DNA of 64,000 bases from Thermobaculum terrenum ATCC BAA-798 (GCF_000025005.1 NC_013526.1:248001-312000); one strand, 5' to 3'; positions 1 through 64,000 are shown, counted from the stretch's first letter. Translations and numbers: made by a program. The notes: a model not told the origin generated them from the sequence alone.

Positions 1-2
1 CC

Positions 3-1781
3 ACCTTCATGCAGGAGTGCATGTACGGCCACTCGCCGCTGCGCTGGCTGGAGGATGGTACCAAGGTGGGCCCTGGGCTGGTAGAGGCCTGGGAGTCCAA
101 CGACGACGCCAGCCGATGGACGCTGCACTTCCGGGAGGGGATAAAATGGTCGGACGGCAAGCCCTTCACCGTCGATGACGTGTTGTTCTGGTGGGAGGAT
201 ATGGTGCTCAACGAGGAGCACCCGGCCTTACCTCCGGACGAGTGCAGGTCGGGCAAGGGGACCCTGGCCAAGTTCAAGAAGGTGGATGACTACACCTTGA
301 TGGTGGAGTTCGATGCTCCCCAGCCCATATTCCCTGAGCTGCTGTGCAAGTACGTCAAGCGTGGTCAGGGAGGCGATTGGCTTCAGCCCAAGCACTACCT
401 CAAGCAGTTCCATCCCAGGTACAACCCCAAGGTGGGCAAGAACTGGGTGATGGAGTTTGACGAGAAGAAGGACTTTACCCGCAACCCCGACTGCCCCGCC
501 CTCACAGGCTGGGTGCTGGCCGAGATCAAGCCGCTGGATCACACCCTGTGGGTGCGCAACCCCTACTACTGGTGTGTGGACCGCTGGGGCAACCAGCTGC
601 CGTACATCGACTCGGTGCGCCTGACGTACGTCCAGGACCCGCAGGTGCTCAGGCTGCGTTATATGCAAGGTAAGGCCGACTACGTGCTCAGTATCTTCAC
701 GGACCTGACTCTGGCCGACGTGTCCGGCTTCAAGCAGGCGGAGGACAAGAGCGGCATGGAGGTCAGGTTCTGGGACTCCGGCTCGGGCACGGGCTCGATC
801 TTCTTCTTCAACTTCGACTACAAGAACAAGGCTTATCGGGACCTGATACGCAACACCAAGTTCCGCAAGGCGTTGTCGCACGCCTTCAATCGCCAGGCGG
901 TGCAGAAGCTCGTCTACTACCAGACGGGTGAGCTCACGACGGGCACGTACAGCCCAAAGACTCTGGAGCTACGAGCGGGCAGTGGGGCTCGCCAGGTGTA
1001 CCAGCAATGGCGGGACAGCGCGATCAAGTATGATCCCGAACTGGCCAAGCAGCTGCTGGACGAGATCGGCGTGGTGGACAAGGACGGCGACGGCTGGCGG
1101 GAGCTGCCCGACGGGGGTAAGCTCCTGATCACCCTGGACTACGGCGCGCCCGGCGGTCCCGAGCACGTGCAGAAGAACGAGCTGCTCTCGAAGGACTGGA
1201 AGGCTATAGGGATCAACGCCCGCCCCAACCCCGTGCCGCCCAGCTCCATAGCTGATCGCTGGGCTGCGGGGCAGCAGTTCTCCCGGGCCGACTGGGAGGT
1301 AGGAGACTCCATGAGCATCTGGGTGAGCCCGCAGTGGCTGTTCCCCATAGAGTCCACGAAATGGGCGCCGCTGCACGGCAGCTGGTGGATGGTCAGGGGC
1401 ACCCCCGAGGAGAAACGACAGACCTCGCTGGATCCCTGGCGCCGGACGCCCCTAAGGATAGGTCCGGAGGACGAGGCTTTCTTCGAGCCCATCGGCCGCA
1501 TGTGGCAGATCTACGATCGCGCCCGGGTGGAAGTGGATCCCGTCAAGCGGGGCAGGATGGCCTGGGACGCCATCAAGATCCACATAGAGGAGGGACCGTT
1601 CATCATGGGCTGCGTGGCCAACTACCCCAGGATCGTGCTCGTCAAGCGGGGGCTGATGAACGTCCCCCGTCGGGAGGACCTCACGCTGCACGGCTTCACC
1701 AACCCCTGGCATCATCCCACACCCGCGGTGTACGATCCTGAGACTTGGTACTGGGACAATCCCCAGGAGCACCAGCCGTGA
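3..1781 (+). CDS. ABC transporter solute-binding protein, family 5 (5' end outside window)
   Basis: Extracytoplasmic binding protein of the oligopeptide/nickel type (SBP_bac_5), which delivers a peptide or oligosaccharide to an ABC importer. The family signature, a conserved Pro-Gly-Leu-x-Glu-x-Trp followed by a Leu-His-Phe-Arg-Glu-Gly-Ile-Lys-Trp strand and a Phe-Thr-Val-Asp-Asp-Val turn, appears within the first 60 residues here, so the signal peptide and the first 60 to 100 residues lie upstream of the window. The frame is open from base 3; the ATG at position 9 is internal. The C-terminal lobe is complete and ends in a TGA. No permease follows: the next gene is convergent, so this is the last gene of its operon or an orphan. 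Aromatic-rich segments (for example Trp-Val-Arg-Asn-Pro-Tyr-Tyr-Trp) fit a carbohydrate or large ligand, but the ligand cannot be read from sequence. Confidence 0.9.
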   Translation, partial: TFMQECMYGHSPLRWLEDGTKVGPGLVEAWESNDDASRWTLHFREGIKWSDGKPFTVDDVLFWWEDMVLNEEHPALPPDECRSGKGTLAKFKKVDDYTLMVEFDAPQPIFPELLCKYVKRGQGGDWLQPKHYLKQFHPRYNPKVGKNWVMEFDEKKDFTRNPDCPALTGWVLAEIKPLDHTLWVRNPYYWCVDRWGNQLPYIDSVRLTYVQDPQVLRLRYMQGKADYVLSIFTDLTLADVSGFKQAEDKSGMEVRFWDSGSGTGSIFFFNFDYKNKAYRDLIRNTKFRKALSHAFNRQAVQKLVYYQTGELTTGTYSPKTLELRAGSGARQVYQQWRDSAIKYDPELAKQLLDEIGVVDKDGDGWRELPDGGKLLITLDYGAPGGPEHVQKNELLSKDWKAIGINARPNPVPPSSIADRWAAGQQFSRADWEVGDSMSIWVSPQWLFPIESTKWAPLHGSWWMVRGTPEEKRQTSLDPWRRTPLRIGPEDEAFFEPIGRMWQIYDRARVEVDPVKRGRMAWDAIKIHIEEGPFIMGCVANYPRIVLVKRGLMNVPRREDLTLHGFTNPWHHPTPAVYDPETWYWDNPQEHQP

Positions 1782-2324
1782 CCATCTGGACCCTAACGCC
1801 GACTCCCACCTTGGGACGGAGCACAGCCCCGGGAACAGGCATTTTACATAAAATAGCCGGCTTGTTAGGTGCCGTGCTCGGTATCGCGAGGGCTTGTGGG
1901 GGTGCCCACCGAGTTTGACGGCACCTTGGATGGCTTACGCCCGCGCGCACTGGCAGGTGGGGCGAATACGGGCGCAAGACATCCTGGGGGACTATCCCGG
2001 GGAACTTCGCCCCGGGAAGAGCTCTCGCTGAGGCGTGTGCTCCGGCCCCTCGTCCTTGGGGGCAGTCGGGGGCACGGCTAGCAGGGATAAGCGCTGGGGC
2101 CTGTGCGGGCAGGTCGGTGTCCTGCTGGGGAGCGCGGCGGGCCCCTGAAGCCCTTGCCCCGTACGCTGTCGGGACGGCGGGTAGGCTAGCGCCAGACGGG
2201 TCGGTTGTGGCGGGGCCTCGAGCACCTCTCCCCTTGCCTCTCCGTGTGCGGGAGGGCGAGCTTCGCCGGAGGTACGTCTGCCCCTCGGGCTGGCCCGAGA
2301 AGCAGAGGTCGACAGCAGATCCCC
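1782..2324. other. Convergent intergenic region with hairpins, no gene seen
   Basis: This 543-base gap separates two convergent genes. The ORFs crossing it are low-complexity, Pro/Arg/Ala-rich and lack ribosome sites, so I call no gene. It holds several G+C-rich inverted repeats, the clearest with 7-base perfect arms (CCCGGGG / CCCCGGG, loop 2003-2009) at 1996-2016. They probably end transcription from one or both sides, although no T-tract follows. I recognised no riboswitch or tRNA. Confidence 0.4.
1996..2016. terminator. Inverted repeat, possible bidirectional terminator
   Basis: Perfect 7-base arms CCCGGGG and CCCCGGG around a 7-base loop, placed between the convergent binding-protein and deacetylase genes. 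There is no T-run on either strand, so the terminator role rests on position and stem strength only. Confidence 0.35.
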
Positions 2325-3290
2325 CTACCTTGGCAGGAGGTGTGCGAGGTCGCTCAGGGTGGTGCTGCCGTGTATGCGCACCCTGGGCAGAGCTAGGGGG
2401 TTGGAGCGTGGCGTTGCCCATCCGTAGAGGGTGGTCACGGCCGACCTGTAACCAGCCTCCCTCACCAGCTCGACTACCCGTGAGTTGAACCTGCCCCCGG
2501 GGTAGCTGAAGCTGTCCACGGGGTGGCCAAGCCTGCTCGCCAGCTCTAGCCTGCTCTGCACTAGCTGGTAGCGGGCCGCCGCTGGGCTCAGCACCGTGAG
2601 GTCCAGGTGGTTCACGGTGTGAGAGCCTATCTCCACCATGCCCGTGCGGTCCAGCTGCCGGATCTGGCCCCAGGTGAGGTAGCCCCGGTGGCCGATCAGG
2701 GCCGTGATGACGAACACCGTGGCCTCAAAGTGGCGGCTGCGCAGCAAAGGCCAGGCGGTGGTGTAGAAGTCCTCGTAGCCGTCGTCGAAGGTCAGCACCA
2801 CCGGGTGAGGTGGCAGCGCATACCTATGGGCGCGTGCCAGCGAGAGCTCTTTCAGGGTGATCGTGTGGTACCCGTGGGAAGCTAGGTAGGCCAATTGCTG
2901 GGCGAAATGCGCCGGCGTGACGGTGAGATCTCTGCCCACTGGGTCGGTCGGCCCCGGCATTGGCCGGATGTAATGGTACATCAGGATGGGCACCGGGGTC
3001 CGCCAGGGAGCCGGGGAGGGCTGGGCAGGCGGTCCTGGGGGAGTGCCGTGGCGGTTGGTGGCCCTGGTCGGGAGGGGCGTCGCTGGGTGGGCTATGTGGC
3101 AGCTGGGGAGCGCCGGCGGGGCTGAGCCGTGGGATGGGCTGAACACGGCTCCGTGTGCCTGCGATGGCCTGGATTGACGAGTTGGCAGCTGCGCCAGCGG
3201 CTGAGCCGGCGTGCCCAGGCCCACCCGGCAGGCGAGGAGCACCAACGCGAGCAGCGAGCACAGCCAGGCTCGCACGAGGCTACGCCCCAT
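2325..3290 (-). CDS. Polysaccharide deacetylase (NodB/CE4 fold) lipoprotein
   Basis: Secreted CE4-type deacetylase, 321 aa, likely acting on cell-wall or extracellular N-acetylated polysaccharide. Residues 1-21 form a signal peptide ending in a lipobox-like Leu-Leu-Ala-Cys. A roughly 75-residue Pro/Ser/Ala-rich linker follows, then the catalytic domain. The metal site motif Thr-Phe-Asp-Asp-Gly-Tyr-Glu-Asp and the second motif His-Thr-Val-Asn-His-Leu-Asp are intact, as is the Tyr-Pro-Gly-Gly-Arg-Phe-Asn motif near the C-terminus. The ATG at 3290 was chosen over the longer frame (to 3437), because the longer version would overlap the upstream gene by 140 bases and lose the signal peptide. An AGGAG sits just before it, and only 7 bases separate it from the SRAP stop, so the two genes are probably cotranscribed. 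The substrate is unknown. Confidence 0.88.
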   Translation of the reverse strand: MGRSLVRAWLCSLLALVLLACRVGLGTPAQPLAQLPTRQSRPSQAHGAVFSPSHGSAPPALPSCHIAHPATPLPTRATNRHGTPPGPPAQPSPAPWRTPVPILMYHYIRPMPGPTDPVGRDLTVTPAHFAQQLAYLASHGYHTITLKELSLARAHRYALPPHPVVLTFDDGYEDFYTTAWPLLRSRHFEATVFVITALIGHRGYLTWGQIRQLDRTGMVEIGSHTVNHLDLTVLSPAAARYQLVQSRLELASRLGHPVDSFSYPGGRFNSRVVELVREAGYRSAVTTLYGWATPRSNPLALPRVRIHGSTTLSDLAHLLPR

Positions 3291-3297
3291 GGTGCAG

Positions 3298-3939
3298 CTA
3301 CTCCTGGTGTGCTGGCTGGGGGATGTCCGGGGAGTCGTTGGAGGGGTTGTTGACGTGCCTGGACACGGGGTAGTACTCCAGCCAGTCGTCGGGGACAGGC
3401 AGCAGCAACCTCCCCAGCCTGTGGGGATCCGTCTCATCGGCCGACAGCCACAGCTCCTCGTCCTCGGGCCGCAGGACGGCCGGCATGCGAGCGTGCACCC
3501 TTGCGGCCACCCTGTTGGGCTCGGTGGTGACTATGACCACCCTGCTCTCACCGTCCTGCTCCAGCCTCACCCCAGCCAGCCCGAAGATCTCCGCCTGCCG
3601 CAACCGGAAGAGATAGGGCCGCTTGGTCCTATCCCACTCGAAGTAGTAGCTGCAGGGGACGATCACCCGATCGTGCACGGCCGCATCGCGAAACGTCTTG
3701 CTGGTAAACAGCGTCTCGGCCTTGGCGTTGATGATCTGTCTGGAAGGGCTCTGCTCCTGCATCCACTGAGGGGAGTAGCCCCAGCGCACGAGGGCCAGCT
3801 CCTTCTCCGGAGTGACCACCGGAACCTCCTGGCTGGGGGCGATGTTGTACCTGGGGGCCCAGGGGATCTCCGATTGGGTTGCCCCGAACCTGTGGGCTAG
3901 TTGCTCGGGATCCGCTTCGAGGCCAAACCTCCCGCACAT
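3298..3939 (-). CDS. SOS response-associated peptidase (SRAP/YedK/HMCES family)
   Basis: Cytoplasmic DNA-damage protein of 213 aa that, in studied relatives, crosslinks through its N-terminal cysteine to abasic sites in single-stranded DNA. The sequence starts Met-Cys-Gly-Arg-Phe; removal of Met exposes the catalytic Cys2. The family marks Tyr-Asn-Ile-Ala-Pro-Ser-Gln, Arg-Trp-Gly-Tyr, Asn-Ala-Lys-Ala-Glu-Thr, Phe-Glu-Trp (the Glu of the active site) and His-Ala-Arg-Met-Pro are all present in order. Full length for the family. It is followed at 7 bases by the polysaccharide deacetylase, an unusual partner that gives no functional clue. I saw no SOS (LexA) operator upstream. Confidence 0.93.
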   Translation of the reverse strand: MCGRFGLEADPEQLAHRFGATQSEIPWAPRYNIAPSQEVPVVTPEKELALVRWGYSPQWMQEQSPSRQIINAKAETLFTSKTFRDAAVHDRVIVPCSYYFEWDRTKRPYLFRLRQAEIFGLAGVRLEQDGESRVVIVTTEPNRVAARVHARMPAVLRPEDEELWLSADETDPHRLGRLLLPVPDDWLEYYPVSRHVNNPSNDSPDIPQPAHQE

Positions 3940-4029
3940 GTTGACCGACTCCTATCGTGATTCTGCGTCCCGTCACTTGACTCTAGCATACCGCTGGCCA
4001 GCTAGCTAGTGGTAGGCGTGCCCGCATCG

Positions 4030-4893
4030 CTAGCGGCTGCCGGGGGACAGGACCTCCCGAAACCCCTCCCTCCAGGAGGGGTACACGGGTTGCCAACCCA
4101 GCTCCCTCGCCCTCTGGTTGCTCGCTCCCCGCTGCCAACCCTCCCTGCCGGGCCTCCTGGCGGGTGCGGGGGCGCCGACCAACTTGGCGTAGAGGGGCAT
4201 CCAGGTGCTCTCGGCCGCCGGCTCGTCGTCCACTACGTTCACCGGCCCCGCTGGCCACTCCAGCGCATCCACTGCCGCCCGAGCGGCGTCCGCCACGTGC
4301 ACGAAGGAGGTGACGCCGTCGGAGGCCACCACCTCACCCCTGCGCAGCCCCTCGGTGAAGAGCCCGTGCCTCGCGTACCAGGTGCCGGGGCCGTAGAGCA
4401 CGCCGTAGCGCAGCACCACCCCTATGGGCATCTCGGCCACTGCCTGCTCGAGGGCGTGCACCCCGGCTACCGTGAGCCCGCGGGCTCCCGTCGCCTCCAG
4501 GTGCAGGGGTTCGTCCTCCGTGGCGGGTCCGCTCCCGGGGGCGTAAGCGAAGGCTATGCTCTGGGCTATCATGCGCTCGACCCCTACCTCCAGCGATGCG
4601 TCCACGAGGTGGCGTGTGCCCTCGATCCGCAGCCTGGAGTTGGCCTCGAGGTCGCGGGCGCTGAGGGCGGTCAGCTGGTGGATTACCACGTCGGGGTGCT
4701 CCTTCCTCAGCAGCTCGAACACCTCGGCGCGGTCGAGGCAGTCCACGAGCGCCGGCCTGCCGCCGGCCGCCGCGATCAGCCTCGCGCGGTCGGGACTACG
4801 GGTCGTGCTCACCACCTCGTGCCCGGCCGCGACCAGCAGCGGCAGCAGCTGCCTCCCGATCGCCCCGGTGGCGCCAGCCAGCAGGATCTTCAT
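4030..4893 (-). CDS. NAD-dependent epimerase/dehydratase (extended SDR)
   Basis: Extended short-chain dehydrogenase of 287 aa, with an N-terminal Rossmann fold opened by Gly-Ala-Thr-Gly-Ala-Ile-Gly at residues 7-13. It probably acts on a nucleotide sugar or related carbonyl substrate. Later marks are a Val-Val-Ile-His-Gln-Leu-Thr-Ala strand (the Asn-Ala-Ala-Gly region) and a substrate domain with Tyr-Gly-Val-Leu-Tyr-Gly-Pro-Gly-Thr. The usual Tyr-x-x-x-Lys pair is not obvious, which suggests one of the atypical, possibly non-epimerase, members. The ATG at 4893 has GGGAGGGG in front of it; the frame stays open for a further 64 codons upstream but that part is Pro/Arg-rich and carries no family signal. 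It stands alone, with a hairpin between it and the gene ending at 5171. Confidence 0.82.
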   Translation of the reverse strand: MKILLAGATGAIGRQLLPLLVAAGHEVVSTTRSPDRARLIAAAGGRPALVDCLDRAEVFELLRKEHPDVVIHQLTALSARDLEANSRLRIEGTRHLVDASLEVGVERMIAQSIAFAYAPGSGPATEDEPLHLEATGARGLTVAGVHALEQAVAEMPIGVVLRYGVLYGPGTWYARHGLFTEGLRRGEVVASDGVTSFVHVADAARAAVDALEWPAGPVNVVDDEPAAESTWMPLYAKLVGAPAPARRPGREGWQRGASNQRARELGWQPVYPSWREGFREVLSPGSR

Positions 4894-5093
4894 GGCCCCT
4901 CCCGGTCTAGTATGCCTCTGCTCCAGTATACAGGCTCTTGCCGGTGGGGAAGGTCGACAAGGGCCCTGTCCCGCCAGACCAGCTGGTGCTCCCGGGTCCG
5001 CCCTGCGCTTGGCCGGGAGATCACTGATGGCGGCAGGTGGTTGGGGCGGCTGGGGGCGTTCCAGGGAGATCCCTTTCTCCCTCAAGCGGGCTA

Positions 5094-5127
5094 CCAGCCC
5101 CAGCCTCCTCGGGCAGGCTGGGGCTGG
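5094..5127. terminator. 13-base perfect stem-loop downstream of NDH-2
   Basis: Perfect 13-base arms (5094-5106 and 5115-5127) with an 8-base loop, lying 44 bases past the stop of the NADH dehydrogenase gene on the minus strand and upstream of the epimerase gene. No T-tract follows. The most likely role is terminating the 9677-5171 operon. The rest of the gap (4894-5170) shows no gene. Confidence 0.5.
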
Positions 5128-5170
5128 CCAGCGCCGGCAGCGCTTGCCGCGGATATCCCGCCGCGGGGAC

Positions 5171-6457
5171 CTAAGGCGAGGTGCTGCGGATGGATGGTGC
5201 CTCGTTGATATCCCGCCCCGCGAGCACCTCGAGCAGCCAATCGGCGGCCACCCGCAGCCTCTGGGAGCCGCTCGGGATCTTTGCGAGGTAGACCCCTCGC
5301 CAGAGAAGCCAGGCGGGGAGCCCCGAGAGCTTGATGCCCTTGAGGTCCGCTATGGCGGATCTGCGACCCACGAGGGCCAGCTCGCCTATCGGGCTGTACC
5401 TGAAGGGCCTCGGGGCCCTGCCCTGCGAGACCAGGGCTATGTTGGCGGCCACCGTTCTGCCCTCTCTGGTGGCGTTCTGCGCGGTGGGCGCGTAGCTGCC
5501 GCCGCCCACCCTGGGCACCTCGGCACAGTCTCCCACCGCCCACAGCCCTGGGTGTCCCGGCACGCTGAGGTAAGGATCCACCTTGAGGCCGCCGTGGGCT
5601 CCCTTGGGGGCCTCTATCCTGTCGACTATGGGGTTAGGGGCTACACCGGCGGTCCAGACCACCGTCTTGGTGCGTATCTGCCTGCCTCCCTTGAGCGTCA
5701 CGTGGTCCCCGGCCACCTCGGACAGCTCGGTGCGAAGCAGCACCTCCACGCCAGAGCGCTCGAGCTCCTGGTGCGTGTAGGCCGCCAGCCTCTCCCCGAG
5801 CTCTTCCAGCAGCCTGCTACCATGGTGCACCAGCACCACCCTGACGTCCGCTGGATGGAGGTTGGGGTAGCGCAGCACGAGGCGACGGACGAAGGCGTTC
5901 ACCGCCGCCGTGGTCTCCACCCCCGAGAGCCCTCCGCCCACCGTGACGAAGGTCAGCAATCGCTGGTGCTCGCCGTCGTCGCTCAGCGCGTTGGCCAGCT
6001 CGAACGCGCCCAGGATGTGGTTGTACAGGTTGGCGGCGTCCTCCAGGGTCTTCATCCCGAAGGAGTGCTGCTCGGCGCTGGCCACGTGGTGGAAGTTGGT
6101 GACCGACCCCAGCGCCACGACGAGGTGGTCGTACGGCAGCTCGAGCTGCTTCTCCGGCAGCCCAGCGTCGCTTGAGCCGACCCTGACCCGCACCACCCTG
6201 TCGGACGGGGAGACATCCTCCACCTCCCCCTGCTGGAAGCTCACGCGGCGCGACAGAGATCGCAGGTTGACCGCCGCGTGCCGCAGGTCGATCTCGCCCA
6301 CCGCCACCTCCGTCAGCAGGGGCGTGAACACGGCGAAGTTGGTCCGGTTGACGAGCGTTATCCTGGCCCGGGGGAGCTGCCTGGCCAGCTCGTGCGCAGC
6401 CGACATGCCGGCGAAGCCCCCGCCGAGCACCACCACTTGGGGTTCTCCGTTGGGCAT
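5171..6457 (-). CDS. ndh: Type II NADH:quinone oxidoreductase (NDH-2), FAD-dependent
   Basis: Single-subunit, non-proton-pumping NADH dehydrogenase that passes electrons from NADH through FAD to membrane quinone, 428 aa (usual family length). The first dinucleotide-binding motif is Gly-Gly-Gly-Phe-Ala-Gly-Met-Ser at about residues 12-19, the second (NADH) is Gly-Gly-Gly-Leu-Ser-Gly-Val-Glu near residue 170, and the FAD-end motif Trp-Ala-Val-Gly-Asp-Cys-Ala-Glu-Val-Pro is near residue 310. The ATG at 6457 has AGGAGG 7 bases upstream, only 2 bases after the glycosidase stop; the longer open frame to 7168 lies inside that gene and is spurious. Last gene of an operon with an SDR dehydrogenase and a glycosidase, which suggests it reoxidises NADH made by the sugar dehydrogenase. 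Confidence 0.92.
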   Translation of the reverse strand: MPNGEPQVVVLGGGFAGMSAAHELARQLPRARITLVNRTNFAVFTPLLTEVAVGEIDLRHAAVNLRSLSRRVSFQQGEVEDVSPSDRVVRVRVGSSDAGLPEKQLELPYDHLVVALGSVTNFHHVASAEQHSFGMKTLEDAANLYNHILGAFELANALSDDGEHQRLLTFVTVGGGLSGVETTAAVNAFVRRLVLRYPNLHPADVRVVLVHHGSRLLEELGERLAAYTHQELERSGVEVLLRTELSEVAGDHVTLKGGRQIRTKTVVWTAGVAPNPIVDRIEAPKGAHGGLKVDPYLSVPGHPGLWAVGDCAEVPRVGGGSYAPTAQNATREGRTVAANIALVSQGRAPRPFRYSPIGELALVGRRSAIADLKGIKLSGLPAWLLWRGVYLAKIPSGSQRLRVAADWLLEVLAGRDINEAPSIRSTSP

Positions 6458-6459
6458 AG

Positions 6460-8892
6460 CTAAACCTCCTGCTTCAGGTCCAGCACCACGAAGCCCTTGC
6501 GCTCTATCTGCAGGGGCATGCCCTGCTGGAGCTTTTGGGCTGGGACGCGGCCCATGTCCTGCCACTGCCCGAACAGGCTGTTGTAGGCCCGCAGCCTGTA
6601 CTCCCCCGACAGCTCCAGCTCCACGTGGATGCCTATGTTGACCGTCTCTCGGGCGGTGTTGCCGGCAAAGAGCAGGAGATCGTCTCCCTGCCTCAGCCCC
6701 ACCGGGCACACCGCGTCGCTGCTGACTCGCACGTGCGGGGTGATGTCCTGCTCGTACACCAGGTACGGGGTGGATTCCTGGAACTGGAAGTTGGTGTACA
6801 TCAGGATATCGGGTGCCCTGACGACGACCCAGGTCAGGTAGTGCCCCCGATAGGGCACCTTCTGCGCCGCCAGCCACTTCCAGTCGGGTGGCATCTTGGG
6901 CTGTACCCGCACGGAGCCCGTGATGTCCAGCCCGGCTACCCCCTCTATCGCGGCCCACAGGTAGCGGGGCGGGAACCAGGGCGACAGCATCATGCCCTGG
7001 TTGACCAGGGTCTCGCCGTGCAGCCACTCGGAGAACTGCCCCGGCACGGTGTTCCGGTGGCGGGGATCGCTGGAGTAGCAGCGGAAGCTGATGTGGAGGG
7101 CGTGGGCCATGAAGCCTGGAGTGTAGCGGGCGGCCGCGAAGGCGTACCAGAAGGACACCCCCACCCACACTCCCCCGAGCAGTCCCCAGCCGCCGTTGGG
7201 GGTATAGTCCACCGAGTCCCTGGGCACGGTCCTGATCCCCGACTCCGTCCAGAACTCGGGCCCGCTCAACCTGGCGATGATGTTGGCGGCCGTGTTGTCG
7301 TCCGCCACCCCGAACATGACGGGGAACACCAGGTCGGCGGTGATGTCGCTGCGGGGGCTGCCGTCCAGATCTATATTCAGGTAGTACAGGCCATTCTCCG
7401 GGTTGTAGAGGTGCCGGTTAATGGCCTCCTTCAGCTCCGCAGCGTGCTGGGCGAACTCCTTGCTCTCCTCGTGCTTCTCGAGCTCTCGCGCCATGTAGGA
7501 CACGGTCTCCAGCGCCCTGTAGCACTCGGAGTTGACCTCGGTGGTGGCTCCCGAGAGCCTGTACGAGGGGATCACGTTGCGCCAGCCCACTATCCCCCAG
7601 TTGCCCGTGCCCTTGGCGTTGCACCAGACCAACCCCTGCTCGTTCCTCTGCGACAGGATGTAGCGGGCCGCCTTGATCGCCGCCGGGTACACCTCCCGCA
7701 GGAAGTCCTTGTCCCCGGTGGCGTTGTAGTGGTGCCACAGGGCGAGTATCAGCAGGGGGGTGTTGTCGTTGATGTTGAGGCCGTAGTCCTCGGTGCGCCC
7801 GTTGCGTATGTCGTAGTACTCGATGATCTTGCCGCTGGGCTGCTGCAGGCGCATGTACGCCCTCAGGGCCTCGCGGGCGAACTCCGGCGTGAGGTAGTCC
7901 GCGCCGAACCCGAACCACGCCGTGTCCCGCCCCACGCTGTTGTTCGACCTTGTGGGGTCGTTGGTGAAGCACCAGCCGGTGGGCGCTTTGGTCTCCACCC
8001 GCAGCATGTCCGCTTTGGCCCACAGCACCCCCGAGTTGACCACCGGATCCGGAGTGAGCACCGTGGACCTGCTCATGATCTCGGCGTAGTACCTCCGAGT
8101 CCTGTCCAGGGCCTCGTGGGCGTCGGGGCAGGACCTTAGCACCTTCTTGGCCTCGTTCTTGCCCCCGTGTGAGAAGGTTATCAGGAAGTAGAAGCTGGCC
8201 TGTTCGTCAGGCTCCAGGGCGTGGGACAGGTGCAGCACGCCAAGCGGATCTACTATGGCCTTGGTATCGTTGGACAGCTGGCCCGGCCAGCTCTTGGACA
8301 CTGATTTGGCGAAGTCGAGCGTGGCCTCGAAGCTTTTGGGCTCAGTCGAGCAGGCTATCACCCTAACATCCTGGGGCGAGCTCTCGTTCCAGGCCACGAG
8401 GGCCCGGAGGTCGCGGTCGTACTCCACCTGGATGTCGTGCTCAGTGTCCCCCCGCAGGTCGACGAAGGCGTACGTGGAGACGCGCAGGGGTTCGTAGCCC
8501 GCGTTGCGCAGCCGCACGGTGTAGTAGACGGCCGGGGGGTCGACGGCGTCGTCCTCATGCGGCCCTGTGTTGAGCACGAAGATGTCCTCGTGCACCTCCA
8601 GCTGGCTCTCTAGGGTGAAGATGTGCTCCTGGTGCTCCGGGTGTATGAGGAATGTGCCGCTGTGCTGCTGCGCCAGGTGCATGGTGGTGCTCTCGTCGTA
8701 GTGGCGCAGCACAAGCGTCCCCAGCAGCGTCAGGCCGGCATCTATGCTGTACACCTTCTCGATAGCGCCGGTCGACTTGATGATGGTGGCGACCTTCGGG
8801 CCGCCCAACGTGCTGCCCACCGCCAGCTCGTCGTCCGGCACCTGGTAGAAGGCTATCCTGCCGCTCTGGCCCATCTCCCTGGCTATGGCCAT
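6460..8892 (-). CDS. Six-hairpin glycosidase-like protein
   Basis: Large cytoplasmic protein of 810 aa with no signal peptide. The N-terminal 270 residues are beta-rich (a supersandwich-like domain). Residues of about 280-690 resemble an (alpha/alpha)6 barrel of the amylo-alpha-1,6-glucosidase/GH15-like type: Asn-Asn-Ser-Val-Gly-Arg-Asp-Thr-Ala-Trp-Phe, Asn-Asp-Asn-Thr-Pro-Leu-Leu, Glu-Val-Asn-Ser-Glu-Cys-Tyr and Asn-Gly-Gly-Trp-Gly-Leu-Leu-Gly-Gly-Val-Trp. The C-terminal 120 residues are again beta. Likely catalytic acids are in the Arg-Asp-Thr-Ala and Glu-Val-Asn-Ser-Glu segments, by analogy only. I cannot assign a GH family number. The ATG at 8892 overlaps the end of the upstream SDR closely and has TAGGAGA before it. 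Neighbouring glucose dehydrogenase suggests release or processing of a glucoside. Confidence 0.75.
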   Translation of the reverse strand: MAIAREMGQSGRIAFYQVPDDELAVGSTLGGPKVATIIKSTGAIEKVYSIDAGLTLLGTLVLRHYDESTTMHLAQQHSGTFLIHPEHQEHIFTLESQLEVHEDIFVLNTGPHEDDAVDPPAVYYTVRLRNAGYEPLRVSTYAFVDLRGDTEHDIQVEYDRDLRALVAWNESSPQDVRVIACSTEPKSFEATLDFAKSVSKSWPGQLSNDTKAIVDPLGVLHLSHALEPDEQASFYFLITFSHGGKNEAKKVLRSCPDAHEALDRTRRYYAEIMSRSTVLTPDPVVNSGVLWAKADMLRVETKAPTGWCFTNDPTRSNNSVGRDTAWFGFGADYLTPEFAREALRAYMRLQQPSGKIIEYYDIRNGRTEDYGLNINDNTPLLILALWHHYNATGDKDFLREVYPAAIKAARYILSQRNEQGLVWCNAKGTGNWGIVGWRNVIPSYRLSGATTEVNSECYRALETVSYMARELEKHEESKEFAQHAAELKEAINRHLYNPENGLYYLNIDLDGSPRSDITADLVFPVMFGVADDNTAANIIARLSGPEFWTESGIRTVPRDSVDYTPNGGWGLLGGVWVGVSFWYAFAAARYTPGFMAHALHISFRCYSSDPRHRNTVPGQFSEWLHGETLVNQGMMLSPWFPPRYLWAAIEGVAGLDITGSVRVQPKMPPDWKWLAAQKVPYRGHYLTWVVVRAPDILMYTNFQFQESTPYLVYEQDITPHVRVSSDAVCPVGLRQGDDLLLFAGNTARETVNIGIHVELELSGEYRLRAYNSLFGQWQDMGRVPAQKLQQGMPLQIERKGFVVLDLKQEV

Positions 8893-8903
8893 GGCTCGCT
8901 CTC

Positions 8904-9677
8904 CTACAGGCTGCCGGAGTGGCGGATCATCCCGCCGTCTATGAAGTAGGTGCTGCCAGTGATGTAAGAGGCAGCCTCGGATGCCAGGTACAGGGCCAGC
9001 TGGGCCACTTCTTCTGGTCTACCGATCCTTCCAAGTGGGATCTCATGCAGGAGCTGCTGCAACAGCTCTGGGTGTTCTTTGAGGTTGGAGTTCATGGGTG
9101 TTTCGATCGCTCCGGGGGCGATGTTGTTCACGGTTATCTTGTGGGGCGCGAGCTCCACGGCGAGGGTGCGCGCCAGCATGCGGACCCCGCCCTTGGCGGC
9201 ACAGTACGGCGAGTTGGTGGGCATGGGCAGGTCCTCGTGCACCGACGAGATGTTGATGATTCGCCCCCCACCCCCCTGCCGCACCATCTGGCGGGCGGCC
9301 TCCTGGCACCCCAGCCAGGTGCCCGTCAGGTTCACCGCTATGACCTTCTCCCAGACCTCCAGAGGGGTCTCCAGGAAGGGCATCCTCTGCTCTATCCCGG
9401 CGTTGTTGACCATGATATCCAGCTTGCCGAAGCGGTCGACCGCGGCCTCGACCAGCCCGCGCACGTCCGCCTGCTGCGACACATCCCCCTGCACGGCTAT
9501 CGCCTCGGCGCCGGCGTCGGCTATCTGCCTCACCACCTCCTCGCCGTCCTCGCGATGGCCGTGGTAGTTCACCACCACTCGGGCGCCCGACCTGCCGAAC
9601 TCCAGGGCTATGGCCCTGCCGATGCCGGAGGAAGCCCCCGTCACGATCGCCACCTTGTCCCGCAAACTCACCTGCAT
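8904..9677 (-). CDS. SDR oxidoreductase, glucose 1-dehydrogenase-like
   Basis: Classical NAD(P)-dependent short-chain dehydrogenase of 257 aa, cytoplasmic. The cofactor motif Thr-Gly-Ala-Ser-Ser-Gly-Ile-Gly (residues 14-21), Asn-Asn-Ala-Gly (91-94), and the catalytic Ser (Ser-Ser-Val-His-Glu), Tyr and Lys (Tyr-Cys-Ala-Ala-Lys) are all present. The Ser-Ser-Val-His-Glu segment and the C-terminal Phe-Ile-Asp-Gly-Gly-Met-Ile closely resemble Bacillus-type glucose 1-dehydrogenase, which oxidises beta-D-glucose to gluconolactone. A 3-oxoacyl-ACP reductase role is less likely. AGGAGG stands 5 bases before the ATG. First gene of an operon with the glycosidase (stop and start nearly touching) and NDH-2. 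Confidence 0.88.
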   Translation of the reverse strand: MQVSLRDKVAIVTGASSGIGRAIALEFGRSGARVVVNYHGHREDGEEVVRQIADAGAEAIAVQGDVSQQADVRGLVEAAVDRFGKLDIMVNNAGIEQRMPFLETPLEVWEKVIAVNLTGTWLGCQEAARQMVRQGGGGRIINISSVHEDLPMPTNSPYCAAKGGVRMLARTLAVELAPHKITVNNIAPGAIETPMNSNLKEHPELLQQLLHEIPLGRIGRPEEVAQLALYLASEAASYITGSTYFIDGGMIRHSGSL

Positions 9678-9739
9678 ATATGCCTCCTAGCTGGTGTCCA
9701 TCTCCAGTCTAGTCCTGGGATCTGAAATCGGGGGTAAAA

Positions 9740-10456
9740 TTAGGTTACAAATGGTGAACGTTCCGCGCTCTGCCCCACGAAGCGGTACCCCATGCCCCAC
9801 TCGGTCTGGATGTACCTTGGTTGCTCGGGGTCGTCGCCTAATTTGTGTCGCAGGCGGCGGATGAACACCTTCAGCAGTTGGTGGTCCCCTACGTAGGTCG
9901 GTCCCCAGACGCGCTCCATGATGAGGTCATGCGGCAGTACCTGCCCAGCGTGCCTGACCAGCAGCTCCAGGAGGCGGTACTCGGTGGATGTGAGGTGCAG
10001 GGGCTTGCCCCTCAGGTATACCTGCCGGCTGCAGGGATCCAGGAGCAGGTCCGCTCCCGCTAGCTGCTGCGCCTGCCGATAGGACCCACTAGCTCGCCGT
10101 AGCAGGGCTCTGAGGCGAGCCAGCAGCTCCAGGTGATCGAATGGCTTCGTGAGGTAGTCGTCGGCGCCGAGGTCCAGCGCCCGCACCTTATCCAGTGTGC
10201 CCCCTCGGACGCTGAGCATGAGGATGGGCACCGAGGACCTTTCGCGGATGCGCCGGCACACCTCGAAGCCGTCGGGCGGCGGCATGGACACGTCCAGCAC
10301 CACGAGGTCCGGGTGGCCCTGCTCGAACGCCTCCAGGGCTTCCACGCCCGAGCTCGCCACGCTCACCTCACACCCCGGCCAGCTCATCCTGATGCCGAAG
10401 GTCACGACCTCGGCCATCTCGGGGTCGTCCTCAGCCACGAGCACTCTCGGCAGCAT
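9740..10456 (-). CDS. OmpR/KdpE-family response regulator
   Basis: DNA-binding response regulator of 238 aa. The receiver domain (residues 1-120) has the acidic pair Asp10-Asp11, phosphoacceptor Asp55 (Val-Val-Leu-Asp-Val), Ser82 at the switch position and Lys104 (Leu-Thr-Lys-Pro-Phe). The C-terminal winged helix (about 140-230) ends with the wing strand Arg-Tyr-Ile-Gln-Thr-Glu-Trp-Gly-Met-Gly-Tyr-Arg-Phe, as in KdpE/PhoB types. Its start overlaps the histidine kinase gene by 26 bases, so it is the kinase's partner and both are translated from one message. The stimulus and targets are unknown; the divergent operon starting at 11863 is an obvious candidate. Confidence 0.95.
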   Translation of the reverse strand: MLPRVLVAEDDPEMAEVVTFGIRMSWPGCEVSVASSGVEALEAFEQGHPDLVVLDVSMPPPDGFEVCRRIRERSSVPILMLSVRGGTLDKVRALDLGADDYLTKPFDHLELLARLRALLRRASGSYRQAQQLAGADLLLDPCSRQVYLRGKPLHLTSTEYRLLELLVRHAGQVLPHDLIMERVWGPTYVGDHQLLKVFIRRLRHKLGDDPEQPRYIQTEWGMGYRFVGQSAERSPFVT

Positions 10457-11702
10457 CTAGGGTCCCTCTCCTTTCATCGCTAGGTAGCTGGATACAGAAC
10501 CGCGCTCCCCCGAGGTAGGAGGGGCCCGCCCACACCTTGCCCCCGTGGAGCTCCACCAAGGCTTTACAGGTAGCAAGACCCAGGCCAGCGCTCCCGTGTC
10601 CTCCCCGTGAGTAGAAGCGGTCGAAGACTCTCGAGTAGTCGTGGGCTGGGATCCCCGGCCCGCTGTCCTCCACGCAGAGCTGCGCCTCTCCCCCCATCGT
10701 ACCCGAGACCCTGATCCTGGTGCCCCTGGGGGTGTGCAGGTTGGAGTTGTGCAGCAGGTTGAGCACGACCTGCTCCAGCCGCCTGGGATCACCTCGAACC
10801 GGCATGCTGTGGGGCAGGTCCAGCTCGAGTGTCTGCCCCTTCTGCTCAAGCAAGGGGGCCACGGTCTTGGTGGCATCCTCCACCACCTGCCTCAGGTCGA
10901 GCGGCTTGTGCTCCACCTCCAGCACGCCGGCCTCGATCTGGCTGAGGGTGAGCAGGTCGTCTATCATCAGCTCCAGACGGTCCAGGCTGCGCTTGGAGCT
11001 GGCCAGGAGGTCGGTCTCGTCCTCGCGCAACCTGTCCTGAGCGCTGGCCTGGAGCATCCCGATACCCGCCCTGGCCGAGGTCAGCGGGGTCCGCAGGTCG
11101 TGCGACAAGGAGGAGAGGAACTCGGAGCGCACCCGCTCGAGCTCGGCCCTCTCCCTGGCCTCCAGGAGCTCCCTCTCCTCGAGCCTCAACCGCTGCGTGA
11201 GGGCCGAGGCGCCGGCCCCCACCAGCGCCATGATGAGTATCCGGGCCGCGAGCTCCTTGACCGCCAGGTTGCTGGGCATCCATCGGGGCAGCGTGGGGTG
11301 TACGGCCGCCACGGTGAGGGCCACGGCCAGGGTGTAGGCCAGGCTCCATCGAGGGGTGAGCGCCGTGGACGCACAGATCACCGCCAGGAAGAAGAGGTCG
11401 AATAGGAGGGCGTCGGGCTGCGCCCCCAGGTAGTACACCGCCGTGCTGGCCACCAGGTCGAGCACGGCCAGGGCTGGGTACCCGAGCTGAGGCCGCGCCA
11501 GGTCCACCAAGGCGTTGTACGCGCCGAACATCAGCACCAGCTCCCAGCTGTAGAGCCCAAACCGGCCACGGATGGGGCTGGTCACGGTCAGCGCCAGCAG
11601 CACGCCCAGAGTGACCCACCGGATCGTGCGCAGCGCCCGCCTGAGGAACGTGCTCGTGCGCGTCTCGTCTCTCGCTCCCGCCGGTCTCGGCATACCCTCC
11701 AT
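10431..11702 (-). CDS. Membrane sensor histidine kinase
   Basis: Sensor kinase of 423 aa. The N-terminal part has about five or six hydrophobic segments (residues 27-165) with short loops, so the sensing is within or near the membrane. A short coiled coil (about 168-192) leads to the dimerisation helix with phosphoacceptor His201 (Ser-Leu-Ser-His-Asp-Leu-Arg-Thr-Pro). The ATP-binding domain has an N box (Asn-Leu-Leu-His-Asn-Ser-Asn), Asp-Ser-Gly-Pro-Gly-Ile-Pro and Gly-Leu-Gly-Leu-Ala-Thr. All catalytic boxes are intact, unlike the kinase at 19323-20852. A nearby ATG at 11693 is an alternative start. It is transcribed away from the 2-hydroxyacid operon at 11863, and a short inverted repeat lies between them. 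Confidence 0.93.
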   Translation of the reverse strand: MEGMPRPAGARDETRTSTFLRRALRTIRWVTLGVLLALTVTSPIRGRFGLYSWELVLMFGAYNALVDLARPQLGYPALAVLDLVASTAVYYLGAQPDALLFDLFFLAVICASTALTPRWSLAYTLAVALTVAAVHPTLPRWMPSNLAVKELAARILIMALVGAGASALTQRLRLEERELLEARERAELERVRSEFLSSLSHDLRTPLTSARAGIGMLQASAQDRLREDETDLLASSKRSLDRLELMIDDLLTLSQIEAGVLEVEHKPLDLRQVVEDATKTVAPLLEQKGQTLELDLPHSMPVRGDPRRLEQVVLNLLHNSNLHTPRGTRIRVSGTMGGEAQLCVEDSGPGIPAHDYSRVFDRFYSRGGHGSAGLGLATCKALVELHGGKVWAGPSYLGGARFCIQLPSDERRGTLDAAESARG

Positions 11703-11740
11703 CCCTCCCCGAGAAGTTTGCCCAGATTATAAGTCAGCCC

Positions 11741-11755
11741 GTTACGTTCTGTAAC
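11741..11755. promoter_or_regulatory. Inverted repeat GTTAC-N5-GTAAC in divergent promoter region
   Basis: Perfect 5-base arms (11741-11745 and 11751-11755) with a 5-base spacer, 39 bases upstream of the histidine kinase start and about 108 upstream of the TPP-enzyme start. A further GTTAC occurs at 11786-11790. It sits where an operator for the divergent genes would be expected, but no factor can be named. Confidence 0.35.
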
Positions 11756-11862
11756 CTACGTTCACCAGGATGTTCACGTCGAGCTGTTACCATGCCAGTG
11801 TAGCGTTAGCAGATTTCGATCCACGGCCACGCCGAGGCCGTGCGGGAAAGGGAGGGTGAGCG

Positions 11863-13617
11863 ATGGCGGACACCACGGCGGATATCTTGGTGGATAGGCT
11901 GGTGCAGTGGGGGGTGCAGGTCGTGTTCGGCCTGCCAGGAGACGGCATCAACGGCCTCATGGAGGCGCTGCGCAAGCGCCAGGACGACATCAAGTTCGTG
12001 CAGGTACGGCATGAGGAGAGCGCGGCGTTTGCGGCCTGCGGGTACGCCAAGTTCACCGGCAGGCTGGGGGTGTGCTTGGCAACCTCGGGGCCCGGCGGCA
12101 TACACCTGCTCAACGGCCTCTACGACGCCAAGCTGGATGGGGCGCCCGTGCTGGCGATCACCGGCCACACCTTCCACGACCTGATAGGCACCCACTACCA
12201 GCAGGACGTGGACCTAGACAAGGTCTTCCAGGATGTGGCCGCGTACAACGAGAGGGTGATGGGGCCGACGCACGCCATCAACGTGCTGGACGAGGCGGTC
12301 AAGACGGCGCTGGCGCAGCACACGGTGGCTCATATCACCGTGCCCAAGGACATCCAGGACTGGGAGGCGGACGATGCCCACAGGTCGACCGCCAATATCC
12401 CGGAGCACAGCGCCGAGCTGTTCGCGGCCGCCCGCGCCCTGCCCTCCGAGGCGGAGCTGCGGGAGGCGGCGGAGGTGATCAACGGCGGCTCCAAGGTGGC
12501 GATCTTCGCCGGCAGGGGGAGCGTGGGTGCCCGCCAGGAGCTGTTGGAGCTGGCGGAGAAGGTGGGCGGAGTGATCATCAAGCCGCTCCTGGGCAAGACG
12601 TCGGTCCCGGACGACAGCCCCTATACCACGGGGGGCATCGGGCTGCTGGGCACGGCACCCTCGGTGGATGCCGTGCGTGAGTGCGATACCCTCCTGCTGG
12701 TGGGGACCAGCTTCCCCTACATGGAGTTCTACCCCAAGCCGGGACAGGCCAGGGCGGTGCAGATCGATATCGACCCCGCCCGCATAGGGCTCAGGTACCC
12801 GGTGGAGGTGGGGTTGGTCGGCGACTCCTCCGAGATCCTTCGGCGGCTCTTGCCGATGGTGCAGCCCAAGGAGGACAAGAGCTTCCTGCGGAAGGCTCAG
12901 AAGGGCATGGAGGACTGGAGGCGGCTGATGAAGGAGCGTGGTACCCGCGCCGACAAGCCCATGAAGCCCGAGGTGGTCACCCACCACCTCAACAAGTACC
13001 TTGCGGACGATGCGATCGTGATATCCGACACGGGCACCGTCACCACCTGGGTGGCGCGCCACATCGACGCCCGGGGCAGCATGCAGTTCTCGGCGTCGGG
13101 CATGCTCGCCACCATGGCCAACGGCCTGCCCTATGCCATCGGGGCCGCCACGGCCTTCCCCCATAGGCAGGTGGTGGCGATCGTGGGAGACGGGGGCTTC
13201 ACGATGCTCATGGGCGACCTGGCGACGGTGGCCAAGTACTCCCTGCCCGTCAAGGTGGTGATCATCAAGAACAACACCCTCGGCCAGATCAAGTGGGAGC
13301 AGATAGTGCTGGAGGGCAATCCCGAGTACGGCAACGACCTGCACCCCATTGACTTCGAGCTGTACGCGCGCGCCGTCGGCGTGCCGGCCTACACCCTGGA
13401 GGACCCCGGCGACGCTGACGAGCTGCTGCGGCGGGCCATGGCCGAGCCAGGGCCCTGCCTGGTGCAGGCGGTGGTCGACTCCAGCGAGCCCCCGATGCCC
13501 GGCAACATCACGCTGGAGCAGGCGGTCCATTTCGCGCGGTCCATGCTCCGGGGGGAGAAGGACAGGGCGGAGATCATCAAGACGATCATCAAGGACAAGG
13601 TGCGCGAGGTCATATAG
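11863..13617 (+). CDS. Thiamine-pyrophosphate enzyme, pyruvate oxidase/acetolactate synthase type
   Basis: TPP-dependent enzyme of 584 aa with the three-domain layout of pyruvate oxidase (PoxB) and related 2-oxoacid decarboxylases. The N-terminal pyrimidine-binding domain has the catalytic Glu51 (Val-Arg-His-Glu-Glu) and Pro-Gly-Gly-Ile-His-Leu-Leu-Asn-Gly-Leu. The central domain spans about 190-340. The C-terminal PP domain carries Gly-Asp-Gly-Gly-Phe near residue 443 and Lys-Asn-Asn-Thr about 27 residues later, the TPP/Mg motif. The N-terminal half resembles PoxB more than acetolactate synthase; I did not identify a lipid-binding tail. GGGAGG precedes the ATG. First gene of the operon that contains a LarA-like isomerase and a 2-hydroxyacid dehydrogenase, so a 2-oxoacid made from a hydroxyacid is a plausible substrate. 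Confidence 0.9.
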   Translation: MADTTADILVDRLVQWGVQVVFGLPGDGINGLMEALRKRQDDIKFVQVRHEESAAFAACGYAKFTGRLGVCLATSGPGGIHLLNGLYDAKLDGAPVLAITGHTFHDLIGTHYQQDVDLDKVFQDVAAYNERVMGPTHAINVLDEAVKTALAQHTVAHITVPKDIQDWEADDAHRSTANIPEHSAELFAAARALPSEAELREAAEVINGGSKVAIFAGRGSVGARQELLELAEKVGGVIIKPLLGKTSVPDDSPYTTGGIGLLGTAPSVDAVRECDTLLLVGTSFPYMEFYPKPGQARAVQIDIDPARIGLRYPVEVGLVGDSSEILRRLLPMVQPKEDKSFLRKAQKGMEDWRRLMKERGTRADKPMKPEVVTHHLNKYLADDAIVISDTGTVTTWVARHIDARGSMQFSASGMLATMANGLPYAIGAATAFPHRQVVAIVGDGGFTMLMGDLATVAKYSLPVKVVIIKNNTLGQIKWEQIVLEGNPEYGNDLHPIDFELYARAVGVPAYTLEDPGDADELLRRAMAEPGPCLVQAVVDSSEPPMPGNITLEQAVHFARSMLRGEKDRAEIIKTIIKDKVREVI

Positions 13618-13628
13618 GGGGATCTGCG

Positions 13629-14906
13629 ATGGAGCTTCCGAAGGTCAGGCATTTACCCAGGCTGGTCAAGGTGAGGCAGCTGTTCCCCTCCAACAGGCTC
13701 GAGGACCTGGGCTCGGAGGTGCGCGCCAAGCTGGGCGCGCTGCACCTGCAGGACCGCGTGCACGACGGCATGCGGGTGGGCATAACCGTGGGCTCGAGAG
13801 GGGCTGGGGGGACGCTGGAAGCGGTGCGGGCGATAGTCGAGGAGTTCCGAGCCCTGGGTGCTGAGCCCTTCCTGATACCCGCTATGGGTAGCCATGGCGG
13901 GGCCACTCCGGAGGGGCAGGTGGAGATCCTCAGGCGCCTCGGGATAACGGAGGCGAGCGCCGGCGCCCCCATAGACCCGAGGATGGAAACCGTGGTGCTG
14001 GGGGAGGCTCCCAACGGCTACCAGGCGCACTACGCCGTCAGCGCCCATGAGGCGGATGCGGTGATCGTCCTGGGGCGGACGACGGTGCATCCCAACCTGA
14101 AGGCTGGCGAGAGGAGCGACGGCGTGGCCAGCGGGCTCCTGAAGATGGTGGGGATAGGTCTCGGGAAGCAGGCGGGCGCGTTCTCGGCCCACCATCATGG
14201 CCTGGGGGAGAGCGTCCTGGCGGTCCAGGAAGTAACCCTTTCCAGGTCCAACATCATCGCGGGGGTGTCCATAGTCGAGAACGCCTATCGCGAGTCCGCT
14301 CACGTGGAGGTGGTGCCCCCTCCGGAGTTCAAGGCCTGTGACCAGAGGCAGCTCAAGCTGGTGCGGACGCTCCTCGGGCGCATCCCGTTCGAGGAGCTGG
14401 ACCTGCTGGTGTGCAGCCAGATGGGCAAGGACGTCGCCGGCTCGGGGCTTGACCCCAACGTCATAGGCTTCTGGCGCATAGAGGGAGGTCCCAGGGTACC
14501 CAACTTCAGACGGATAGTGAGCCTGGACCTCACGGACGCCAGCCTCGGCAACGCCATAGGCCTCGGGCTGAACGACTTCGTGCCCCGCCGCCTGGTGGAG
14601 AAGATGGACGCCCACAACACCTGGATGAACCTGCTGACGGGCGCCAACAAGGACGGCAGCACGCTGGAGGGTTACACGCCCATAGTCGCCGAGAGCGACC
14701 GGGAGGCGATAGAGCTAGCACTGGCCTCGGTGATGCCGTGCGACGCCCCAAGGGTGTGCCACGTGAGGGATACTAGCCGGCTCTACGAGATGCTCATATC
14801 CGAGGCCCTGCTGCCCGAGGCTTACCAGCTCGCGAGCGTGGAGGTGGTGGGGGAGCCGCAGCCCTACCGGTTTGACGAACAGGGCCGCTTCATCTGGCCC
14901 GAGTGA
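13629..14906 (+). CDS. LarA-like nickel-pincer-cofactor isomerase (DUF2088 family)
   Basis: Member of the lactate racemase domain family, 425 aa, cytoplasmic. Characterised relatives racemise or epimerise 2-hydroxyacids with a nickel-pincer nucleotide cofactor. The N-terminal domain has Val-Gly-Ser-Arg-Gly (54-58) and Ala-Met-Gly-Ser-His-Gly-Gly-Ala-Thr (85-93). The cofactor region has His154-Pro-Asn-Leu-Lys, Lys172, Lys180 and the triple His188-190, in the place where LarA holds its covalent Lys and nickel-binding His; which residues do so here is inferred. The cofactor makers LarB, LarC and LarE are not in the window. It starts 11 bases after the TPP enzyme. Substrate unknown; a 2-hydroxyacid fits the downstream FAD dehydrogenase. 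Confidence 0.85.
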   Translation: MELPKVRHLPRLVKVRQLFPSNRLEDLGSEVRAKLGALHLQDRVHDGMRVGITVGSRGAGGTLEAVRAIVEEFRALGAEPFLIPAMGSHGGATPEGQVEILRRLGITEASAGAPIDPRMETVVLGEAPNGYQAHYAVSAHEADAVIVLGRTTVHPNLKAGERSDGVASGLLKMVGIGLGKQAGAFSAHHHGLGESVLAVQEVTLSRSNIIAGVSIVENAYRESAHVEVVPPPEFKACDQRQLKLVRTLLGRIPFEELDLLVCSQMGKDVAGSGLDPNVIGFWRIEGGPRVPNFRRIVSLDLTDASLGNAIGLGLNDFVPRRLVEKMDAHNTWMNLLTGANKDGSTLEGYTPIVAESDREAIELALASVMPCDAPRVCHVRDTSRLYEMLISEALLPEAYQLASVEVVGEPQPYRFDEQGRFIWPE

Positions 14907-14916
14907 GGAGGTCTCG

Positions 14917-16128
14917 ATGGATAGCGAACGGCTTGCCCGGGCGGTGGACCTGATGACCCGCCTGAGGTACGATGCCCTCTTGTGCCGGGTGCCGGAGCAC
15001 GTCTTCATGCTCACCGGCTACCTCCCGGTGATGGGCAACTCCTTCTGCCTGGTGAGGCTTGACCCCGGCGGCAGGCTGCAGGTGCTGCTGGCCGTGCCGG
15101 AGGACGAGCGCGACCTCGTCCCGCCGGGTGCCGCCGACGACGTGCGTACCTTCAGCGAGGAGACGGGGGCCCAGATCCAGGACACGCTGCAGGCGGTGAG
15201 GGAGTGCTTGCAAGTGCTGCTGATCTCGGCGGCCCTGGGTCCAAGGTGCGTGATAGGCTACGAAGGGGGGCAACATCCCATCACCGCCCCCTACACCCAG
15301 GTGGGATTCCCTGGGAAGGCGACCGTGGACCTACTGAGGCAGCTGCGCCCGGAGGCGGAGCTGGTGGATGCCACGCCCTTGCTCGACAGGCTGGCGGCCT
15401 TCCGGACGCAAGCTGAGCTGGGGCTCATGCGGCAGGCGACGACGCTGGCCATCTTGGGGTTCGACGCCGCGCGCTCCGCGATAGTGCCCGACGCCACCGA
15501 GGCCGATGTGGAGGCGCAGTCCACAGCGGCGATCATCGCCGCCGGTCGCAGGGACTACCCGGACAAGCATATAGCGGCCCACGTGCACGTGATGTCGGGG
15601 GAGCGCTCCGCGCGGGCCTACAGGGCCTACAACACGACCTCCGATCGCATGCTCCAGCGGGGCGATCCCGTGCTGGTGCAGATGGAGGTGTGCGTTGGGG
15701 GGTGTTGGGCGGAGCTCACGCGCACCTTCTTCGTGGGCGAGATATCCAGGCAGTGGGAAGTCGTGCTCGGCGCCTGCATGCGGGCCCAACGGGAGGCCCT
15801 GTACAAGATACGTCCGGGAGCAAGCGGGAGCAAGGTGGATGCCGAGGCCCGCAAGGTCATGCGCGATGCGGGCCTGGGAGAGGCTTTCCGGCATGGCCTG
15901 GGACACGGAGTGGGCCTGCAGGCCATCAACCACGGGGCGCAGCCCCGCCTGCACCCGGCCTCCGGAGATGTGCTGCATCCCGGCATGACCCACAACGTTG
16001 AGCCGGCGGCCTACCTCGATGGCCAAGGGGGGCTGCGCCTGAACGATAACGTCCTGGTCATACCCACGGGCTGCCAGCTGCTCTCCCAGGGGCTGCCGAG
16101 GGCGGTCGATTGGCTGGTGGCGGGATAG
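14917..16128 (+). CDS. M24 (pita-bread) family protein with altered metal ligands
   Basis: Xaa-Pro aminopeptidase/creatinase-fold protein of 403 aa. The N-terminal domain covers about residues 1-150 and the pita-bread domain the rest. The usual metal ligands Asp-Asp-His-Glu-Glu are mostly lost: the first Asp aligns with Gln255, the second with Glu266 (Ala-Glu-Leu-Thr-Arg-Thr) and the last Glu with Asn in Leu-Arg-Leu-Asn-Asp-Asn; the His of His-Gly-Leu-Gly-His and the Glu of Asn-Val-Glu-Pro remain. A metal-free, creatinase-like hydrolase or a non-peptidase is therefore more likely than a prolidase. GAGGAG lies 6 bases before the ATG at 14917; the longer frame from 14872 overlaps the LarA-like gene. 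Its operon context is 2-hydroxyacid metabolism. Confidence 0.85.
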   Translation: MDSERLARAVDLMTRLRYDALLCRVPEHVFMLTGYLPVMGNSFCLVRLDPGGRLQVLLAVPEDERDLVPPGAADDVRTFSEETGAQIQDTLQAVRECLQVLLISAALGPRCVIGYEGGQHPITAPYTQVGFPGKATVDLLRQLRPEAELVDATPLLDRLAAFRTQAELGLMRQATTLAILGFDAARSAIVPDATEADVEAQSTAAIIAAGRRDYPDKHIAAHVHVMSGERSARAYRAYNTTSDRMLQRGDPVLVQMEVCVGGCWAELTRTFFVGEISRQWEVVLGACMRAQREALYKIRPGASGSKVDAEARKVMRDAGLGEAFRHGLGHGVGLQAINHGAQPRLHPASGDVLHPGMTHNVEPAAYLDGQGGLRLNDNVLVIPTGCQLLSQGLPRAVDWLVAG

Positions 16129-16154
16129 AACCAAGGTGTGAAAGGAGAATGTGT

Positions 16155-19100
16155 ATGTCGCTGTCACTCGAGGAGATGAGGTCCCTGAGCGATGAGATAG
16201 CCTCACGCATCAGCGGCGAGGTGCGGTTCGACGCGGGCAGCCGAGCGCTGTACGCTACCGACGCCTCCAACTACAGGCAGGTGCCCATCGGGGTGGTCCT
16301 GCCCCGCACGGCGGAGGACGTCGTTGAGACGGTGGCCGCGTGCCGTCGGTACGGCGTACCCATCCTGTCCAGGGGGGGAGGCACCAGCCTGGCGGGACAA
16401 TGCTGCAACGTCGCGGTGGTCATGGACATGTCCAAGCACTACAACCGGCTGCTGGAGCTGAACCCGGATGAGAGGTACGCCGTCGTCGAGCCCGGCATAG
16501 TCCTGGATGAGCTGCGCAACGCGGCCGAGAGGTACCACCTCACCTTTGGCCCCGACCCCGCCACCCACGATCACTGCACACTAGGGGGGATGCTCGGCAA
16601 CAACTCCTGCGGGGTGCACTCGGTGATGGCCGGCAAGACCGATGATAACGTGGAGGCGCTGGAGGTCCTGACCTACGATGGCCTGCGCATGTGGGTCGGC
16701 CCCATCAGCGAGGCCGAGCTGGAGCAGATCATCCGCGAGGGGGGCAGGCGGGGGGAGATCTACGCCGGGCTGAAGGCGCTGAGGGACAAGTACGCCCAGC
16801 TGATCCGCGAGAAGTTCCCCGATATCCCCCGCAGGGTGTCGGGCTACAATCTGGTCCACCTGCTGCCCCAGAACGGCTTCAACGTGGCTAAGGCACTGGT
16901 GGGCAGCGAGAGCACCTGCGTGACCATCCTGAGGGCCAAGCTCCGGCTGGTCGACAGCCCACCCGCGCGCACCCTCGTCGTGCTCGGCTTCGAGGACGTG
17001 TTCGTTGCCGCCGACCACGTGCCCGATGTGATGGAGCACGGGCCCATAGCCCTCGAGGGGCTGGACGAGAAGCTCATCGACTACTCGCTGATGCAGGGCC
17101 TGCACCCGGATAGCATCAAGCTGCTGCCCGAAGGCCACGGCTGGCTGCTCGTGGAGTTCGGGGGGCGGGACAAGCGCGAGGCGGACGACAGGGCCAGGGA
17201 GATGGTGTCGGCCCTCGGCAAGCTCGACCGGCCCCCCAGCATGAAGCTGTTCGACGACCCGCGGGAGGAGCGCCAGATGTGGCTGGTGCGCGAGGCGGGC
17301 CTGGGGGCCACCACGTTCATCCCGGGCACGACGCGCATGGAGTGGCCTGGATGGGAGGACTCAGCGGTGGCTCCGGACAGGCTCGGGGACTACCTGCGGG
17401 ACTTCAGGAAGCTGCTGGACAAGTACGGCTACAACGGCTCGCTGTACGGCCACTTTGGACAAGGATGCCTCCACACCAGCACGGACTTCGATCTGGAGTC
17501 CGCCGATGGCGTCAGGAAGTTCCGGGAGTTCATCTACGAGGCCGCCGACCTGGTCGTGGGCTACGGAGGATCGCTCTCAGGGGAGCACGGCGACGGGCAG
17601 GCGAGGGGCGAGCTCCTCGAGAAGATGTTCGGCAAGGAGCTCGTGGGCGCCTTCCAGGAGTTCAAGGCCCTGTGGGACCCGGAGGGCAAGATGAACCCCG
17701 GCAAGGTGGTCAACCCCTATAGGCTGGACGAGAACCTCCGGCTGGGGCCCACCTACGACCCCCCGCCCGTGCGGACGCACTTCGCCTTTATAAGCGACGA
17801 CGGCGATTTCTCCAAGGCGGCGCTGCGGTGCGTGGGGGTGGGCAAGTGCCGGCGTCACGGCAGCCAGGACCCCGACGACGACACCATGTGCCCTAGCTAC
17901 ATGGTGACCCGGGAGGAGATGCACGCCACCAGGGGGAGAGCTCGGCTGCTGTTCGAGATGCTGCAGGGTAACCCCCTATCGGAGGGCTGGCGCAGCGAGG
18001 CCGTGCGCGAGGCCCTGGACCTGTGCCTGGCATGCAAGGGCTGCAAGGCGGATTGCCCGGTGAGCGTGGACATGGCAACCTACAAGGCGGAGTTCCTGTC
18101 GCACTACTACGAGGGCCGTCTGAGGCCGCGGGCCGCCTACTCCATGGGCCTGATCTACTGGTGGGCTCGGCTGGCCTCGCATGTCCCCTCGGTGGCCAAC
18201 CTCCTCACACAGACGCCCATCTTACGGAGTATGGCCAAGCTTGCGGCCGGAATAGCTCCCCAAAGGCGTATACCGGCGTTCGCCCCTCAGACCTTTAAGG
18301 ACTGGTTCTTCTCACGGTATGCGGAGAGCAAGGGGCGTAAGGGCAAGGTCATACTGTGGGCTGACACCTTCAACAACTACTTCCTGCCGGAGACGGCCAG
18401 GGCGGCGGTGCGCGTGCTGGAAGCCGCCGGGTTTGAGGTGGAGGTGCCGCGGGCGTCGCTCTGCTGCGGGCGCCCCCTGTACGACTGGGGCATGCTGGAC
18501 CTGGCCAAGAGGCAGCTGCGGCAGATACTGCAGGTGCTGGAGGAGGAGATCCAACGAGGGACGCCGGTGGTGGTGCTCGAGCCCAGCTGCGCGTCCGTCT
18601 TCCGAGATGAGCTGGTCAACCTCTTCCCCAGGGATAAGGACGCGCAGCGGCTAAGCCAGCAGACTTACCTGCTGAGCGAGTTCCTCCAGCGGAAGGCTCC
18701 CGATTGGGAGATGCCCACGCTGGAGCGCAAGGCCCTGGTGCACGGACACTGTCACCACAAGGCGATCATGGGCATGGGCGACGAGCGGGCGGTGCTCGAG
18801 AGTTTGGGACTGGACTTCGAGGTGCTGCCGTCGGGGTGCTGTGGCATGGCCGGCGCCTTCGGGTTCGAGCCTGGTGAACACTATGAGGTATCGATCCGTG
18901 CCGGGGAGCGGGTGCTGCTGCCGGCCGTACGGAGCGCCGAGCCCTCGACCGTGGTGATCGCCGATGGCTTCAGCTGTCGGGAGCAGATAGCCCAGATGAC
19001 CCACAGGCGGGCCATGCACCTGGCACAGGTGATAGACCTGGCGCTTCGCTCTCAGCCCACTCCCAGGGACAGCTCGTTCCCCGAGAGGCTGTATGAGGAG

Positions 19101-19202
19101 GGCACGACCAGCACCCTGGGAGGATTGCTCAGGGTCGGCGGCGCGCTCGCGGGGTTGGCGGCAGCGGTGGCCGCCTCCAGAGGCCTGTGCAGGAGAAGCT
19201 GA
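16155..19202 (+). CDS. FAD-binding and (Fe-S)-binding 2-hydroxyacid dehydrogenase (GlcD + GlcF-like fusion)
   Basis: Large flavoprotein of 1015 aa joining a GlcD-type FAD oxidoreductase with a GlcF-type Fe-S/CCG part, as in D-lactate or D-2-hydroxyglutarate dehydrogenases that pass electrons to the quinone pool or a cytochrome. The PCMH FAD domain (about 40-270) contains Ser-Arg-Gly-Gly-Gly-Thr-Ser-Leu-Ala-Gly; the FAD-linked oxidase C-terminal domain follows to about 540 (Gly-Glu-His-Gly-Asp-Gly). Two Fe-S motifs come next, Cys-Arg-Arg-His...Cys-Pro and Cys-Leu-Ala-Cys-Lys-Gly-Cys-Lys-Ala-Asp-Cys-Pro, then two CCG motifs (Leu-Cys-Cys-Gly-Arg-Pro and Gly-Cys-Cys-Gly-Met-Ala). The ATG at 16155 has AAGGAGA at the right distance; one at 16149 is too close. 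It ends the operon, before a strong hairpin. The hydrophobic C-terminus may tether it to the membrane. Confidence 0.92.
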   Translation: MSLSLEEMRSLSDEIASRISGEVRFDAGSRALYATDASNYRQVPIGVVLPRTAEDVVETVAACRRYGVPILSRGGGTSLAGQCCNVAVVMDMSKHYNRLLELNPDERYAVVEPGIVLDELRNAAERYHLTFGPDPATHDHCTLGGMLGNNSCGVHSVMAGKTDDNVEALEVLTYDGLRMWVGPISEAELEQIIREGGRRGEIYAGLKALRDKYAQLIREKFPDIPRRVSGYNLVHLLPQNGFNVAKALVGSESTCVTILRAKLRLVDSPPARTLVVLGFEDVFVAADHVPDVMEHGPIALEGLDEKLIDYSLMQGLHPDSIKLLPEGHGWLLVEFGGRDKREADDRAREMVSALGKLDRPPSMKLFDDPREERQMWLVREAGLGATTFIPGTTRMEWPGWEDSAVAPDRLGDYLRDFRKLLDKYGYNGSLYGHFGQGCLHTSTDFDLESADGVRKFREFIYEAADLVVGYGGSLSGEHGDGQARGELLEKMFGKELVGAFQEFKALWDPEGKMNPGKVVNPYRLDENLRLGPTYDPPPVRTHFAFISDDGDFSKAALRCVGVGKCRRHGSQDPDDDTMCPSYMVTREEMHATRGRARLLFEMLQGNPLSEGWRSEAVREALDLCLACKGCKADCPVSVDMATYKAEFLSHYYEGRLRPRAAYSMGLIYWWARLASHVPSVANLLTQTPILRSMAKLAAGIAPQRRIPAFAPQTFKDWFFSRYAESKGRKGKVILWADTFNNYFLPETARAAVRVLEAAGFEVEVPRASLCCGRPLYDWGMLDLAKRQLRQILQVLEEEIQRGTPVVVLEPSCASVFRDELVNLFPRDKDAQRLSQQTYLLSEFLQRKAPDWEMPTLERKALVHGHCHHKAIMGMGDERAVLESLGLDFEVLPSGCCGMAGAFGFEPGEHYEVSIRAGERVLLPAVRSAEPSTVVIADGFSCREQIAQMTHRRAMHLAQVIDLALRSQPTPRDSSFPERLYEEGTTSTLGGLLRVGGALAGLAAAVAASRGLCRRS

Positions 19203-19223
19203 AACCTACCCGTCAATACGCCC

Positions 19224-19260
19224 GTGGGTTGGCCTCCGTGCTCATGGGAGGCCGACCCAC
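19224..19260. terminator. Long stem-loop ending the 11863-19202 operon
   Basis: Arms at 19224-19237 and 19247-19260 form a 14-base stem with one G-T pair around a 9-base loop, 22 bases after the dehydrogenase stop and between it and the convergent kinase gene. There is no T-tract; a bidirectional terminator role is inferred. Confidence 0.55.
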
Positions 19261-19322
19261 CCGCGCATCCCGTGGTCGGCGCCCCACGCCGGGGAGAGGG
19301 CGCTGCCGTGGCTCGCCCTACC

Positions 19323-20852
19323 TCAGGGGCGATCGATGGCCACGCCCCGGCGAGCTCCCAGGGTGGCGCTGGGCAGCTCAGGCTCCGCCGAGCGCTCCCC
19401 GGCGCCGCGCGGCAGGCGCACCGTGAAGGTCGAGCCTCGCCCGGGAGCGCTCTCCACCTGGATGCCTCCCCCGTGCGCCTCCGCCAGCCAGCGGGCGATC
19501 GCTAGCCCGAGGCCGCTGCCACCTCCGCTGCGCGCCGGGTCCACTCTGTAGAACCGCTCGAAGATGTGCGGCAGGTGCTCGGGGGGTATGCCTATGCCCG
19601 TGTCCGCCACCTTGAGCACCGCCGCGTCACCGCCGGCCTCGAGCCCCACCGTGATCCGCCCGCCCGCTGCGGTGTACTTCAGGGCGTTGTCGAGCAGGAT
19701 CAGCAGGAGCTGCCGCAGTGCGTCGGGATCGCCCCTGACCTGTGTGGGCGCTAGCCCCTCGATCGACACGGATTTATCTCTAGACAGCCGTGCTACCTAC
19801 GCTACCACGGCCCCGACCAGCTGGGGCAAGTCTACCAGCTATCTCCTGAGCGAGATCCTGCTGTCCGCCCTGGCCAAAGTCAGCAGGTCGTTGACCAGCC
19901 TGCTCATGCGCTCCGCCTCGTAGTAGATCTCATCCAGAGCTGCGGCCTTGTCCTCCTCAGACATCTGCGGCACTTGCTTCAGCATAGCGGCATTCCCACG
20001 GATGCTGGTCAGCGGGGTGCGCAGCTCGTGGGAAGCATCTGCTAAGAACCTACGCTGCGAGGTCAGCAGCTCCCGTAGGTATGCGTCCGATTCCTGCAGC
20101 CTGGCCAGCATCAGATTGAAGGTCCTCGCCAGCCTACCTATCTCATCGTGCCTCGAGCTCACATACACCCGTTTGGAGAGATCTCCGGAGCTTGCCACCA
20201 CCTGTGCTGTGTCCGCCAGCTGCGCCAGGGGCCTGAGCATCGATCCCGTCATGGCAGATACCACTAGCCAAGATATGCATGTCACTATGCCGACGCACGA
20301 CATTGCCAGCAGCCTCACGGCTCGCAGGGTGGCCTCCACCCCCGATAGACTCCTGCCCACCTGCACCACCAACGACACACTTCCGTCCAGGGCGACAGGG
20401 GTGCTGTAGACCCGTATACTTTCTCCCCCCACCGAGATGGTGCTAAAGTATGGGCCGTAGCCCGAGGGTGTGGCGGGCAGTTTCCAACTGTGAAGCACGT
20501 CGGAGGAGCCTAGAACTTTGCCTTGAGAGTCGGTTACCTGGACCAGCGTGTCGGTGAAGGCGAAGGTGTTGGGGGGTAGTATATCAATGTTATCCTCGAT
20601 GCCTCCGCGGAGGCGATCCCCATGGTCGAGAACCCTCTTTACCTGCATGGCTCTCTCGACTAGGGACTGATCCACCTGGCTGTAGAGGTTCCTAGCCAGC
20701 AGGCTGTAGAGCATGCAGCTGAAGAGGATCATCGCTGCCCCCAGTACCAACAGGTGCCAAGCGGTGAGCCTGGCACGGAGGGATCGTGGCAGCAGGCTGG
20801 GTAGCCTGTTGGCCCGCATCCCGGCTTGCTCTTCCTCGGCGAGCTTGCCCAT
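19323..20852 (-). pseudogene. Sensor histidine kinase interrupted by two in-frame TAG codons
   Basis: The frame from 20852 to 19323 (510 codons) reads as one sensor kinase: TM1 (about 30-52), a periplasmic loop, TM2 (about 180-205), HAMP, a dimerisation helix with Ala-Ser-His-Glu-Leu-Arg-Thr-Pro, then an ATPase domain with Leu-Asp-Asn-Ala-Leu-Lys-Tyr, Asp-Thr-Gly-Ile-Gly-Ile-Pro and Gly-Leu-Gly-Leu-Ala-Ile. TAG codons at 19841-19839 (codon 338) and 19799-19797 (codon 352) split it exactly between the phosphoacceptor and ATPase domains. The 13 codons between them still fit the family consensus (Val-Asp-Leu-Pro-Gln-Leu-Val), and no frameshift is needed. TAG is an ordinary stop elsewhere in the window, so two nonsense mutations are the simplest reading. 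The start overlaps the upstream stop as TGATG. No partner response regulator is adjacent. A separately translated ATPase fragment from the GTG at 19769 is possible but unlikely. Confidence 0.8.
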
Positions 20853-21505
20853 CAGATGCCTCCTGCCAGCTTGGAATTGCACTTACGATCTGATAGGAAT
20901 CGAAAGCGCCTGTTCGCCAGATAGACTAGGATCATGAAGCTGGCTAGATACATGCCCACCGCCCAGAAGGCCCCGCTGTCTGTGCCCGATAGCACCGAGT
21001 GGTACAGGGACAGCAAGTATGCGGGTATGCTTAGGTAGTGCAGTACCCTCCAAGTCTTGTGGCCTAACCTACGTTCCAAGTAAGAACTCAACGTAATCAG
21101 GAGCAACAGGTACAGCGCAACTATCCCGAGTGCCACTGCCAGGGGTCTATAAATCGATAGCATCGGGATCAGGACCTGCGGCAGCGTGAAGCCCACGTAC
21201 CTGTCCCACAGCAGCGCTAGCACGTGCAGGGTGAGCAGGCCCAGCGCCACCGGCGCCGTAAACTGATGCAAGTCGTACAGCCTCCAGCGGGGGAGAGCTC
21301 CCGTGTGGGCGCCCTGGCGGATCACCAGCCCCAGCGCCATGTTGAGCCAAAGTATGGCGTAGGCGCTCAGCCCCGCGGCGCGGCTGATGTACCAGGCGAG
21401 GTTTTCCCCCGCAGCTCCCGCCCTGTCCCAGGCGGCCCAGGAGACGACCAGCATCCCGAGCGCAAAGAGCACCGACCATAAAGCCGCGTCCCTTAGCTTA
21501 CGCAT
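20852..21505 (-). CDS. Ferric-reductase-like transmembrane haem protein (MsrQ/YedZ type)
   Basis: Integral membrane protein of 217 aa with six predicted helices and a Ferric_reduct-type core. Candidate haem-b ligands are His in Leu-His-Gln-Phe (helix 3), Leu-His-Val-Leu-Ala-Leu (helix 3/4), Val-Leu-His-Tyr-Leu and Tyr-His-Ser-Val-Leu (helix 5). Members pass electrons from quinol or flavin across the membrane. No NAD/FAD-binding domain is fused. It follows ApbE, with an 8-base overlap, and precedes a histidine kinase through TGATG, so all are one operon. Flavinylation by ApbE of a partner is suggested by the neighbourhood but no FMN-binding domain protein is in the window. Confidence 0.82.
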   Translation of the reverse strand: MRKLRDAALWSVLFALGMLVVSWAAWDRAGAAGENLAWYISRAAGLSAYAILWLNMALGLVIRQGAHTGALPRWRLYDLHQFTAPVALGLLTLHVLALLWDRYVGFTLPQVLIPMLSIYRPLAVALGIVALYLLLLITLSSYLERRLGHKTWRVLHYLSIPAYLLSLYHSVLSGTDSGAFWAVGMYLASFMILVYLANRRFRFLSDRKCNSKLAGGI

Positions 21506-22412
21506 AGGTCATCCCCTGGAGTGTTGTCGACATAACGTAGTCGTTGTTGGCCAGCACGAGCAGCCCCCTGGCTCCGACACCCTCGATCAACCGCAGTCCC
21601 TGCTCCTCTCCCAGGATGATGGCGGCCTTGGCCAGCACCTCCGCCTGGGCCACTGAGTCGGCGACCACGGTGGCGGCTATGACCCTGCTACTTGCGGGGT
21701 TGCCGGTCCGCGGGTCGATGATATGGTGCATGACCTCTCCACCCCTCACCCAGCGGCGTCGGATCACGCTGGAGGTGGCCACGGCCCGATCCTCCAATTG
21801 GAGCTGGAGCAGGTCACGACCAGGGAACCTCGGATCCGCCACCCCGATCCGCCAGGGGCGGTCGTGCCTGCGCCCACCCACGTACAGGTCTCCGCCGGCA
21901 TCGACGCCGAAGCTCACCCAGTCCGAGAGCAGCTCGACCGCCCTGTCCACCGCCCATCCCTTCCCTATGCCTCCAAGGTCCAGGGCGCATCCCTGGGGGA
22001 TGGTGATCGTGCGTGCGCTGGGGTCCAGCCTGATGTCCCTCCAGCTGCCCCTCCATCCCGCTGCGCGCCCTGCGGGCTGATCCCCTAGGAGCTCGAAGCT
22101 GCGGTCGTAGCCGGCAGCTATCAGGGAGGGGAGCACCGTGGGGTCGAATATACCGTTGGTCATCCTGGCCGCCTCCACCGCTGCGTGGACGACCTCGAAC
22201 AGCATGGCGGAGGCCTGGAAGGGCCTGCCAGCGGCCGTGTTGAGCGCCGAGAGCTCCGAGTCCGGCAGGAAGCGGCTCAGGCGCCCCTCGGTATCTGCAA
22301 ACAGCGCCTCCACCTGGTCTATGTACCTGTTTGCCTCTTTGGGGTCGCCGGCGAGTATCGCGACCCTCACATCCGTGTTCATGGCTCTGAAGTGCCTGGT
22401 AACCTCTTGCAT
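21498..22412 (-). CDS. apbE: FAD:protein FMN transferase (ApbE family)
   Basis: Enzyme of 304 aa that attaches FMN to a threonine of target proteins, usually outside the cytoplasm in redox complexes. Family marks in order are Phe-Arg-Ala-Met-Asn-Thr, Glu-Gly-Arg-Leu-Ser-Arg-Phe, Gly-Ile-Phe-Asp-Pro-Thr-Val, Leu-Asp-Leu-Gly-Gly-Ile-Gly-Lys-Gly (FAD site), Val-Asp-Ala-Gly-Gly-Asp-Leu, and His-His-Ile-Ile-Asp-Pro-Arg-Thr-Gly near residue 240 with the Mg ligands. No signal peptide is visible, so it may act in the cytoplasm, or the export signal lies elsewhere. The start at 22412 has GGAGG 7 bases upstream; the ATG at 22427 lacks a ribosome site. It overlaps the ferric-reductase-like gene. Confidence 0.93.
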   Translation of the reverse strand: MQEVTRHFRAMNTDVRVAILAGDPKEANRYIDQVEALFADTEGRLSRFLPDSELSALNTAAGRPFQASAMLFEVVHAAVEAARMTNGIFDPTVLPSLIAAGYDRSFELLGDQPAGRAAGWRGSWRDIRLDPSARTITIPQGCALDLGGIGKGWAVDRAVELLSDWVSFGVDAGGDLYVGGRRHDRPWRIGVADPRFPGRDLLQLQLEDRAVATSSVIRRRWVRGGEVMHHIIDPRTGNPASSRVIAATVVADSVAQAEVLAKAAIILGEEQGLRLIEGVGARGLLVLANNDYVMSTTLQGMTYA

Positions 22413-22442
22413 CTCCTGTCCTCCCATGTGTGGGCTTTGGGC

Positions 22443-22682
22443 TCACGAGCTCCTCGTCCTGAAGTCGGTGCTGGCCTGCCATCCTGGTGGGCTTGCGGCC
22501 ACGTTGCCGGGCACCGTCACCACCGAGGTGAAGGCGGGGCTACCGCCCTGGGTGGTCACGGTGTTCCTGCTCGCGATCGAGGCCTTCGTGGTCGCGACCA
22601 GGAAAGTCCCCATCATGGCGAGTGTGCCCAGCCACACCCCAATTCTGCCCACGATCTTGTTGCGTCGTCCTGTGTTCGACAT
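22443..22682 (-). CDS. Small membrane or exported protein, unknown
   Basis: A 79-residue product I do not recognise. Residues 1-10 are basic, 11-35 form a hydrophobic segment (Ile-Gly-Val-Trp-Leu-Gly...Phe-Leu-Val-Ala), and the rest is a Ser/Thr/Gly-rich tail, so it is either a single-pass protein or a secreted peptide. The start is well supported: AAGGAGGTGAT, a full anti-Shine-Dalgarno match, stands 6 bases upstream. It is the first gene of the operon with ApbE, the ferric-reductase-like protein and the broken kinase. It has no Thr-rich FMN attachment motif I can recognise. Confidence 0.65.
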   Translation of the reverse strand: MSNTGRRNKIVGRIGVWLGTLAMMGTFLVATTKASIASRNTVTTQGGSPAFTSVVTVPGNVAASPPGWQASTDFRTRSS

Positions 22683-22769
22683 CTATCACCTCCTTAGGCA
22701 TCATCTGTGGGGCCATGGGCCATCTGCTATCAGGATACGTCCCGTGTTTCTGAGCAGCGTCAGGAGTGA

Positions 22770-22787
22770 GTAAGAGGGTGGTAAGAG
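22770..22787. promoter_or_regulatory. Direct repeats GTAAGAG-N4-GTAAGAG upstream of ApbE operon
   Basis: Two identical 7-base repeats with an 11-base period (22770-22776, 22781-22787; CTCTTAC on the minus strand) 88-105 bases upstream of the first gene of the ApbE operon. Heptamers at one helical turn are the usual layout of OmpR-family response regulator sites. The operon itself encodes a kinase but no regulator. The rest of the 220-base gap shows no gene. Confidence 0.45.
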
Positions 22788-22902
22788 TTGGGTGCGCTCC
22801 CCTGGGCTATATCGGCGGCTGCGAGGGTTGAGGGCAGGGGACCGCTATCGGAGGCAACTGCCCGAGGGTGTGGGGTCCTGGGATGGCTGGCCGGGGTAGC
22901 TT

Positions 22903-23889
22903 TCAGGTCTCAAAGAGCGAGGCCGGAGGCAGCGAGCAGGCTACGCGTGCCAGCAACTCGTCGTTGGTAGGGATGCCGGCCAGCTCGTAGGCCAGCAGGA
23001 GCGCCCCCACCGCCGGCTCGAACCTGCTGAATACCGGCCGCACGTCGGGGTCGCTTGCCAGCACCCTGTCGATGATGGCCTGGGCCACCAGCTTGGATGG
23101 ATGCCTGATCACGCCGCCGGCCAGCACCAGGTAGAAGGGATCTTGGTCTATGCCCACCTGGTGGGCGGCCGCGAGCGCGTAGTCCCCAATGGCGCGCCCG
23201 TGCTCGAGCACTATCCGGAGGGCCGTGGGATCGCCCTCGACGGCGGTGTCGAGCAGGACCCTGGCGAAGGAGCCCAAGTTGTACCTGCGCCGGCTGCCCC
23301 TGGCAGTGAGAGCGTGCAGGAAGTCCTCCACGGACTCGGCCGCGAAATGCGCGAGCAACTTCTCCCTCAAGGCAGTGGGAGGGTCTATCCCCAGCTCGGC
23401 GCGCATCACCGCACGTAGGGCCTTGTGTCCCAGCTCCTGCGCGCCCTGGGGCTCCTGCCAGAAGCTGGTGTGCCAGATCTTGCCCTCTGGGCTGCGAGCG
23501 CCTATGGCCATGCCGGTCCCGCAGACCACCGAGACGCCCGTGCCATCGGGAGAGCCTGCCCTGAGCGCGCCTATGGCGTCGTTGTACACCTTGACCTGCT
23601 GCCCGTACCCGCGGGAGCGCACGTGGGACTCGAGGAGTTCGAAGTCCTCTGGCCAGTCGGCCCCTGCCAAGGAGAAGACCCCCGCGACCAGGGAGCCCGC
23701 CCCCACGCCCGCGCTGATGAGCGCCTGCTCGACGGCCCGATCGAGCTCCGCGAGCGCCGCCTCCTCCGAGGGCGCCCCATAGATGTCGCTGCAGCCCGAG
23801 CGCCCACTGCCGAGGATGCGGCCCTCCAGGTCGGCCACGAGCGCCACCGTCTTGGAGTTGCCGCCGTCCACCCCCAGCAAGTAGCTCAT
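22903..23889 (-). CDS. BadF/BadG-type ATPase, N-acetylglucosamine/glucosamine kinase-like
   Basis: ASKHA-fold kinase of 328 aa, most like eukaryotic-type N-acetylglucosamine kinase. The phosphate-1 motif Gly-Val-Asp-Gly-Gly-Asn-Ser-Lys-Thr is at residues 6-14, the phosphate-2 region is Val-Val-Cys-Gly-Thr-Gly-Met-Ala near 124, and the adenosine motif is Leu-Val-Leu-Ala-Gly-Gly-Val near 255. Likely reaction: ATP-dependent phosphorylation of glucosamine or N-acetylglucosamine at O6. It is the last gene of the 13-gene amino-sugar operon and starts 3 bases after NagB, which would use glucosamine-6-phosphate. With no NagA deacetylase in the operon, glucosamine itself is a good candidate substrate. 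Confidence 0.85.
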   Translation of the reverse strand: MSYLLGVDGGNSKTVALVADLEGRILGSGRSGCSDIYGAPSEEAALAELDRAVEQALISAGVGAGSLVAGVFSLAGADWPEDFELLESHVRSRGYGQQVKVYNDAIGALRAGSPDGTGVSVVCGTGMAIGARSPEGKIWHTSFWQEPQGAQELGHKALRAVMRAELGIDPPTALREKLLAHFAAESVEDFLHALTARGSRRRYNLGSFARVLLDTAVEGDPTALRIVLEHGRAIGDYALAAAHQVGIDQDPFYLVLAGGVIRHPSKLVAQAIIDRVLASDPDVRPVFSRFEPAVGALLLAYELAGIPTNDELLARVACSLPPASLFET

Positions 23890-23892
23890 ACG

Positions 23893-24615
23893 CTACCTCC
23901 CCCACGCCTCCCGGTCCGCCAGCACCGTCACCTGCGTCAGCCCCTGCAGGTACGAGGCCGGCACCTCGGGAGTTATCTGTCCCTGGAGGGCCTTGCGGAG
24001 GATCTCCCTCTTGTGGCGCCCGGAGGCTAGCAGGAGGATCTTGCGCGCGGCAAGGAGCTGGGTCATCCCCGCCGTCAGCGCCCTGCGGGGTACCCGCTCG
24101 ATATCTCCCCAATAGGTGGCGTTGCTCTCCAGGCTGGCCTCCGTCAGCTCGACGGCCCGCGTGGGCGCCGCGCTATCTGAGGGGGGCTCGTTAAACCCCA
24201 GGTGGCCGTTGGGCCCCAGCCCCAGGATCACCAGGTCGTAACCTCCCCATGCCTCGACGGTCCTGTCGTACTCCTGGCACTCGCGTTCGATATCGCACGC
24301 ATCCCCGTGGAAGCGGTTTACCCTGGAGGGAGGTATGCCCAGAGGATCCAGGAAGGACCTCCGCAGCCAGCCGTAGAGGGACCTGGGGTCATCATCCGAC
24401 ACGCCCAGGTATTCGTCCAGCTGGCAGACCCGTATTTGCGAGGTGTCGAGCTCTCCCTCTTGCTTCATCTCCGCCAACCTGCGGTAGGCTCCCATCGGCG
24501 TGTTGCCCATCGCCGGCACCACCACGGCATCGGGCTTGGAGCGTATCTCCGAGGCGATCAGCTCGGCAGCTAGCTCGTGCATCTCATCGGCATCTCTTGT
24601 GATCACCAACCTCAT
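23893..24615 (-). CDS. nagB: Glucosamine-6-phosphate deaminase
   Basis: Converts glucosamine-6-phosphate to fructose-6-phosphate and ammonia, 240 aa, cytoplasmic. The NagB signature is clear: Ala-Met-Gly-Asn-Thr-Pro-Met-Gly, Leu-Asp-Glu-Tyr-Leu-Gly (catalytic Asp), Gly-Leu-Gly-Pro-Asn-Gly-His-Leu-Gly-Phe-Asn-Glu-Pro and Ala-Ser-Gly-Arg-His-Lys. The length is that of short bacterial NagB, without the allosteric C-terminal extension of the E. coli enzyme. It lies between a GH4 gene (4-base gap) and a sugar kinase (3-base gap), so the three are translated as a unit. It is the key evidence that the large operon handles amino sugars. Confidence 0.93.
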   Translation of the reverse strand: MRLVITRDADEMHELAAELIASEIRSKPDAVVVPAMGNTPMGAYRRLAEMKQEGELDTSQIRVCQLDEYLGVSDDDPRSLYGWLRRSFLDPLGIPPSRVNRFHGDACDIERECQEYDRTVEAWGGYDLVILGLGPNGHLGFNEPPSDSAAPTRAVELTEASLESNATYWGDIERVPRRALTAGMTQLLAARKILLLASGRHKREILRKALQGQITPEVPASYLQGLTQVTVLADREAWGR

Positions 24616-24619
24616 GCCC

Positions 24620-25918
24620 TCACCTCAGCAGCCGCTCAGGCAGGTAGTCCCTCAGCGCCGCGGCCATCTCGTCGTAGATCCTCTCAGCCTTCTCCAGCGA
24701 GAAGCAGAGCGGGTTGCTGGCCAGCGCTCGGATCGCGTCCTTCCGGGTGCCACACCATGCCGCCTCCGCGGCCAGCGCCTGGTACTCCCCCAGCATCTTC
24801 ACCAGGCCGGACACGTGCCTGGGCAGCGAGCCCTGAGGTATGGGCTGTATGCCCTCCCCGCTCACCCTGCCCGGCACCTCCACCACCCGGTCGTCGGGGA
24901 AGTCGGCGATGGCGCCGTGGTTGGGGACGTTCACCGGCCAGACCTCGTCCTTCTGGTTGAAGATGGCGTCCATGACGTCTATGGCCAGCTCCAGCTCGTG
25001 GATGCCCCCGCGCGACCTCGATGGGTCGAGCTGTGGGTCCTCGGCCTCTGCCTGCTCTCGGTAGTGTTGCCAGTAGTCCGGCACCCAGCTCATGATGTCC
25101 TGCGCCCTCGTCGTGGGCTTGTTGCGGAGTTCCTCCAGCACCTCGTCCTTGAAGTAGTAGTACTGGAAGTACGACGCCGGGATGGACTCCATGAGCGCGG
25201 CCAGCTTGAGCCACCTCAGGCCGTGGACGTCCGCAGAGGGATCGTCCTTCATCCGCTCATACGCCTCCTGCAAGAGGGGGATCATGTCCTGTCCATCGTA
25301 GAGGTGCTTGATGCTCCAACAGCCGTGGTTGAGGCCGATCATCGTCGCGTCGACCTTGTCCGGGTCCAGCCCCGCGACCTCCGCTACGTGCCGTGGGAAT
25401 ATTATGGGCCCCTCGCACAGGGACACCGTACGGATCTCGCTGTGGTGGGTGACCGCCTCAGACACTATGTTTATGGGGTTCGTGTAGTTGATCAGCCAGG
25501 CATTGGGGCACAGCTCCTCCATGTCCCGCACGATGCCCTGCATGACGTGGATGGTGCGCAGCGCCATGAAGAAGCCTCCCGGCCCCTGCGTCTCCTGTCC
25601 TATCACCCCGTGCTTGAGCGGCACGCTCTCATCGATGTAGCGCGCCTCAAAGCCCCCGGGCCTGAAGCTGGTGAGCACGGCGTCACAGTCCACCAGCGCT
25701 GCTCTCCTGTCGGTCGTGGCGGACACGCGGATGTCGAGCCCTCGGTTGCGGGCCATCTTCTCGGCGATCTTGCGCACGATCTCCAGGTGCTCTGCGTTGA
25801 GGTCGACCAGCACGACCTCTGAGCCGTTGAAGTTCTCGCCCTGATGGATGAAGGAGGCCATCGTGCCCGGGGCACGCGTGCTACCCCCACCTATGTAAGC
25901 CAGCTTGATGCTTGCCAT
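24620..25918 (-). CDS. Glycoside hydrolase family 4 (NAD- and Mn-dependent)
   Basis: GH4 glycosidase of 432 aa. The family cleaves glycosides by transient NAD oxidation at C3 followed by elimination, and needs Mn and reducing conditions. The Rossmann motif Gly-Gly-Gly-Ser-Thr-Arg-Ala-Pro-Gly opens the protein at residues 9-17. Later marks are Asn-Tyr-Thr-Asn-Pro-Ile-Asn-Ile-Val, the metal ligands Cys (Ser-Leu-Cys-Glu-Gly) and His (Gly-Leu-Asn-His-Gly), and a C-terminal Pro-Asn-His-Gly-Ala-Ile. The importer is ABC rather than PTS, so the substrate is probably not phosphorylated on entry; an alpha-glycoside or the product of the kinase are both possible. GAGGAGG precedes the ATG at 25918; the frame upstream to 26029 overlaps the next gene. 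Confidence 0.9.
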   Translation of the reverse strand: MASIKLAYIGGGSTRAPGTMASFIHQGENFNGSEVVLVDLNAEHLEIVRKIAEKMARNRGLDIRVSATTDRRAALVDCDAVLTSFRPGGFEARYIDESVPLKHGVIGQETQGPGGFFMALRTIHVMQGIVRDMEELCPNAWLINYTNPINIVSEAVTHHSEIRTVSLCEGPIIFPRHVAEVAGLDPDKVDATMIGLNHGCWSIKHLYDGQDMIPLLQEAYERMKDDPSADVHGLRWLKLAALMESIPASYFQYYYFKDEVLEELRNKPTTRAQDIMSWVPDYWQHYREQAEAEDPQLDPSRSRGGIHELELAIDVMDAIFNQKDEVWPVNVPNHGAIADFPDDRVVEVPGRVSGEGIQPIPQGSLPRHVSGLVKMLGEYQALAAEAAWCGTRKDAIRALASNPLCFSLEKAERIYDEMAAALRDYLPERLLR

Positions 25919-25959
25919 ATCTCCTCCTCGTGGTGATGTTACCATTTTGCCATAAAGGG

Positions 25960-26919
25960 TCACGCCAGCTCGGGCGCGCGCGACAGGGCTTTGGCCATCG
26001 CGCGGATGTAGGCGGCGTTCGCCCCGCAACAGCCACCTATATATTGTACGCCCTGGGAGATCGCCTGAGTTGCGAAGTCGGCGAACTCACGCCTGGAGAC
26101 CTGTATGGTCTCCAGGTCATCGGGGAACTGGGGCATGCGCGTGAAGCAAGGGGTATCGTCCGAGGTCCTGAAAGCCGCCGGCTGGGCGGCTATCGGCACG
26201 TCCACGGCTGCCCTCATCTGGAGCACTATGGGCAGCATCCTGCTCGGCTCCTGCTCGCAGTTGGCCCCGACTATATCGGCCCCAGCATCCACCATCGCGC
26301 GCGCGCACTCCGCGGGGGTGTAACCGTCCGAGCTCTCGGTAGTCTTGGGCCTGAAGCTCATGGTGGCCATGACCGGGAGGCCGCAGTCGCGAGCGCACTC
26401 CAGTGCTATGAGCATCTCCTGCAGGTGGAAGAAGGTCTCCAGGATCAGGAAGTCCACCCCAGCGCTTGTAAGGATGCGTATCTGCTCGGCGATCAGATCC
26501 CGGGCGTGCTCTCGGGCGGCTGGCCCCTCCCGCTCAAAGAGCTGGGTTCGAGCCACTGAGGCGGCCACCAAAGCACGCTCCCCTGCCACCTCTCGGGCTA
26601 TGCGCACCGCTGCTATGTTTATCGCCTCCGTCTGGGGACCGTAGCCCGCTCGCGAGAGCTTCTCCCTGGTGGCAAAGAACGTCAGCGCTTGCAGCACCTG
26701 CGATCCAGCCATCAGGAACTCCGTGTGCAGCTCTCTCAGAGCGTCCGGGTGCTCTATGGCTACCTCCGGGGTGTACTGGCCACTACCCTTGCCCGTGCCC
26801 ACCTTCTCCCGATCCGAGCCGCTCTGGACGTATCCTCTCCTCTCCAGCTCGATGAGGTAGCCTCCGTCGCCCAGGATATAGCCCTGGTGCCTTATGATCT
26901 CCAGTGGATTTCTCGCCAT
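25960..26919 (-). CDS. Homocysteine S-methyltransferase family protein
   Basis: Zinc methyltransferase of 319 aa, resembling betaine-homocysteine methyltransferase and the N-terminal domain of methionine synthase. The zinc ligands are Cys of Gly-Ala-Asn-Cys (about residue 219) and the pair in Gly-Gly-Cys-Cys-Gly (about 297-301); Leu-Glu-Thr-Phe-Phe and Met-Ser-Phe-Arg are family strands. The barrel is complete and cytoplasmic. It sits in the middle of the amino-sugar operon, 12 bases after an oxidoreductase, which is unexpected: either the imported substrate carries a methyl group that is removed, or the gene supplies methionine. The methyl donor cannot be read from the sequence. Confidence 0.85.
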   Translation of the reverse strand: MARNPLEIIRHQGYILGDGGYLIELERRGYVQSGSDREKVGTGKGSGQYTPEVAIEHPDALRELHTEFLMAGSQVLQALTFFATREKLSRAGYGPQTEAINIAAVRIAREVAGERALVAASVARTQLFEREGPAAREHARDLIAEQIRILTSAGVDFLILETFFHLQEMLIALECARDCGLPVMATMSFRPKTTESSDGYTPAECARAMVDAGADIVGANCEQEPSRMLPIVLQMRAAVDVPIAAQPAAFRTSDDTPCFTRMPQFPDDLETIQVSRREFADFATQAISQGVQYIGGCCGANAAYIRAMAKALSRAPELA

Positions 26920-26931
26920 CGTCTTCTCCTG

Positions 26932-28089
26932 TTAAGGTAGGTTGAAAGTGCTCTCCAGGTGCTGCGCCCTGCCGGTACGCGCTGCGACATAACCCTTCTC
27001 GATGATCTCCACCACGTGTGCGGCGTGTTCCCCAGATGGTATGGGATCCTTGTCGGCCATGATGCAATCCACGAGGTGCATGATGTCCGCGTAGACGTGG
27101 GGCTCAGGTATGGCGGCGTGACGTGCGTCCACGTAGGGCAGCCAGCTATCAGGTAGATACTCCCCCTCCCTCTCGCCCCCGATCTCGGCCAGCCCGTGGC
27201 TGGAGGTTATGTACAGCCTGCTGGGGTGGCCCGACAAAGGCTCTATCTCCAGGGTCTCGATAGCCCCCTCGGAGCCGTATATGCCCATCGATCCCCATGT
27301 GACCAGCCTGCCGGTCATGCAGCTGTGGCCCCCTGCCACGGCGAACGTGGAGTCCCCGAAATCCAGCATCAGCAGGCTGTTGTCATCCACCTCCAGCTGT
27401 ATGGTCTTGTCCCTCCATTGACGCGTCGGGACAGCTATCCCGCTCATCGCCGCCACGCGCAGCGCGGGTCCAAGTATGCCCGTCAGGCTGTGGAGGACGT
27501 AGACCGTGACGTCCACCAGGGGCCCCCCGCCGGCCTTGTAGTACCAGGTGGGATCCACCGAGTGGAGCACGTCCTCCCCCTGCCTCTGGGGCTCGTAGTC
27601 GTGCCCCCAACCGCCGGTGCTCCCCCATGCCCAGTAGACCTTGCCCAGCGCGCCGCTCGCCACGAGCTCCCTCATCTTGCGTATGGAGGGCGATAGCATC
27701 TGCCCGGGCGCGGCCGCGAGCTTCAGGCCCAACCTGCGAGCGGTGCGCACCATCTCGGAGGCTTCTCTGTGCGTCGTCGCCATCGTCTTCTGGACGTAGA
27801 CGTGCTTGCCGGCCTGGAGCGCGCGCATCGCCAGCTCGTAGTGGAACGGGATAGGTGTGGCCACGATCACCAGGTCGAGGTCTCGCACGGCGATCAGCTC
27901 GCTGGGGTCGCTGAAGTACAGCGGCACGTCGAAGGCCTCCGCCGTCCTACGCGCCCGCTCCTCCACCACGTCGCATACCGCCAGCAGCTCGAGCCTCTCC
28001 CTTGCGTCCGGCTGCGTGATCTGGGGGAGTATGCCCATCAACGACAGGGCGCCACAACCTATCAAGCCTGCCCTAACTTGTGAGGACAT
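26932..28089 (-). CDS. Gfo/Idh/MocA-family oxidoreductase (third of three)
   Basis: NAD(P)-dependent sugar or inositol dehydrogenase-like protein of 385 aa. The Rossmann motif Gly-Leu-Ile-Gly-Cys-Gly-Ala is at residues 8-14. The conserved Glu-Lys-Pro motif is changed to Gln-Lys-Thr (about residues 97-99), keeping the lysine. The C-terminal beta-sheet domain includes a Gly-Gly-Pro-Leu-Val-Asp segment. Some members of this family are glycosidases (GH109), so both dehydrogenase and NAD-dependent glycosidase roles are open. It starts 21 bases downstream of the second permease gene. Confidence 0.9.
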   Translation of the reverse strand: MSSQVRAGLIGCGALSLMGILPQITQPDARERLELLAVCDVVEERARRTAEAFDVPLYFSDPSELIAVRDLDLVIVATPIPFHYELAMRALQAGKHVYVQKTMATTHREASEMVRTARRLGLKLAAAPGQMLSPSIRKMRELVASGALGKVYWAWGSTGGWGHDYEPQRQGEDVLHSVDPTWYYKAGGGPLVDVTVYVLHSLTGILGPALRVAAMSGIAVPTRQWRDKTIQLEVDDNSLLMLDFGDSTFAVAGGHSCMTGRLVTWGSMGIYGSEGAIETLEIEPLSGHPSRLYITSSHGLAEIGGEREGEYLPDSWLPYVDARHAAIPEPHVYADIMHLVDCIMADKDPIPSGEHAAHVVEIIEKGYVAARTGRAQHLESTFNLP

Positions 28090-28110
28090 AGCGCAACACC
28101 TCCAATTAGA

Positions 28111-29001
28111 TTAGCCTTTGATACCAGTCATGGTGATACCTTCCAGGAAGTAGCGCTGGGTGAACGCAAACAGCACGATCAGGGGCAGCGTGACCAAGGT
28201 CGATGCTGCCATGAGCAGATCCCAATCCGTGGTGCGTTGGGCCTTGAACGCGAACAGTCCCAGGCTTAGCGGGTACTTGTTGGGGTCCGACAGATATATG
28301 AGCGGCCCGAAGAAGTCATGCCAGGTGTACAGGCATGTGAACACGGCGGTGACCATCAGCGCCGGCTTGACCATGGGCAGCATGATCTGCCAGAAGATCC
28401 TGAACTCCCCAGCGCCGTCCACCTTGGCAGCTTCGGACAGCTCCCAAGGTATGCCCAGGAAGAACTGCCTGAGCATGAATATAAAGAATGCGTCACCCAA
28501 GAAGCGGGGCACGATCAAGGGCGTGTAGGTGCCTATCATGCCTAGCGCTTTGAACAGGACGTAAGTAGGGATGAATGTAACGATCGCAGGGATCATGAGC
28601 GTGGAAACGGTGATGGTGAACAACAGCCCCCTTCCAGGGAAACGCAGGCGCGCGAATCCGTACCCCACAGCTGCGCTAGAGACGACTGTCCCCAGAGTGA
28701 CGAGGCCAGAGTAGTAGATGCTGTTCCAGAGCATGCGGAAGTAGGGAAAACCGGGGTAAGTCATGGCTCTGGTGAAGTTATCCCAGTGGATGGGATCCGG
28801 CCACCACTTTATGGGTTGTGCGAAGATTTGAGCGTTATCCTTGAGGGCCGATATGATCATCCAGTAGAAGGGCAGCATAAAGATGGCTGAGACCGTTATC
28901 AGCGACAGGTGCCTCAGGAGCACCTTCAGCTGCCTCCTGCCGATCAGTCCTCTTCTGGTGGCGACGGTGGTGCTTGTTGCCTCTCGACGTGCTAGCTGCA
29001 T
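28111..29001 (-). CDS. Carbohydrate ABC transporter permease, MalG type
   Basis: Inner-membrane subunit of a CUT1-type sugar importer, 296 aa, with six transmembrane helices (first at about 32-52). The cytoplasmic EAA loop reads Glu-Ala-Ala-Lys-Val-Asp-Gly-Ala-Gly near residue 190, followed by Phe-Trp-Gln-Ile-Met-Leu-Pro, which docks to the ATPase. The C-terminus Gly-Ile-Thr-Met-Thr-Gly-Ile-Lys-Gly is typical of MalG relatives. It begins directly after the stop of the other permease. No ATPase gene is in the operon; a shared MsmK/UgpC-like ATPase elsewhere is usual for such systems. Confidence 0.95.
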   Translation of the reverse strand: MQLARREATSTTVATRRGLIGRRQLKVLLRHLSLITVSAIFMLPFYWMIISALKDNAQIFAQPIKWWPDPIHWDNFTRAMTYPGFPYFRMLWNSIYYSGLVTLGTVVSSAAVGYGFARLRFPGRGLLFTITVSTLMIPAIVTFIPTYVLFKALGMIGTYTPLIVPRFLGDAFFIFMLRQFFLGIPWELSEAAKVDGAGEFRIFWQIMLPMVKPALMVTAVFTCLYTWHDFFGPLIYLSDPNKYPLSLGLFAFKAQRTTDWDLLMAASTLVTLPLIVLFAFTQRYFLEGITMTGIKG

Positions 29002-29925
29002 CTATCTCTCCCCTCCCTCGTAGTACACCCACACCCTGGCTGAGCGAAAGATCACCAGGGTCACGAACAGCACCGCCAGGAACAGGATCACGGCGAGAGC
29101 CGAGGCGTAGCCCATGGAGAAGTAGCGGAAAGCGTTGCGGTAGATCAGCACCATGAACATCAGCGTGGAGTCCAGCGGCTCACCCGTGGTGCCGCCGATC
29201 ACGAACGCCGGCGTGAACACCTGGAAGGAGTAGATCACTCCCATTACTAGGTTGAACAGGATGACCGGGGAGAGCAGCGGCACGGTGACGTGCCGGAACT
29301 TCTGCCAAGCTCCTGCGCCATCGATCTCCGCGGCCTCCAGCAGCACCCTGGGTACCTCCTTCAAGCCGGCGAGAAAGATGAGGGCGCTCGTGCCAACCCC
29401 CCACAGGCTCAGGATGATGAGCGCGGGCTTGGACCATCTAGGGTCGGTCAGCCACCCCACCTCCGGCAGACCCACCATCCTTAGGAGGCTGTTGAGCAGT
29501 CCTCCCTCGGGGCTAAACATGAGGATGAACACGATCGTGCCCGCAACTGGGGGCACGAGGGCTGGAAGGTAGAACAGCGTGCGGTACATGCCTATAAACC
29601 GGGTGTTGGCGTTCAGGAGCAGCGCCAGCAGGAGCGCTATCACCAGGCTGAGCGGCACAGATACGAGGGCGTAGTACAGGCTGTTCTTGACCGAGATCCA
29701 GAAGTAGGGGTCGTTCGAGAACATGGTCCTATAGTTCTCTAGCCCCACCCACTTTGGTGGTTCTATGATGTTGTACCTGGTGAAGGAGAAGTAGAAGGCA
29801 GCTATTATCGGATAGCTGGTGAAGACCAGGAGGCTCGCTATCCAGGGCAGCACGAAGAGCAGCCCGGCGTAAGCCTCTCGCCTTCGTAGGGGACTATAGG
29901 AGCGATGACGTAGTTTAATGGCCAT
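29002..29925 (-). CDS. Carbohydrate ABC transporter permease, MalF/UgpA type
   Basis: First permease of the CUT1 importer, 307 aa, six helices (first at about 20-40: Gly-Leu-Leu-Phe-Val-Leu-Pro-Trp). The EAA loop is Glu-Ala-Ala-Glu-Ile-Asp-Gly-Ala-Gly followed by Phe-Arg-His-Val-Thr-Val-Pro. The ATG at 29925 has GGGGGAGAG before it and lies 20 bases after the binding protein stop; the longer frame to 30093 overlaps that gene and is spurious. Together with the MalG-type subunit it forms the transmembrane channel. Confidence 0.95.
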   Translation of the reverse strand: MAIKLRHRSYSPLRRREAYAGLLFVLPWIASLLVFTSYPIIAAFYFSFTRYNIIEPPKWVGLENYRTMFSNDPYFWISVKNSLYYALVSVPLSLVIALLLALLLNANTRFIGMYRTLFYLPALVPPVAGTIVFILMFSPEGGLLNSLLRMVGLPEVGWLTDPRWSKPALIILSLWGVGTSALIFLAGLKEVPRVLLEAAEIDGAGAWQKFRHVTVPLLSPVILFNLVMGVIYSFQVFTPAFVIGGTTGEPLDSTLMFMVLIYRNAFRYFSMGYASALAVILFLAVLFVTLVIFRSARVWVYYEGGER

Positions 29926-29945
29926 ATCTCTCCCCCTTGCCAGAC

Positions 29946-31349
29946 CTAGCCCTTGAGGGTCTTCTCTAGCTCGGCCTGGCAAGCCTTCTGGGCCTCGGCA
30001 AGGGCATCCTTGGGCTTGGCGGCCTTGCGCATGATGCGCTCTATGGCCCTCTGAAGCTGGTCTATGGCAAAGCTCTGTATTGGTGAGTCCCACATCGGGG
30101 TGGCGATCTCCTGCTGCTTCCGGAAGAAGTCCATTACCTGCTTAGCGAATGCATCCCCTCGTTTCTCCACCACGACCTTCGGCACCAAGTTCTTAGGGAC
30201 CTTCTTGTTGGTGGGCATATCTGGCACTGCAGCGAACCAGTCTTGCACGCCCTCCACGCTCATGAAGTCCAGGTACTTGAACGCCTCCTCCGGGTTGTTG
30301 GAGCCTTTCGGTATCGCCAGCCAGTTGGGCCAGTAGCCGGAGACCTGCTTGCTGCCGCTAGGACCAACCGGGATGTAGGCTACGTTCCACCTCTTGAGCT
30401 TGGCCTGCCCGAACGCATAGAAGTCTCCCATCATCCAACTGCCCTCGAGCATCATGGCCAACCTGCTGTTCTGGAAAGCTGGGGGCTGGCCCTTGCTGCC
30501 GGGATAACCTCCCCAAGCGCCCGAGTTCTGGACTTTCTGGATATCTCCTTTGTACTCCTCGTCAAGCCATGAGAGGAAGTACTCCATCATTTGGATGTTG
30601 TTCTCGGAGTCTATGGTGTATTTTTGGTTCTTTGCGTCGTAGATCTGGGAGCCGTTGAGTGCCGACCATATGGGGAGAACGTAGGGATCGGGGATGGGGA
30701 CGAAGCCTGCGGTCTCCAGCTTATCGCCTTGCCAGCGGGTGAACTCCTTAGATAGCTGCCTCATATCGTCCCAGGTCTTGGGGAACTTGGATGGGTCGGA
30801 CGGCACCCCCTTCTGTTCAAATAGCTCTTGGTTGTACCACATGCCGTAGGTGCCCGCCGTGACGGGTAGCCCGTACGTCTTGCCCCCGAACTGGCAGCTG
30901 GCAAGGATCGCCGCAGGCCAGTTATCCGTCTGGCAGTTCTGCGAGGTGGCCATCATCGCATCGAGCTCCAAGAGGGAGCCTCTCACTCCTAAGGCCACTG
31001 GCGTGTCCCATATCACCGTGGCGCTAGGTGGGTTGCCAGCTGCTATGCGCGCAAGCAACACCTCCACGAAGCTCTGATCACCCGTGTATCGAGTGACCTC
31101 GACGTCCACATTCGTATGCTCACCCTCGTACTTCTTCGCTATCTCCTGGTGGGCTTTGAAGTAGGTGTCCGAGCCTCCTGGTAGCCAGAAAGAGAGCTTT
31201 ACCTTCTGCCCCGAGGTGTTGCCCGCTGCCGGGGTCGAAGTGGGTGCCCTGGACCCGCACGCTGACAGTAGCAGCGCCGTGCTGCCTATCCCGATCAGGG
31301 ACATGAACCTACGTCGGCTCATCGTGAGAGAGTGCTTTTCCTGCCACAT
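29946..31349 (-). CDS. Extracellular sugar-binding lipoprotein (SBP family 1)
   Basis: Solute-binding lipoprotein of 467 aa for the CUT1 importer. The N-terminus has a twin-arginine-like Ser-Arg-Arg-Arg-Phe-Met followed by a hydrophobic stretch and the lipobox Leu-Leu-Ser-Ala-Cys at about residues 27-31, then a Thr/Pro/Ala linker. The mature part shows the family start Leu-Ser-Phe-Trp-Leu-Pro-Gly-Gly and many Trp/Tyr residues for sugar stacking. GGAGGAAGGAGC precedes the ATG at 31349; a second ATG at 31322 directly before the twin arginines is possible. The ligand is probably an amino sugar or a glycoside containing one, inferred from nagB in the operon. Confidence 0.93.
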   Translation of the reverse strand: MWQEKHSLTMSRRRFMSLIGIGSTALLLSACGSRAPTSTPAAGNTSGQKVKLSFWLPGGSDTYFKAHQEIAKKYEGEHTNVDVEVTRYTGDQSFVEVLLARIAAGNPPSATVIWDTPVALGVRGSLLELDAMMATSQNCQTDNWPAAILASCQFGGKTYGLPVTAGTYGMWYNQELFEQKGVPSDPSKFPKTWDDMRQLSKEFTRWQGDKLETAGFVPIPDPYVLPIWSALNGSQIYDAKNQKYTIDSENNIQMMEYFLSWLDEEYKGDIQKVQNSGAWGGYPGSKGQPPAFQNSRLAMMLEGSWMMGDFYAFGQAKLKRWNVAYIPVGPSGSKQVSGYWPNWLAIPKGSNNPEEAFKYLDFMSVEGVQDWFAAVPDMPTNKKVPKNLVPKVVVEKRGDAFAKQVMDFFRKQQEIATPMWDSPIQSFAIDQLQRAIERIMRKAAKPKDALAEAQKACQAELEKTLKG

Positions 31350-31408
31350 CTTATGTGCTCCTTCCTCCTGTTGAGAACTGCTAAGAGTCTTCTTTTTACC
31401 TCACGCCC

Positions 31409-32467
31409 TTAGGCTAGCTGTTGCGTGTAGCCACTTGCCGCGGATCTCTCTGCCCCTTTGATCACCTCCAGTACGTGAATGGCTTGTTGCAGGCTAAGGA
31501 TGGGTGGCTTACCGCTGGTGATGCAGTCCACCAGGTGCTCTACCCCCAGCAGGTGATCCGGTCCTTGCGCCCTGCCCCCGTGGTCCACCTTGAGGCTCTC
31601 CCACCCTCCACCCCTGCGCAGGAGAGCGACGGGTGCCGACACATCCAGGAGGCTCAGCCCTATGGTTCCGTCCAGCCCATAGATCTCCATCTCCGGAGAG
31701 CGTGTGTCCACCACGCAGTTGTTGGCGCTCACCACCGCGGTTACACCCACCTCCATCTCCAGCACCAGCTCCCAGCAGTCGTCCACCGCTATGGGCACCA
31801 ACTTGCCCGCAAACGGGCCCTCATCCACCACGAAAGCTTCGCGCGATCTATGGCTCATGGCTGCCACCTTCCTCACCGGGCCAAAGAGTCCCGTGAGCAC
31901 GTGCAGTGGGTACACCCCCATGTCCATGAGGGGACCTCCGCCCGGTGCGAAGAATGGGGTGGGATCTGAGGTATAGCCCCTCCAGGGAGGCACACCTCCA
32001 TACCCACGGGCGTGTACCAGGTGAACCTCTCCCACCGCTCCCCGCTCCAGCAGCCTCTGGACGTATCTAACCTGTGAGAAGAGCATCACCGATGGAGCGC
32101 ACACCACGACGAGACCTCTCCTAGAAGCCTCCTCGCGGATCCTCAGCGCATCCTCCAGCTCCGTGGCCACCGGCTTCTCAGAGTAGACGTGCTTGCCCGC
32201 CGCCAGGCAAGCTAGCGTGGCCTCAGCGTGCAGCTGGATCGGCGTCAGGTTGAGTACCGCATCGACCTCGGCCTCCCGCAGCATGCGTGCGTAGTCCGTG
32301 TACCAGGAAGGTATGCCGTAGGCTTCGGCCACGTGCCTAGCCCGCTGCGGGGACCTCCCACAGACCGCCACTAGCTCCACCCTGTCAGCGAGCCTGTGCA
32401 TCTCTGGCAGGTAATCTCGCTGTGCCACGTCTCCGCATCCCAGGAGCGCTAACTTGACCTTGCCCAC
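31409..32467 (-). CDS. Gfo/Idh/MocA-family oxidoreductase (second of three)
   Basis: NAD(P)-dependent oxidoreductase of 352 aa. Rossmann motif Leu-Leu-Gly-Cys-Gly-Asp-Val-Ala at residues 7-14, the Glu-Lys-Pro motif intact at about 95-97 (Ser-Glu-Lys-Pro-Val-Ala), and a C-terminal domain with Gly-Gly-Gly-Pro-Leu-Met-Asp-Met-Gly. The start is a GTG that shares its G with the last base of the upstream TAG (TAGTG), with GAGGAGGAGAG in front, which implies coupled translation with the ROK kinase. It probably oxidises, or reversibly oxidises during cleavage, the imported sugar. Confidence 0.9.
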   Translation of the reverse strand: MGKVKLALLGCGDVAQRDYLPEMHRLADRVELVAVCGRSPQRARHVAEAYGIPSWYTDYARMLREAEVDAVLNLTPIQLHAEATLACLAAGKHVYSEKPVATELEDALRIREEASRRGLVVVCAPSVMLFSQVRYVQRLLERGAVGEVHLVHARGYGGVPPWRGYTSDPTPFFAPGGGPLMDMGVYPLHVLTGLFGPVRKVAAMSHRSREAFVVDEGPFAGKLVPIAVDDCWELVLEMEVGVTAVVSANNCVVDTRSPEMEIYGLDGTIGLSLLDVSAPVALLRRGGGWESLKVDHGGRAQGPDHLLGVEHLVDCITSGKPPILSLQQAIHVLEVIKGAERSAASGYTQQLA

Positions 32468-33417
32468 TATCTCTCCTCCTCGTGGCCCACGCCGTGCGCA
32501 CGTCCCGCCCGCCAGCCCACAAGAGCGGCCCCTATCAAGCCCGCGTGTTCTCCCAGCTCGGAGCGCAAGATCTCCAGGCCACGCGTCTGCTCGCTCCAGA
32601 TGTGCTCGCGTGCGGACCTCACCATGTGCTCCCAGTAGGTGCCTCCGGCCGTGCCCAACCCACCGCCTATCACCACGACCTCGGGATCCAGGATGTTGAC
32701 CGCGAAACCTATCGCCCCACCCACCAGCTCGGCTGCACTGACGACAACTGCCCTAGCAGTCGCATTGCCCGCCTCCGCCAGCGCCAACACCTTCTCAGAG
32801 GTGGCTGCCGAGTCACCCGTCAGGTCGGCATACCTGCGCGCTATCGCGGGCCCCGAGGAGAACTCCTCTACCACCGTGACCGCGAAGCCTCCACACCGCT
32901 CGCACCAGCACGTGAGCTTGCCGCTGGCCAGCACCAGGGCGTTGCCCCTGGCTCCCCGGTAGGGCAGTCCACCCTGCACGAGCGTGCAGCTGATGCCGGT
33001 GCCTATTGTCACATACAGGAAGTTGTAGCACTTCCTGCCACTGCCATACCTGGCTTCGGCTAGCGCTGCCGCGCGCACGTCGGATTCCACGCCCGCAGGT
33101 GCGATACGGCCGAAGGACTCGGCGACGGGCACGTCTCGCCAGTCGATTGTCTGGTTGCTGGTGATGGAGCCCTCGGGGCTCACAAGCTCCGGGACTCCCA
33201 CCCCGACCCCCGCAAGGCATGTCCCCGCCGCCAAGGCCTCCTCGGCCAACCTCCCCGCCAAGTCCAGGCATTTCCGGAGCACTGCCTCCCCGCCCATCTC
33301 GGGCTCCGTGGGCACCCTGTGCATGGATAAGACCCTGCCGCTGGTGATCTCCACTAGCCCCGCGGCTATCTTCGTGCCTCCCACGTCTATCCCTATGGCT
33401 ACCTCTCCCCCGCTCAT
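32467..33417 (-). CDS. ROK-family sugar kinase or regulator
   Basis: ROK protein of 316 aa, likely an ATP-dependent hexose or N-acylhexosamine kinase, since no helix-turn-helix precedes the ASKHA fold. The ATP motif Gly-Ile-Asp-Val-Gly-Gly-Thr-Lys is at residues 9-16 and Val-Thr-Ile-Gly-Thr-Gly-Ile-Ser near 136. The zinc-site segment reads Cys-Trp-Cys-Glu-Arg-Cys-Gly-Gly, a variant of the standard Cys-x-Cys-Gly-x-x-Gly-Cys. The ATG at 33417 overlaps the upstream cupin stop as ATGA; the frame upstream to 33813 runs through the cupin gene and is not coding. With the BadF kinase at 22903 the operon encodes two different sugar kinases. Confidence 0.9.
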   Translation of the reverse strand: MSGGEVAIGIDVGGTKIAAGLVEITSGRVLSMHRVPTEPEMGGEAVLRKCLDLAGRLAEEALAAGTCLAGVGVGVPELVSPEGSITSNQTIDWRDVPVAESFGRIAPAGVESDVRAAALAEARYGSGRKCYNFLYVTIGTGISCTLVQGGLPYRGARGNALVLASGKLTCWCERCGGFAVTVVEEFSSGPAIARRYADLTGDSAATSEKVLALAEAGNATARAVVVSAAELVGGAIGFAVNILDPEVVVIGGGLGTAGGTYWEHMVRSAREHIWSEQTRGLEILRSELGEHAGLIGAALVGWRAGRAHGVGHEEER

Positions 33418-34280
33418 GGCCTCTCCTTGTCCGGCAGATACGAAGGTGCGACTCCGAAGATGAACCTGGCCTGGGTGCCCGACAAGTTGTAGTACTGATG
33501 CGGGCAACCCTGCGGTACATAGAAGGCGTCTCCAGGGCTCAGCTCCGCCCAGACCTGCTCGCCACCATGGAGGGACCTGACGCTCATCTGCCCCGACAGC
33601 AGGTAGATGATCTCGTCGCCGCCGTGCGAGTGCATCTCCGAGCGCTTGCCCGGCAGCAGGTACCCCGTGCCGACCGTAAGGTGCTCGGTGGAGACCGCTA
33701 TGCCCAGCAGCAGCTGCCCGTGCTTGCCTTCCAGCCTCCACAGCAGGTCGGGCTCCCTTATGATCCGTATGCTGCTGCGACCCCTGGCCACGTCCTGGGC
33801 CATGGGCCAGCACCCTATGAGGTCGTCCTGGGAGTAGCTAGGGCTCTGCAGGAGGTCCTTCGTGCGGGCGTAGGCGCTGGACGTGCCCTGCGAGGGCGGC
33901 GGTGCGAAGATCTCCAGCACCGACAGCTCCGTCTCCCCGTAGCTGAAGCCGTGGTGCCAGGTGTCCTTGCGGAAGAAGGCGTACTCGCCCGGGTGCAGCA
34001 GGTGCACCTCGCCCCTCTCGGGATTGGACAGCACCAGCGTGCCGGAGAGCACGTAGTACACCTCGTCCGCCGCGAATATCGTCCTGTAGTCCGCCGAGTG
34101 CCTGAACGCCCCGCCCGGCGGCAGGTTGAAGACCAATTGGTGTATCAGGTCGCTGGAGACGTAGATACGGTCCGCCACCTCTCCGGAGACCTCGTCGCCC
34201 CACAGATGGCGAACCGCGGCGTTGGACGGGATGTAGGTAGGAGCATCGTACCTTGGGCGCGGTGACTGTACGTAGCTCAT
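33414..34280 (-). CDS. Double-cupin protein
   Basis: Bicupin of 288 aa. The first cupin (about residues 45-135) has Phe-Arg-His-Ser and Gly-Glu-Tyr-Ala-Phe-Phe-Arg-Lys-Asp-Thr-Trp-His-His; the second (about 185-275) has the full metal motif His-Ser-His-Gly-Gly-Asp-Glu-Ile-Ile-Tyr and Pro-Gln-Gly-Cys-Pro-His-Gln-Tyr. A role as metal-dependent isomerase, dioxygenase or sugar sensor is possible; I cannot choose. The ATG at 34280 overlaps the preceding oxidoreductase stop as ATGA, and its own stop overlaps the ROK start, so it is tightly tied to both in translation. Confidence 0.88.
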   Translation of the reverse strand: MSYVQSPRPRYDAPTYIPSNAAVRHLWGDEVSGEVADRIYVSSDLIHQLVFNLPPGGAFRHSADYRTIFAADEVYYVLSGTLVLSNPERGEVHLLHPGEYAFFRKDTWHHGFSYGETELSVLEIFAPPPSQGTSSAYARTKDLLQSPSYSQDDLIGCWPMAQDVARGRSSIRIIREPDLLWRLEGKHGQLLLGIAVSTEHLTVGTGYLLPGKRSEMHSHGGDEIIYLLSGQMSVRSLHGGEQVWAELSPGDAFYVPQGCPHQYYNLSGTQARFIFGVAPSYLPDKERP

Positions 34281-35386
34281 TCTTCCCTCGTCGGATCGTG
34301 TCTCAGGTGGGCGGCCACCGTCTCGTGTTCGAGATCGAACCTCGGGGGCTCGAAGCTGCTCTCTATCTCCTTGGCGGTGCCGTCTCGGCCGGATTCCATG
34401 GCCTTGACCATGATCTCCAGCACGTGGTAGGCGTGTTGCGGCCTGATAATGGGAGTCCTGTTCTCCAGGATGCACTCCACCAGGTGCCTGAGGCCGTCCG
34501 TCCAGTGCCAGAGGGATCGCTGCTCGTACACCCTCCAGCAACCGTCGGCGTTGCGCCATAGCTCGTACCCCTGGGGGTTCCAATCCTCGCCGATCATCTG
34601 GATGGTGCCCTCGGTACCGTAGAGCTCTATCCCCGGCACCCTGTATCTTTGGATGGTGAAGCCCGTCGTGACCACCGCGAAGGTGGCCTCCCCGAAGTCG
34701 ATCAGGATCTGGAAGTTGTCCTCGGTCTGCACGTCGATCAGCTCACCATCCACCTCCCTCCTGGGGATGGCAATGCCGCTCATCGCCATCACCCTCCTGG
34801 CGGGCCCCAGCAGGCCGGTCAGGGAGGTGACGTTGTACACTCCCAGGTCGAACAACGGCCCACCTCCGGGGAGGTAGTACCACCTGCCCCAGAACGGGCC
34901 CGCCCACCCGTAGAAGGCGCGCGCCAGGTGCACCTGGCCGATGTCGCCGGCGTGCACCCGGCGCCACATCTCCTGGAAGGTCTCGCTGAGGATCACGTGC
35001 GGCGCGCACAACAGGAAGCCCTTGCTGGTCTCGGATATCCTGACGATCTCCGCCGCCTCCTCGAGGTCCATCGACATGGGTTTCTCGACCAGCACGTGCT
35101 TGCCGGCCTCCAGCGCGGCGCGTGCCACCCTGCCGTGCGCCTGCATGGCGGTGAGCACCAGCACCAGGTCCACCTCGTCGGAGGCGAGCACCTCCTCGAA
35201 ATCGGTCGTCGTGCGCTTGATGTCGAACTTCTCCTGGGCTGCGGCGGCCTTCGAGGCATCGAGGTCGCACGCGTACACGAGCTCCAGTGGGTACCGCTGT
35301 AGCTGCAGCCGCTGCACCAACGGCAGGTACGCCCCCATGGCCACGCTGCCACACCCTATCACACCGATCTTGACTGCATTCTCCAC
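34277..35386 (-). CDS. Gfo/Idh/MocA-family oxidoreductase (first of three)
   Basis: NAD(P)-dependent oxidoreductase of 369 aa. Rossmann motif Gly-Val-Ile-Gly-Cys-Gly-Ser-Val-Ala at residues 8-16, Glu-Lys-Pro motif intact at about 103-105 (Val-Glu-Lys-Pro-Met), and Gly-Gly-Gly-Pro-Leu-Phe-Asp-Leu-Gly in the C-terminal domain. It is the first enzyme gene after the regulator (24-base gap) and overlaps the cupin by 4 bases. AAGGAGGTTCTGG stands before the ATG. The three paralogues in this operon differ widely from one another, so they probably act on successive intermediates rather than being recent duplicates. Confidence 0.9.
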   Translation of the reverse strand: MENAVKIGVIGCGSVAMGAYLPLVQRLQLQRYPLELVYACDLDASKAAAAQEKFDIKRTTTDFEEVLASDEVDLVLVLTAMQAHGRVARAALEAGKHVLVEKPMSMDLEEAAEIVRISETSKGFLLCAPHVILSETFQEMWRRVHAGDIGQVHLARAFYGWAGPFWGRWYYLPGGGPLFDLGVYNVTSLTGLLGPARRVMAMSGIAIPRREVDGELIDVQTEDNFQILIDFGEATFAVVTTGFTIQRYRVPGIELYGTEGTIQMIGEDWNPQGYELWRNADGCWRVYEQRSLWHWTDGLRHLVECILENRTPIIRPQHAYHVLEIMVKAMESGRDGTAKEIESSFEPPRFDLEHETVAAHLRHDPTREE

Positions 35387-35410
35387 CCCAGAACCTCCTT
35401 AGAAGAATGA

Positions 35411-36220
35411 TTACTCGACCAACAGGCTTACCACGGCGGTCGTCTTGTCCGAGGCAGGACGGGCACGCTCGCTCTGCAGCTCGAACTTCACCCTGTCGCC
35501 TCGGTAGATGGCCTTGGAGTACTCCACGGCCTTGCCGTCCTCAGAATAGGTTACCCCCTCCATCACTATCACCCCTATGGGGCGCGCCAGGCCGAACTGC
35601 TCGAGCTCGTACTCATTGGCCACCGAGGCCTCTATGGTCTGGTGGGCGCCAGCGATGGTGAGGCCGTAGCGTGACTCCATCAGCCCGTAGATCGAGCTGT
35701 TGCTCAGATCGTAGTCCTCCAGCCCCGGGCACAAGGCCTGGGGCACGTACGTGGTCTCCAGCAGGATGGGGTCGTCGTTGGCGTACCGCAGCCTCGTCAC
35801 CTTGATCACGGCCTCGCCATCGCTCATCCCGAGCATCGCCGCCACGTAGGGAGGGGCGTCGATCACCCTCTGCTCCAGCACGCGGGAGTGCGCCCTGCCC
35901 CCCTGGCGCAGGACCTCTTCGGTGAAGCCCAGCAGGTGCAGCACCGGATGCGTGCGCTTGGGCTCGGCCACGAACGTCCCCACGCCGGGCCGCACGGTGA
36001 CCAGGCCCTCGCGCACGAGGTAGCTCAGGGCCTGCCTGGCGGTCATGCGGCTGATACCCGCCTGCTCGCTCATCTCGCGCTCCCCGGGCAGCCTGTCGCC
36101 GGGGCGCAGGTTCCCTGCCAGGATGCTCTCGCGGATGAGCTCGGCGAGCTGGTAGTAGAGGGGGACGGGACTGTCCTTATCCAGCGAGCTCAACTTCAGC
36201 GTCTTGGTCTGTGCCTGCAT
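35411..36220 (-). CDS. GntR-family regulator, HutC/NagR subfamily (UTRA domain)
   Basis: Transcription factor of 269 aa. An N-terminal winged helix (about 17-88: Pro-Leu-Tyr-Tyr-Gln-Leu...Arg-Leu-Pro-Gly-Glu-Arg-Glu-Met-Ser...Ser-Arg-Met-Thr-Ala-Arg-Gln-Ala-Leu) is joined to a C-terminal UTRA sugar-phosphate-binding domain (about 105-245). NagR and DasR in this subfamily bind glucosamine- or N-acetylglucosamine-6-phosphate and release DNA. It is the first gene of the amino-sugar operon and an operator of the matching type lies 36-45 bases upstream of its start, so it probably represses the operon and itself. The inducer is inferred from nagB. Confidence 0.92.
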   Translation of the reverse strand: MQAQTKTLKLSSLDKDSPVPLYYQLAELIRESILAGNLRPGDRLPGEREMSEQAGISRMTARQALSYLVREGLVTVRPGVGTFVAEPKRTHPVLHLLGFTEEVLRQGGRAHSRVLEQRVIDAPPYVAAMLGMSDGEAVIKVTRLRYANDDPILLETTYVPQALCPGLEDYDLSNSSIYGLMESRYGLTIAGAHQTIEASVANEYELEQFGLARPIGVIVMEGVTYSEDGKAVEYSKAIYRGDRVKFELQSERARPASDKTTAVVSLLVE

Positions 36221-36238
36221 GCTTCCCGCTCCAGATAT

Positions 36239-36266
36239 CGGTATATAGATATAGAGGTCTATACCG
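36239..36266. promoter_or_regulatory. DasR/NagR-like operator upstream of GntR gene
   Basis: The core GGTCTATACC (36256-36265) matches the GGTNTAGACC type of core found in DasR/NagR sites on one strand. It sits inside a perfect inverted repeat TATAGA-GG-TCTATA (36250-36263), which in turn lies in a wider one, CGGTATA (36239-36245) and TATACCG (36260-36266). Its place, 20-46 bases before the regulator start and in the gap shared with the divergent PPOX gene, fits autoregulation. I found no second copy in the operon. Confidence 0.6.
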
Positions 36267-36379
36267 GATTCTAATACAGCTGTGAACCTAAATCAATCCC
36301 CCTTGCAGGTGGGAATAAATTAGCTGCTAAACTGGTATTAGCATATAGGTGCAAAACCTAACACAACAAGGAGGTTTCT

Positions 36380-36793
36380 ATGTCTGTTCAGGCCCAGAAG
36401 TCTGTTATCCCCGAGAGCCACAAGGACCTGCTGGAGAGCAAGGCTCTGGCACACGTGGCCACTATCGGTCCCAAGGGGGAGCCTCAGGTGAACCCCGTCT
36501 GGTTTGGTTGGGACGGCGAGCACATCCTCTTCAGCCAGACGAAGGCTCGCCAGAAGTACCGCAACCTACTGCGGGATCCCCGCATCGCCCTCTCGATAGT
36601 CGACCCCGAGAACCCCTACAGGTACCTCGAGATCCGCGGCAGGGTGATTCGCATCGACGAGGATCCGGACCGCAAGTTCATCAACTCCATGGCCAAGAAG
36701 TACCTGGGCGTCGACGAGTACCCCTGGCACCAGCCGGGCGACGAGCGTGTGATCATCGTCGTGCAGCCCGAGCACACCACCCACATGGGCTAG
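36380..36793 (+). CDS. PPOX-class (F420- or FMN-dependent) oxidoreductase-like protein
   Basis: Small split-barrel flavin or deazaflavin-binding protein of 137 aa, single domain, cytoplasmic. Family marks: Leu-Ala-His-Val-Ala-Thr-Ile-Gly-Pro-Lys-Gly-Glu-Pro near residue 23, Pro-Val-Trp-Phe-Gly-Trp-Asp-Gly, and Tyr-Leu-Glu-Ile-Arg-Gly-Arg-Val. The Ala-Thr-x-x-x-x-Gly-x-Pro...Pro-Val-Trp pattern is like F420-dependent members. Substrate unknown. Strong AAGGAGGT ribosome site. It is divergent from the GntR gene and has its own terminator, so it is a single-gene unit. An 11-base palindrome TTAGCTGCTAA (36320-36330) is in its leader or promoter. Confidence 0.85.
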   Translation: MSVQAQKSVIPESHKDLLESKALAHVATIGPKGEPQVNPVWFGWDGEHILFSQTKARQKYRNLLRDPRIALSIVDPENPYRYLEIRGRVIRIDEDPDRKFINSMAKKYLGVDEYPWHQPGDERVIIVVQPEHTTHMG

Positions 36794-36794
36794 A

Positions 36795-36825
36795 CCAAGG
36801 GGGGCTTGTGTCCCCCTTGGTGTTT
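36795..36825 (+). terminator. Intrinsic terminator of PPOX gene
   Basis: Perfect 9-base arms CCAAGGGGG / CCCCCTTGG around a short loop (36795-36820), followed by TGTTT. It starts right after the stop codon and separates the PPOX gene from the helicase gene. Confidence 0.8.
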
Positions 36826-36907
36826 CATAACGAGCCCTGGACATCTCCCCTTGCCCTACACTTTATTTTATAATGCCTTCACATATATCTATCCTGGGAG
36901 CGTGGGG

Positions 36908-39900
36908 TTGGCCAGACTAGAGGAGATAACCAAGGGAGTCAGGGTCAAAGGACTACTCTCCAACGGCGAGGTCGTTACCATCAGGGCCGCCGACTGGCGC
37001 GGGAGCGACGCCCTGGAGGTGCTCTACGAGAGGGACGGCAACCTGGGGCAGGAGATCATATACCGGGACATGGAAGACGAGCTGGAGATCGTGTCCGAGG
37101 TGGAGGGATTCAAGTTCGATGCCGACGGCTCCCTCTTCCGGCTGGTCTCGGAGGCGCTGCGCATCAAGCTGGCCTATCTGTTCGATCCCGTGCTCGCGGT
37201 GCACACCTCCCTGGTGGAGCCTCTGCCGCACCAGATCACTGCCGTGTACGATATCATGCTGCGGCGCCAGCCCCTGCGGTTCCTGCTGGCGGACGATCCG
37301 GGTGCGGGCAAGACCATCATGGCCGGCCTCCTGATAAAGGAGCTGGTAGCTCGCGGGGACGTGCAGAGGTGCCTCATATGCTGTCCAGGCAGCCTGTCCG
37401 AGCAGTGGCAGGACGAGATGTACAGGCGGTTCCACATGCCCTTTGAGATCATCACCCGCAGCGACTTCGAGTCCTCCCTCAGCGGTAACCCCTACGAGGA
37501 AAAGAACTTCGTCATCAGCAGGATGGACCATATGGCCCGCAACGACCGCATCCTGGCCAAGCTGCGGCAGACCGACTGGGACATCATTGTGGTGGATGAG
37601 GCCCACAAGATGTCGGCCACGTACGCCGGTGGCGAGGTGCACTATACCAAGCGGTATCACCTGGGCAAGCTCCTGTCCAGCATCACCCGACACTTCCTGC
37701 TCATGACCGCCACTCCCCACAACGGCAAGGATGAGGACTTCCAGCTCTTCATGGCCCTTCTGGACCCGGATCGTTTCGAGGGCAGGTACCGCAAGCAGGC
37801 CCACAGCAGCGATGTGTCCGACCTCATGCGCCGCATGCTCAAGGAGGACCTGCTGAAGTTCGACGGCACCCCGCTGTTCCCCGAGCGCCGCTCCTACACC
37901 GTCGAGTACGACCTGTCTCCCGAGGAGATGGACCTCTACCTGGCGGTGACCGATTACGTCAGGGAGGAGTTCAACAGGGCGGATCAGCTCGAGGGGAACA
38001 AGAAGTACGCCGTCGGCTTTGCCCTGACTTTGCTCCAGCGCCGCCTGGCGTCCTCTCCGGAGGCCATCTACCAGTCCCTGCGACGCCGCAGGGAGAGGCT
38101 CCAGAAGAGGCTGCAGGAGGTACAACGGTCCGGCAGCTCCCCGATAATCGATCTGCTGGAGGATATCGCCCAGGAGGATCTGGACGACCTGGAGGAAGCG
38201 CCCGAGGAGGAGCAGATAGAGTTCGAGAACCAGGTCGTGGACAGGGCATCCTCTGCCAAGACCATCGCCGAGCTCGAGGCCGAGATCGAGAAGCTCCGAG
38301 ACCTGGAGGGCATGGCGCTCGATCTCGTGCGCAGCGGCAACGACCGGAAGTGGAACGAGCTCTCCAACCTGCTGCAGTCGCCCCACATGTTGAATCCGGA
38401 TGGTACCAGGCGCAAGATCATAGTGTTCACCGAGCACCTGGACACCCTCAGGTATCTGCGGAAGCGCATATCCAACCTGCTGGGGAACGACGAGGCCGTG
38501 GTTGCAATCCACGGTGGCATGAGCAGGGAGGATCGGATGAGGTGCCAGGAAGAGTTCGTGCATAACCCCGACGTCCACGTCCTGGTGGCCACCGATGCGG
38601 CCGGCGAGGGCATAAACCTGCAGCGGGCGAACCTGCTGGTCAACTACGACCTGCCGTGGAACCCCAACCGCCTCGAGCAGAGGTTCGGCAGGATACACAG
38701 GATCGGTCAAACCGAAGTCTGCCACATGTGGAACCTGGTGGCCAAGGGCACCCGCGAGGGGGAGGTCTATCTCACGCTGCTCACGAAGCTGGATCAGCAA
38801 TCCAAGGCTCTGGGTGGGAAGGTGTTTGACGTCCTCGGCAGCCTGGTGTTCAACAACCGGCCGCTGCGCGATATCCTGGTGGAGGCGATCCGCTACGGCG
38901 ACAGACCAGAAGTAAGGCAGCGGCTGCACAGGGTGATAGACACCGCCATGGACGTGGAGCACCTGCGGGCGCTCATCGAGCAGTACGCGCTCGTGCACGA
39001 CTCCATGGACATCTCGCAGGTGCGCAGGATACGCCAGGATATGGAGAGGGCTGAGGCACGTCGACTGCAGCCCCACTTCATAGGTAGCTTCTTCGTAAGC
39101 GCCTACCAGGAGTTGGGCGGCAGCATAATGGAACGCGAGCCCGGACGTTACAGGATACCTTACGTCCCCCAGAGGATACGCGACCACCCTTCGCTTGCTG
39201 GCAAGCGCCGGCATATAGCCAGGAGCTACGAGCGCATAACGTTCGACAAGCAGCTGATCAACGTTCCTGGAGCCCCTCCGGCCGAGTTCGTGTGTCCGGG
39301 ACATCCCCTGCTGGACACGGTCATCGAGATCTTCCTCGAGGGCTATCGCCGCCTCCTGACCCAGGGCGCCGTGCTGGTGGATCCCCTGGACCAGGGGTTG
39401 GAGCCGCGGATGCTGTTCTACCTGGAGGATGCCCTGCAGGATCAGCGCACGGACAGGTCCGGCGGCAAGATGGTGATCTCTCGCAGGCTTCATTTCGTTG
39501 AGGTGGACGAGGCCGGGAACATCAGGCATGCGGGCTACGCCCCCTACCTTGATTACCGGCCGCTGCGGGATGATGAGAAGCCGGTAGTGAGCGATCTCCT
39601 TGATAGGGAGTGGCTCCGGTCGGGGGAGATGCAGGCCATGGTGCTCGACTACGTCGTGGGTAAGCTCTCCAGGCAGCACCTTGAGGAGGTCAGGAGCTAT
39701 AAACAGGAGCTGGTCAAGAAGACCATGCAGGAGGTCAGGAAGAGGCTGCTGAGCGAGATCAACTACTGGGATATGAGGGCGAGCGAGCTGGAGGCCCAGG
39801 AGAAGCAAGGTCGCGGCAACCCCAACCTGAACTCGGAGAGGGCCCGGCAGCGCGCCGATGAGCTAAGGGAGAGGCTCAGGCGACGCACGAAGGAGCTGGA

Positions 39901-40390
39901 GGACGAGATGAAGATATCTCCTCTGCCTCCCAAGTTGGTGGGCGCGGCTCTTGTGCTGCCTGCCGGCCTGCTGGCGGCCAGGGGCCAGGAGGTGGAGGTC
40001 TCTCCCGATGGTCGTGGCGAGGAGACCGAGCGCATCGCCATGGAGGCCGTAATGGAGGTCGAGAGGCGGCTGGGGTACCACCCGGTCGACGTCAGCTCCC
40101 GGAAGGTAGGTTACGACATAGAGTCGCGCGCGGAAGGGTCGGGTAAGCTGAGGTTCATCGAGGTCAAGGGCCGCAAGCTCGGTGCCGACACCATCACCGT
40201 CACGAAGAACGAGATCCTCACCTGCCTCAACAAGCCCGAGGACTACATCCTGGCGATCGTCCAGGTGGGCGAGGGAGAGCCGAAGGTCAGGTACCTGCGC
40301 AGTCCCTTCCAGAAAGAACTGGACTTCGGGGTCACCAGCGTGAACTACAGCCTGGCCGACCTGCTGGCCAGGTCCATGGACCCCTCCTGA
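36908..40390 (+). CDS. SNF2-type helicase with C-terminal DUF3883 nuclease-like domain (defence)
   Basis: Superfamily 2 DNA translocase of about 1160 aa. Motif I Asp-Pro-Gly-Ala-Gly-Lys-Thr lies near residue 131, Asp-Glu-Ala-His-Lys near 230, Thr-Ala-Thr-Pro-His near 268, Asp-Ala-Ala-Gly-Glu-Gly near 562 and Gly-Arg-Ile-His-Arg-Ile-Gly-Gln near 594. A coiled-coil insert (about 395-480) and a long middle region follow. The C-terminal 120 residues match DUF3883 and contain Gly-Tyr-Asp-Ile...Phe-Ile-Glu-Val-Lys-Gly, a PD-(D/E)xK-like Asp...Glu-x-Lys arrangement. No good ATG exists: TTG at 36908 has GGGAG 7 bases upstream; GTG at 36902 is in frame but too close to it. Followed by a DUF1156 methyltransferase and a DUF499 ATPase, it should be the translocase/nuclease arm of a restriction-like system. 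Confidence 0.88.
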   Translation: MARLEEITKGVRVKGLLSNGEVVTIRAADWRGSDALEVLYERDGNLGQEIIYRDMEDELEIVSEVEGFKFDADGSLFRLVSEALRIKLAYLFDPVLAVHTSLVEPLPHQITAVYDIMLRRQPLRFLLADDPGAGKTIMAGLLIKELVARGDVQRCLICCPGSLSEQWQDEMYRRFHMPFEIITRSDFESSLSGNPYEEKNFVISRMDHMARNDRILAKLRQTDWDIIVVDEAHKMSATYAGGEVHYTKRYHLGKLLSSITRHFLLMTATPHNGKDEDFQLFMALLDPDRFEGRYRKQAHSSDVSDLMRRMLKEDLLKFDGTPLFPERRSYTVEYDLSPEEMDLYLAVTDYVREEFNRADQLEGNKKYAVGFALTLLQRRLASSPEAIYQSLRRRRERLQKRLQEVQRSGSSPIIDLLEDIAQEDLDDLEEAPEEEQIEFENQVVDRASSAKTIAELEAEIEKLRDLEGMALDLVRSGNDRKWNELSNLLQSPHMLNPDGTRRKIIVFTEHLDTLRYLRKRISNLLGNDEAVVAIHGGMSREDRMRCQEEFVHNPDVHVLVATDAAGEGINLQRANLLVNYDLPWNPNRLEQRFGRIHRIGQTEVCHMWNLVAKGTREGEVYLTLLTKLDQQSKALGGKVFDVLGSLVFNNRPLRDILVEAIRYGDRPEVRQRLHRVIDTAMDVEHLRALIEQYALVHDSMDISQVRRIRQDMERAEARRLQPHFIGSFFVSAYQELGGSIMEREPGRYRIPYVPQRIRDHPSLAGKRRHIARSYERITFDKQLINVPGAPPAEFVCPGHPLLDTVIEIFLEGYRRLLTQGAVLVDPLDQGLEPRMLFYLEDALQDQRTDRSGGKMVISRRLHFVEVDEAGNIRHAGYAPYLDYRPLRDDEKPVVSDLLDREWLRSGEMQAMVLDYVVGKLSRQHLEEVRSYKQELVKKTMQEVRKRLLSEINYWDMRASELEAQEKQGRGNPNLNSERARQRADELRERLRRRTKELEDEMKISPLPPKLVGAALVLPAGLLAARGQEVEVSPDGRGEETERIAMEAVMEVERRLGYHPVDVSSRKVGYDIESRAEGSGKLRFIEVKGRKLGADTITVTKNEILTCLNKPEDYILAIVQVGEGEPKVRYLRSPFQKELDFGVTSVNYSLADLLARSMDPS

Positions 40391-40490
40391 GTTCCTAAAA
40401 TATCTTTTACCCGGGGCGGGTTTTCGGCATTTGTGCCATCTAGTGTATAATGATAAATTTTGCAACTAACTCTATCTATGGAGGCATCGA
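40391..40490 (+). promoter_or_regulatory. Weak terminator and -10-like element before the methyltransferase
   Basis: A 4-base-stem hairpin followed by TTTT (40410-40424) lies just past the helicase stop, and TATAAT (40446-40451) lies 40 bases before the GTG start. No clear -35 is present at 17 bases. The methyltransferase may therefore have its own promoter. The ribosome site GGAGG is at 40480-40484. Confidence 0.4.
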
Positions 40491-43304
40491 GTGCAGGAGG
40501 ATCGTCCCCGGAAGCTGATCGAGGTAGCTCTGCCACTAGACGTGATAAATAAGGAGTCGAGCCGGGAGAAGTCCATTCGGCATGGGCATCCCTCTACGAT
40601 GCATTATTGGTGGGCGAGACGGCCCCTGGCTACTTGCAGGGCGGTGTTGTTTGCATCCTTGGTCGACGATCCCTCCGCCCATCCCGAGATGTATCCCACG
40701 GTCGAGGAGCAGGAGAGGGCCAGGGAGGAGCTGTTTGCGCTGATAGGGGAGCTTGTTAAATGGGAGAACTCCAACAACGAGCGGGTGCTGGCCAGGGCCA
40801 GGCAGAAAATAAAGGAGTCTACGGGAGGAGCCAAGTTGGTGGTAGTGGATCCCTTCTGTGGTGGTGGGTCCATACCGTTGGAGGCGCAGAGGCTGGGTTT
40901 GGGGGCACAGGGGAGCGACATCAACCCAGTAGCTGTACTGATCACGAAGGCGTTGATCGAGCTGCCTGGGAGGTTTGCAGGTTTGGCGCCCGTCAATCCC
41001 GATGCAAGGAGAGGAGGGATGAGTGTGGGGTGGCGAGGGGTCAGGGGGATGGCGGAGGACGTGAGGTACTATGGGCGGTGGATGAGGGATGAGGCGGAGA
41101 GGCGGATAGGGCATTTGTATCCGCGGGTGGAGTTGCCGCGGGAGCACGGTGGTGGAGAGGGGAGGGTCATAGCGTGGCTTTGGGCGAGGACGGTGCGATG
41201 TCCCAACCCCGCCTGTGGCGCCCAGATGCCCTTGGTCCGCTCTTTTGTGCTTTCTGCTAAGAAGGGTAAAGAGGTATGGGTTGAGCCGGAGGTGCTTTCT
41301 GATCGCCTGAGTGCGGGTTGTAGGGATGGTGTGATTAGGTACCACGTGCGCTCTGGCAGGGGCACGCCTCCGGAGGGGACGGTTATCAACCGCCAGGGTG
41401 CGCGGTGCATCGTCTGCGGATCGCCTGTATCCTTTGACTATATAAGGGACGAGGGCAAGGCCGGCAGGATGGGGCAGGAGCTGATGGCGATAGTCGCCGA
41501 AGGTCGCCGCGGCAGGGTGTACCTGCCACCGACGACGGAGCACATCGAGGCCGCCATGAAGAGCCAGCCCCAATGGAAGCCAGATACAGAATTGCCTAGG
41601 CAGGCTCTTGGTTTTAGGGTGCAGTTGTATGGTATGACCAAGCACAGCGATCTCTTTACGTCTCGGCAGCTGGTGGCATTGACGACGTTTAGCGATCTAG
41701 TGCGGGAGGCAAGGGAGCGAGTGTGGGAGGATGCCCTGGCTGCGGGCATGGAGAACGACCGGCGCGGTCTGGAGGAAGGGGGCAGGGGTGCCCGGGCATA
41801 CGCCGAGGCGATCGCTACCTATCTGGCGTTTGCGGTGGATAAGGCTGCAGATTATTGGTCTTCACTATGTAGTTGGCACTCAAGTCGTGAGATAGTGCGT
41901 AACACCTTCAGCAGACAGGCGATTCCGATGGTCTGGGATTACGCCGAGTGCGGCATTTTCAGTAACTCCACGGGCAACTGGATGGCGTGTGTGGAATGGG
42001 TTTGCAAGGCTCTTGAACACCTACCAGCGTCAGAACCTGGAAGAGCTTTACAACTCGATGCTACGGAGTCGATTAATGGCGTCCCCCTACCGATCGTGTC
42101 CACCGACCCCCCATACTATGACAACATAGGGTACGCGGATCTATCCGACTTCTTCTACATCTGGCTGAGGAGGAGTGTGGGGGACATCTACCCCTCCCTC
42201 TTTCGGACGGTGCTGGTCCCCAAAGAAGGGGAGCTGGTGGCCACCCCCTACAGGTTCGGGGGTGACAAAGACAAGGCGAGGGAGTTCTTCGAGGATGGGA
42301 TGAGGAAGACCTTTGAGAACATACGTGAGAAGGCTCATCCCGACTACCCCGTGACCATCTACTACGCCTACAAGCAGTCTGAATCTGACGGGGCTGAGGA
42401 TGGGGTGCTGCTGCGGGCGTCCAGGGGGTGGGAGGCGATGCTCACCGCGGCCATAGATGCTGGCTTGCAGATCACAGGCACCTGGCCTATGCGAACAGAG
42501 CTATCAAATAGACCAGTAGCGCTCAACACCAACGCCCTGGCATCGTCGGTGGTGCTGGTGTGCAGGGGCAGGGCAAGTGATGCTCCTGAGGCCACCAGGA
42601 GGGAGTTTCTGGGGGCACTCAGGCGGGAGCTGCCCGGCAGGCTGAGGGAGCTGCAGCGGGGGAACATAGCGCCGGTGGACCTGGCGCAGGCAGCGATAGG
42701 GCCGGGGATGGCGGTGTTTTCCCGGTACTCACAGGTGTTGGAGGCCGATGGGAGCAGGATGAGTGTGAGGGAGGCGTTGCGGATCATCAACGGGGTGTTG
42801 GACGAGGTGCTCAACGAGCAGGAGTGGGAGTACGATGGGGACACTAGGTGGGCCGTGGCGTGGTACGAGGCGTATGGGTATGAGGAGCGGGCGTACGGGG
42901 AGGCAGAGGTGTTGGCGAGGGCGAAGAACACGAGTGTGGAGGGGATGGAGGAGGCTGGGATAGTGAGGGCGTTGCGAGGGAAGGTGAGGTTGTTGAGGAG
43001 GGATGAGTTGGCCAAGGGCTGGGAGGCAGGCAGGGATCGGAGGCTGACGGTGTGGGAGGGGGTGCAGAGGATGATAGAGAGGTTGGAGGAGAAGGGAGAA
43101 GAGGGTGCTGGGAGGTTGCTGAGGGAGTTGGAGAGTGCGGGGGTTAGTGGGGACGTGATAAGGGATCTGGCGTACAGGTTGTACACGTTGTGTGAGCGCA
43201 AGGGGTGGACGGAGGAGGCGCTGGCGTACAACAGCCTGGTGGTGAGCTGGCCCCAGATCGTCGCCCGCGCGGGGAGCGGCACACAGCAGAGCAGCCTGCT
43301 CTAG
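40491..43304 (+). CDS. DUF1156 DNA methyltransferase with zinc ribbons
   Basis: DNA modification enzyme of 937 aa, GTG start with GGAGG 6 bases upstream. The DUF1156 N-terminus has Leu-Pro-Leu-Asp-Val-Ile-Asn and Met-His-Tyr-Trp-Trp-Ala-Arg-Arg-Pro-Leu. The SAM motif Asp-Pro-Phe-Cys-Gly-Gly-Gly-Ser is near residue 120 and the catalytic Asp-Pro-Pro-Tyr-Tyr near 537, typical of amino-group (N6-adenine or N4-cytosine) methylation. The roughly 400 residues between them include two Cys-x2/4-Cys pairs (about 239 and 306) that could form a zinc ribbon. The C-terminal 200 residues are helical and Glu/Arg/Gly-rich with unusual A/G-rich codons. It probably marks self DNA for the neighbouring helicase and ATPase. 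Confidence 0.88.
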   Translation: MQEDRPRKLIEVALPLDVINKESSREKSIRHGHPSTMHYWWARRPLATCRAVLFASLVDDPSAHPEMYPTVEEQERAREELFALIGELVKWENSNNERVLARARQKIKESTGGAKLVVVDPFCGGGSIPLEAQRLGLGAQGSDINPVAVLITKALIELPGRFAGLAPVNPDARRGGMSVGWRGVRGMAEDVRYYGRWMRDEAERRIGHLYPRVELPREHGGGEGRVIAWLWARTVRCPNPACGAQMPLVRSFVLSAKKGKEVWVEPEVLSDRLSAGCRDGVIRYHVRSGRGTPPEGTVINRQGARCIVCGSPVSFDYIRDEGKAGRMGQELMAIVAEGRRGRVYLPPTTEHIEAAMKSQPQWKPDTELPRQALGFRVQLYGMTKHSDLFTSRQLVALTTFSDLVREARERVWEDALAAGMENDRRGLEEGGRGARAYAEAIATYLAFAVDKAADYWSSLCSWHSSREIVRNTFSRQAIPMVWDYAECGIFSNSTGNWMACVEWVCKALEHLPASEPGRALQLDATESINGVPLPIVSTDPPYYDNIGYADLSDFFYIWLRRSVGDIYPSLFRTVLVPKEGELVATPYRFGGDKDKAREFFEDGMRKTFENIREKAHPDYPVTIYYAYKQSESDGAEDGVLLRASRGWEAMLTAAIDAGLQITGTWPMRTELSNRPVALNTNALASSVVLVCRGRASDAPEATRREFLGALRRELPGRLRELQRGNIAPVDLAQAAIGPGMAVFSRYSQVLEADGSRMSVREALRIINGVLDEVLNEQEWEYDGDTRWAVAWYEAYGYEERAYGEAEVLARAKNTSVEGMEEAGIVRALRGKVRLLRRDELAKGWEAGRDRRLTVWEGVQRMIERLEEKGEEGAGRLLRELESAGVSGDVIRDLAYRLYTLCERKGWTEEALAYNSLVVSWPQIVARAGSGTQQSSLL

Positions 43305-43410
43305 CGCCGCCGCAACGCGTGCGGTCAGCCAAGCCTTCGGGGTGAGAGGGCCTCATCTGCGGGGCCTGGCAGGGCCTGCACACCTAAATAGTTAGTAAGT
43401 CCAGCAGACA

Positions 43411-43445
43411 GCGTCGGGCAAGGGCTGGTGGCTTTTGCCCGACGC
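43411..43445 (+). terminator. 11-base perfect stem-loop after the methyltransferase
   Basis: Arms GCGTCGGGCAA (43411-43421) and TTGCCCGACGC (43435-43445) pair perfectly with a 13-base loop. It is 107 bases past the methyltransferase stop. There is no T-tract beyond the TTTT inside the 3' arm boundary. It probably separates the methyltransferase transcript from the DUF499 gene. Confidence 0.55.
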
Positions 43446-43522
43446 TCACTTTGCATGCCGTTTCGTATACTTTCGCATACAATGATGGAGCTTGGATCAA
43501 TCCGATTATGGAAGCCTTCTTG

Positions 43523-43596
43523 GGAGGCATCAGGTGCAGGCAGAACTTCCCCGGAAGCTGCTCGAGGTAGCTCTGCCACTGGACGTGATAAATTAA
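43523..43596 (+). pseudogene. Relic 5' end of a second DUF1156 methyltransferase gene
   Basis: The first 20 codons and the ribosome site of the methyltransferase at 40491 recur here. GGAGG-CATC, a 6-base spacer and a GTG at 43534 are followed by a 20-residue peptide with 16 identities to that N-terminus (Pro-Arg-Lys-Leu-Leu-Glu-Val-Ala-Leu-Pro-Leu-Asp-Val-Ile-Asn), then TAA at 43594. Homology stops at that point. Several differences are synonymous or conservative, so this looks like the remains of a once-working paralogue removed by deletion, not a fresh copy. A short regulatory upstream peptide is a less likely alternative. Confidence 0.7.
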
Positions 43597-43667
43597 GTAC
43601 TCTGTTGTAATATATCGATATCTCTGTTTATGTGCGTGATCACGATGGTGTGGAAAGGATTCTGGCT

Positions 43668-46600
43668 ATGGCGGCGAGCAACCATGAGCGTGTAGGCAGG
43701 GCTTTGCAGATAGTGCAGCGGGCGCTGCAGCCCTACATCGAGCGCGAGATGCGATCTCGGTTCGGCAAGAACTGGGAGTTCAAGGCTAAGGAGGTCCTGC
43801 GGGAGGACTGGACGGGAGGCGTCAACTGGGACGTGCAGGCTCAGCTCAAGCTGATGTGGGAGCTGTGGAGCGATGTCTTCTCTCAGCAGCTCGGGCCCGC
43901 AGAGCGCGGCCTAGTGGGAGAGCTCCGGGGAGTCAGGAACAACTGGGCCCACCAGAAGGCCTTTACGCTGGACGACGCCTACCGGGCGCTCGACACCGCT
44001 CACAGGCTGCTCACAGCTATAGCTTCTCCCGAAGCTGAGGAGTTGGACAGGCAGAAGCAGGAGATCCTGCGCATGCGCTACGAACAGCAGGCTCACAGCG
44101 AGGCCAGGCGGATAGCTTCAGGGGCGATAGGGGCCGATCTGGACACCAGCCTTCCACCGTGGAGGGAGGTCGTGGCCCCGCACGATGATGTGGCTCAGGG
44201 TGTGTACCTGCAGTCGGAGTTCGCAGCTGACCTGAACCAGGTTTATAAGGGTGAGGCTTCGGCCGAGTACGGGGACCCGCAGCTCTTCTTCGAGAGGACG
44301 TATATCACCGAGGGACTGCGCAGGCTGCTGGGGAATGCTCTCAGGAGGCTGAGCGGCATCGGTGGGGATCCCGTGGTGCAGCTGCAGACGAACTTCGGAG
44401 GTGGCAAGACCCACTCCATGATAGCCCTGTACCACCTGTTCTCGGGTGCGAGCCCTCTGGAGCTGCCCGGGGTAGAGTCCATAGTGCAGGATCTGGGGAT
44501 ATCTCAGATACCTCGAGTGCGCAGGGCGGTGCTGGTGGGCTACGCGCTCTCCCCCGCGGACAGCACGCGCAAGCCTGACGGTACGGTGGTGAGGACCATG
44601 TGGGGAGAGCTGGCCTGGCAGCTGCTCGGGAGGGAGGGCTACGAGCTCGTAGCCAACGCCGACAGCGCTGGCGTGAACCCAGGCTCCGATCGCCTGAAGG
44701 AGCTGTTCAGCCGGGCCCAGCCCTGCCTGATCCTGATCGATGAGTGGGTGACTTTCCTGAGGACGCTCTATGGCGTCAGCGGCATGCCCGCGGGATCGTT
44801 TGATTCCAACCTGTCGTTCGTGCAATCCCTGACCGAGGCGGTGAGAGCTTCGGAGCGCACGCTGCTGGTGGCCACCCTGCCGGCCTCGCAGGTGGAGGTC
44901 GGTGGCGAGGGTGGGCAGCAGGCGCTGGAAAGGCTGCAGCGGACGTTCGGCCGTGTGGAGGCCACCTGGCGCCCCGCAGACATGGAGGAGAGCTTTGAGA
45001 TAGTGCGCCGGCGGCTCTTCAAGCCCATTACCGAGTCCAACCTGCTCAGGAGGAGGGACGCCGTTGCTAAGGCTTTCGTGAAGTACTATCGCGATAACAG
45101 ACAGGACTTCCCCTCTGAGTGCTCTGAGGCCGCCTACGAGGACAGGATAAAGCGGGCGTACCCCATCCATCCCGAGCTGTTCGAGCGCCTGTACGACGAC
45201 TGGGCAGCCTTGGAGGACTTCCAACGGACTCGAGGCGTGCTGCGCCTGATGTCTGCCGTGGTACACCATCTATGGGCGAAGAACGATCGCAGCCCGTTGA
45301 TCATGCCCGCCAACATCCCGCTTGACGAACAAGCCGTAAGGTCCGAGCTGACCAGGTACCTGGAGAGCAACTGGCAGTCGATCATAGATCAGGATATAGA
45401 CGGCCCGGGGTCGGTGCCAGTTAGACTGGACCTGGCCAATCCCACCTTCGGGCGCTACTCGGCCTGCAGGCGGGTGTCGCGCACCATCTTCATGGGCTCT
45501 GCGCCAACCTACACCAGGCCCAACAACAGGGGTATCGATCCCGTGCGCATCAGGCTGGGGTGCGCTTTCCCGGGGGAGAGGGTGGCGGTCTTCGGCGACG
45601 CGCTCAACAGGCTGCAGGAGGAATCCAGCTACCTGTTCTACGATGCGGGCCGGTACTGGTATGGAACCAGCCCCACCGTCTCCAAGATAGCGAGGGATCG
45701 CGCCAGCCAGCAGAGCGACGAGGACGTGCTGTACGAGATAGAGCGCAGGCTCGAGAGGCAGCGTGGTGGCAGGGGGCTGTTCGTGTCCGTGCACGTATGC
45801 CCCAGCTCCTCCGCCGACGTGCCGGATACCCACGACGCCAAGCTGGTGATCCTGCCCCCTCGATACGTTCACTCGCGCAACGACGACCAGAGCGAAGCTA
45901 TGGCGAGGGCGCGGGAGTTCCTGGAATACCGTGGTCAGCAGCCGCGCATGAATCGTAACACCTTGGTGTTCTTGGCCGCGGATAAGAACGGCCTGGAATC
46001 CCTGAAGGGCAGCGTGAGGCAGTACCTGGCATGGAGGTCCATAGTCGACGAGGCCGAGTCCCTGAACCTGGACCAGTACGGGATGAGGCAAGCTGCGAAG
46101 AGGAAAGAGGACCTGGAGAAGGAGATCGAGCACAAGATACCCGAGGCTTACTGCTGGCTGCTGATCCCCGAGCATTCCCAGGAGGATAGAAACAAGTATC
46201 AGTTGCGGGAAGCCAGGATCAGCAGGAACGCCACGCTCGCGGAAGCGGCAAGCAACCACCTCCAGAGGGAAGGTATCCTGCTGGACCAGATGGCGCCTAC
46301 CGTGCTGCGCAAGGATCTGGATAAGATCCCCCTGTGGCAGGGGGATCACCTCTCGGTGCGGGACCTGCTCGATTACTACGCCCGCTACCTCTACCTACCG
46401 AAGGTCAGGAACGACGACGTCCTGCTGGATGCTATCAGGCTTGGGGTGAATAGGGCTAACTGGGAGGAGACCTTCGCCTACGCCGAGGGCTACGATGCAC
46501 AGCGCAACAGGTACGAGGGGTTGACCGTCAATGCCAACGTCAGCCCCTTACCAAGTGGTCTGCTGGTCAAGCCTGAGGTGGCCAAACGCCAGCTGGACGC

Positions 46601-46967
46601 AGAGAGGGCGGTTGAGCCGGCAGCTAGTGTCGGGGAAACACCCCTCTCTCAGGATGAGCGGCAGCGCCCGATCTACGACGAGCACGAGGGCGAGCCCACC
46701 CTGCCGGTCAGGGAGAGCGTGCAGACTAAGCCCAGGTACCGCAGGTACTTCGGGGAGTTCTCCCTGGAGCCCGACAGCTTCTCCAAACAATCCATGACGG
46801 TGTTTCAGGAGGTCATACAGCACGTGGCGGCGCTGGTAGGCGCTGACGTCAAGATAACCCTGCACGTGGATGTGGATGCGCCGGAGGGCATCCCGGAGGA
46901 CGTCAGGCAGGTGCTAAGCGAGAACTCCAGGACGCTCAGAGGTAAGTTCGACTTCAGCTCGGAGTAA
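43668..46967 (+). CDS. DUF499 ATPase with N-terminal HEPN/Swt1-like domain (defence)
   Basis: Large P-loop ATPase of 1099 aa. The N-terminal 140 residues resemble the Swt1-type HEPN domain and contain Arg90-Asn-Asn-Trp-Ala-His95, the Arg-x4-His signature of HEPN ribonucleases. The DUF499 ATPase follows, with Walker A Asn-Phe-Gly-Gly-Gly-Lys-Thr-His near residue 245 and Walker B Cys-Leu-Ile-Leu-Ile-Asp-Glu near 355. The remaining half is a family-specific region ending in a beta-rich domain. ATG 43668 has AAGGA 8 bases upstream; the GTG at 43632 in the same frame has no ribosome site. It is the last gene of the defence module with the DUF3883 helicase and DUF1156 methyltransferase. It probably senses or signals phage infection; the HEPN domain suggests RNA cleavage. 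Confidence 0.88.
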   Translation: MAASNHERVGRALQIVQRALQPYIEREMRSRFGKNWEFKAKEVLREDWTGGVNWDVQAQLKLMWELWSDVFSQQLGPAERGLVGELRGVRNNWAHQKAFTLDDAYRALDTAHRLLTAIASPEAEELDRQKQEILRMRYEQQAHSEARRIASGAIGADLDTSLPPWREVVAPHDDVAQGVYLQSEFAADLNQVYKGEASAEYGDPQLFFERTYITEGLRRLLGNALRRLSGIGGDPVVQLQTNFGGGKTHSMIALYHLFSGASPLELPGVESIVQDLGISQIPRVRRAVLVGYALSPADSTRKPDGTVVRTMWGELAWQLLGREGYELVANADSAGVNPGSDRLKELFSRAQPCLILIDEWVTFLRTLYGVSGMPAGSFDSNLSFVQSLTEAVRASERTLLVATLPASQVEVGGEGGQQALERLQRTFGRVEATWRPADMEESFEIVRRRLFKPITESNLLRRRDAVAKAFVKYYRDNRQDFPSECSEAAYEDRIKRAYPIHPELFERLYDDWAALEDFQRTRGVLRLMSAVVHHLWAKNDRSPLIMPANIPLDEQAVRSELTRYLESNWQSIIDQDIDGPGSVPVRLDLANPTFGRYSACRRVSRTIFMGSAPTYTRPNNRGIDPVRIRLGCAFPGERVAVFGDALNRLQEESSYLFYDAGRYWYGTSPTVSKIARDRASQQSDEDVLYEIERRLERQRGGRGLFVSVHVCPSSSADVPDTHDAKLVILPPRYVHSRNDDQSEAMARAREFLEYRGQQPRMNRNTLVFLAADKNGLESLKGSVRQYLAWRSIVDEAESLNLDQYGMRQAAKRKEDLEKEIEHKIPEAYCWLLIPEHSQEDRNKYQLREARISRNATLAEAASNHLQREGILLDQMAPTVLRKDLDKIPLWQGDHLSVRDLLDYYARYLYLPKVRNDDVLLDAIRLGVNRANWEETFAYAEGYDAQRNRYEGLTVNANVSPLPSGLLVKPEVAKRQLDAERAVEPAASVGETPLSQDERQRPIYDEHEGEPTLPVRESVQTKPRYRRYFGEFSLEPDSFSKQSMTVFQEVIQHVAALVGADVKITLHVDVDAPEGIPEDVRQVLSENSRTLRGKFDFSSE

Positions 46968-46996
46968 TACAAAGGCCTCGGCGCTCTCCCGCGGTG

Positions 46997-48196
46997 CTAG
47001 CCCCTGGGCTGGCCCGGGGTGAGCTTGCCTAGGATGACGCTGTGGCGTGCTCCTGTGGCGGAGGGGAGGTTGTTGGGTCGCAGGTGCAGGGTCTCGTAGC
47101 CTAGCACGGCAAACGCCACCGCCTCCTTGGCGTCGCTGGGGATGCCTGTGGCCTCCTGGAGCATCACCCTCTGGTAGGGCAGCGCTCGCGCTATCCCCTC
47201 CATGATCACCGGGTTGTGTACCCCTCCACCTCCCACGATCACCTCTGCGATGGGGTGCTTTGGCAGCACGAACTCCCTGATCGCCCGCGTGAAGCTGCGG
47301 ACGGTGAACTCGGTGGCCGTGGCCACCAGGTCCTCTGGGGGGATGTCCAGCCGCTGGCCCTCCTCCCACCACTGCTGGGCGCACTGCTCGCCGAAGGTCT
47401 CCCTGCCGGTCGACTTGGGAGGGGGCTGCGACAGGTAGGTGTGGTCCAGCCACTTGGCCAGCAGCTCCTCGTGCACTCTGCCGGAGCGGGCTATCTGGCC
47501 GTCGCGGTCGTACGCCAGCCTGCCGCCGGTCATCCGCCGCACCAGCCCGTCGATGAGCATGTTGCCGGGGCCCGTGTCGAAGGCCACCACCTGCTCGGGG
47601 GAGCAGCCAGCCGGCAGGACCGTGAGGTTGGCGATGCCCCCGATGTTGGCGGCGATCCTGCCCTTGTGGGGATGGGAGAAGAGCAGCAGGTCCACGAAGG
47701 GCACAAGGGGCGCTCCCTGCCCTCCCGCCGCCATGTCGCGTGGACGGAAGTCGGATATGACCGTTATGCCTGTCCTCTCGGCGATCACAGCTGGCTCGCC
47801 TATCTGGAAGGTAGAGGTAACTCGGTAATGGCCGATCGGGGTGGGCTCTGGGTGGTGGTACACTGTCTGGCCGTGGGAGCTGATGAACGCTACCTGGGAC
47901 GGCTCTATACCTGCCCGCCCGAGGACGGTGAGCACCGCGTCGGCGAAGGCGTGCCCCAGCACGAAGTGCAGGTCGGCGAGCTCCGGGATGGTCGCCGCGG
48001 GCTCGAAGAGGCGGAAGATCTTCTGGCGGATCTCCTCGTCGTAGGGCAGGGTCTCGAAGTGCAGGAGGCGGACGCGGAGGCTCGGTGGGGCTCCCGCTAT
48101 CGCTACCACCGCGACGTCCACCCCATCCACCGACGTGCCGGACATCAGGCCGACACATATGAGCTCTTGCTGGTCGGTCCCATCAGGGGCGCGCAT
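46997..48196 (-). CDS. anmK: Anhydro-N-acetylmuramic acid kinase
   Basis: Phosphorylates 1,6-anhydro-MurNAc to MurNAc-6-phosphate in peptidoglycan recycling, 399 aa, cytoplasmic. Family marks: Gly-Leu-Met-Ser-Gly-Thr-Ser-Val-Asp-Gly near residue 17, Ser-Ser-His-Gly-Gln-Thr-Val, Asp-Phe-Arg-Pro-Arg-Asp-Met-Ala-Ala-Gly-Gly-Gln-Gly-Ala-Pro (catalytic Asp), Asn-Ile-Gly-Gly-Ile-Ala-Asn and Phe-Asp-Thr-Gly-Pro-Gly. Start ATG 48196 shares its A with the TGA of the small ORF upstream (TGATG), implying coupling; a GTG at 48199 is an alternative. The next step, MurQ etherase, is not in the window. Its product feeds GlcNAc-6-phosphate, which links it loosely to the amino-sugar operon. Confidence 0.93.
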   Translation of the reverse strand: MRAPDGTDQQELICVGLMSGTSVDGVDVAVVAIAGAPPSLRVRLLHFETLPYDEEIRQKIFRLFEPAATIPELADLHFVLGHAFADAVLTVLGRAGIEPSQVAFISSHGQTVYHHPEPTPIGHYRVTSTFQIGEPAVIAERTGITVISDFRPRDMAAGGQGAPLVPFVDLLLFSHPHKGRIAANIGGIANLTVLPAGCSPEQVVAFDTGPGNMLIDGLVRRMTGGRLAYDRDGQIARSGRVHEELLAKWLDHTYLSQPPPKSTGRETFGEQCAQQWWEEGQRLDIPPEDLVATATEFTVRSFTRAIREFVLPKHPIAEVIVGGGGVHNPVIMEGIARALPYQRVMLQEATGIPSDAKEAVAFAVLGYETLHLRPNNLPSATGARHSVILGKLTPGQPRG

Positions 48197-48402
48197 CACC
48201 CCCTATGATAGCTCGTGGGACGATCCCTGTACCAGAGGGGCCTCCCATCGCGCTTGGCGGCGGGGCCCTGCTCCATCCTGAGGGCCCGCAGGTGGTTGCG
48301 AGTGTCCACCCTCAGGAGATACCTGTCCCACTCTCTCTGGAGTGGGCAGTCCTGCCTCTGGGGTTGTGCGGGCTGGCCAACTGCTTGTCGCGGGGGCAAC
48401 AT
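48196..48402 (-). CDS. Small Arg-rich protein, unknown, coupled to anmK
   Basis: A 68-residue ORF I do not recognise: Arg- and Gln-rich, one Cys, no membrane segment, with a central Asp-Cys-Pro-Leu-Gln-Arg-Glu-Trp-Asp-Arg-Tyr-Leu stretch. Two sequence facts support translation: AGGAGGTG stands 6 bases before the ATG, and its TGA overlaps the anmK ATG (TGATG). A purely leader-peptide role for anmK translation is possible. It lies just past the hairpin that ends the nirK gene. Confidence 0.5.
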   Translation of the reverse strand: MLPPRQAVGQPAQPQRQDCPLQREWDRYLLRVDTRNHLRALRMEQGPAAKRDGRPLWYRDRPTSYHRG

Positions 48403-48418
48403 CTTACACCTCCTATGG

Positions 48419-48450
48419 GGACGGGGCTGGGATAGCTCCCAGCCCCGTCC
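48419..48450. terminator. 13-base perfect stem-loop ending nirK
   Basis: Arms 48419-48431 and 48438-48450 pair perfectly around a 6-base loop, 7 bases after the nirK stop on the minus strand. No T-tract follows. The ribosome site of the next ORF begins within 5 bases of the stem. Confidence 0.6.
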
Positions 48451-48457
48451 GTTCGAT

Positions 48458-50062
48458 CTACTTGGAGACCACCAGCTCGCCGTGCATGCCAGCTTGTTCG
48501 TGGCCCGGTACCGTGCAGGCTACCTGGTAGGTGCCCTCTTGGGAGGCCTTGAACTCTATCGTGGTTTGCTGCTTGGGAGCTGCCGCCACGTAGACCACAC
48601 CTTCTGAGGTCTTCTGCTGCATCTGGGAGGCCAGCTGCTGGGATAGGCCGGAGCTCTGTCCCAGAACCTTGACCTCGTCGGCCTTTAGTCCCTTCACCTC
48701 CAGGTCGTGCTCGACCACGCCATTATTGATGAACGTCACCCTGGTGGTCTTGCCTGCTTGCACCTTGATCGTCGAGGGCTCAAACTTGAACTCTGAGGCC
48801 CTCACTGTGATGCTAGCAACGCTTTTTTGTGAACTTGCGCTCTGCTCGCTCCCATACGAGCCCTGACTACCTCCGTGCCCACCCGTCATGGCTGGGTTGG
48901 GGTTCTTGATGGATCTGTAGATCGACGGGTTGCTCTTGCCCTCGACGTGGAGCGTGCCGACAGCCCCCTTCATCGTCCTGCCGATGCTGTGGTCGACCAG
49001 TGTGTAGTCGCCAGGCTCGTTCAACCTGAACTCGACCATCGCCGTGCCGCCAGCGGGCACCAGGGTAACTCCTACGTTTTTCTCCCAGGTAGTTGCACCC
49101 TCTGGGGCGACCCGATCAAATATCTCACCTATCACGTGGAAGCTGGACGCCAGGTTGGGGCCACCGACCCCGAAGAAGATCCTTACTCTGTCGCCCACCT
49201 TGGCCTGCAGGGCCCTAGAGCCTTGCAGCGAACCTACTGAGCCATTGAATACCACGTAGGTGGGATTCTCATCGAGCATCTTCTGGAGCGAGAACTGACC
49301 GTTGTCGACGTAGAAGTCGCCCTGCATCACGTAGAACTCCCTGTCGACCTTCGGCAGCCCACCAGCAGGCTCCACGACGACCAGCCCGTACATGCCGTTG
49401 GCTATGTGCTCAGGGACCGGAGGCGTCGCGCAGTGGTAGATGTACACCCCTGGGTTGAGAGCCTTGAACCTGAACACCGCGGTCTGACCGGGACCTACCT
49501 GGGTGACCGTTGAGCCGCCACCAGGACCGTTGACGGCGTGCAGGTCAATGCTGTGGTACATCTTGCTGTCCATGGAGTTCTTGAGGGTTATCTCTACTGT
49601 GTCGCCCACCCGCACCCTGATCATCGGGCCGGGGACTGTGCCGTTGAAAGTCCAAAAGGTGTATGGCACGTTATCATCTATAAGCGCTCGGACCTCTTTG
49701 GTCTCCAGGTACACCTTCACCAGCTTGGGAGGGCGGTCGCCGACCGGAGGCGCCACCTTGGGCAGTGGCAGCCGCTGGAGGTCAGCAACGCTCTGGTCAG
49801 CTGAGCCCTGCCCACCCATATGCATGTTGTGATCCGTCTGGGCACCAGCTGCTTGGGTGGGTGTAGGAGAAGGTGATGGCGAAGGTGAAGGTGAAGGTGC
49901 TAGCGTTGGTGTTGGCGTCGGGGGTGCGCCCGTCTGCTCGTTGTAGCCCGTGACCTGCGGCACAGGTGTACCGTAGGAGGCTCCGCAGGCTGCGAGCACC
50001 AGGGCTAGCACCACCAATATACTTATCCAAGTCCACGTCTTCTTGCTGATGGCGTTAATCAT
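48458..50062 (-). CDS. nirK: Copper nitrite reductase NirK with fused C-terminal cupredoxin
   Basis: Exported lipoprotein of 534 aa reducing nitrite to nitric oxide. Residues 1-26 form a lipoprotein signal (Val-Leu-Ala-Ala-Cys26), followed by a Pro/Ser/Thr-repeat linker (about 47-70) that should act as a tether. The two-domain NirK core (about 105-375) has type 1 copper ligands His170, Cys211, His219 and Met224, type 2 ligands His175, His210 and His358, and the catalytic pair Asp173 and His309. A third cupredoxin domain (about 415-534) has its own type 1 set His452, Cys516, His521 and Met526. It probably hands electrons to the core within one chain. AAAGGAGG precedes the ATG. It is divergent from the ferredoxin cluster, with a palindrome in between. 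Confidence 0.93.
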   Translation of the reverse strand: MINAISKKTWTWISILVVLALVLAACGASYGTPVPQVTGYNEQTGAPPTPTPTLAPSPSPSPSPSPTPTQAAGAQTDHNMHMGGQGSADQSVADLQRLPLPKVAPPVGDRPPKLVKVYLETKEVRALIDDNVPYTFWTFNGTVPGPMIRVRVGDTVEITLKNSMDSKMYHSIDLHAVNGPGGGSTVTQVGPGQTAVFRFKALNPGVYIYHCATPPVPEHIANGMYGLVVVEPAGGLPKVDREFYVMQGDFYVDNGQFSLQKMLDENPTYVVFNGSVGSLQGSRALQAKVGDRVRIFFGVGGPNLASSFHVIGEIFDRVAPEGATTWEKNVGVTLVPAGGTAMVEFRLNEPGDYTLVDHSIGRTMKGAVGTLHVEGKSNPSIYRSIKNPNPAMTGGHGGSQGSYGSEQSASSQKSVASITVRASEFKFEPSTIKVQAGKTTRVTFINNGVVEHDLEVKGLKADEVKVLGQSSGLSQQLASQMQQKTSEGVVYVAAAPKQQTTIEFKASQEGTYQVACTVPGHEQAGMHGELVVSK

Positions 50063-50318
50063 GCTTCACGCCTCCTTTCTCCAGGTCTCTGTCCTTAGGA
50101 TAGGTTGGGGAGCGCCCTCCCCGACACGGTCGCAGGGGTGGTTCTGATCGTCTATGGGGATAGTTCTGAACCTGACCATGCGTACGAGGTCGCCGCCCAC
50201 CCCCACCCTTTGGGGTGGTTTCCCCCAATTTGCCCAGTAGTTTGCGCTAGAGCAAAGAAGCTTGATCTTCCCCCAGCTACACTTATGCAGAGGTAGGTTG
50301 CTAGAAAGGAGAAAGGAG
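50063..50318. promoter_or_regulatory. Divergent promoter region of nirK and ferredoxin cluster, 16-base palindrome
   Basis: TTTGC-GCTAGA-GCAAA at 50241-50256 is symmetric at 14 of 16 positions and has the length and outline of a CRP/FNR-family site, though it differs from the FNR core TTGAT-N4-ATCAA. A shorter hairpin (CCACCC / GGGTGG, 50203-50218) lies beside it. Nitrogen-oxide genes are commonly under FNR/DNR-type control, so joint regulation of both directions is a reasonable guess. No gene is visible in this gap. Confidence 0.45.
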
Positions 50319-50570
50319 ATGCCCTACGTGATCACCGCCCCCTGCATAGGGGTCAAGGATGCCTCCTGCGTGGAGGTCTGCCCGGTGGACTGCATCTACA
50401 CAGACGATGACGCCCCTCAGTATTACATTAACCCTGATGAGTGTATAGACTGTGGGGCGTGTGAGCCCGAGTGCCCGGTCAGCGCCATCTACCCGGAGGA
50501 TAGCGTGCCCGAGCAGTGGCAGGACTTCATCCGCATCAACGCTGAGTACTTCCAGCTGAAGGGGAGCTGA
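50319..50570 (+). CDS. Seven-iron-type ferredoxin
   Basis: Small electron carrier of 83 aa. The cysteine pattern is that of [3Fe-4S][4Fe-4S] ferredoxins of Thermus and Mycobacterium type: Cys9, Cys17 and Cys52 for the 3Fe cluster and Cys21, Cys42, Cys45 and Cys48 for the 4Fe cluster, within Cys-Ile-Gly-Val-Lys-Asp-Ala-Ser-Cys-Val-Glu-Val-Cys-Pro. The ATG at 50319 is preceded by GAAAGGAGAAAGGAG; the frame upstream to 50262 is not needed. First gene of the plus-strand run. Cytoplasmic, so it cannot donate directly to exported NirK. Confidence 0.93.
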   Translation: MPYVITAPCIGVKDASCVEVCPVDCIYTDDDAPQYYINPDECIDCGACEPECPVSAIYPEDSVPEQWQDFIRINAEYFQLKGS

Positions 50571-50574
50571 TCGC

Positions 50575-50898
50575 ATGGAGAGCCTGTCTCTACCCGTGTC
50601 TGAGGATGACGTGATCGAGGCGCTGAGGTTCGTGTACGACCCAGAGCTGGGTGTCAACGTGGTGGACTTGGGGTTGATATATGGCGTGCGCGTGGAGGGC
50701 AGATCGGTGCACGTGCGCATGACGCTCACGGTGCCCGGCTGCCCCCTCCACGACTCCATCAGCTCGGCGGTGGACGAGGCTGTGAGGTACATCATGCCCG
50801 ATGCCGAGAAGGTGGAGGTCGAGCTGGTGTGGGATCCGCCCTGGTCGCCTGAGAGGATCACCGAGGCCGGCAGGAGGGAGCTGGGGCTATGGACCTGA
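50575..50898 (+). CDS. DUF59 (MIP18/PaaD/SufT-like) metal-sulfur cluster assembly protein
   Basis: Single-domain DUF59 protein of 107 aa with the family start Val-Ile-Glu-Ala-Leu-Arg-Phe-Val-Tyr-Asp-Pro-Glu-Leu and Val-Asp-Leu-Gly-Leu-Ile-Tyr, and the conserved cysteine in Thr-Val-Pro-Gly-Cys-Pro-Leu. Relatives help mature Fe-S proteins. It starts 4 bases after the ferredoxin stop and overlaps the next gene by 10 bases. In denitrification-type neighbourhoods such proteins accompany DUF2249 genes; a maturation role is inferred. Confidence 0.9.
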   Translation: MESLSLPVSEDDVIEALRFVYDPELGVNVVDLGLIYGVRVEGRSVHVRMTLTVPGCPLHDSISSAVDEAVRYIMPDAEKVEVELVWDPPWSPERITEAGRRELGLWT

Positions 50899-51719
50899 TA
50901 GGCAAGAACTGGAAGATCAGCCAGGTGCTGGGGCGATATCCCGACCTGCTGGAGGTGCTGGTGGGGCTGAGCCCCGCCTTTGAGAAGCTGCGCAACCCCG
51001 TGCTGCGCAAGGTGCAGTCCCGCCTGGTGACGGTGGAGCAGGCCGCCCGGATAGCAGGCATGGACCCCGACGACCTGGTGCGTCGTCTCAACGCATCCGC
51101 TGGACTTACCCCAGGCGACTTCCCCCGGTCGCCCTCCTCCCATCCTGGCGAAGGGGGCAAGGCGCAGGCCTTGCCCCCTCCCCCCTGGGTGTCGGAGCTG
51201 GAGGGGAGGCAGGTCGAGGAGCTGGACGTCCGCCCGATACTGCAGGCGGGAGGGGAGCCCTTCAGCCGCATCATGCAGCTGGCCTCCAGAATAGAGGTGG
51301 GGGCTGCCTTCAGGCTCATAGCTAACTTCGAGCCGGTGCCGCTGTACGAGGAGCTCGCCCCCAAGGGGTTCGACCACTGGACCCGCAAGGTGGCCGAGGA
51401 CCGCTGGGAGGTGCTGTTCTACAGGGCCAGCAGGCCGGGAGCCTCAGCCCTCGAGAGGTCCTGGGAGCCCGACTGGGACGAGGTGGATGCGGTGGTGAAC
51501 ATCGACGTGAGCGAGCTGGTGCCTCCGGAGCCCATGGTGAAGATCCTGCGGGCCCTGGAGGAGCTGCCCCCCGGCAGCACCCTGCGGGTGCACCACCACC
51601 GGCGCCCCATGTTCCTCTACCCCAGGCTGGACGAGCTCGGCTACCCCCACAGGACGCGCGAGCTCGAGTCCGGCCAGGTGGAGATACTGATCCACAAGCC
51701 CGCGGGTGATGAGGCATGA
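50889..51719 (+). CDS. DUF1858 plus tandem DUF2249 protein
   Basis: Protein of 276 aa. Residues 1-65 form a DUF1858 helical domain (Ile-Ser-Gln-Val-Leu-Gly-Arg-Tyr-Pro-Asp-Leu). After a Pro/Gly-rich linker come two DUF2249 domains. The first, about 108-185, opens with Glu-Leu-Asp-Val-Arg-Pro-Ile and has Asn-Phe-Glu-Pro-Val-Pro-Leu-Tyr; the second, about 198-270, has Val-Asn-Ile-Asp-Val-Ser-Glu-Leu and His-His-His-Arg-Arg-Pro-Met-Phe. DUF2249 is a TusA-like fold frequently coded beside nitrite and nitric oxide reductase genes, with no settled function. The start overlaps DUF59 and the stop overlaps the next gene as ATGA. Confidence 0.85.
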   Translation: MDLIGKNWKISQVLGRYPDLLEVLVGLSPAFEKLRNPVLRKVQSRLVTVEQAARIAGMDPDDLVRRLNASAGLTPGDFPRSPSSHPGEGGKAQALPPPPWVSELEGRQVEELDVRPILQAGGEPFSRIMQLASRIEVGAAFRLIANFEPVPLYEELAPKGFDHWTRKVAEDRWEVLFYRASRPGASALERSWEPDWDEVDAVVNIDVSELVPPEPMVKILRALEELPPGSTLRVHHHRRPMFLYPRLDELGYPHRTRELESGQVEILIHKPAGDEA

Positions 51720-53020
51720 TAGGCCCCATCTCCACCTCGCAGGCTCCTCCCCTGCGCTTGCCCGGCAGGTACATGGCCCTGGGCATCGTCGTGCTCGTGC
51801 TGAGCGGGAGCCTCCTGCCGTTCCTGCCGGCGCTGGGTGGCTCGGGCTTTTACTCGCCGGACGTGCTGGCCTTCGTCCACCTCAACACCTTGGGGGTGGT
51901 GGGGGCGGTGATCCTGGGGGCCAACTTCCAGCTGGTGCCCGTGGTGCTCGGCCGTCCCTTGGCCGCCCAGCGGGCGGCGTTGCTCTCGTTCTGGACCTAC
52001 CTGCCGGGGGCGCTGCTGCTGGCGACGGGGCTGGCCACGATCGAGGAGCCCCTGCTGGCAGCGGGTGCCGTGCTGCTCGGCCTGGCCGTCCTGACGTACG
52101 TGTGGGTGATCGTGGGCACCTTCCTGCGGGCGAGCAGGCGGGACGGCGTGGTGTGGCACATCCTGCTGGCGGCGGTCAACTGCGGCCTGGGCTACCTGCT
52201 GGGGCTCATCCTGGCCCTGAACAAGGGGGAGGGCTTCCTGGGGCCGATGACCCTGCGGACGCTCGGGGCCCACGCCACGGTGATGCTGGCGGGCTGGGTG
52301 GCCCTGATGTTCATGGGCGTGGCCTATCGGCTGGTGGGCATGTTCACCTTGTCGGAGGACCGCATCGTCCCGCGCCTGGTGTGGGCGGAGCTCGTGCTGA
52401 TGGAGGTCGGGACCTGGGCCGTGGCGTCGGCGGCCCTGCTGGGGTCCCGCCCGGTGGGGGGTGTGGGGGCGCTCCTGCTGCTGATGGGGTCGCTGCTGTT
52501 TCTGGCTCACCTGCTGTGGCTCTACAGGGGGCGCCGGCGCCGCAGGTTCGACATCCACATCCCCTTTGCCCTCACCGCCGCCGTCTGCGAGGTGGGCGCG
52601 GCGTCGGCGCTGCTCTACGGGATCGCCCGGCCCGCGGACGCCCTCGCGCTCTGGACGCTGGCGGCGTGGCTGGCGCTCTTCGGCATGGCTGAGACGGCGA
52701 TCCAGGGCTTCCTCTACAAGATCCTCACCTTCCTGGTGTGGCTCCACCGCTACGCGCCCTTCGCCGGCCGCGGCAGGGTCCCTCGCCTGGAGGAGATGTA
52801 CGACGTGAGGTTGGGGGTGGCGGGCTGGGCCGCCTGGACCCTGGGGTTGCTAGGGGCCAGCGTGGTCGTGGCGGGGGGCTGGTCGGCCATGTGGCTGCCT
52901 GGCCTGCTGATGATGCTGGGTGTGGACTGCTTCCTGATCAACGCGGCCTCGATAGGGAGCCATGCGCTCCGGCGGGTGGCCCCGCTGGGAGATGGCAGAA
53001 GTATGTTACATAGGAGGTAA
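51716..53020 (+). CDS. Multi-pass membrane protein, NnrS/haem-copper oxidase subunit I-like
   Basis: Integral membrane protein of 434 aa with about twelve hydrophobic helices. Histidines sit in or near helices (Phe-Val-His-Leu-Asn near residue 54, Trp-His-Ile near 147, Gly-Ala-His-Ala near 185, Phe-Leu-Ala-His-Leu near 263, Asp-Ile-His-Ile near 281), as in NnrS and in catalytic-subunit-like proteins that bind haem but lack the full copper site. I cannot tell an NnrS protein from a divergent NorB-like one. It is translated with the DUF2249 genes on both sides (ATGA overlap upstream). Protection from, or handling of, nitric oxide made by NirK is the best guess. Confidence 0.7.
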   Translation: MIGPISTSQAPPLRLPGRYMALGIVVLVLSGSLLPFLPALGGSGFYSPDVLAFVHLNTLGVVGAVILGANFQLVPVVLGRPLAAQRAALLSFWTYLPGALLLATGLATIEEPLLAAGAVLLGLAVLTYVWVIVGTFLRASRRDGVVWHILLAAVNCGLGYLLGLILALNKGEGFLGPMTLRTLGAHATVMLAGWVALMFMGVAYRLVGMFTLSEDRIVPRLVWAELVLMEVGTWAVASAALLGSRPVGGVGALLLLMGSLLFLAHLLWLYRGRRRRRFDIHIPFALTAAVCEVGAASALLYGIARPADALALWTLAAWLALFGMAETAIQGFLYKILTFLVWLHRYAPFAGRGRVPRLEEMYDVRLGVAGWAAWTLGLLGASVVVAGGWSAMWLPGLLMMLGVDCFLINAASIGSHALRRVAPLGDGRSMLHRR

Positions 53021-53025
53021 TGGAG

Positions 53026-53277
53026 ATGAGTCTGGAGAAGGATCTGGCGCCCGAGATGATCATCGACGTGCGGGAGATCGAGCCCCGCGACAGGCACAGG
53101 CTGATATTCGAGACGCTCGACGGCCTGGCTGCCGGGCAGCGGCTGCTGATCATGGTGGATCACGACCCCAAGCCGCTGTACTACCAGCTCATGGCCGAGA
53201 AGCAGGGGCTGTTCGACTGGGAGTACCTCGAGCAGGGGCCCGAGCTCTGGCGGGTGCTGATCACGCGCACGCGGTAG
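53026..53277 (+). CDS. Stand-alone DUF2249 protein
   Basis: Single DUF2249 domain of 83 aa: Ile-Ile-Asp-Val-Arg-Glu-Ile-Glu-Pro-Arg-Asp-Arg-His at the start, then Val-Asp-His-Asp-Pro-Lys-Pro-Leu-Tyr-Tyr-Gln-Leu. AGGAGG (53012-53017) is 8 bases before the ATG at 53026; the in-frame ATG at 53020 is too close. It is the third DUF2249 copy in the run, with the two in the gene at 50889, and sits between the two membrane-protein genes. Confidence 0.88.
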   Translation: MSLEKDLAPEMIIDVREIEPRDRHRLIFETLDGLAAGQRLLIMVDHDPKPLYYQLMAEKQGLFDWEYLEQGPELWRVLITRTR

Positions 53278-53287
53278 GGGGGGCTGC

Positions 53288-53782
53288 GTGTACCAGCTGC
53301 TGGTGTTCGTGCACATCCTCGCGGCCGTGGTGTGGATAGGAGGGGTGGTGTTTATCCCCCTGGTGCTGATGCCAGCGACCAGGGGGATGTCCCAGCGCAC
53401 GGAGGTGATCACCGCCGCTGGGCGCAGGTTCCGGGTGGTGGGGTGGGCGGCACTAGCCCTAGGGGTGGCGACCGGCCTGGCCATAGCCTACCTGCGGGGC
53501 GTGCCTCGCCTGCTGCTCACCGGCGAGCTCTGGGAGAGCAGCTGGGGCAGGCTGTTCGTGGCTAAGGTGCTGCTGGTGGGGGCGATGATCGCGCTGTCGC
53601 TGACGCACGACCTGCTGCTGGTGGCCGCGGGACGGACGATGCGCCGCAAGGACGCCTCCGGGGAGGCCGTGGCCCGAGCGGCCCGCTACAGGCGCCTCTC
53701 GTCGATCGCCGCCCAGGCGATGGGTCTCGTGGCGCTGGCCGTGCTGGCCGTGGCCGTGCTGCTAGTCAGGGGATTACCGTAG
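53288..53782 (+). CDS. CopD-like integral membrane protein
   Basis: Four-helix membrane protein of 164 aa. Helix 1 carries Phe-Val-His-Ile-Leu-Ala-Ala-Val-Val-Trp-Ile-Gly-Gly, the mark of the CopD/DUF4149-like family. Helix 3 ends in Ser-Leu-Thr-His-Asp, giving a possible haem or copper site with the first His. The start is a GTG at 53288, 10 bases after the preceding stop. Copper delivery would suit a cluster with the copper enzyme NirK, but the family is also found with haem proteins, so this is inference. Confidence 0.8.
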   Translation: MYQLLVFVHILAAVVWIGGVVFIPLVLMPATRGMSQRTEVITAAGRRFRVVGWAALALGVATGLAIAYLRGVPRLLLTGELWESSWGRLFVAKVLLVGAMIALSLTHDLLLVAAGRTMRRKDASGEAVARAARYRRLSSIAAQAMGLVALAVLAVAVLLVRGLP

Positions 53783-53804
53783 AGTCGAATAAGGAGGCAT
53801 AGCT

Positions 53805-54128
53805 ATGAGGTGCTTCAACCTGAGGGAGCAGGCGCGCACGCTGAGGTCCCATCGCGACCTGGAGGAGAAGGGCTACGTGATGGAGGTGATCCACAGGCAG
53901 GGCGGCATGCGGCTGGTGCTCGTCGTGCTGTCGCCCGGGGGAGTCATCCCCCGCCACGTGGCGCCCGGGGACATCACGATCCACGTCCTGGAGGGGGACG
54001 TCACGGTGCGGGGGGAGGAGGCCGCCTGGCAGCTTGCGGAGGGGGAGTTGGTGGCACTACGCGCGGGCGAGTCCCACGCGGTCGGGTCTGGGGCGGGAGG
54101 AGCGTTTCTATTGACCATCAATGCTTGA
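53805..54128 (+). CDS. Small cupin-domain protein
   Basis: Single cupin of 107 aa. The core includes Gly-Gly-Val-Ile-Pro-Arg-His-Val-Ala-Pro-Gly-Asp-Ile-Thr-Ile-His-Val-Leu-Glu-Gly and Leu-Arg-Ala-Gly-Glu-Ser-His-Ala-Val, which keep three probable metal ligands (two His and the C-terminal His). AAGGAGGC lies before the ATG. It ends the NirK-divergent run. Relatives are often found with nitric-oxide or hemerythrin genes; no catalytic role can be given. Confidence 0.85.
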   Translation: MRCFNLREQARTLRSHRDLEEKGYVMEVIHRQGGMRLVLVVLSPGGVIPRHVAPGDITIHVLEGDVTVRGEEAAWQLAEGELVALRAGESHAVGSGAGGAFLLTINA

Positions 54129-54206
54129 CAAGTAGTCTCAGGGGTAATATTCTGGGTCTATTAATTTTAGGTGTAATGGCAGGGCTCGGTGCCAAAGGAG
54201 TCCGCA

Positions 54207-54677
54207 ATGTCAGAGCCATCCAAACAGCCAGCTCAGCGCTCGCAACCTCAAGGCGGCGACGTGAGCTCGGTAACCCCCGATTCGCGCGCATGGAAGCTTG
54301 CCCGAGATTTCATCGCTTTCCTGGAGACCGGAGAGCCCCCTGAAGGTCTGTTCGCCCCACACGTGTTCTGTGACTTCACCTTGCCGCTCTGGCGGCTCCA
54401 GGCCGAAGGGCGGGATGAGGTGGTCGCGCTCCGCCGCCAGGGGCATCCGGGCCCGGGCCGTGTCGTCCGCTCACGCTTTGACGAGACCAGCAGCGGCTTC
54501 GTGCTCGATTTCGAGGAGCGTTGGCATGCAGGCGGCCGCGACTGGTACTCCCGCGAGATCGCGCGCGCCGACATCGGCGAGGAGGGCATCACCGAGCTCT
54601 CCGTCTACTGCACCGGCGATTGGGACCAAGCACGCGAGGAAGAACACCGGCGGGCAGTGCGACTGCTCCGGCCGTGA
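54207..54677 (+). CDS. NTF2/SnoaL-like protein, probably transferred
   Basis: Product of 156 aa with an NTF2-like cone fold: Ala-Arg-Asp-Phe-Ile-Ala-Phe-Leu-Glu-Thr, Phe-Cys-Asp-Phe-Thr-Leu-Pro-Leu-Trp-Arg-Leu-Gln, and Glu-Leu-Ser-Val-Tyr-Cys-Thr-Gly-Asp-Trp-Asp near the C-terminus. Very similar sequences are common in actinobacteria, from memory. Codon use differs from neighbours: CGC and CGG for Arg and ATC for Ile instead of AGG and ATA. AAAGGAG lies 6 bases before the ATG at 54207. It is flanked by two non-coding stretches, so it looks like a single-gene insertion. Function unknown. Confidence 0.82.
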   Translation: MSEPSKQPAQRSQPQGGDVSSVTPDSRAWKLARDFIAFLETGEPPEGLFAPHVFCDFTLPLWRLQAEGRDEVVALRRQGHPGPGRVVRSRFDETSSGFVLDFEERWHAGGRDWYSREIARADIGEEGITELSVYCTGDWDQAREEEHRRAVRLLRP

Positions 54678-55190
54678 CCGCGCACAATGGGTTCGCAGCC
54701 GGGAGACCCTGAAGCTGCCGATCGAGGCCGCTCAAGGAGGGCTTGGTCTCCGCGTCGGTATTGTGTCACCCCGCACTCGCCTGCCAGGCGTATTCAGTCT
54801 CTAAGGCCCACGTGCTTGGAGTAGCTTGACAAGCACAGCACGCGATCGCATGCGCTGTCGGGCATGGGGCCGCGAGCCTGCGTCGGACGACACCCATCTA
54901 GATGGGTGTCGTCATCAGACGTCCGAGAATCTCTCATGAAGCTAACGTCAGGATGGGCCCCGTGCACGCAGGGCCCAGGGGGCTGAATCGATCGGCATCG
55001 GGATCGAGGCGCACGCGAGATCGTGGGGTTTCCCTCGATGGTGCGTGCCGCCGTCGCCGAGACGATGGCCACTTACCAGGTATCTGGACTTGGCGCGGGC
55101 ATCGTCCATCCAGGGATGTTGACACTGCGTCCTGCCGTGCGTAGAATATGAATTACTTTTGTATATTTCCTATGACATGGAGGTTGGGGA
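54678..55190. other. Non-coding region with 28-base perfect palindrome
   Basis: A 513-base gap. The only clear structure is the palindrome at 54886-54913. The overlapping ORFs on both strands are Arg/Ser/Gly-rich without ribosome sites. Base composition is like that of the NTF2-like gene before it, so it may belong to the same transferred piece. I saw no inverted terminal repeats or transposase remains. Confidence 0.4.
54886..54913. repeat. 28-base perfect palindrome
   Basis: Two 13-base arms meet with a central TA (GACGACACCCATC and its exact complement), so there is almost no loop. It lies 209 bases after the NTF2-like stop. A terminator, a dyad protein site or a recombination scar are all possible; no T-tract is present. 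Confidence 0.7.
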
Positions 55191-56473
55191 ATGAGGGCGT
55201 GGGCGCTCCTGGTGATCGCGTTGCTGCTCCTGCCGCTGGGCGGGAGCCCGGCCGTGGCGGAGAGTTGCGGGGGCAGGCCGCCGGTGAATGTGGCGAGGCT
55301 GCCTGGCGTGACGCCGCAGGGCCTCCCATCCGTGGGGCTCCAGCCGGCGCAGGTGAGGCGCTCTACTTGCAACTACCTCATGCTGTCGCTCAAGGGCAGG
55401 GTGGAGTACGTGTCCGGAGCGCACGTCCTGCTGCGGGGGCCAGATGGGCACCTCCGGCTGTACGACCTGCGCAGCCGGAGGGCTTATGCCCTGGATCAAG
55501 GCCCGGTGCTATCCCCGAAGACGGACGGTCGATGGGTGGTGTACGCCAAGTACTGGTTGGCCGAGGGACAGCCCCTGCGCTATCGTTGGTACTCTGGCCT
55601 GCCAGTGCTGGCGCGAGCCTACCCCGGGGCCGAGCCCAACAGGTCGGAGATCTACGCCCTGGACCTCGCGTCGGGTCGGCGCCGGCTGGTGGCCTCCTCG
55701 CGCGTGCCCGGCTACTCCACCACCACGCTGCCCGAGCTCGATCTGTCCGAGGGCAGGTTGGTCTACAGGATAGTGCGAGGCGACCCCACAGCCCCAACGA
55801 GCGAGGTCCATCTGGTGGAGCTCGCCAGCGTCGGGATCAGGTGCTGCGCACCTATCGCTGGCCCAGGTACGTGCACGAGGTGGCGATCGACGGCAGCCTG
55901 GTGGCGTGGTCCCTCATCACGGCCCGGGATGCTGGCAGACCCTCGGCCACCGCCAGGGTGTACCTGTACGACCTGGCCGCGCGCAGGGGCAGGATAGTAT
56001 CGGGCTCTGGCCGCGATTGGCATCCGGACCTGGCAGCGGGCAGGGTGGCCTGGGTCAGGGCGGGAGCCCTGGACTCCCCTGGGCGGATCGTGCTGTACGC
56101 GGTCTCCTCGGGCCGGGCCACCCAGGTGACATGCCCCCGCGGGGCGAGCGGCGACCGCTGCTTGGCAGATCGGCTGGTGATCGGGGACAGGGTGCTCGCC
56201 TGGCACGCTCCCGATGGTCGGCAGGTGCAGTACGATCTGCTGTCCGGCAGGACCGAGAGCCTGGATCAGGAGGGCCAGATGGTCACCCCCAGCACCGATG
56301 GCCTGCAGGAGTCCTGCTCGGCAGCCTACTCGGTCGGCCGCGGCCAAGGCGAGAGGGTCGTTTATCGGTCGACGGTCCTGCTCTACAGGGGCGCGGACGA
56401 GCGGTCCCTCCCCCGGATGCCCCGCACCGGCGGAGGTGGCATGGCCTGGTCTGAGGGCTGCGGGAGGCGCTAG
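55191..56473 (+). pseudogene. Exported TolB-like beta-propeller gene with a one-base frameshift
   Basis: The gene starts at the ATG 55191 (GGAGG upstream) with a signal peptide (about residues 1-24, cut near Ala-Val-Ala-Glu). It reads through 213 codons, then needs a shift at about 55830 to continue in a second frame to TAG at 56473, giving about 427 aa. Restoring one G (AGC-GGT-CGG) rebuilds the repeat Leu-Ala-Ser-Gly-Arg-Asp. Both parts carry the same blade pattern (Tyr-Asp-Leu-x-Ser/Arg...Gly-Arg, then Gly-x-Val-x-Trp), at least six times. Either a genuine pseudogene or a sequencing error in a G run. Without the fix the product would be 268 aa with a nonsense tail. Function: extracellular propeller, unknown. 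Confidence 0.75.
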
Positions 56474-57315
56474 GCCGCCTCGGCCCCAAGCCTCTCTATG
56501 GCCAGCAGGTACCTCTGCCAGTACCTGGCGCGATCCGGCAACAGTGGCAAGGTGGTCTTTATGACCCGGACGGCCGCGGCGTAGGCCAGCGACTGCCCCA
56601 CGTCCCAGCCGAAGCCGTACTGCTCCCGCAGCTTCTCGGGCAGCATGCCCACCGAGATCACCTTCCACAGCCCGAACAGCGAGCGCACGGGCCGCACGAG
56701 CGGCGGCTGGGCCAGCATGCGCGCTATCTCCCGCGCGTGCTCACACACCGTGATCTCGGAGCTCTCCAGCCTCCGATCCACCTCGACGCGCACCTCCTCC
56801 CAGGTGGAGGGCAGCATCTGGGGAGGGATGCGCAGCAGCTCCCCTCCCAGCCTGCTCTCGCGCACGTAGGCGTCCTTCTCCCTCCCGGTGAGGGGGGCTA
56901 TGAGCATCTCGTAGGTGCGGACGTGGCTGTCGAGCAGGGTGAGGTACACCCAGAGCAGGAGATCGGGCTCCAGCGCGCTGTAGGGCGTGTGGGGGGCGTA
57001 GGGGGGGCAGTGCCCGGGCATCTCGCCATGCACCCTCTCGTGCACCTGGTTGATGTGCTCGATGGTGGCCAGGGCCACCTCTGGCGGGTCGAAGGTCATG
57101 GAGAGCATGGCGCCTATCGTGCCCCTCAGCCGCTTGATGTAGGCCTGGCCGCTGCGGCTGAAGTACGAGTGCGCGTACACAGCCTCGGCTATCTTGGGAT
57201 GGGCCACCTGCATGAGCACCGCCCTGCCCCATCCTAGGATAAGGAGCCTCTCTCGGTGGATCTTCCAAGTCACGCTGCCGGGACCAACTGCGTCCAAGGC
57301 TGGTAACTGCGACAT
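56470..57315 (-). CDS. MpaB/latex-clearing-type oxygenase family protein (DUF2236)
   Basis: Haem-b-type DUF2236 protein of 281 aa, cytoplasmic. It has Leu-Gly-Trp-Gly-Arg-Ala-Val-Leu-Met-Gln-Val-Ala-His-Pro near residue 28, where the His is the expected axial ligand, then Arg-Leu-Arg-Gly-Thr-Ile-Gly-Ala-Met and His-x4-His in Glu-His-Ile-Asn-Gln-Val-His. Family members include latex-clearing protein and fungal MpaB; most bacterial ones are uncharacterised. It is convergent with, and overlaps by 4 bases, the propeller gene. A predicted ribosome site is AAGGAGATG upstream. Confidence 0.87.
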   Translation of the reverse strand: MSQLPALDAVGPGSVTWKIHRERLLILGWGRAVLMQVAHPKIAEAVYAHSYFSRSGQAYIKRLRGTIGAMLSMTFDPPEVALATIEHINQVHERVHGEMPGHCPPYAPHTPYSALEPDLLLWVYLTLLDSHVRTYEMLIAPLTGREKDAYVRESRLGGELLRIPPQMLPSTWEEVRVEVDRRLESSEITVCEHAREIARMLAQPPLVRPVRSLFGLWKVISVGMLPEKLREQYGFGWDVGQSLAYAAAVRVIKTTLPLLPDRARYWQRYLLAIERLGAEAA

Positions 57316-57380
57316 CTCCTTCCCCCTAAGGTTTGTCCGCAGATTAGACTTGAGGCAGGAGACGTATTGTTCCCTCGGCC

Positions 57381-57857
57381 CTAGAAGGTGCGGCCGAGCA
57401 CCTGGTTCCAGGGCTGGGGAGCCGCCACCCTGATGATCTCGTCCTCCCTGTCGCGCACGTAGAGGTAGAGGTGGGCGAAGAACTCCAGCTCGGGCAGGGG
57501 GTACTTAGGGTTGATGCACAGGTAGGGGAACGGCCAAGGGCACTCCACCCCCGGGGCGCATATCACCTCGATACGCAGGCCAACCCTTAGCCTGTACGTC
57601 ACGCCGGGAAAGCGCTTGGAGGGTACGTCCAGATACCCCTGCCTCTCGAGCTGCTGCCAGAGTTCCTCACCCAAAGTGACGCGGGCGACCTCGCGGGCGC
57701 GCTCCCGCGCCAGTCGGTAGTCCTGCCGAGTGAAGTCTGGGCCGGCGCTGCGCTTCAGGGTCTGGTGCCAGCGTCGGCGCCAAGGTAGCTCAAGGTCACC
57801 CGACAGCTCCTGTTGGGGCTCTTCGAGCCCCAGAAGCCTCCTGATAAAGGCCCACAT
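57381..57857 (-). CDS. Unknown protein, 158 aa
   Basis: Not recognised. Residues 1-60 are basic and helical with several Trp/Arg; 60-158 are predicted mixed, with a Pro-rich Glu-Cys-Pro-Trp-Pro-Phe-Pro-Tyr-Leu-Cys segment and a C-terminal Arg-Asp-Arg-Glu-Asp-Glu-Ile-Ile-Arg. Two Cys in the Pro-rich segment (11 residues apart, with another nearby) could bind metal. No signal or membrane segment. It starts 22 bases after the Gly-Gly-ending 78-residue gene and is probably cotranscribed with it. GAGGG is 8 bases before the ATG. Confidence 0.7.
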   Translation of the reverse strand: MWAFIRRLLGLEEPQQELSGDLELPWRRRWHQTLKRSAGPDFTRQDYRLARERAREVARVTLGEELWQQLERQGYLDVPSKRFPGVTYRLRVGLRIEVICAPGVECPWPFPYLCINPKYPLPELEFFAHLYLYVRDREDEIIRVAAPQPWNQVLGRTF

Positions 57858-57879
57858 GTCCGACCCTCTGTGAGGGGTA

Positions 57880-58116
57880 TCAGCCGCCGGCGATCGGGGC
57901 TATGATCTGGTACTCCTCCACGTTGGGGTCAAACGGTCCGTCGTATAGTTCGTGATGATCGCCCACCTTGCGGGAGATCTTGCAGCCCTGCTCGCGAGCC
58001 TCGCGGATGATCCTCTCGGCCTCAGCGATCACGGCCTTCACCTCCTCGGTGTCGGTGGCGGGATCCCACTCAAGTACCTGGTGTCCTCTCCGGTTGGCGA
58101 TGATGAGTCTTGCCAT
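57880..58116 (-). CDS. Unknown 78-residue protein ending in Gly-Gly
   Basis: Not recognised by family. Predicted layout is beta-beta-helix-beta: Ala-Arg-Leu-Ile-Ile-Ala-Asn, Gly-His-Gln-Val-Leu-Glu-Trp, a long charged helix (about 23-45), a loop with His-His-Glu-Leu-Tyr-Asp, and a final strand Tyr-Gln-Ile-Ile-Ala-Pro-Ile-Ala-Gly-Gly at the very C-terminus. Size and the exposed Gly-Gly tail recall ubiquitin-like modifiers, yet no E1-like or protease gene is next to it. GGGAGGATC lies before the ATG. First of a two-gene unit with the 158-residue protein. Confidence 0.75.
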   Translation of the reverse strand: MARLIIANRRGHQVLEWDPATDTEEVKAVIAEAERIIREAREQGCKISRKVGDHHELYDGPFDPNVEEYQIIAPIAGG

Positions 58117-58216
58117 AATGATCCTCCCTTCTGCTAACGACCGGACCTTCTAACCGAATTATAACTCTATCATCCCGCAGTGCAAGTCCCTGGGGGCTTT
58201 TAATGGGCGAATTTGC

Positions 58217-58453
58217 CTAGGATCGGTCTTCCCCCAACCCCATGCGCTCCGCCAGCCTGCCGAGCCTCATGATGACCACCACGGCGATGATCGTCACCAC
58301 GATGGCGTAGGCGAACTTAGCGACCAAGTCGCCCGCCTGCGGCAGGACCGCCTCGAACAACGCCTGGATCGCCGCGTTCCAGGCCAGCGCCGCGACCAGC
58401 CCAAAGGCGGCAGTTGCCAGCTCGATGATCGTTCTCAGAACCTCTTTGCTCAT
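58217..58453 (-). CDS. DUF5654-like small membrane protein
   Basis: Membrane protein of 78 aa with two helices (about 10-30 and 43-63), opening Ser-Lys-Glu-Val-Leu-Arg-Thr-Ile-Ile-Glu-Leu and then Phe-Gly-Leu-Val-Ala-Ala-Leu-Ala-Trp-Asn, as in the DUF5654 family found in archaea and bacteria. Function unknown. GGAGG lies 6 bases before the ATG at 58453; the longer frame to 58729 overlaps the divergent gene and is not coding. Confidence 0.82.
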   Translation of the reverse strand: MSKEVLRTIIELATAAFGLVAALAWNAAIQALFEAVLPQAGDLVAKFAYAIVVTIIAVVVIMRLGRLAERMGLGEDRS

Positions 58454-58573
58454 GATGCTCCTCCTGTCTGAGTGCGTGCAGGTGCTGCCCCTGCCGAAGG
58501 TAGCCTCAATTATAGCACCGGTGCCATCAGCAGCCTCGGCCCACCGGTGGCGACGTCGAGCGCCGCTATGGTG

Positions 58574-58600
58574 TACAATCTCGGAAAGCTTTGGGGGAGG
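58574..58600 (+). promoter_or_regulatory. -10-like TACAAT and ribosome site of methyltransferase
   Basis: TACAAT at 58574-58579 is followed 14 bases later by GGGGGAGG (58593-58600), leaving a very short leader before the TTG start at 58605. No clear -35 is seen. Confidence 0.35.
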
Positions 58601-58604
58601 ACCG

Positions 58605-59645
58605 TTGAGGCTGGGTGTGCTGGCGGACAACTTGTTGGAGTGGCTAGCGCTGCACCTGGGCCTGGTGCCCGTACCGTTCCTGCAGACCCTGCATGCCGTG
58701 GGGCTCGGCAGGGTGCTCATGGGCGCCACCAGGCTGGGGATCTTCGAGGCCCTGGCGAAGGGGCCCCTGCCCGCGGCCGAGGTCGCCCGGGCCTGTGGGC
58801 TGACGGAGGACGGCGCGCGCAGGGTGCTGGAGGTGCTCGCGAGCTCTGGTTACCTGCGCCGGCGCGGCGAGCTCTACGCCCTGACGCGCCTCTCCCGGAG
58901 GTGGCTCCTGAGGGACAGCCCCGTGTCGCTCCACGACAGCATGCTGTTCAGGTACCTGGAGTGGGAGTACATAGAGCGTGCTGAGGATTACGTGCGCACG
59001 GGCGAGCCCGTGCGGATGCACGAGGAGATGACGCCCGAGGGCTGGGAGCTCTACCAGAGGGGCATGCGCTCGCTGGCCAGGCTGTCAGCCCCTGAGGTGG
59101 CTCGCAAGGTGCCCGTGCCCAAGCATCCCCGCCGCATGCTCGACGTGGGTGGGGCCCATGGGCTGCTGTCGGTCGCGCTCTGCAGGCGCTATCCGGGGTT
59201 GCGCGCCGAGGTGCTCGATTTGCCGGAGGCGGTGGAGGCCTCGAGGCCCCTGCTGGCGCAGGAGGGCATGGGGGACAGGGTGGTGCACCTGGTAGGCGAT
59301 GCCCGCCACCAGGACCTCGGGGAGGGGTTGTACGACCTGGTGCTGGTAGCCAACCTCATCCACCACTTCGATGAGCCCACCAATCGGGACCTCTGCCTCC
59401 GGATCGCCCGTGCCCTACGGCCTGGAGGTTATCTAGTGGTGGTGGACACCTTCGGCACCGGCGCCAGGAGGGGGCAGCTTGAGGCGCTGGCGGACCTCTA
59501 CTTTGCGTCCACCAGCCTCTCGGGTGCTTGGCCCCTGGAGAGCGTCACCACCTGGCAAAGGGATGCCGGGCTGGCTCCCCAGAGGTACAGAAGGCTCGTC
59601 ACCATGCCCGGTTTCGGCATACAGGCTGCCAGCAAGCCCCGCTAG
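58605..59645 (+). CDS. SAM-dependent O-methyltransferase (plant COMT-like fold)
   Basis: Small-molecule methyltransferase of 346 aa. An N-terminal winged-helix dimerisation domain (about 20-110: Leu-Gly-Ile-Phe-Glu-Ala-Leu, Gly-Leu-Thr-Glu-Asp-Gly-Ala-Arg-Arg) precedes a Rossmann domain. The SAM motif Met-Leu-Asp-Val-Gly-Gly-Ala-His-Gly is near residue 178, with Val-Leu-Asp-Leu-Pro-Glu-Ala-Val and Asn-Leu-Ile-His-His-Phe after it; the Ile-His-His in this segment often holds a catalytic His. The start is TTG at 58605, 4 bases after GGGGGAGG; upstream ATG codons lie in the divergent DUF5654 region. Substrate unknown (a hydroxylated aromatic or polyketide is usual). Convergent with the next gene, with no gap. 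Confidence 0.85.
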   Translation: MRLGVLADNLLEWLALHLGLVPVPFLQTLHAVGLGRVLMGATRLGIFEALAKGPLPAAEVARACGLTEDGARRVLEVLASSGYLRRRGELYALTRLSRRWLLRDSPVSLHDSMLFRYLEWEYIERAEDYVRTGEPVRMHEEMTPEGWELYQRGMRSLARLSAPEVARKVPVPKHPRRMLDVGGAHGLLSVALCRRYPGLRAEVLDLPEAVEASRPLLAQEGMGDRVVHLVGDARHQDLGEGLYDLVLVANLIHHFDEPTNRDLCLRIARALRPGGYLVVVDTFGTGARRGQLEALADLYFASTSLSGAWPLESVTTWQRDAGLAPQRYRRLVTMPGFGIQAASKPR

Positions 59646-60152
59646 CTACTCAAAGGTCCACCTGGTGGCGTCGGTGGGGAACTGCGTCCAGGCGAACACC
59701 ACCTTGGGCGTGATCCTGTACAGGCCTCCCTCGGCCCATTGCTCGGGCTCGGGTTGGTACCCCTCGTACTTGCTCCCCATGGCCGCGGCCAGCTTCTGGG
59801 CCAAGTCGCTGTCGGGGATCACCTCCTCGGCGACCCCCTCCAGGATCACTACGTCGTCCCCGCTCTCCAGGTGCACCGCCACGTGCGGGTTCCGCGCTAT
59901 GTCCCTCCCGCGCCGGGTGCGGGGGCTGCCTTCCAGGTACAGTACGCCCTCCAGGTAGGCGCCCCAGATGGGCGTGCAGTGGGGCGCGCCGTCCCTAGTG
60001 GCCGTGCATATCCAGTAGTTCTTGGCGCCCGCGAGCTTGCTGGTCACGTGCTCCCAGGGGAGCATGCCCTCCTCCGAGCCGGGTACTCCGTAGCCGGGGA
60101 TGTAGGGCCTGCTGGCCCTAGGGCTTAGTGTGTTGCTTGCCGTGCTGTCCAA
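59646..60152 (-). CDS. PPOX-family flavoprotein (pyridoxamine-5'-phosphate oxidase-like)
   Basis: Split-barrel protein of 168 aa. Trp-Ile-Cys-Thr-Ala-Thr-Arg-Asp-Gly-Ala-Pro-His-Cys-Thr-Pro-Ile-Trp-Gly near residue 49, then Asp-Ile-Ala-Arg-Asn-Pro-His-Val-Ala-Val-His-Leu-Glu. The start is TTG at 60152, supported by AGGAGG 7 bases upstream; the ATG at 60218 is far from a ribosome site and its extra 22 residues are not family-like. Second PPOX protein of the window, only distantly like the one at 36380. Divergent from the WYL regulator gene, which may control it. Confidence 0.85.
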   Translation of the reverse strand: MDSTASNTLSPRASRPYIPGYGVPGSEEGMLPWEHVTSKLAGAKNYWICTATRDGAPHCTPIWGAYLEGVLYLEGSPRTRRGRDIARNPHVAVHLESGDDVVILEGVAEEVIPDSDLAQKLAAAMGSKYEGYQPEPEQWAEGGLYRITPKVVFAWTQFPTDATRWTFE

Positions 60153-60198
60153 TCTACGACCTCCTCTACCGCGATCCCACAGCGATTGTACCCGGCCG

Positions 60199-60221
60199 AA
60201 TATGACACCCAACGACATATT
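60199..60221. promoter_or_regulatory. Inverted repeat AATATG-N11-CATATT between PPOX and WYL genes
   Basis: Perfect 6-base arms (60199-60204 and 60216-60221) in the 116-base divergent gap, 48 bases before the WYL regulator start and 47 before the PPOX start. A candidate operator for the regulator. A TACAAT element at 60236-60241 may be its -10. Confidence 0.4.
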
Positions 60222-60268
60222 TTGTCCCGGTTCTGCTACAATTGCCTACCTACGGTGCGGAGGTCGGG

Positions 60269-61231
60269 GTGCGCGCGGACAGGTTGTTGGCCATACTATT
60301 GATCCTGCGGCGACGTGGCAAGGTGACCGCCAGGGAGCTGGCGGAGAAGCTGGAGGTCTCCGAGAGGACCATACACCGGGACATGGAGGCGCTGGGGATG
60401 GCGGGCGTGCCGATCTACGCCCAGCGTGGGGCTGGGGGAGGCTGGGCCCTCCTGCCGGGGTACGAGCTGGACGTCCCAGGCATCGGCCCCGAGGAGCTGG
60501 AGGTGCTGCTCCTGGGGCACAGCCCTAAGCTGCTATCGGACCTGGGCCTGGGCAGCAAGCTGGAGGCGGCCTACGGCAAGCTGGCGCTAGCTCTTCAGCC
60601 CCAACACAGGGAGAGTTTGGACAGGGTGCGCGAGCGCCTGTACGTCGACCCCGTGGGTTGGCGCCCGCGCGAGGAGGCCGTGGACCTGCTGCCTACCCTC
60701 TACAGGGCCGTGTGGGAGGAGCGCTCCGCGCGCCTGCGGTACCGCCGGGCGGACGGCCAGGAGGTCGAGCGGTGGATGCAGCCCCTGGGGCTCGTGGTCA
60801 AGGGAGGCTCATGGTACCTGGTGGGCGCCGTGGAGGGGGAGGTCAGGACCTATAGGGTCTCCCGCATGGCGAGCGTGGAGCTCGGCCAGCACTTCGATCG
60901 TCCCGCGGGCTTCGACCTCGCTAGGTACTGGCGCGACTCCCAGGAGAGGTTCCAGGAGAGCCTCCCTCGCTATCTTACCCTGCTGCGGATCAGGGCCGAG
61001 GCGTTGGGGTTAGCCAAGGCTCTGTGGCGCTACGCCGCGTTCGAGCGCGAGGAGGTTCACGAGGACGGTTGGGTTACCTGCTGGGTGGTGATGGAGACCC
61101 CAGATGAGGCGCAGTGCTACGTGCTGGGCCTGGGAGAGGCCTGCGAGGTAATCGAGCCGTTGGAGCTCAGGGCACGCGTCGCCCAGGCCGTGTCGGGGAT
61201 GAGCCGGCTGTATGCGGGGGATCGGTGCTAG
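60269..61231 (+). CDS. WYL-domain transcriptional regulator
   Basis: Regulator of 320 aa. An N-terminal winged helix of DeoR/HTH-11 type (residues 2-60: Leu-Leu-Ala-Ile-Leu-Leu-Ile-Leu, Glu-Val-Ser-Glu-Arg-Thr-Ile-His-Arg-Asp) is followed by a WYL domain (about 140-220: Trp-Met-Gln-Pro-Leu-Gly-Leu-Val...Trp-Tyr-Leu-Val-Gly) and a C-terminal WCX domain. WYL domains sense small molecules or nucleic acids. Start GTG at 60269 with GGAGG 5 bases upstream; the TTG at 60242 lacks one. Probably controls the divergent PPOX gene and itself. Confidence 0.9.
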   Translation: MRADRLLAILLILRRRGKVTARELAEKLEVSERTIHRDMEALGMAGVPIYAQRGAGGGWALLPGYELDVPGIGPEELEVLLLGHSPKLLSDLGLGSKLEAAYGKLALALQPQHRESLDRVRERLYVDPVGWRPREEAVDLLPTLYRAVWEERSARLRYRRADGQEVERWMQPLGLVVKGGSWYLVGAVEGEVRTYRVSRMASVELGQHFDRPAGFDLARYWRDSQERFQESLPRYLTLLRIRAEALGLAKALWRYAAFEREEVHEDGWVTCWVVMETPDEAQCYVLGLGEACEVIEPLELRARVAQAVSGMSRLYAGDRC

Positions 61232-61452
61232 GGGCGCCAGCCTCCCACCGCTGGCGTGCTGGCGGGCATTGGGTTGCCCCCTCCGCCAGGGCCTACACCC
61301 GGGATCACGTTGATCACCCCCAGGATGTCCAGCAGCAGGAGCACGATGATGATGAGCACGATCAGCATGATGATCGACGTAACCGGATCGCCGCCCACGT
61401 ACCTGCGCCGTACCACGCGGCGCTCCTCGATCTCGTCCTCAGGTGGTTCCAT
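61228..61452 (-). CDS. Small membrane protein, unknown
   Basis: A 74-residue product with a charged N-terminus (Glu-Asp-Glu-Ile-Glu-Glu-Arg-Arg), one strongly hydrophobic helix (about 27-45, rich in Ile, Val and Leu) and a Gly/Pro-rich tail. Unknown family. ATG 61452 has GGAGGG at a long spacing. It overlaps the end of the convergent WYL gene by 4 bases. Support is modest: length and helix are plausible and the ORF lies downstream of mgtE on the same strand, so it may be the second gene of that transcript. Confidence 0.55.
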   Translation of the reverse strand: MEPPEDEIEERRVVRRRYVGGDPVTSIIMLIVLIIIVLLLLDILGVINVIPGVGPGGGGNPMPASTPAVGGWRP

Positions 61453-61511
61453 AGGTGCTTCTTCCCTCCAAGCTGTGCTGAGTGCTCCATAGCAGCCTCC
61501 GTGCCAAGGTC

Positions 61512-62873
61512 TCAACTGAGCCAGTGGATGAGCATGGAGGCCAGCCAGAGAAACACCCCGAACCCTATGACGTCCTGGAAGGCGGTCTCAAAGGGGCCGG
61601 CGGTGGTAGCCGGGTCGAACCCCAGTCTCTTGGAGATCATCGGCATCATGGTGCCCATGAAGCCCGCGGTGAGCATGGAGCAGATCATCGCCCCCCCGAT
61701 CACTATCCCGAACGGCAGGTGGCGGGACCATATCGCCCCGATGGTGCCCAGCACGAGGCCGCAGCTGATCGCCATGAGCAGGGAGGCCGACAGCTCCTTG
61801 AACACCTGTCGCCCCCAGTTCCTCAGGCTGACGTGCCCCGTGTCCAACCCGCGCACGACTATCGCCGCGGCCTGGAGCCCCACGTTCCCGGAGACAGCAG
61901 ATATCACGGGCATGAAGGAGGCCAGCAGTATCACCTGCTGGAGCACGTGGTCGAAGCGGGAGATCACCAGCCCCGCAAGGAGCTCGATCGTCATGGTGCC
62001 GAGCAGCCACGGCAGGCGGATCATCGCCACCTGGGCGGGGGTGCGCCTCTCCATGGCCTCGGCGTCGGTCCCGGCCATCTTCAGGTAGTCCTCGCTGAAC
62101 TCCTGCTCCAGGATGTCCGCCGCATCGTCCACCGTGATGATGCCCAGGAGCCGGTCGTCGTCGTCCACCACTGGGATGGCCAGCAGGTTGTACTCGCCCA
62201 GCAGCCTCGCCGCCGTCTCCTGGTCCTCGGAGGCCCTGACCTTTATGGGCTCAAGGATCATGATCTCCCCCACCGACCTGCCCGGGGGCGATACCACCAG
62301 GTCGCGCAGATTGAGCACCCCTATCAGGCGGTCGTGGTCGTCCACCACGTAGACGTAGTAGATCGTTTCGGCCTCGGAGGCCACCTTGCGGAGGGCCACC
62401 AGCGCCTCGTCGACCGTGAGGTCGGGGGATATGGCGACGAATTCGGGGGTCATCCTTCCGCCCGCGGTGTCCGGGGGGTAAGCGAGCAGGTCGCGGATGT
62501 CGTCGGCCTCCGCCGGCTGCATCTCCACGAGGATGGCCTCGGCCTCCTGGGGGTCGAGCTCCCCCGCGATGTCGGTGGCGTTATCTGGGGCCATCTCCTC
62601 GAGGACGTCGGCGGCGCGGGCGTAGGAGAGCTTGCGGACGATGTGGGCGGCGGTGGCCGCGTCCATCTTCTCCAGCAGCTGGGCTATCTCCTCGTCGCTG
62701 ATGAGCTGCAGCAGCTGCGCCAGCTCCTCCGAGGGCAGCTCCTCCAGCAGCTGCGCCACCTCCTCCGGAGGCAGCTGCGCGAGGACGACGTGGGTGTGCT
62801 CGCGATCGCGCGCAGCTATCGCGTCGTGCAGGTGGGCACGCAGTGCCTGTACATCAAAAAGCTGGGCCTCCAT
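61512..62873 (-). CDS. mgtE: Magnesium transporter MgtE
   Basis: Mg2+ channel of 453 aa, full length. The N domain (about 20-125) is helical with the repeated Leu-Pro-Pro-Glu-Glu-Val-Ala and Leu-Pro-Ser-Glu-Glu-Leu-Ala pattern. Two CBS domains follow (about 135-255, with Gly-Gly-Arg-Met-Thr-Pro-Glu at the start). The plug helix and five TM helices (about 275-453) include Met-Pro-Val-Ile-Ser-Ala-Val-Ser-Gly-Asn-Val-Gly-Leu-Gln, which lines the pore. The CBS domains close the channel at high Mg2+. The gene has a long structured leader with a terminator (62874-63060). Confidence 0.95.
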   Translation of the reverse strand: MEAQLFDVQALRAHLHDAIAARDREHTHVVLAQLPPEEVAQLLEELPSEELAQLLQLISDEEIAQLLEKMDAATAAHIVRKLSYARAADVLEEMAPDNATDIAGELDPQEAEAILVEMQPAEADDIRDLLAYPPDTAGGRMTPEFVAISPDLTVDEALVALRKVASEAETIYYVYVVDDHDRLIGVLNLRDLVVSPPGRSVGEIMILEPIKVRASEDQETAARLLGEYNLLAIPVVDDDDRLLGIITVDDAADILEQEFSEDYLKMAGTDAEAMERRTPAQVAMIRLPWLLGTMTIELLAGLVISRFDHVLQQVILLASFMPVISAVSGNVGLQAAAIVVRGLDTGHVSLRNWGRQVFKELSASLLMAISCGLVLGTIGAIWSRHLPFGIVIGGAMICSMLTAGFMGTMMPMISKRLGFDPATTAGPFETAFQDVIGFGVFLWLASMLIHWLS

Positions 62874-63060
62874 CTCTCACCTCCATGGGCGTTATTCTCT
62901 TGTGGCACCAAAAAGCCCCGCGCCACACGACGCGGGGCCGGTCAACGCCTGCAAGGTGAGAGACTCAGCTACAGGTTAGGGCCCGAGCGCGCCGTGTGGT
63001 AGGGCCGCTTAGTACGGGGACTACTGTCCGAATCAGACATGAAGCTTAGCACCTCCACAC
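62874..63060 (-). promoter_or_regulatory. Structured leader of mgtE, probable attenuator or riboswitch
   Basis: Read on the minus strand, about 190 bases precede the mgtE start. Several stems can form: TGTCT/GGACA around a 5-base loop, GGCCC/GGGCC, CCTG/CAGG and a repeated CTAAGC, then an intrinsic terminator 36 bases before the ATG. A terminator in the leader, not after the gene, means expression depends on read-through. Mg2+-sensing leaders (M-box) are usual for mgtE, but I could not match the M-box consensus, so the sensor class is open. Confidence 0.5.
62910..62939 (-). terminator. Intrinsic terminator inside mgtE leader
   Basis: On the minus strand, GCCCCGCG and CGCGGGGC form a perfect 8-base stem (62931-62938 and 62915-62922) with an 8-base loop, followed directly by five T. 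It stands between the promoter side and the mgtE start, so it is an attenuator. Confidence 0.85.
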
Positions 63061-63121
63061 GTGCGTGAGATTAGTCCAACAAATACTAGCACATTCCATC
63101 CGCCCATGCCAGGGGGGGCCG

Positions 63122-64000
63122 TCAGGGCGTGCCCAGCGCGCTGCCCCTGCCGGTGACCAGGTCATAGCCCACGAGGCAGGGGAACCCGTTGTTGCCGCTC
63201 GTGATGTCGCGGAACTGGCTGGAGGGCTCGGAGTACACGTGGGCGGAGTCCACCACGGTGCCGCCGTCCGCGGAGATCGCTGCCCACATCGGCGTCGATG
63301 CGCTCGTGCCACCCACCGTGAACCACCCCGACTGCCCCTGGTACCGGGTGCTGTCGTACACGGAGACTCCTGAGGCTGGATCGGCATCGAGCGCGACGTC
63401 CGGCGTGGCCCTCTGGCCGCGGCAGTTCACCTGGGGGTACTCCCCGAAGCTGCGCTGCGCCGAGGTCGCGGCCTCGTACTGGCTGCAGCCGCCACCGCTG
63501 CCCGACCAGCCGGTCTCCCCCAGGAAGTTGCCGCTGCTGTCGAAGTGCAGGCTGGTGCCGCCCACGGAGATCACGTTCGGGGAGGATGATGGGTACTCGG
63601 CGGGGGCCCCGTTGTCGCCGGAGGACACGAAGAAGCTGACTCCGGGCTGCGAGAAGTGGTAGTCGTAGGCGCTCTCCCCGCTGAACTCGCTGCCTCCCCA
63701 GGAGTTGGATACGTACTGGGCGTGGGCCTTGGCGTAGTCCTCGGCTGCCAAGAGGTCCGCAAAGCGGTTGGAGTTGGCCTCCACCAGCAGGATCCTGGCG
63801 CCGGGAGCTAGGGCGTGAGCCCACTGGATGTCGAGCGAGATCTCCAAAGCCCAGCCGGCGTTCTTCCTGGGGTAGTGGGTGCCGCCGGTCTGATCCACCT
63901 TCTTGAAGCAGCCGTTGGCGGTGGTGCATGGCGGTAGACCGTACTGCGAGCTGAACACGTTCAGGTCCTGCTCTGCGGTGGGGTCGTCGTAGGCGTCGAC
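63122..64000 (-). CDS. S53-family (sedolisin) serine-carboxyl peptidase, 5' end outside window
   Basis: C-terminal 292 residues of an exported acid-type endopeptidase. The frame is open to the window edge (Val-Asp-Ala-Tyr-Asp-Asp-Pro-Thr-Ala-Glu at the edge is the usual start of the catalytic domain), so the propeptide and signal lie beyond it. Catalytic Glu and Asp are in Leu-Glu-Ile-Ser-Leu-Asp-Ile-Gln-Trp-Ala-His, the oxyanion Asp in Ser-Ser-Gly-Asp-Asn-Gly-Ala, and the Ser in Gly-Gly-Thr-Ser-Ala-Ser-Thr-Pro. The calcium-site region is shortened and ends Gly-Ser-Ala-Leu-Gly-Thr-Pro. Probably digests extracellular protein. Confidence 0.9.
   Translation of the reverse strand, partial: VDAYDDPTAEQDLNVFSSQYGLPPCTTANGCFKKVDQTGGTHYPRKNAGWALEISLDIQWAHALAPGARILLVEANSNRFADLLAAEDYAKAHAQYVSNSWGGSEFSGESAYDYHFSQPGVSFFVSSGDNGAPAEYPSSSPNVISVGGTSLHFDSSGNFLGETGWSGSGGGCSQYEAATSAQRSFGEYPQVNCRGQRATPDVALDADPASGVSVYDSTRYQGQSGWFTVGGTSASTPMWAAISADGGTVVDSAHVYSEPSSQFRDITSGNNGFPCLVGYDLVTGRGSALGTP

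Follow-up and report, generated by a model that had tools for sequence, protein, structure and literature searches.

Homocysteine methyltransferases of the BHMT/Bmt type take their methyl group from onium compounds, in which it is carried by a quaternary nitrogen or a sulfonium, as in betaine and DMSP (PMC12366255), and in BHMT the betaine is hydrogen-bonded by Tyr77 (PMC3871600). Operons for the use of GlcNAc and glucosamine (NagA-NagB-NagK; gam in Bacillus) bring together a NagB-type deaminase, a sugar kinase, a GntR/UTRA regulator and an importer, whereas 3-keto-glycoside and levoglucosan pathways (DgpA; LgdA-B1-B2-C; lacABC with DUF1080) employ DgpA-like Gfo proteins, and the levoglucosan and lactose routes have been described as opening glycosidic bonds via oxidation at C3 (PMC7676230, PMC9007349). 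The Thermobaculum terrenum locus described here shares the listed amino-sugar genes with the first type of operon and DgpA-like Gfo proteins with the second, and it contains a BHMT-like protein; however, it carries no NagA, adds a methyltransferase (HMT) and an oxidoreductase (Gfo1), and combines the DgpA-like proteins with a kinase for amino sugars, a deaminase and the methyltransferase. It is a real operon, and the conserved amino-sugar module around which it is built, which has a BHMT subfamily to itself, is solid.

The window analyzed is a 64,000-nucleotide stretch of the T. terrenum ATCC BAA-798 genome (NC_013526.1:248001-312000), which comprises 3.10 Mb in two contigs, C1 and C2 below (2,026,947 and 1,074,634 bases). 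Thirteen open reading frames, all on the minus strand, are packed closely over positions 22903-36220 of the window (Table 1), and their assignments rest, for all 13 genes, on Pfam, NCBIfam or PDB matches. A 24-nt gap separates the GntR/UTRA gene from gfo1; the Gfo1/bicupin and bicupin/ROK junctions are each 4-nt ATGA overlaps, and ROK and Gfo2 overlap by 1 nt at TAGTG. The widest gap, between Gfo2 and the sugar-binding protein (SBP), is 59-86 nt long, according to where the SBP starts; elsewhere the gaps are 0-41 nt or the genes overlap briefly (SBP-permease 1, 20 nt; permease 1-permease 2, 0; permease 2-Gfo3, 21; Gfo3-HMT, 12; HMT-GH4, 41; GH4-NagB, 4; NagB-BadF, 3). A reading made earlier from the DNA alone (the sequence-only reading) had proposed a thirteen-gene amino-sugar operon with tight overlaps, and all 13 genes, their overlaps and their assignments were confirmed; judged by the last two gaps, the nagB/kinase end does not look like a separate operon.

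Table 1. Features of the operon and its upstream region, in operon order (5′ to 3′), numbered from the first base of the window.
Feature	Position	Strand	Basis or remark
Promoter-like site TTGATT-17-TAGAAT, upstream of operon	36268..36296	-	Consensus match only
GntR/UTRA (HutC-type) regulator, gene 1	35411..36220	-	PF00392 + PF07702
Gfo1, Gfo/Idh/MocA oxidoreductase, core module gene	34277..35386	-	PF01408/PF22725
Bicupin, two Cupin_2 domains, accessory	33414..34280	-	PF07883 x2
ROK-family sugar kinase, core module gene	32467..33417	-	PF00480
Gfo2, Gfo/Idh/MocA oxidoreductase, accessory	31409..32467	-	PF01408/PF22725
ABC sugar-binding protein (SBP)	29946..31322 (alternative start 31349 possible)	-	PF01547
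ABC permease 1	29002..29925	-	PF00528
ABC permease 2	28111..29001	-	PF00528
Gfo3, Gfo/Idh/MocA oxidoreductase, accompanies ABC form of module	26932..28089	-	PF01408
HMT, betaine-homocysteine-methyltransferase-like, module's defining gene	25960..26919	-	PF02574
HMT 13-residue insert DREKVGTGKGSGQ, residues 36-48	codons 26776..26814	-	Precedes rat BHMT Trp44 equivalent
GH4 glycosidase, 6-phospho-beta-glucosidase-like, accessory	24620..25918	-	PF02056 + PF11975
NagB-type glucosamine-6-phosphate deaminase, core function	23893..24615	-	PF01182
BadF/NagK-type sugar kinase, accessory	22903..23889	-	PF01869

Upstream of the operon, a NagR/DasR-like (dre-like) operator candidate, GGTATAGACC at 36256-36265, was rejected as not above chance, with 0.32 matches expected in the window and the reversed control pattern commoner in the genome. 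No inverted repeats were found in the promoter region or the Gfo2-SBP gap at the settings used, and the NCBIfam search returned no equivalog above cut-off for the regulator.

The best PDB match of the HMT was BHMT of rat and human (E 3e-54), and its AlphaFold2 (AF2) model (pLDDT 91.5) gave human and rat BHMT as the top Foldseek matches, with about 36% identity over the structural alignment. By sequence and model it is not of the MetH or MmuM type; it falls in the betaine/onium branch of PF02574, which supports an earlier proposal that the substrate is possibly methylated. Module HMTs formed a single clade on a long stem (SH-aLRT support 100), in a quick tree whose long branches make the placement of rat BHMT and the outgroup unsure. 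The predicted fold, a PF02574 TIM barrel, and the residues of the acceptor side are those of BHMT/Bmt: the zinc ligand equivalents Cys217, Cys299 and Cys300 and the homocysteine-site Glu159 equivalent were invariant among all 43 module HMTs, and the Asp26 equivalent was present in 42, with one gap. On the donor side the two differ; the Phe76 equivalent is kept, but Tyr77 is replaced by Phe in 43 of 43, and the Trp44 position, occupied by Phe or Tyr, directly follows a 13-residue insert (consensus xRExVGTGxGSGQ) that was in neither rat BHMT nor the sister sequences aligned. Additionally, the C-terminus is shorter (319 aa versus 407). Residues 38-47 have pLDDT <50, and the model leaves the insert as a mobile, disordered loop, as might be expected of a lid; that its GTGxGSG motif binds phosphate is a guess. 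The acceptor side thus appears BHMT-like and the donor side remodelled, and because of the Tyr77 replacement and the insert at the Trp44 region, the name of a betaine enzyme should not be applied; the protein is here called homocysteine methyltransferase-like.

To place the operon among related loci, ∼85,000 GTDB species genomes were scanned with two HMT peptide patterns, one spanning the end of the insert and slightly favoring its last residues, the other clear of it; neighboring genes were not used in the search. In total, 43 loci were obtained, 42 of them encoding module-type HMTs (62-76% identity) and spanning Chloroflexota, Acidobacteriota, Verrucomicrobiota and Planctomycetota. These 42 come from about 39 genomes: L055 and the G323 locus are one contig, L086 and L087 are near-identical, and three genomes contributed two loci each; most are from metagenome-assembled genomes, and some contigs are short. 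Counted within 7 kb of the HMT (the windows for transporters and NagA were equal or wider, reaching 9 and 12 kb), a ROK kinase was present in 38 of the 42 loci, with another ROK 8.5 kb away in the same gene run in L055; a Gfo1-type oxidoreductase in 31; and a transporter in 35 (EamA/DMT, 33; ABC, 2). An amino-sugar-phosphate deaminase was found in 28, either NagB (21) or an unrelated SIS deaminase of the GlmS/NagB-II kind (7), never both together; about one third of the loci show none close by, some contigs being short. NagA was near the HMT in none of the 42. HMT, Gfo1, ROK and deaminase are therefore a conserved module, and since the set recurs in distant phyla, its grouping in T. terrenum goes beyond chance, in keeping with the unusual amino-sugar enzyme set that had been proposed. 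Because two unrelated families fill one slot, deamination of an amino-sugar phosphate, or a very similar step, would be required. No relevant report of the module, of the gene combination or of amino-sugar demethylation via homocysteine was found in a literature search that covered few subscription journals, and the module is apparently undescribed to date.

Within the Chloroflexota, a search of 400 genomes found a 75%-identity form of the HMT in one other genome, the next group being at ≤50%; in the other genome with a close HMT, the gene lies beside orthologs of ROK, the binding protein, the permeases, Gfo1, NagB and Gfo3. Close Gfo1 homologs (E≤1e-75) occurred in two of the 400 genomes, exactly those that hold a module HMT. 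Orthologs of the SBP were present in L065 (69%) and L055 (38%), each permease had a 74% ortholog in L065, and both ABC-type loci have a Gfo3 ortholog directly upstream of the HMT (49% in L055, 70% in L065). Gfo3 was nevertheless dropped as a guide to the substrate, relatives of it being found in many unrelated Chloroflexota contexts; EamA carriers and Gfo proteins likewise carry little information on what is transported or oxidized.

This linkage bears on two readings in which the HMT has no part in sugar breakdown. NagB, two kinases, the GntR/UTRA regulator and the ABC importer would suit an ordinary glucosamine or chitosan-oligosaccharide operon, for which a deacetylase is not needed, with the HMT as a chance passenger; however, the HMT is the constant, its linkage is repeated at 42 loci that were located through the HMT sequence only, and the genome has an ordinary nagB-nagA pair elsewhere, so this reading is very improbable and the chance passenger was rejected. 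Alternatively, the HMT could serve methionine synthesis in general (as split MetH or BHMT) and merely be co-regulated with an amino-sugar operon, as split MetH systems of Phaeobacter use BHMT-like proteins (PMC12366255). We regard that as quite improbable: the sugar-gene linkage holds in 38 of 42 loci and in four phyla, the HMT has a specific insert, and housekeeping would not keep such a linkage. The genome also has a separate protein of the HMT/MTHFR type, encoded on C1, and the idea that the operon HMT is the sole homocysteine methyltransferase of the genome was rejected on that ground.

The earlier interest in a missing NagA stands for the operon but not for the genome. Among the genome sequences searched, nagA is present twice, once at C2:888195-889166, immediately downstream of a second nagB, and once at C1:1645428-1646462, adjoining genes read from sequence as MurQ- and NamZ-like and a BadF-like gene; the absence of NagA was thus rejected as a genome-wide clue. 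C1 carries one more NagB-family gene, probably a 6-phosphogluconolactonase. With nagA twice elsewhere, one copy after the second nagB, ordinary routes for GlcNAc and for cell-wall sugars probably exist apart from the operon.

The ROK protein belongs to PF00480 and, like its orthologs, keeps the catalytic Asp (DVRAAA), but the ExGH sugar motif and CxCGxxGCxE zinc motif of ROK hexokinases (glucokinase/GlcNAc kinase type) are replaced in it, and the ExGH/zinc motif is not conserved across 37 aligned ROK orthologs; the altered motif suggests a sugar that is unusual at its C1-C2 side. BadF scored 63 bits against NagK_SO3507, well below cut-off. NagB belongs to PF01182 and conserves LDEY and NGHLGFNEP, and scored 201 bits against TIGR00502, below its 237-bit equivalog cut-off, so its substrate is not certain.

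We tentatively read the operon, at somewhat less than an even chance, as containing a conserved module that breaks down an amino sugar bearing an onium-type methyl; the simplest candidate would be a hexosamine whose nitrogen is quaternary and N-methylated, for example N,N,N-trimethylglucosamine. We infer the substrate, the order of the steps and every reaction as follows. The ABC importer, or in other phyla an EamA/DMT carrier, would take up the sugar or its glycoside; redox chemistry at C3 would open glycosidic bonds, by GH4 and/or Gfo proteins in this operon and by Gfo1 with a tandem 3-keto-glycoside hydrolase in Verrucomicrobia; O6 would be phosphorylated by the ROK or BadF kinase; the HMT would transfer one methyl to zinc-bound homocysteine, yielding methionine; and the resulting tertiary amine could form the imine required by NagB (or the SIS deaminase), giving fructose 6-phosphate and a methylated amine. 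Demethylation may precede phosphorylation. A single HMT would be enough, chemically, because a quaternary nitrogen cannot form the C2 imine and one demethylation would lift the block. Trimethylglucosamine is natural, as part of Streptomyces TMG-chitotriomycin (PMC5480352); however, that source is one Streptomyces natural product, scarce for a module of four phyla. Against the pathway, no dimethylamine-use gene recurs near the module loci; the third of loci with no deaminase close by, and the predominance of metagenome-assembled genomes, also count against it. The fuller version, a widespread module for quaternary (trimethylated) amino sugars in which BHMT enzymes of a new subfamily, with a lid that binds the sugar, take one methyl from it (perhaps as the 6-phosphate) and so unlock deamination by NagB, with release of dimethylamine, is doubtful.

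The proposal of redox glycoside cleavage, part of the sequence-only reading, held in part. The nearest solved structure to both Gfo1 and Gfo3 is DgpA, and in 13 of the 42 loci a tandem 3-keto-disaccharide hydrolase (PF06439, DUF1080) adjoins Gfo1, in line or divergent; in the T. terrenum operon neither this hydrolase nor an LgdB-like isomerase-type eliminase was found. Its GH4 protein, with best PDB matches 5c3m and 1s6y, appears intact, the metal Cys/His and catalytic Tyr positions being kept in the alignment, and GH4 enzymes carry out an equivalent sequence of steps within one protein (PMC7676230, PMC9007349). GH109 and other NAD-dependent Gfo-fold glycosidases share the fold class and a plausible chemistry with the Gfo proteins, but no specific match to a GH109 model turned up in the libraries covered. 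The glucosamine configuration, repeated rounds of oxidation, elimination and reduction, and an O-methyl sugar remain unproven.

Cleavage of a glycoside would also suit a different source of the methyl group: an ordinary hexosamine imported as a glycoside or conjugate of an onium compound (a betaine, choline-like or sulfonium aglycone), with redox cleavage freeing the aglycone and the HMT demethylating it. The branching of the HMT with betaine-type enzymes, GH4, and Gfo1 with its tandem 3-keto hydrolase all favor this. No core partners were found around 19 sister BHMT-like loci (Chloroflexota), several of which adjoin genes read from sequence as dimethylglycine/amino-acid-oxidase-type flavoenzymes, consistent with betaine use; the module HMTs, unlike these, are surrounded by amino-sugar genes, a dimethylglycine dehydrogenase-like gene recurs in none of the module loci, and the remaining module ends at a sugar phosphate. 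We consider an onium aglycone unlikely. An O-methyl or S-methyl substrate, activated by oxidation of the adjacent position by a Gfo protein before the HMT takes the methyl for methionine, is improbable. The three Gfo proteins could provide the neighboring ketone, relatives of the HMT also use sulfonium donors (PMC12366255), and rhizopine (named in PMC7676230), an amino-inositol with an O-methyl group, is broken down with MocA, which lent its name to the Gfo family; however, genes for corrinoid proteins do not recur among the module loci. Additionally, plain ethers are poor methyl donors, and the PF02574 enzymes known to us depend on donors of the onium or methyl-corrinoid/folate kind.

On the fuller version, with a trimethylated amino sugar, no homocysteine methyltransferase before this HMT would, to our knowledge, have been shown to take a methyl group from a sugar during its catabolism, and an unrecognized environmental pool of such sugars would be implied. 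If the HMT demethylates an amino sugar, homocysteine methyltransferases gain a new donor class, and sugars from necromass are tied to the cycling of methionine and methylamines. Four phyla, all common in soils and waters, share the enzyme set, so its substrate is probably real and overlooked. The question is directly testable, since T. terrenum is a cultured thermophile whose proteins should be stable and easily purified.

Finally, GH4, the bicupin, Gfo2 and BadF of the T. terrenum operon lie outside the conserved core, each found in none of the 42 related loci, and the bicupin was rejected as a core member on this count. In another Chloroflexota genome (L134), the bicupin shares a locus with genes for ROK, Gfo, NagB-family and ABC proteins, but without an HMT.

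Two module HMTs (betaine-homocysteine-methyltransferase-like proteins) were present in a single genome, the Chloroflexia MAG YX1bin4 (loci L062 and L065); one was accompanied by Gfo1-ROK, and the other by ABC genes and Gfo3, along with a PfkB kinase and two further Gfo genes. The window operon resembles a fusion of the Gfo1-ROK form with the ABC/Gfo3 form. A euryarchaeal HMT homologue fell with the sister clade of BHMT-like proteins, and module genes were absent around its locus. In another Chloroflexota genome (L134, G292:C83), bicupin and ROK genes are divergent from ABC permease and NagB-family genes and a Gfo gene; the group lacks an HMT, and its arrangement is a possible hint as to what the bicupin does in amino-sugar use.

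Elsewhere in the Thermobaculum terrenum genome, a cluster containing nagA probably serves MurNAc/peptidoglycan recycling, judging from its sequence-derived gene names. The amino-sugar operon itself adjoins, in divergent orientation, defence genes assigned by PADLOC as a helicase (HmaA, 1590 bits), a DNA methylase (HmaB, 1215 bits), and an AAA+ ATPase (HmaC, 1044 bits).

Locations of features outside the operon
Feature	Location	Strand	Basis or match
BadF-like, MurQ-like, NamZ-like, nagA genes, clustered	G000:C1, L098 5240-9508		names read from sequence
HmaA-HmaB-HmaC anti-phage defence system	window 36806-46967	+	PADLOC
HMT homologue, euryarchaeal MAG	L097 3788-4657		52-54%
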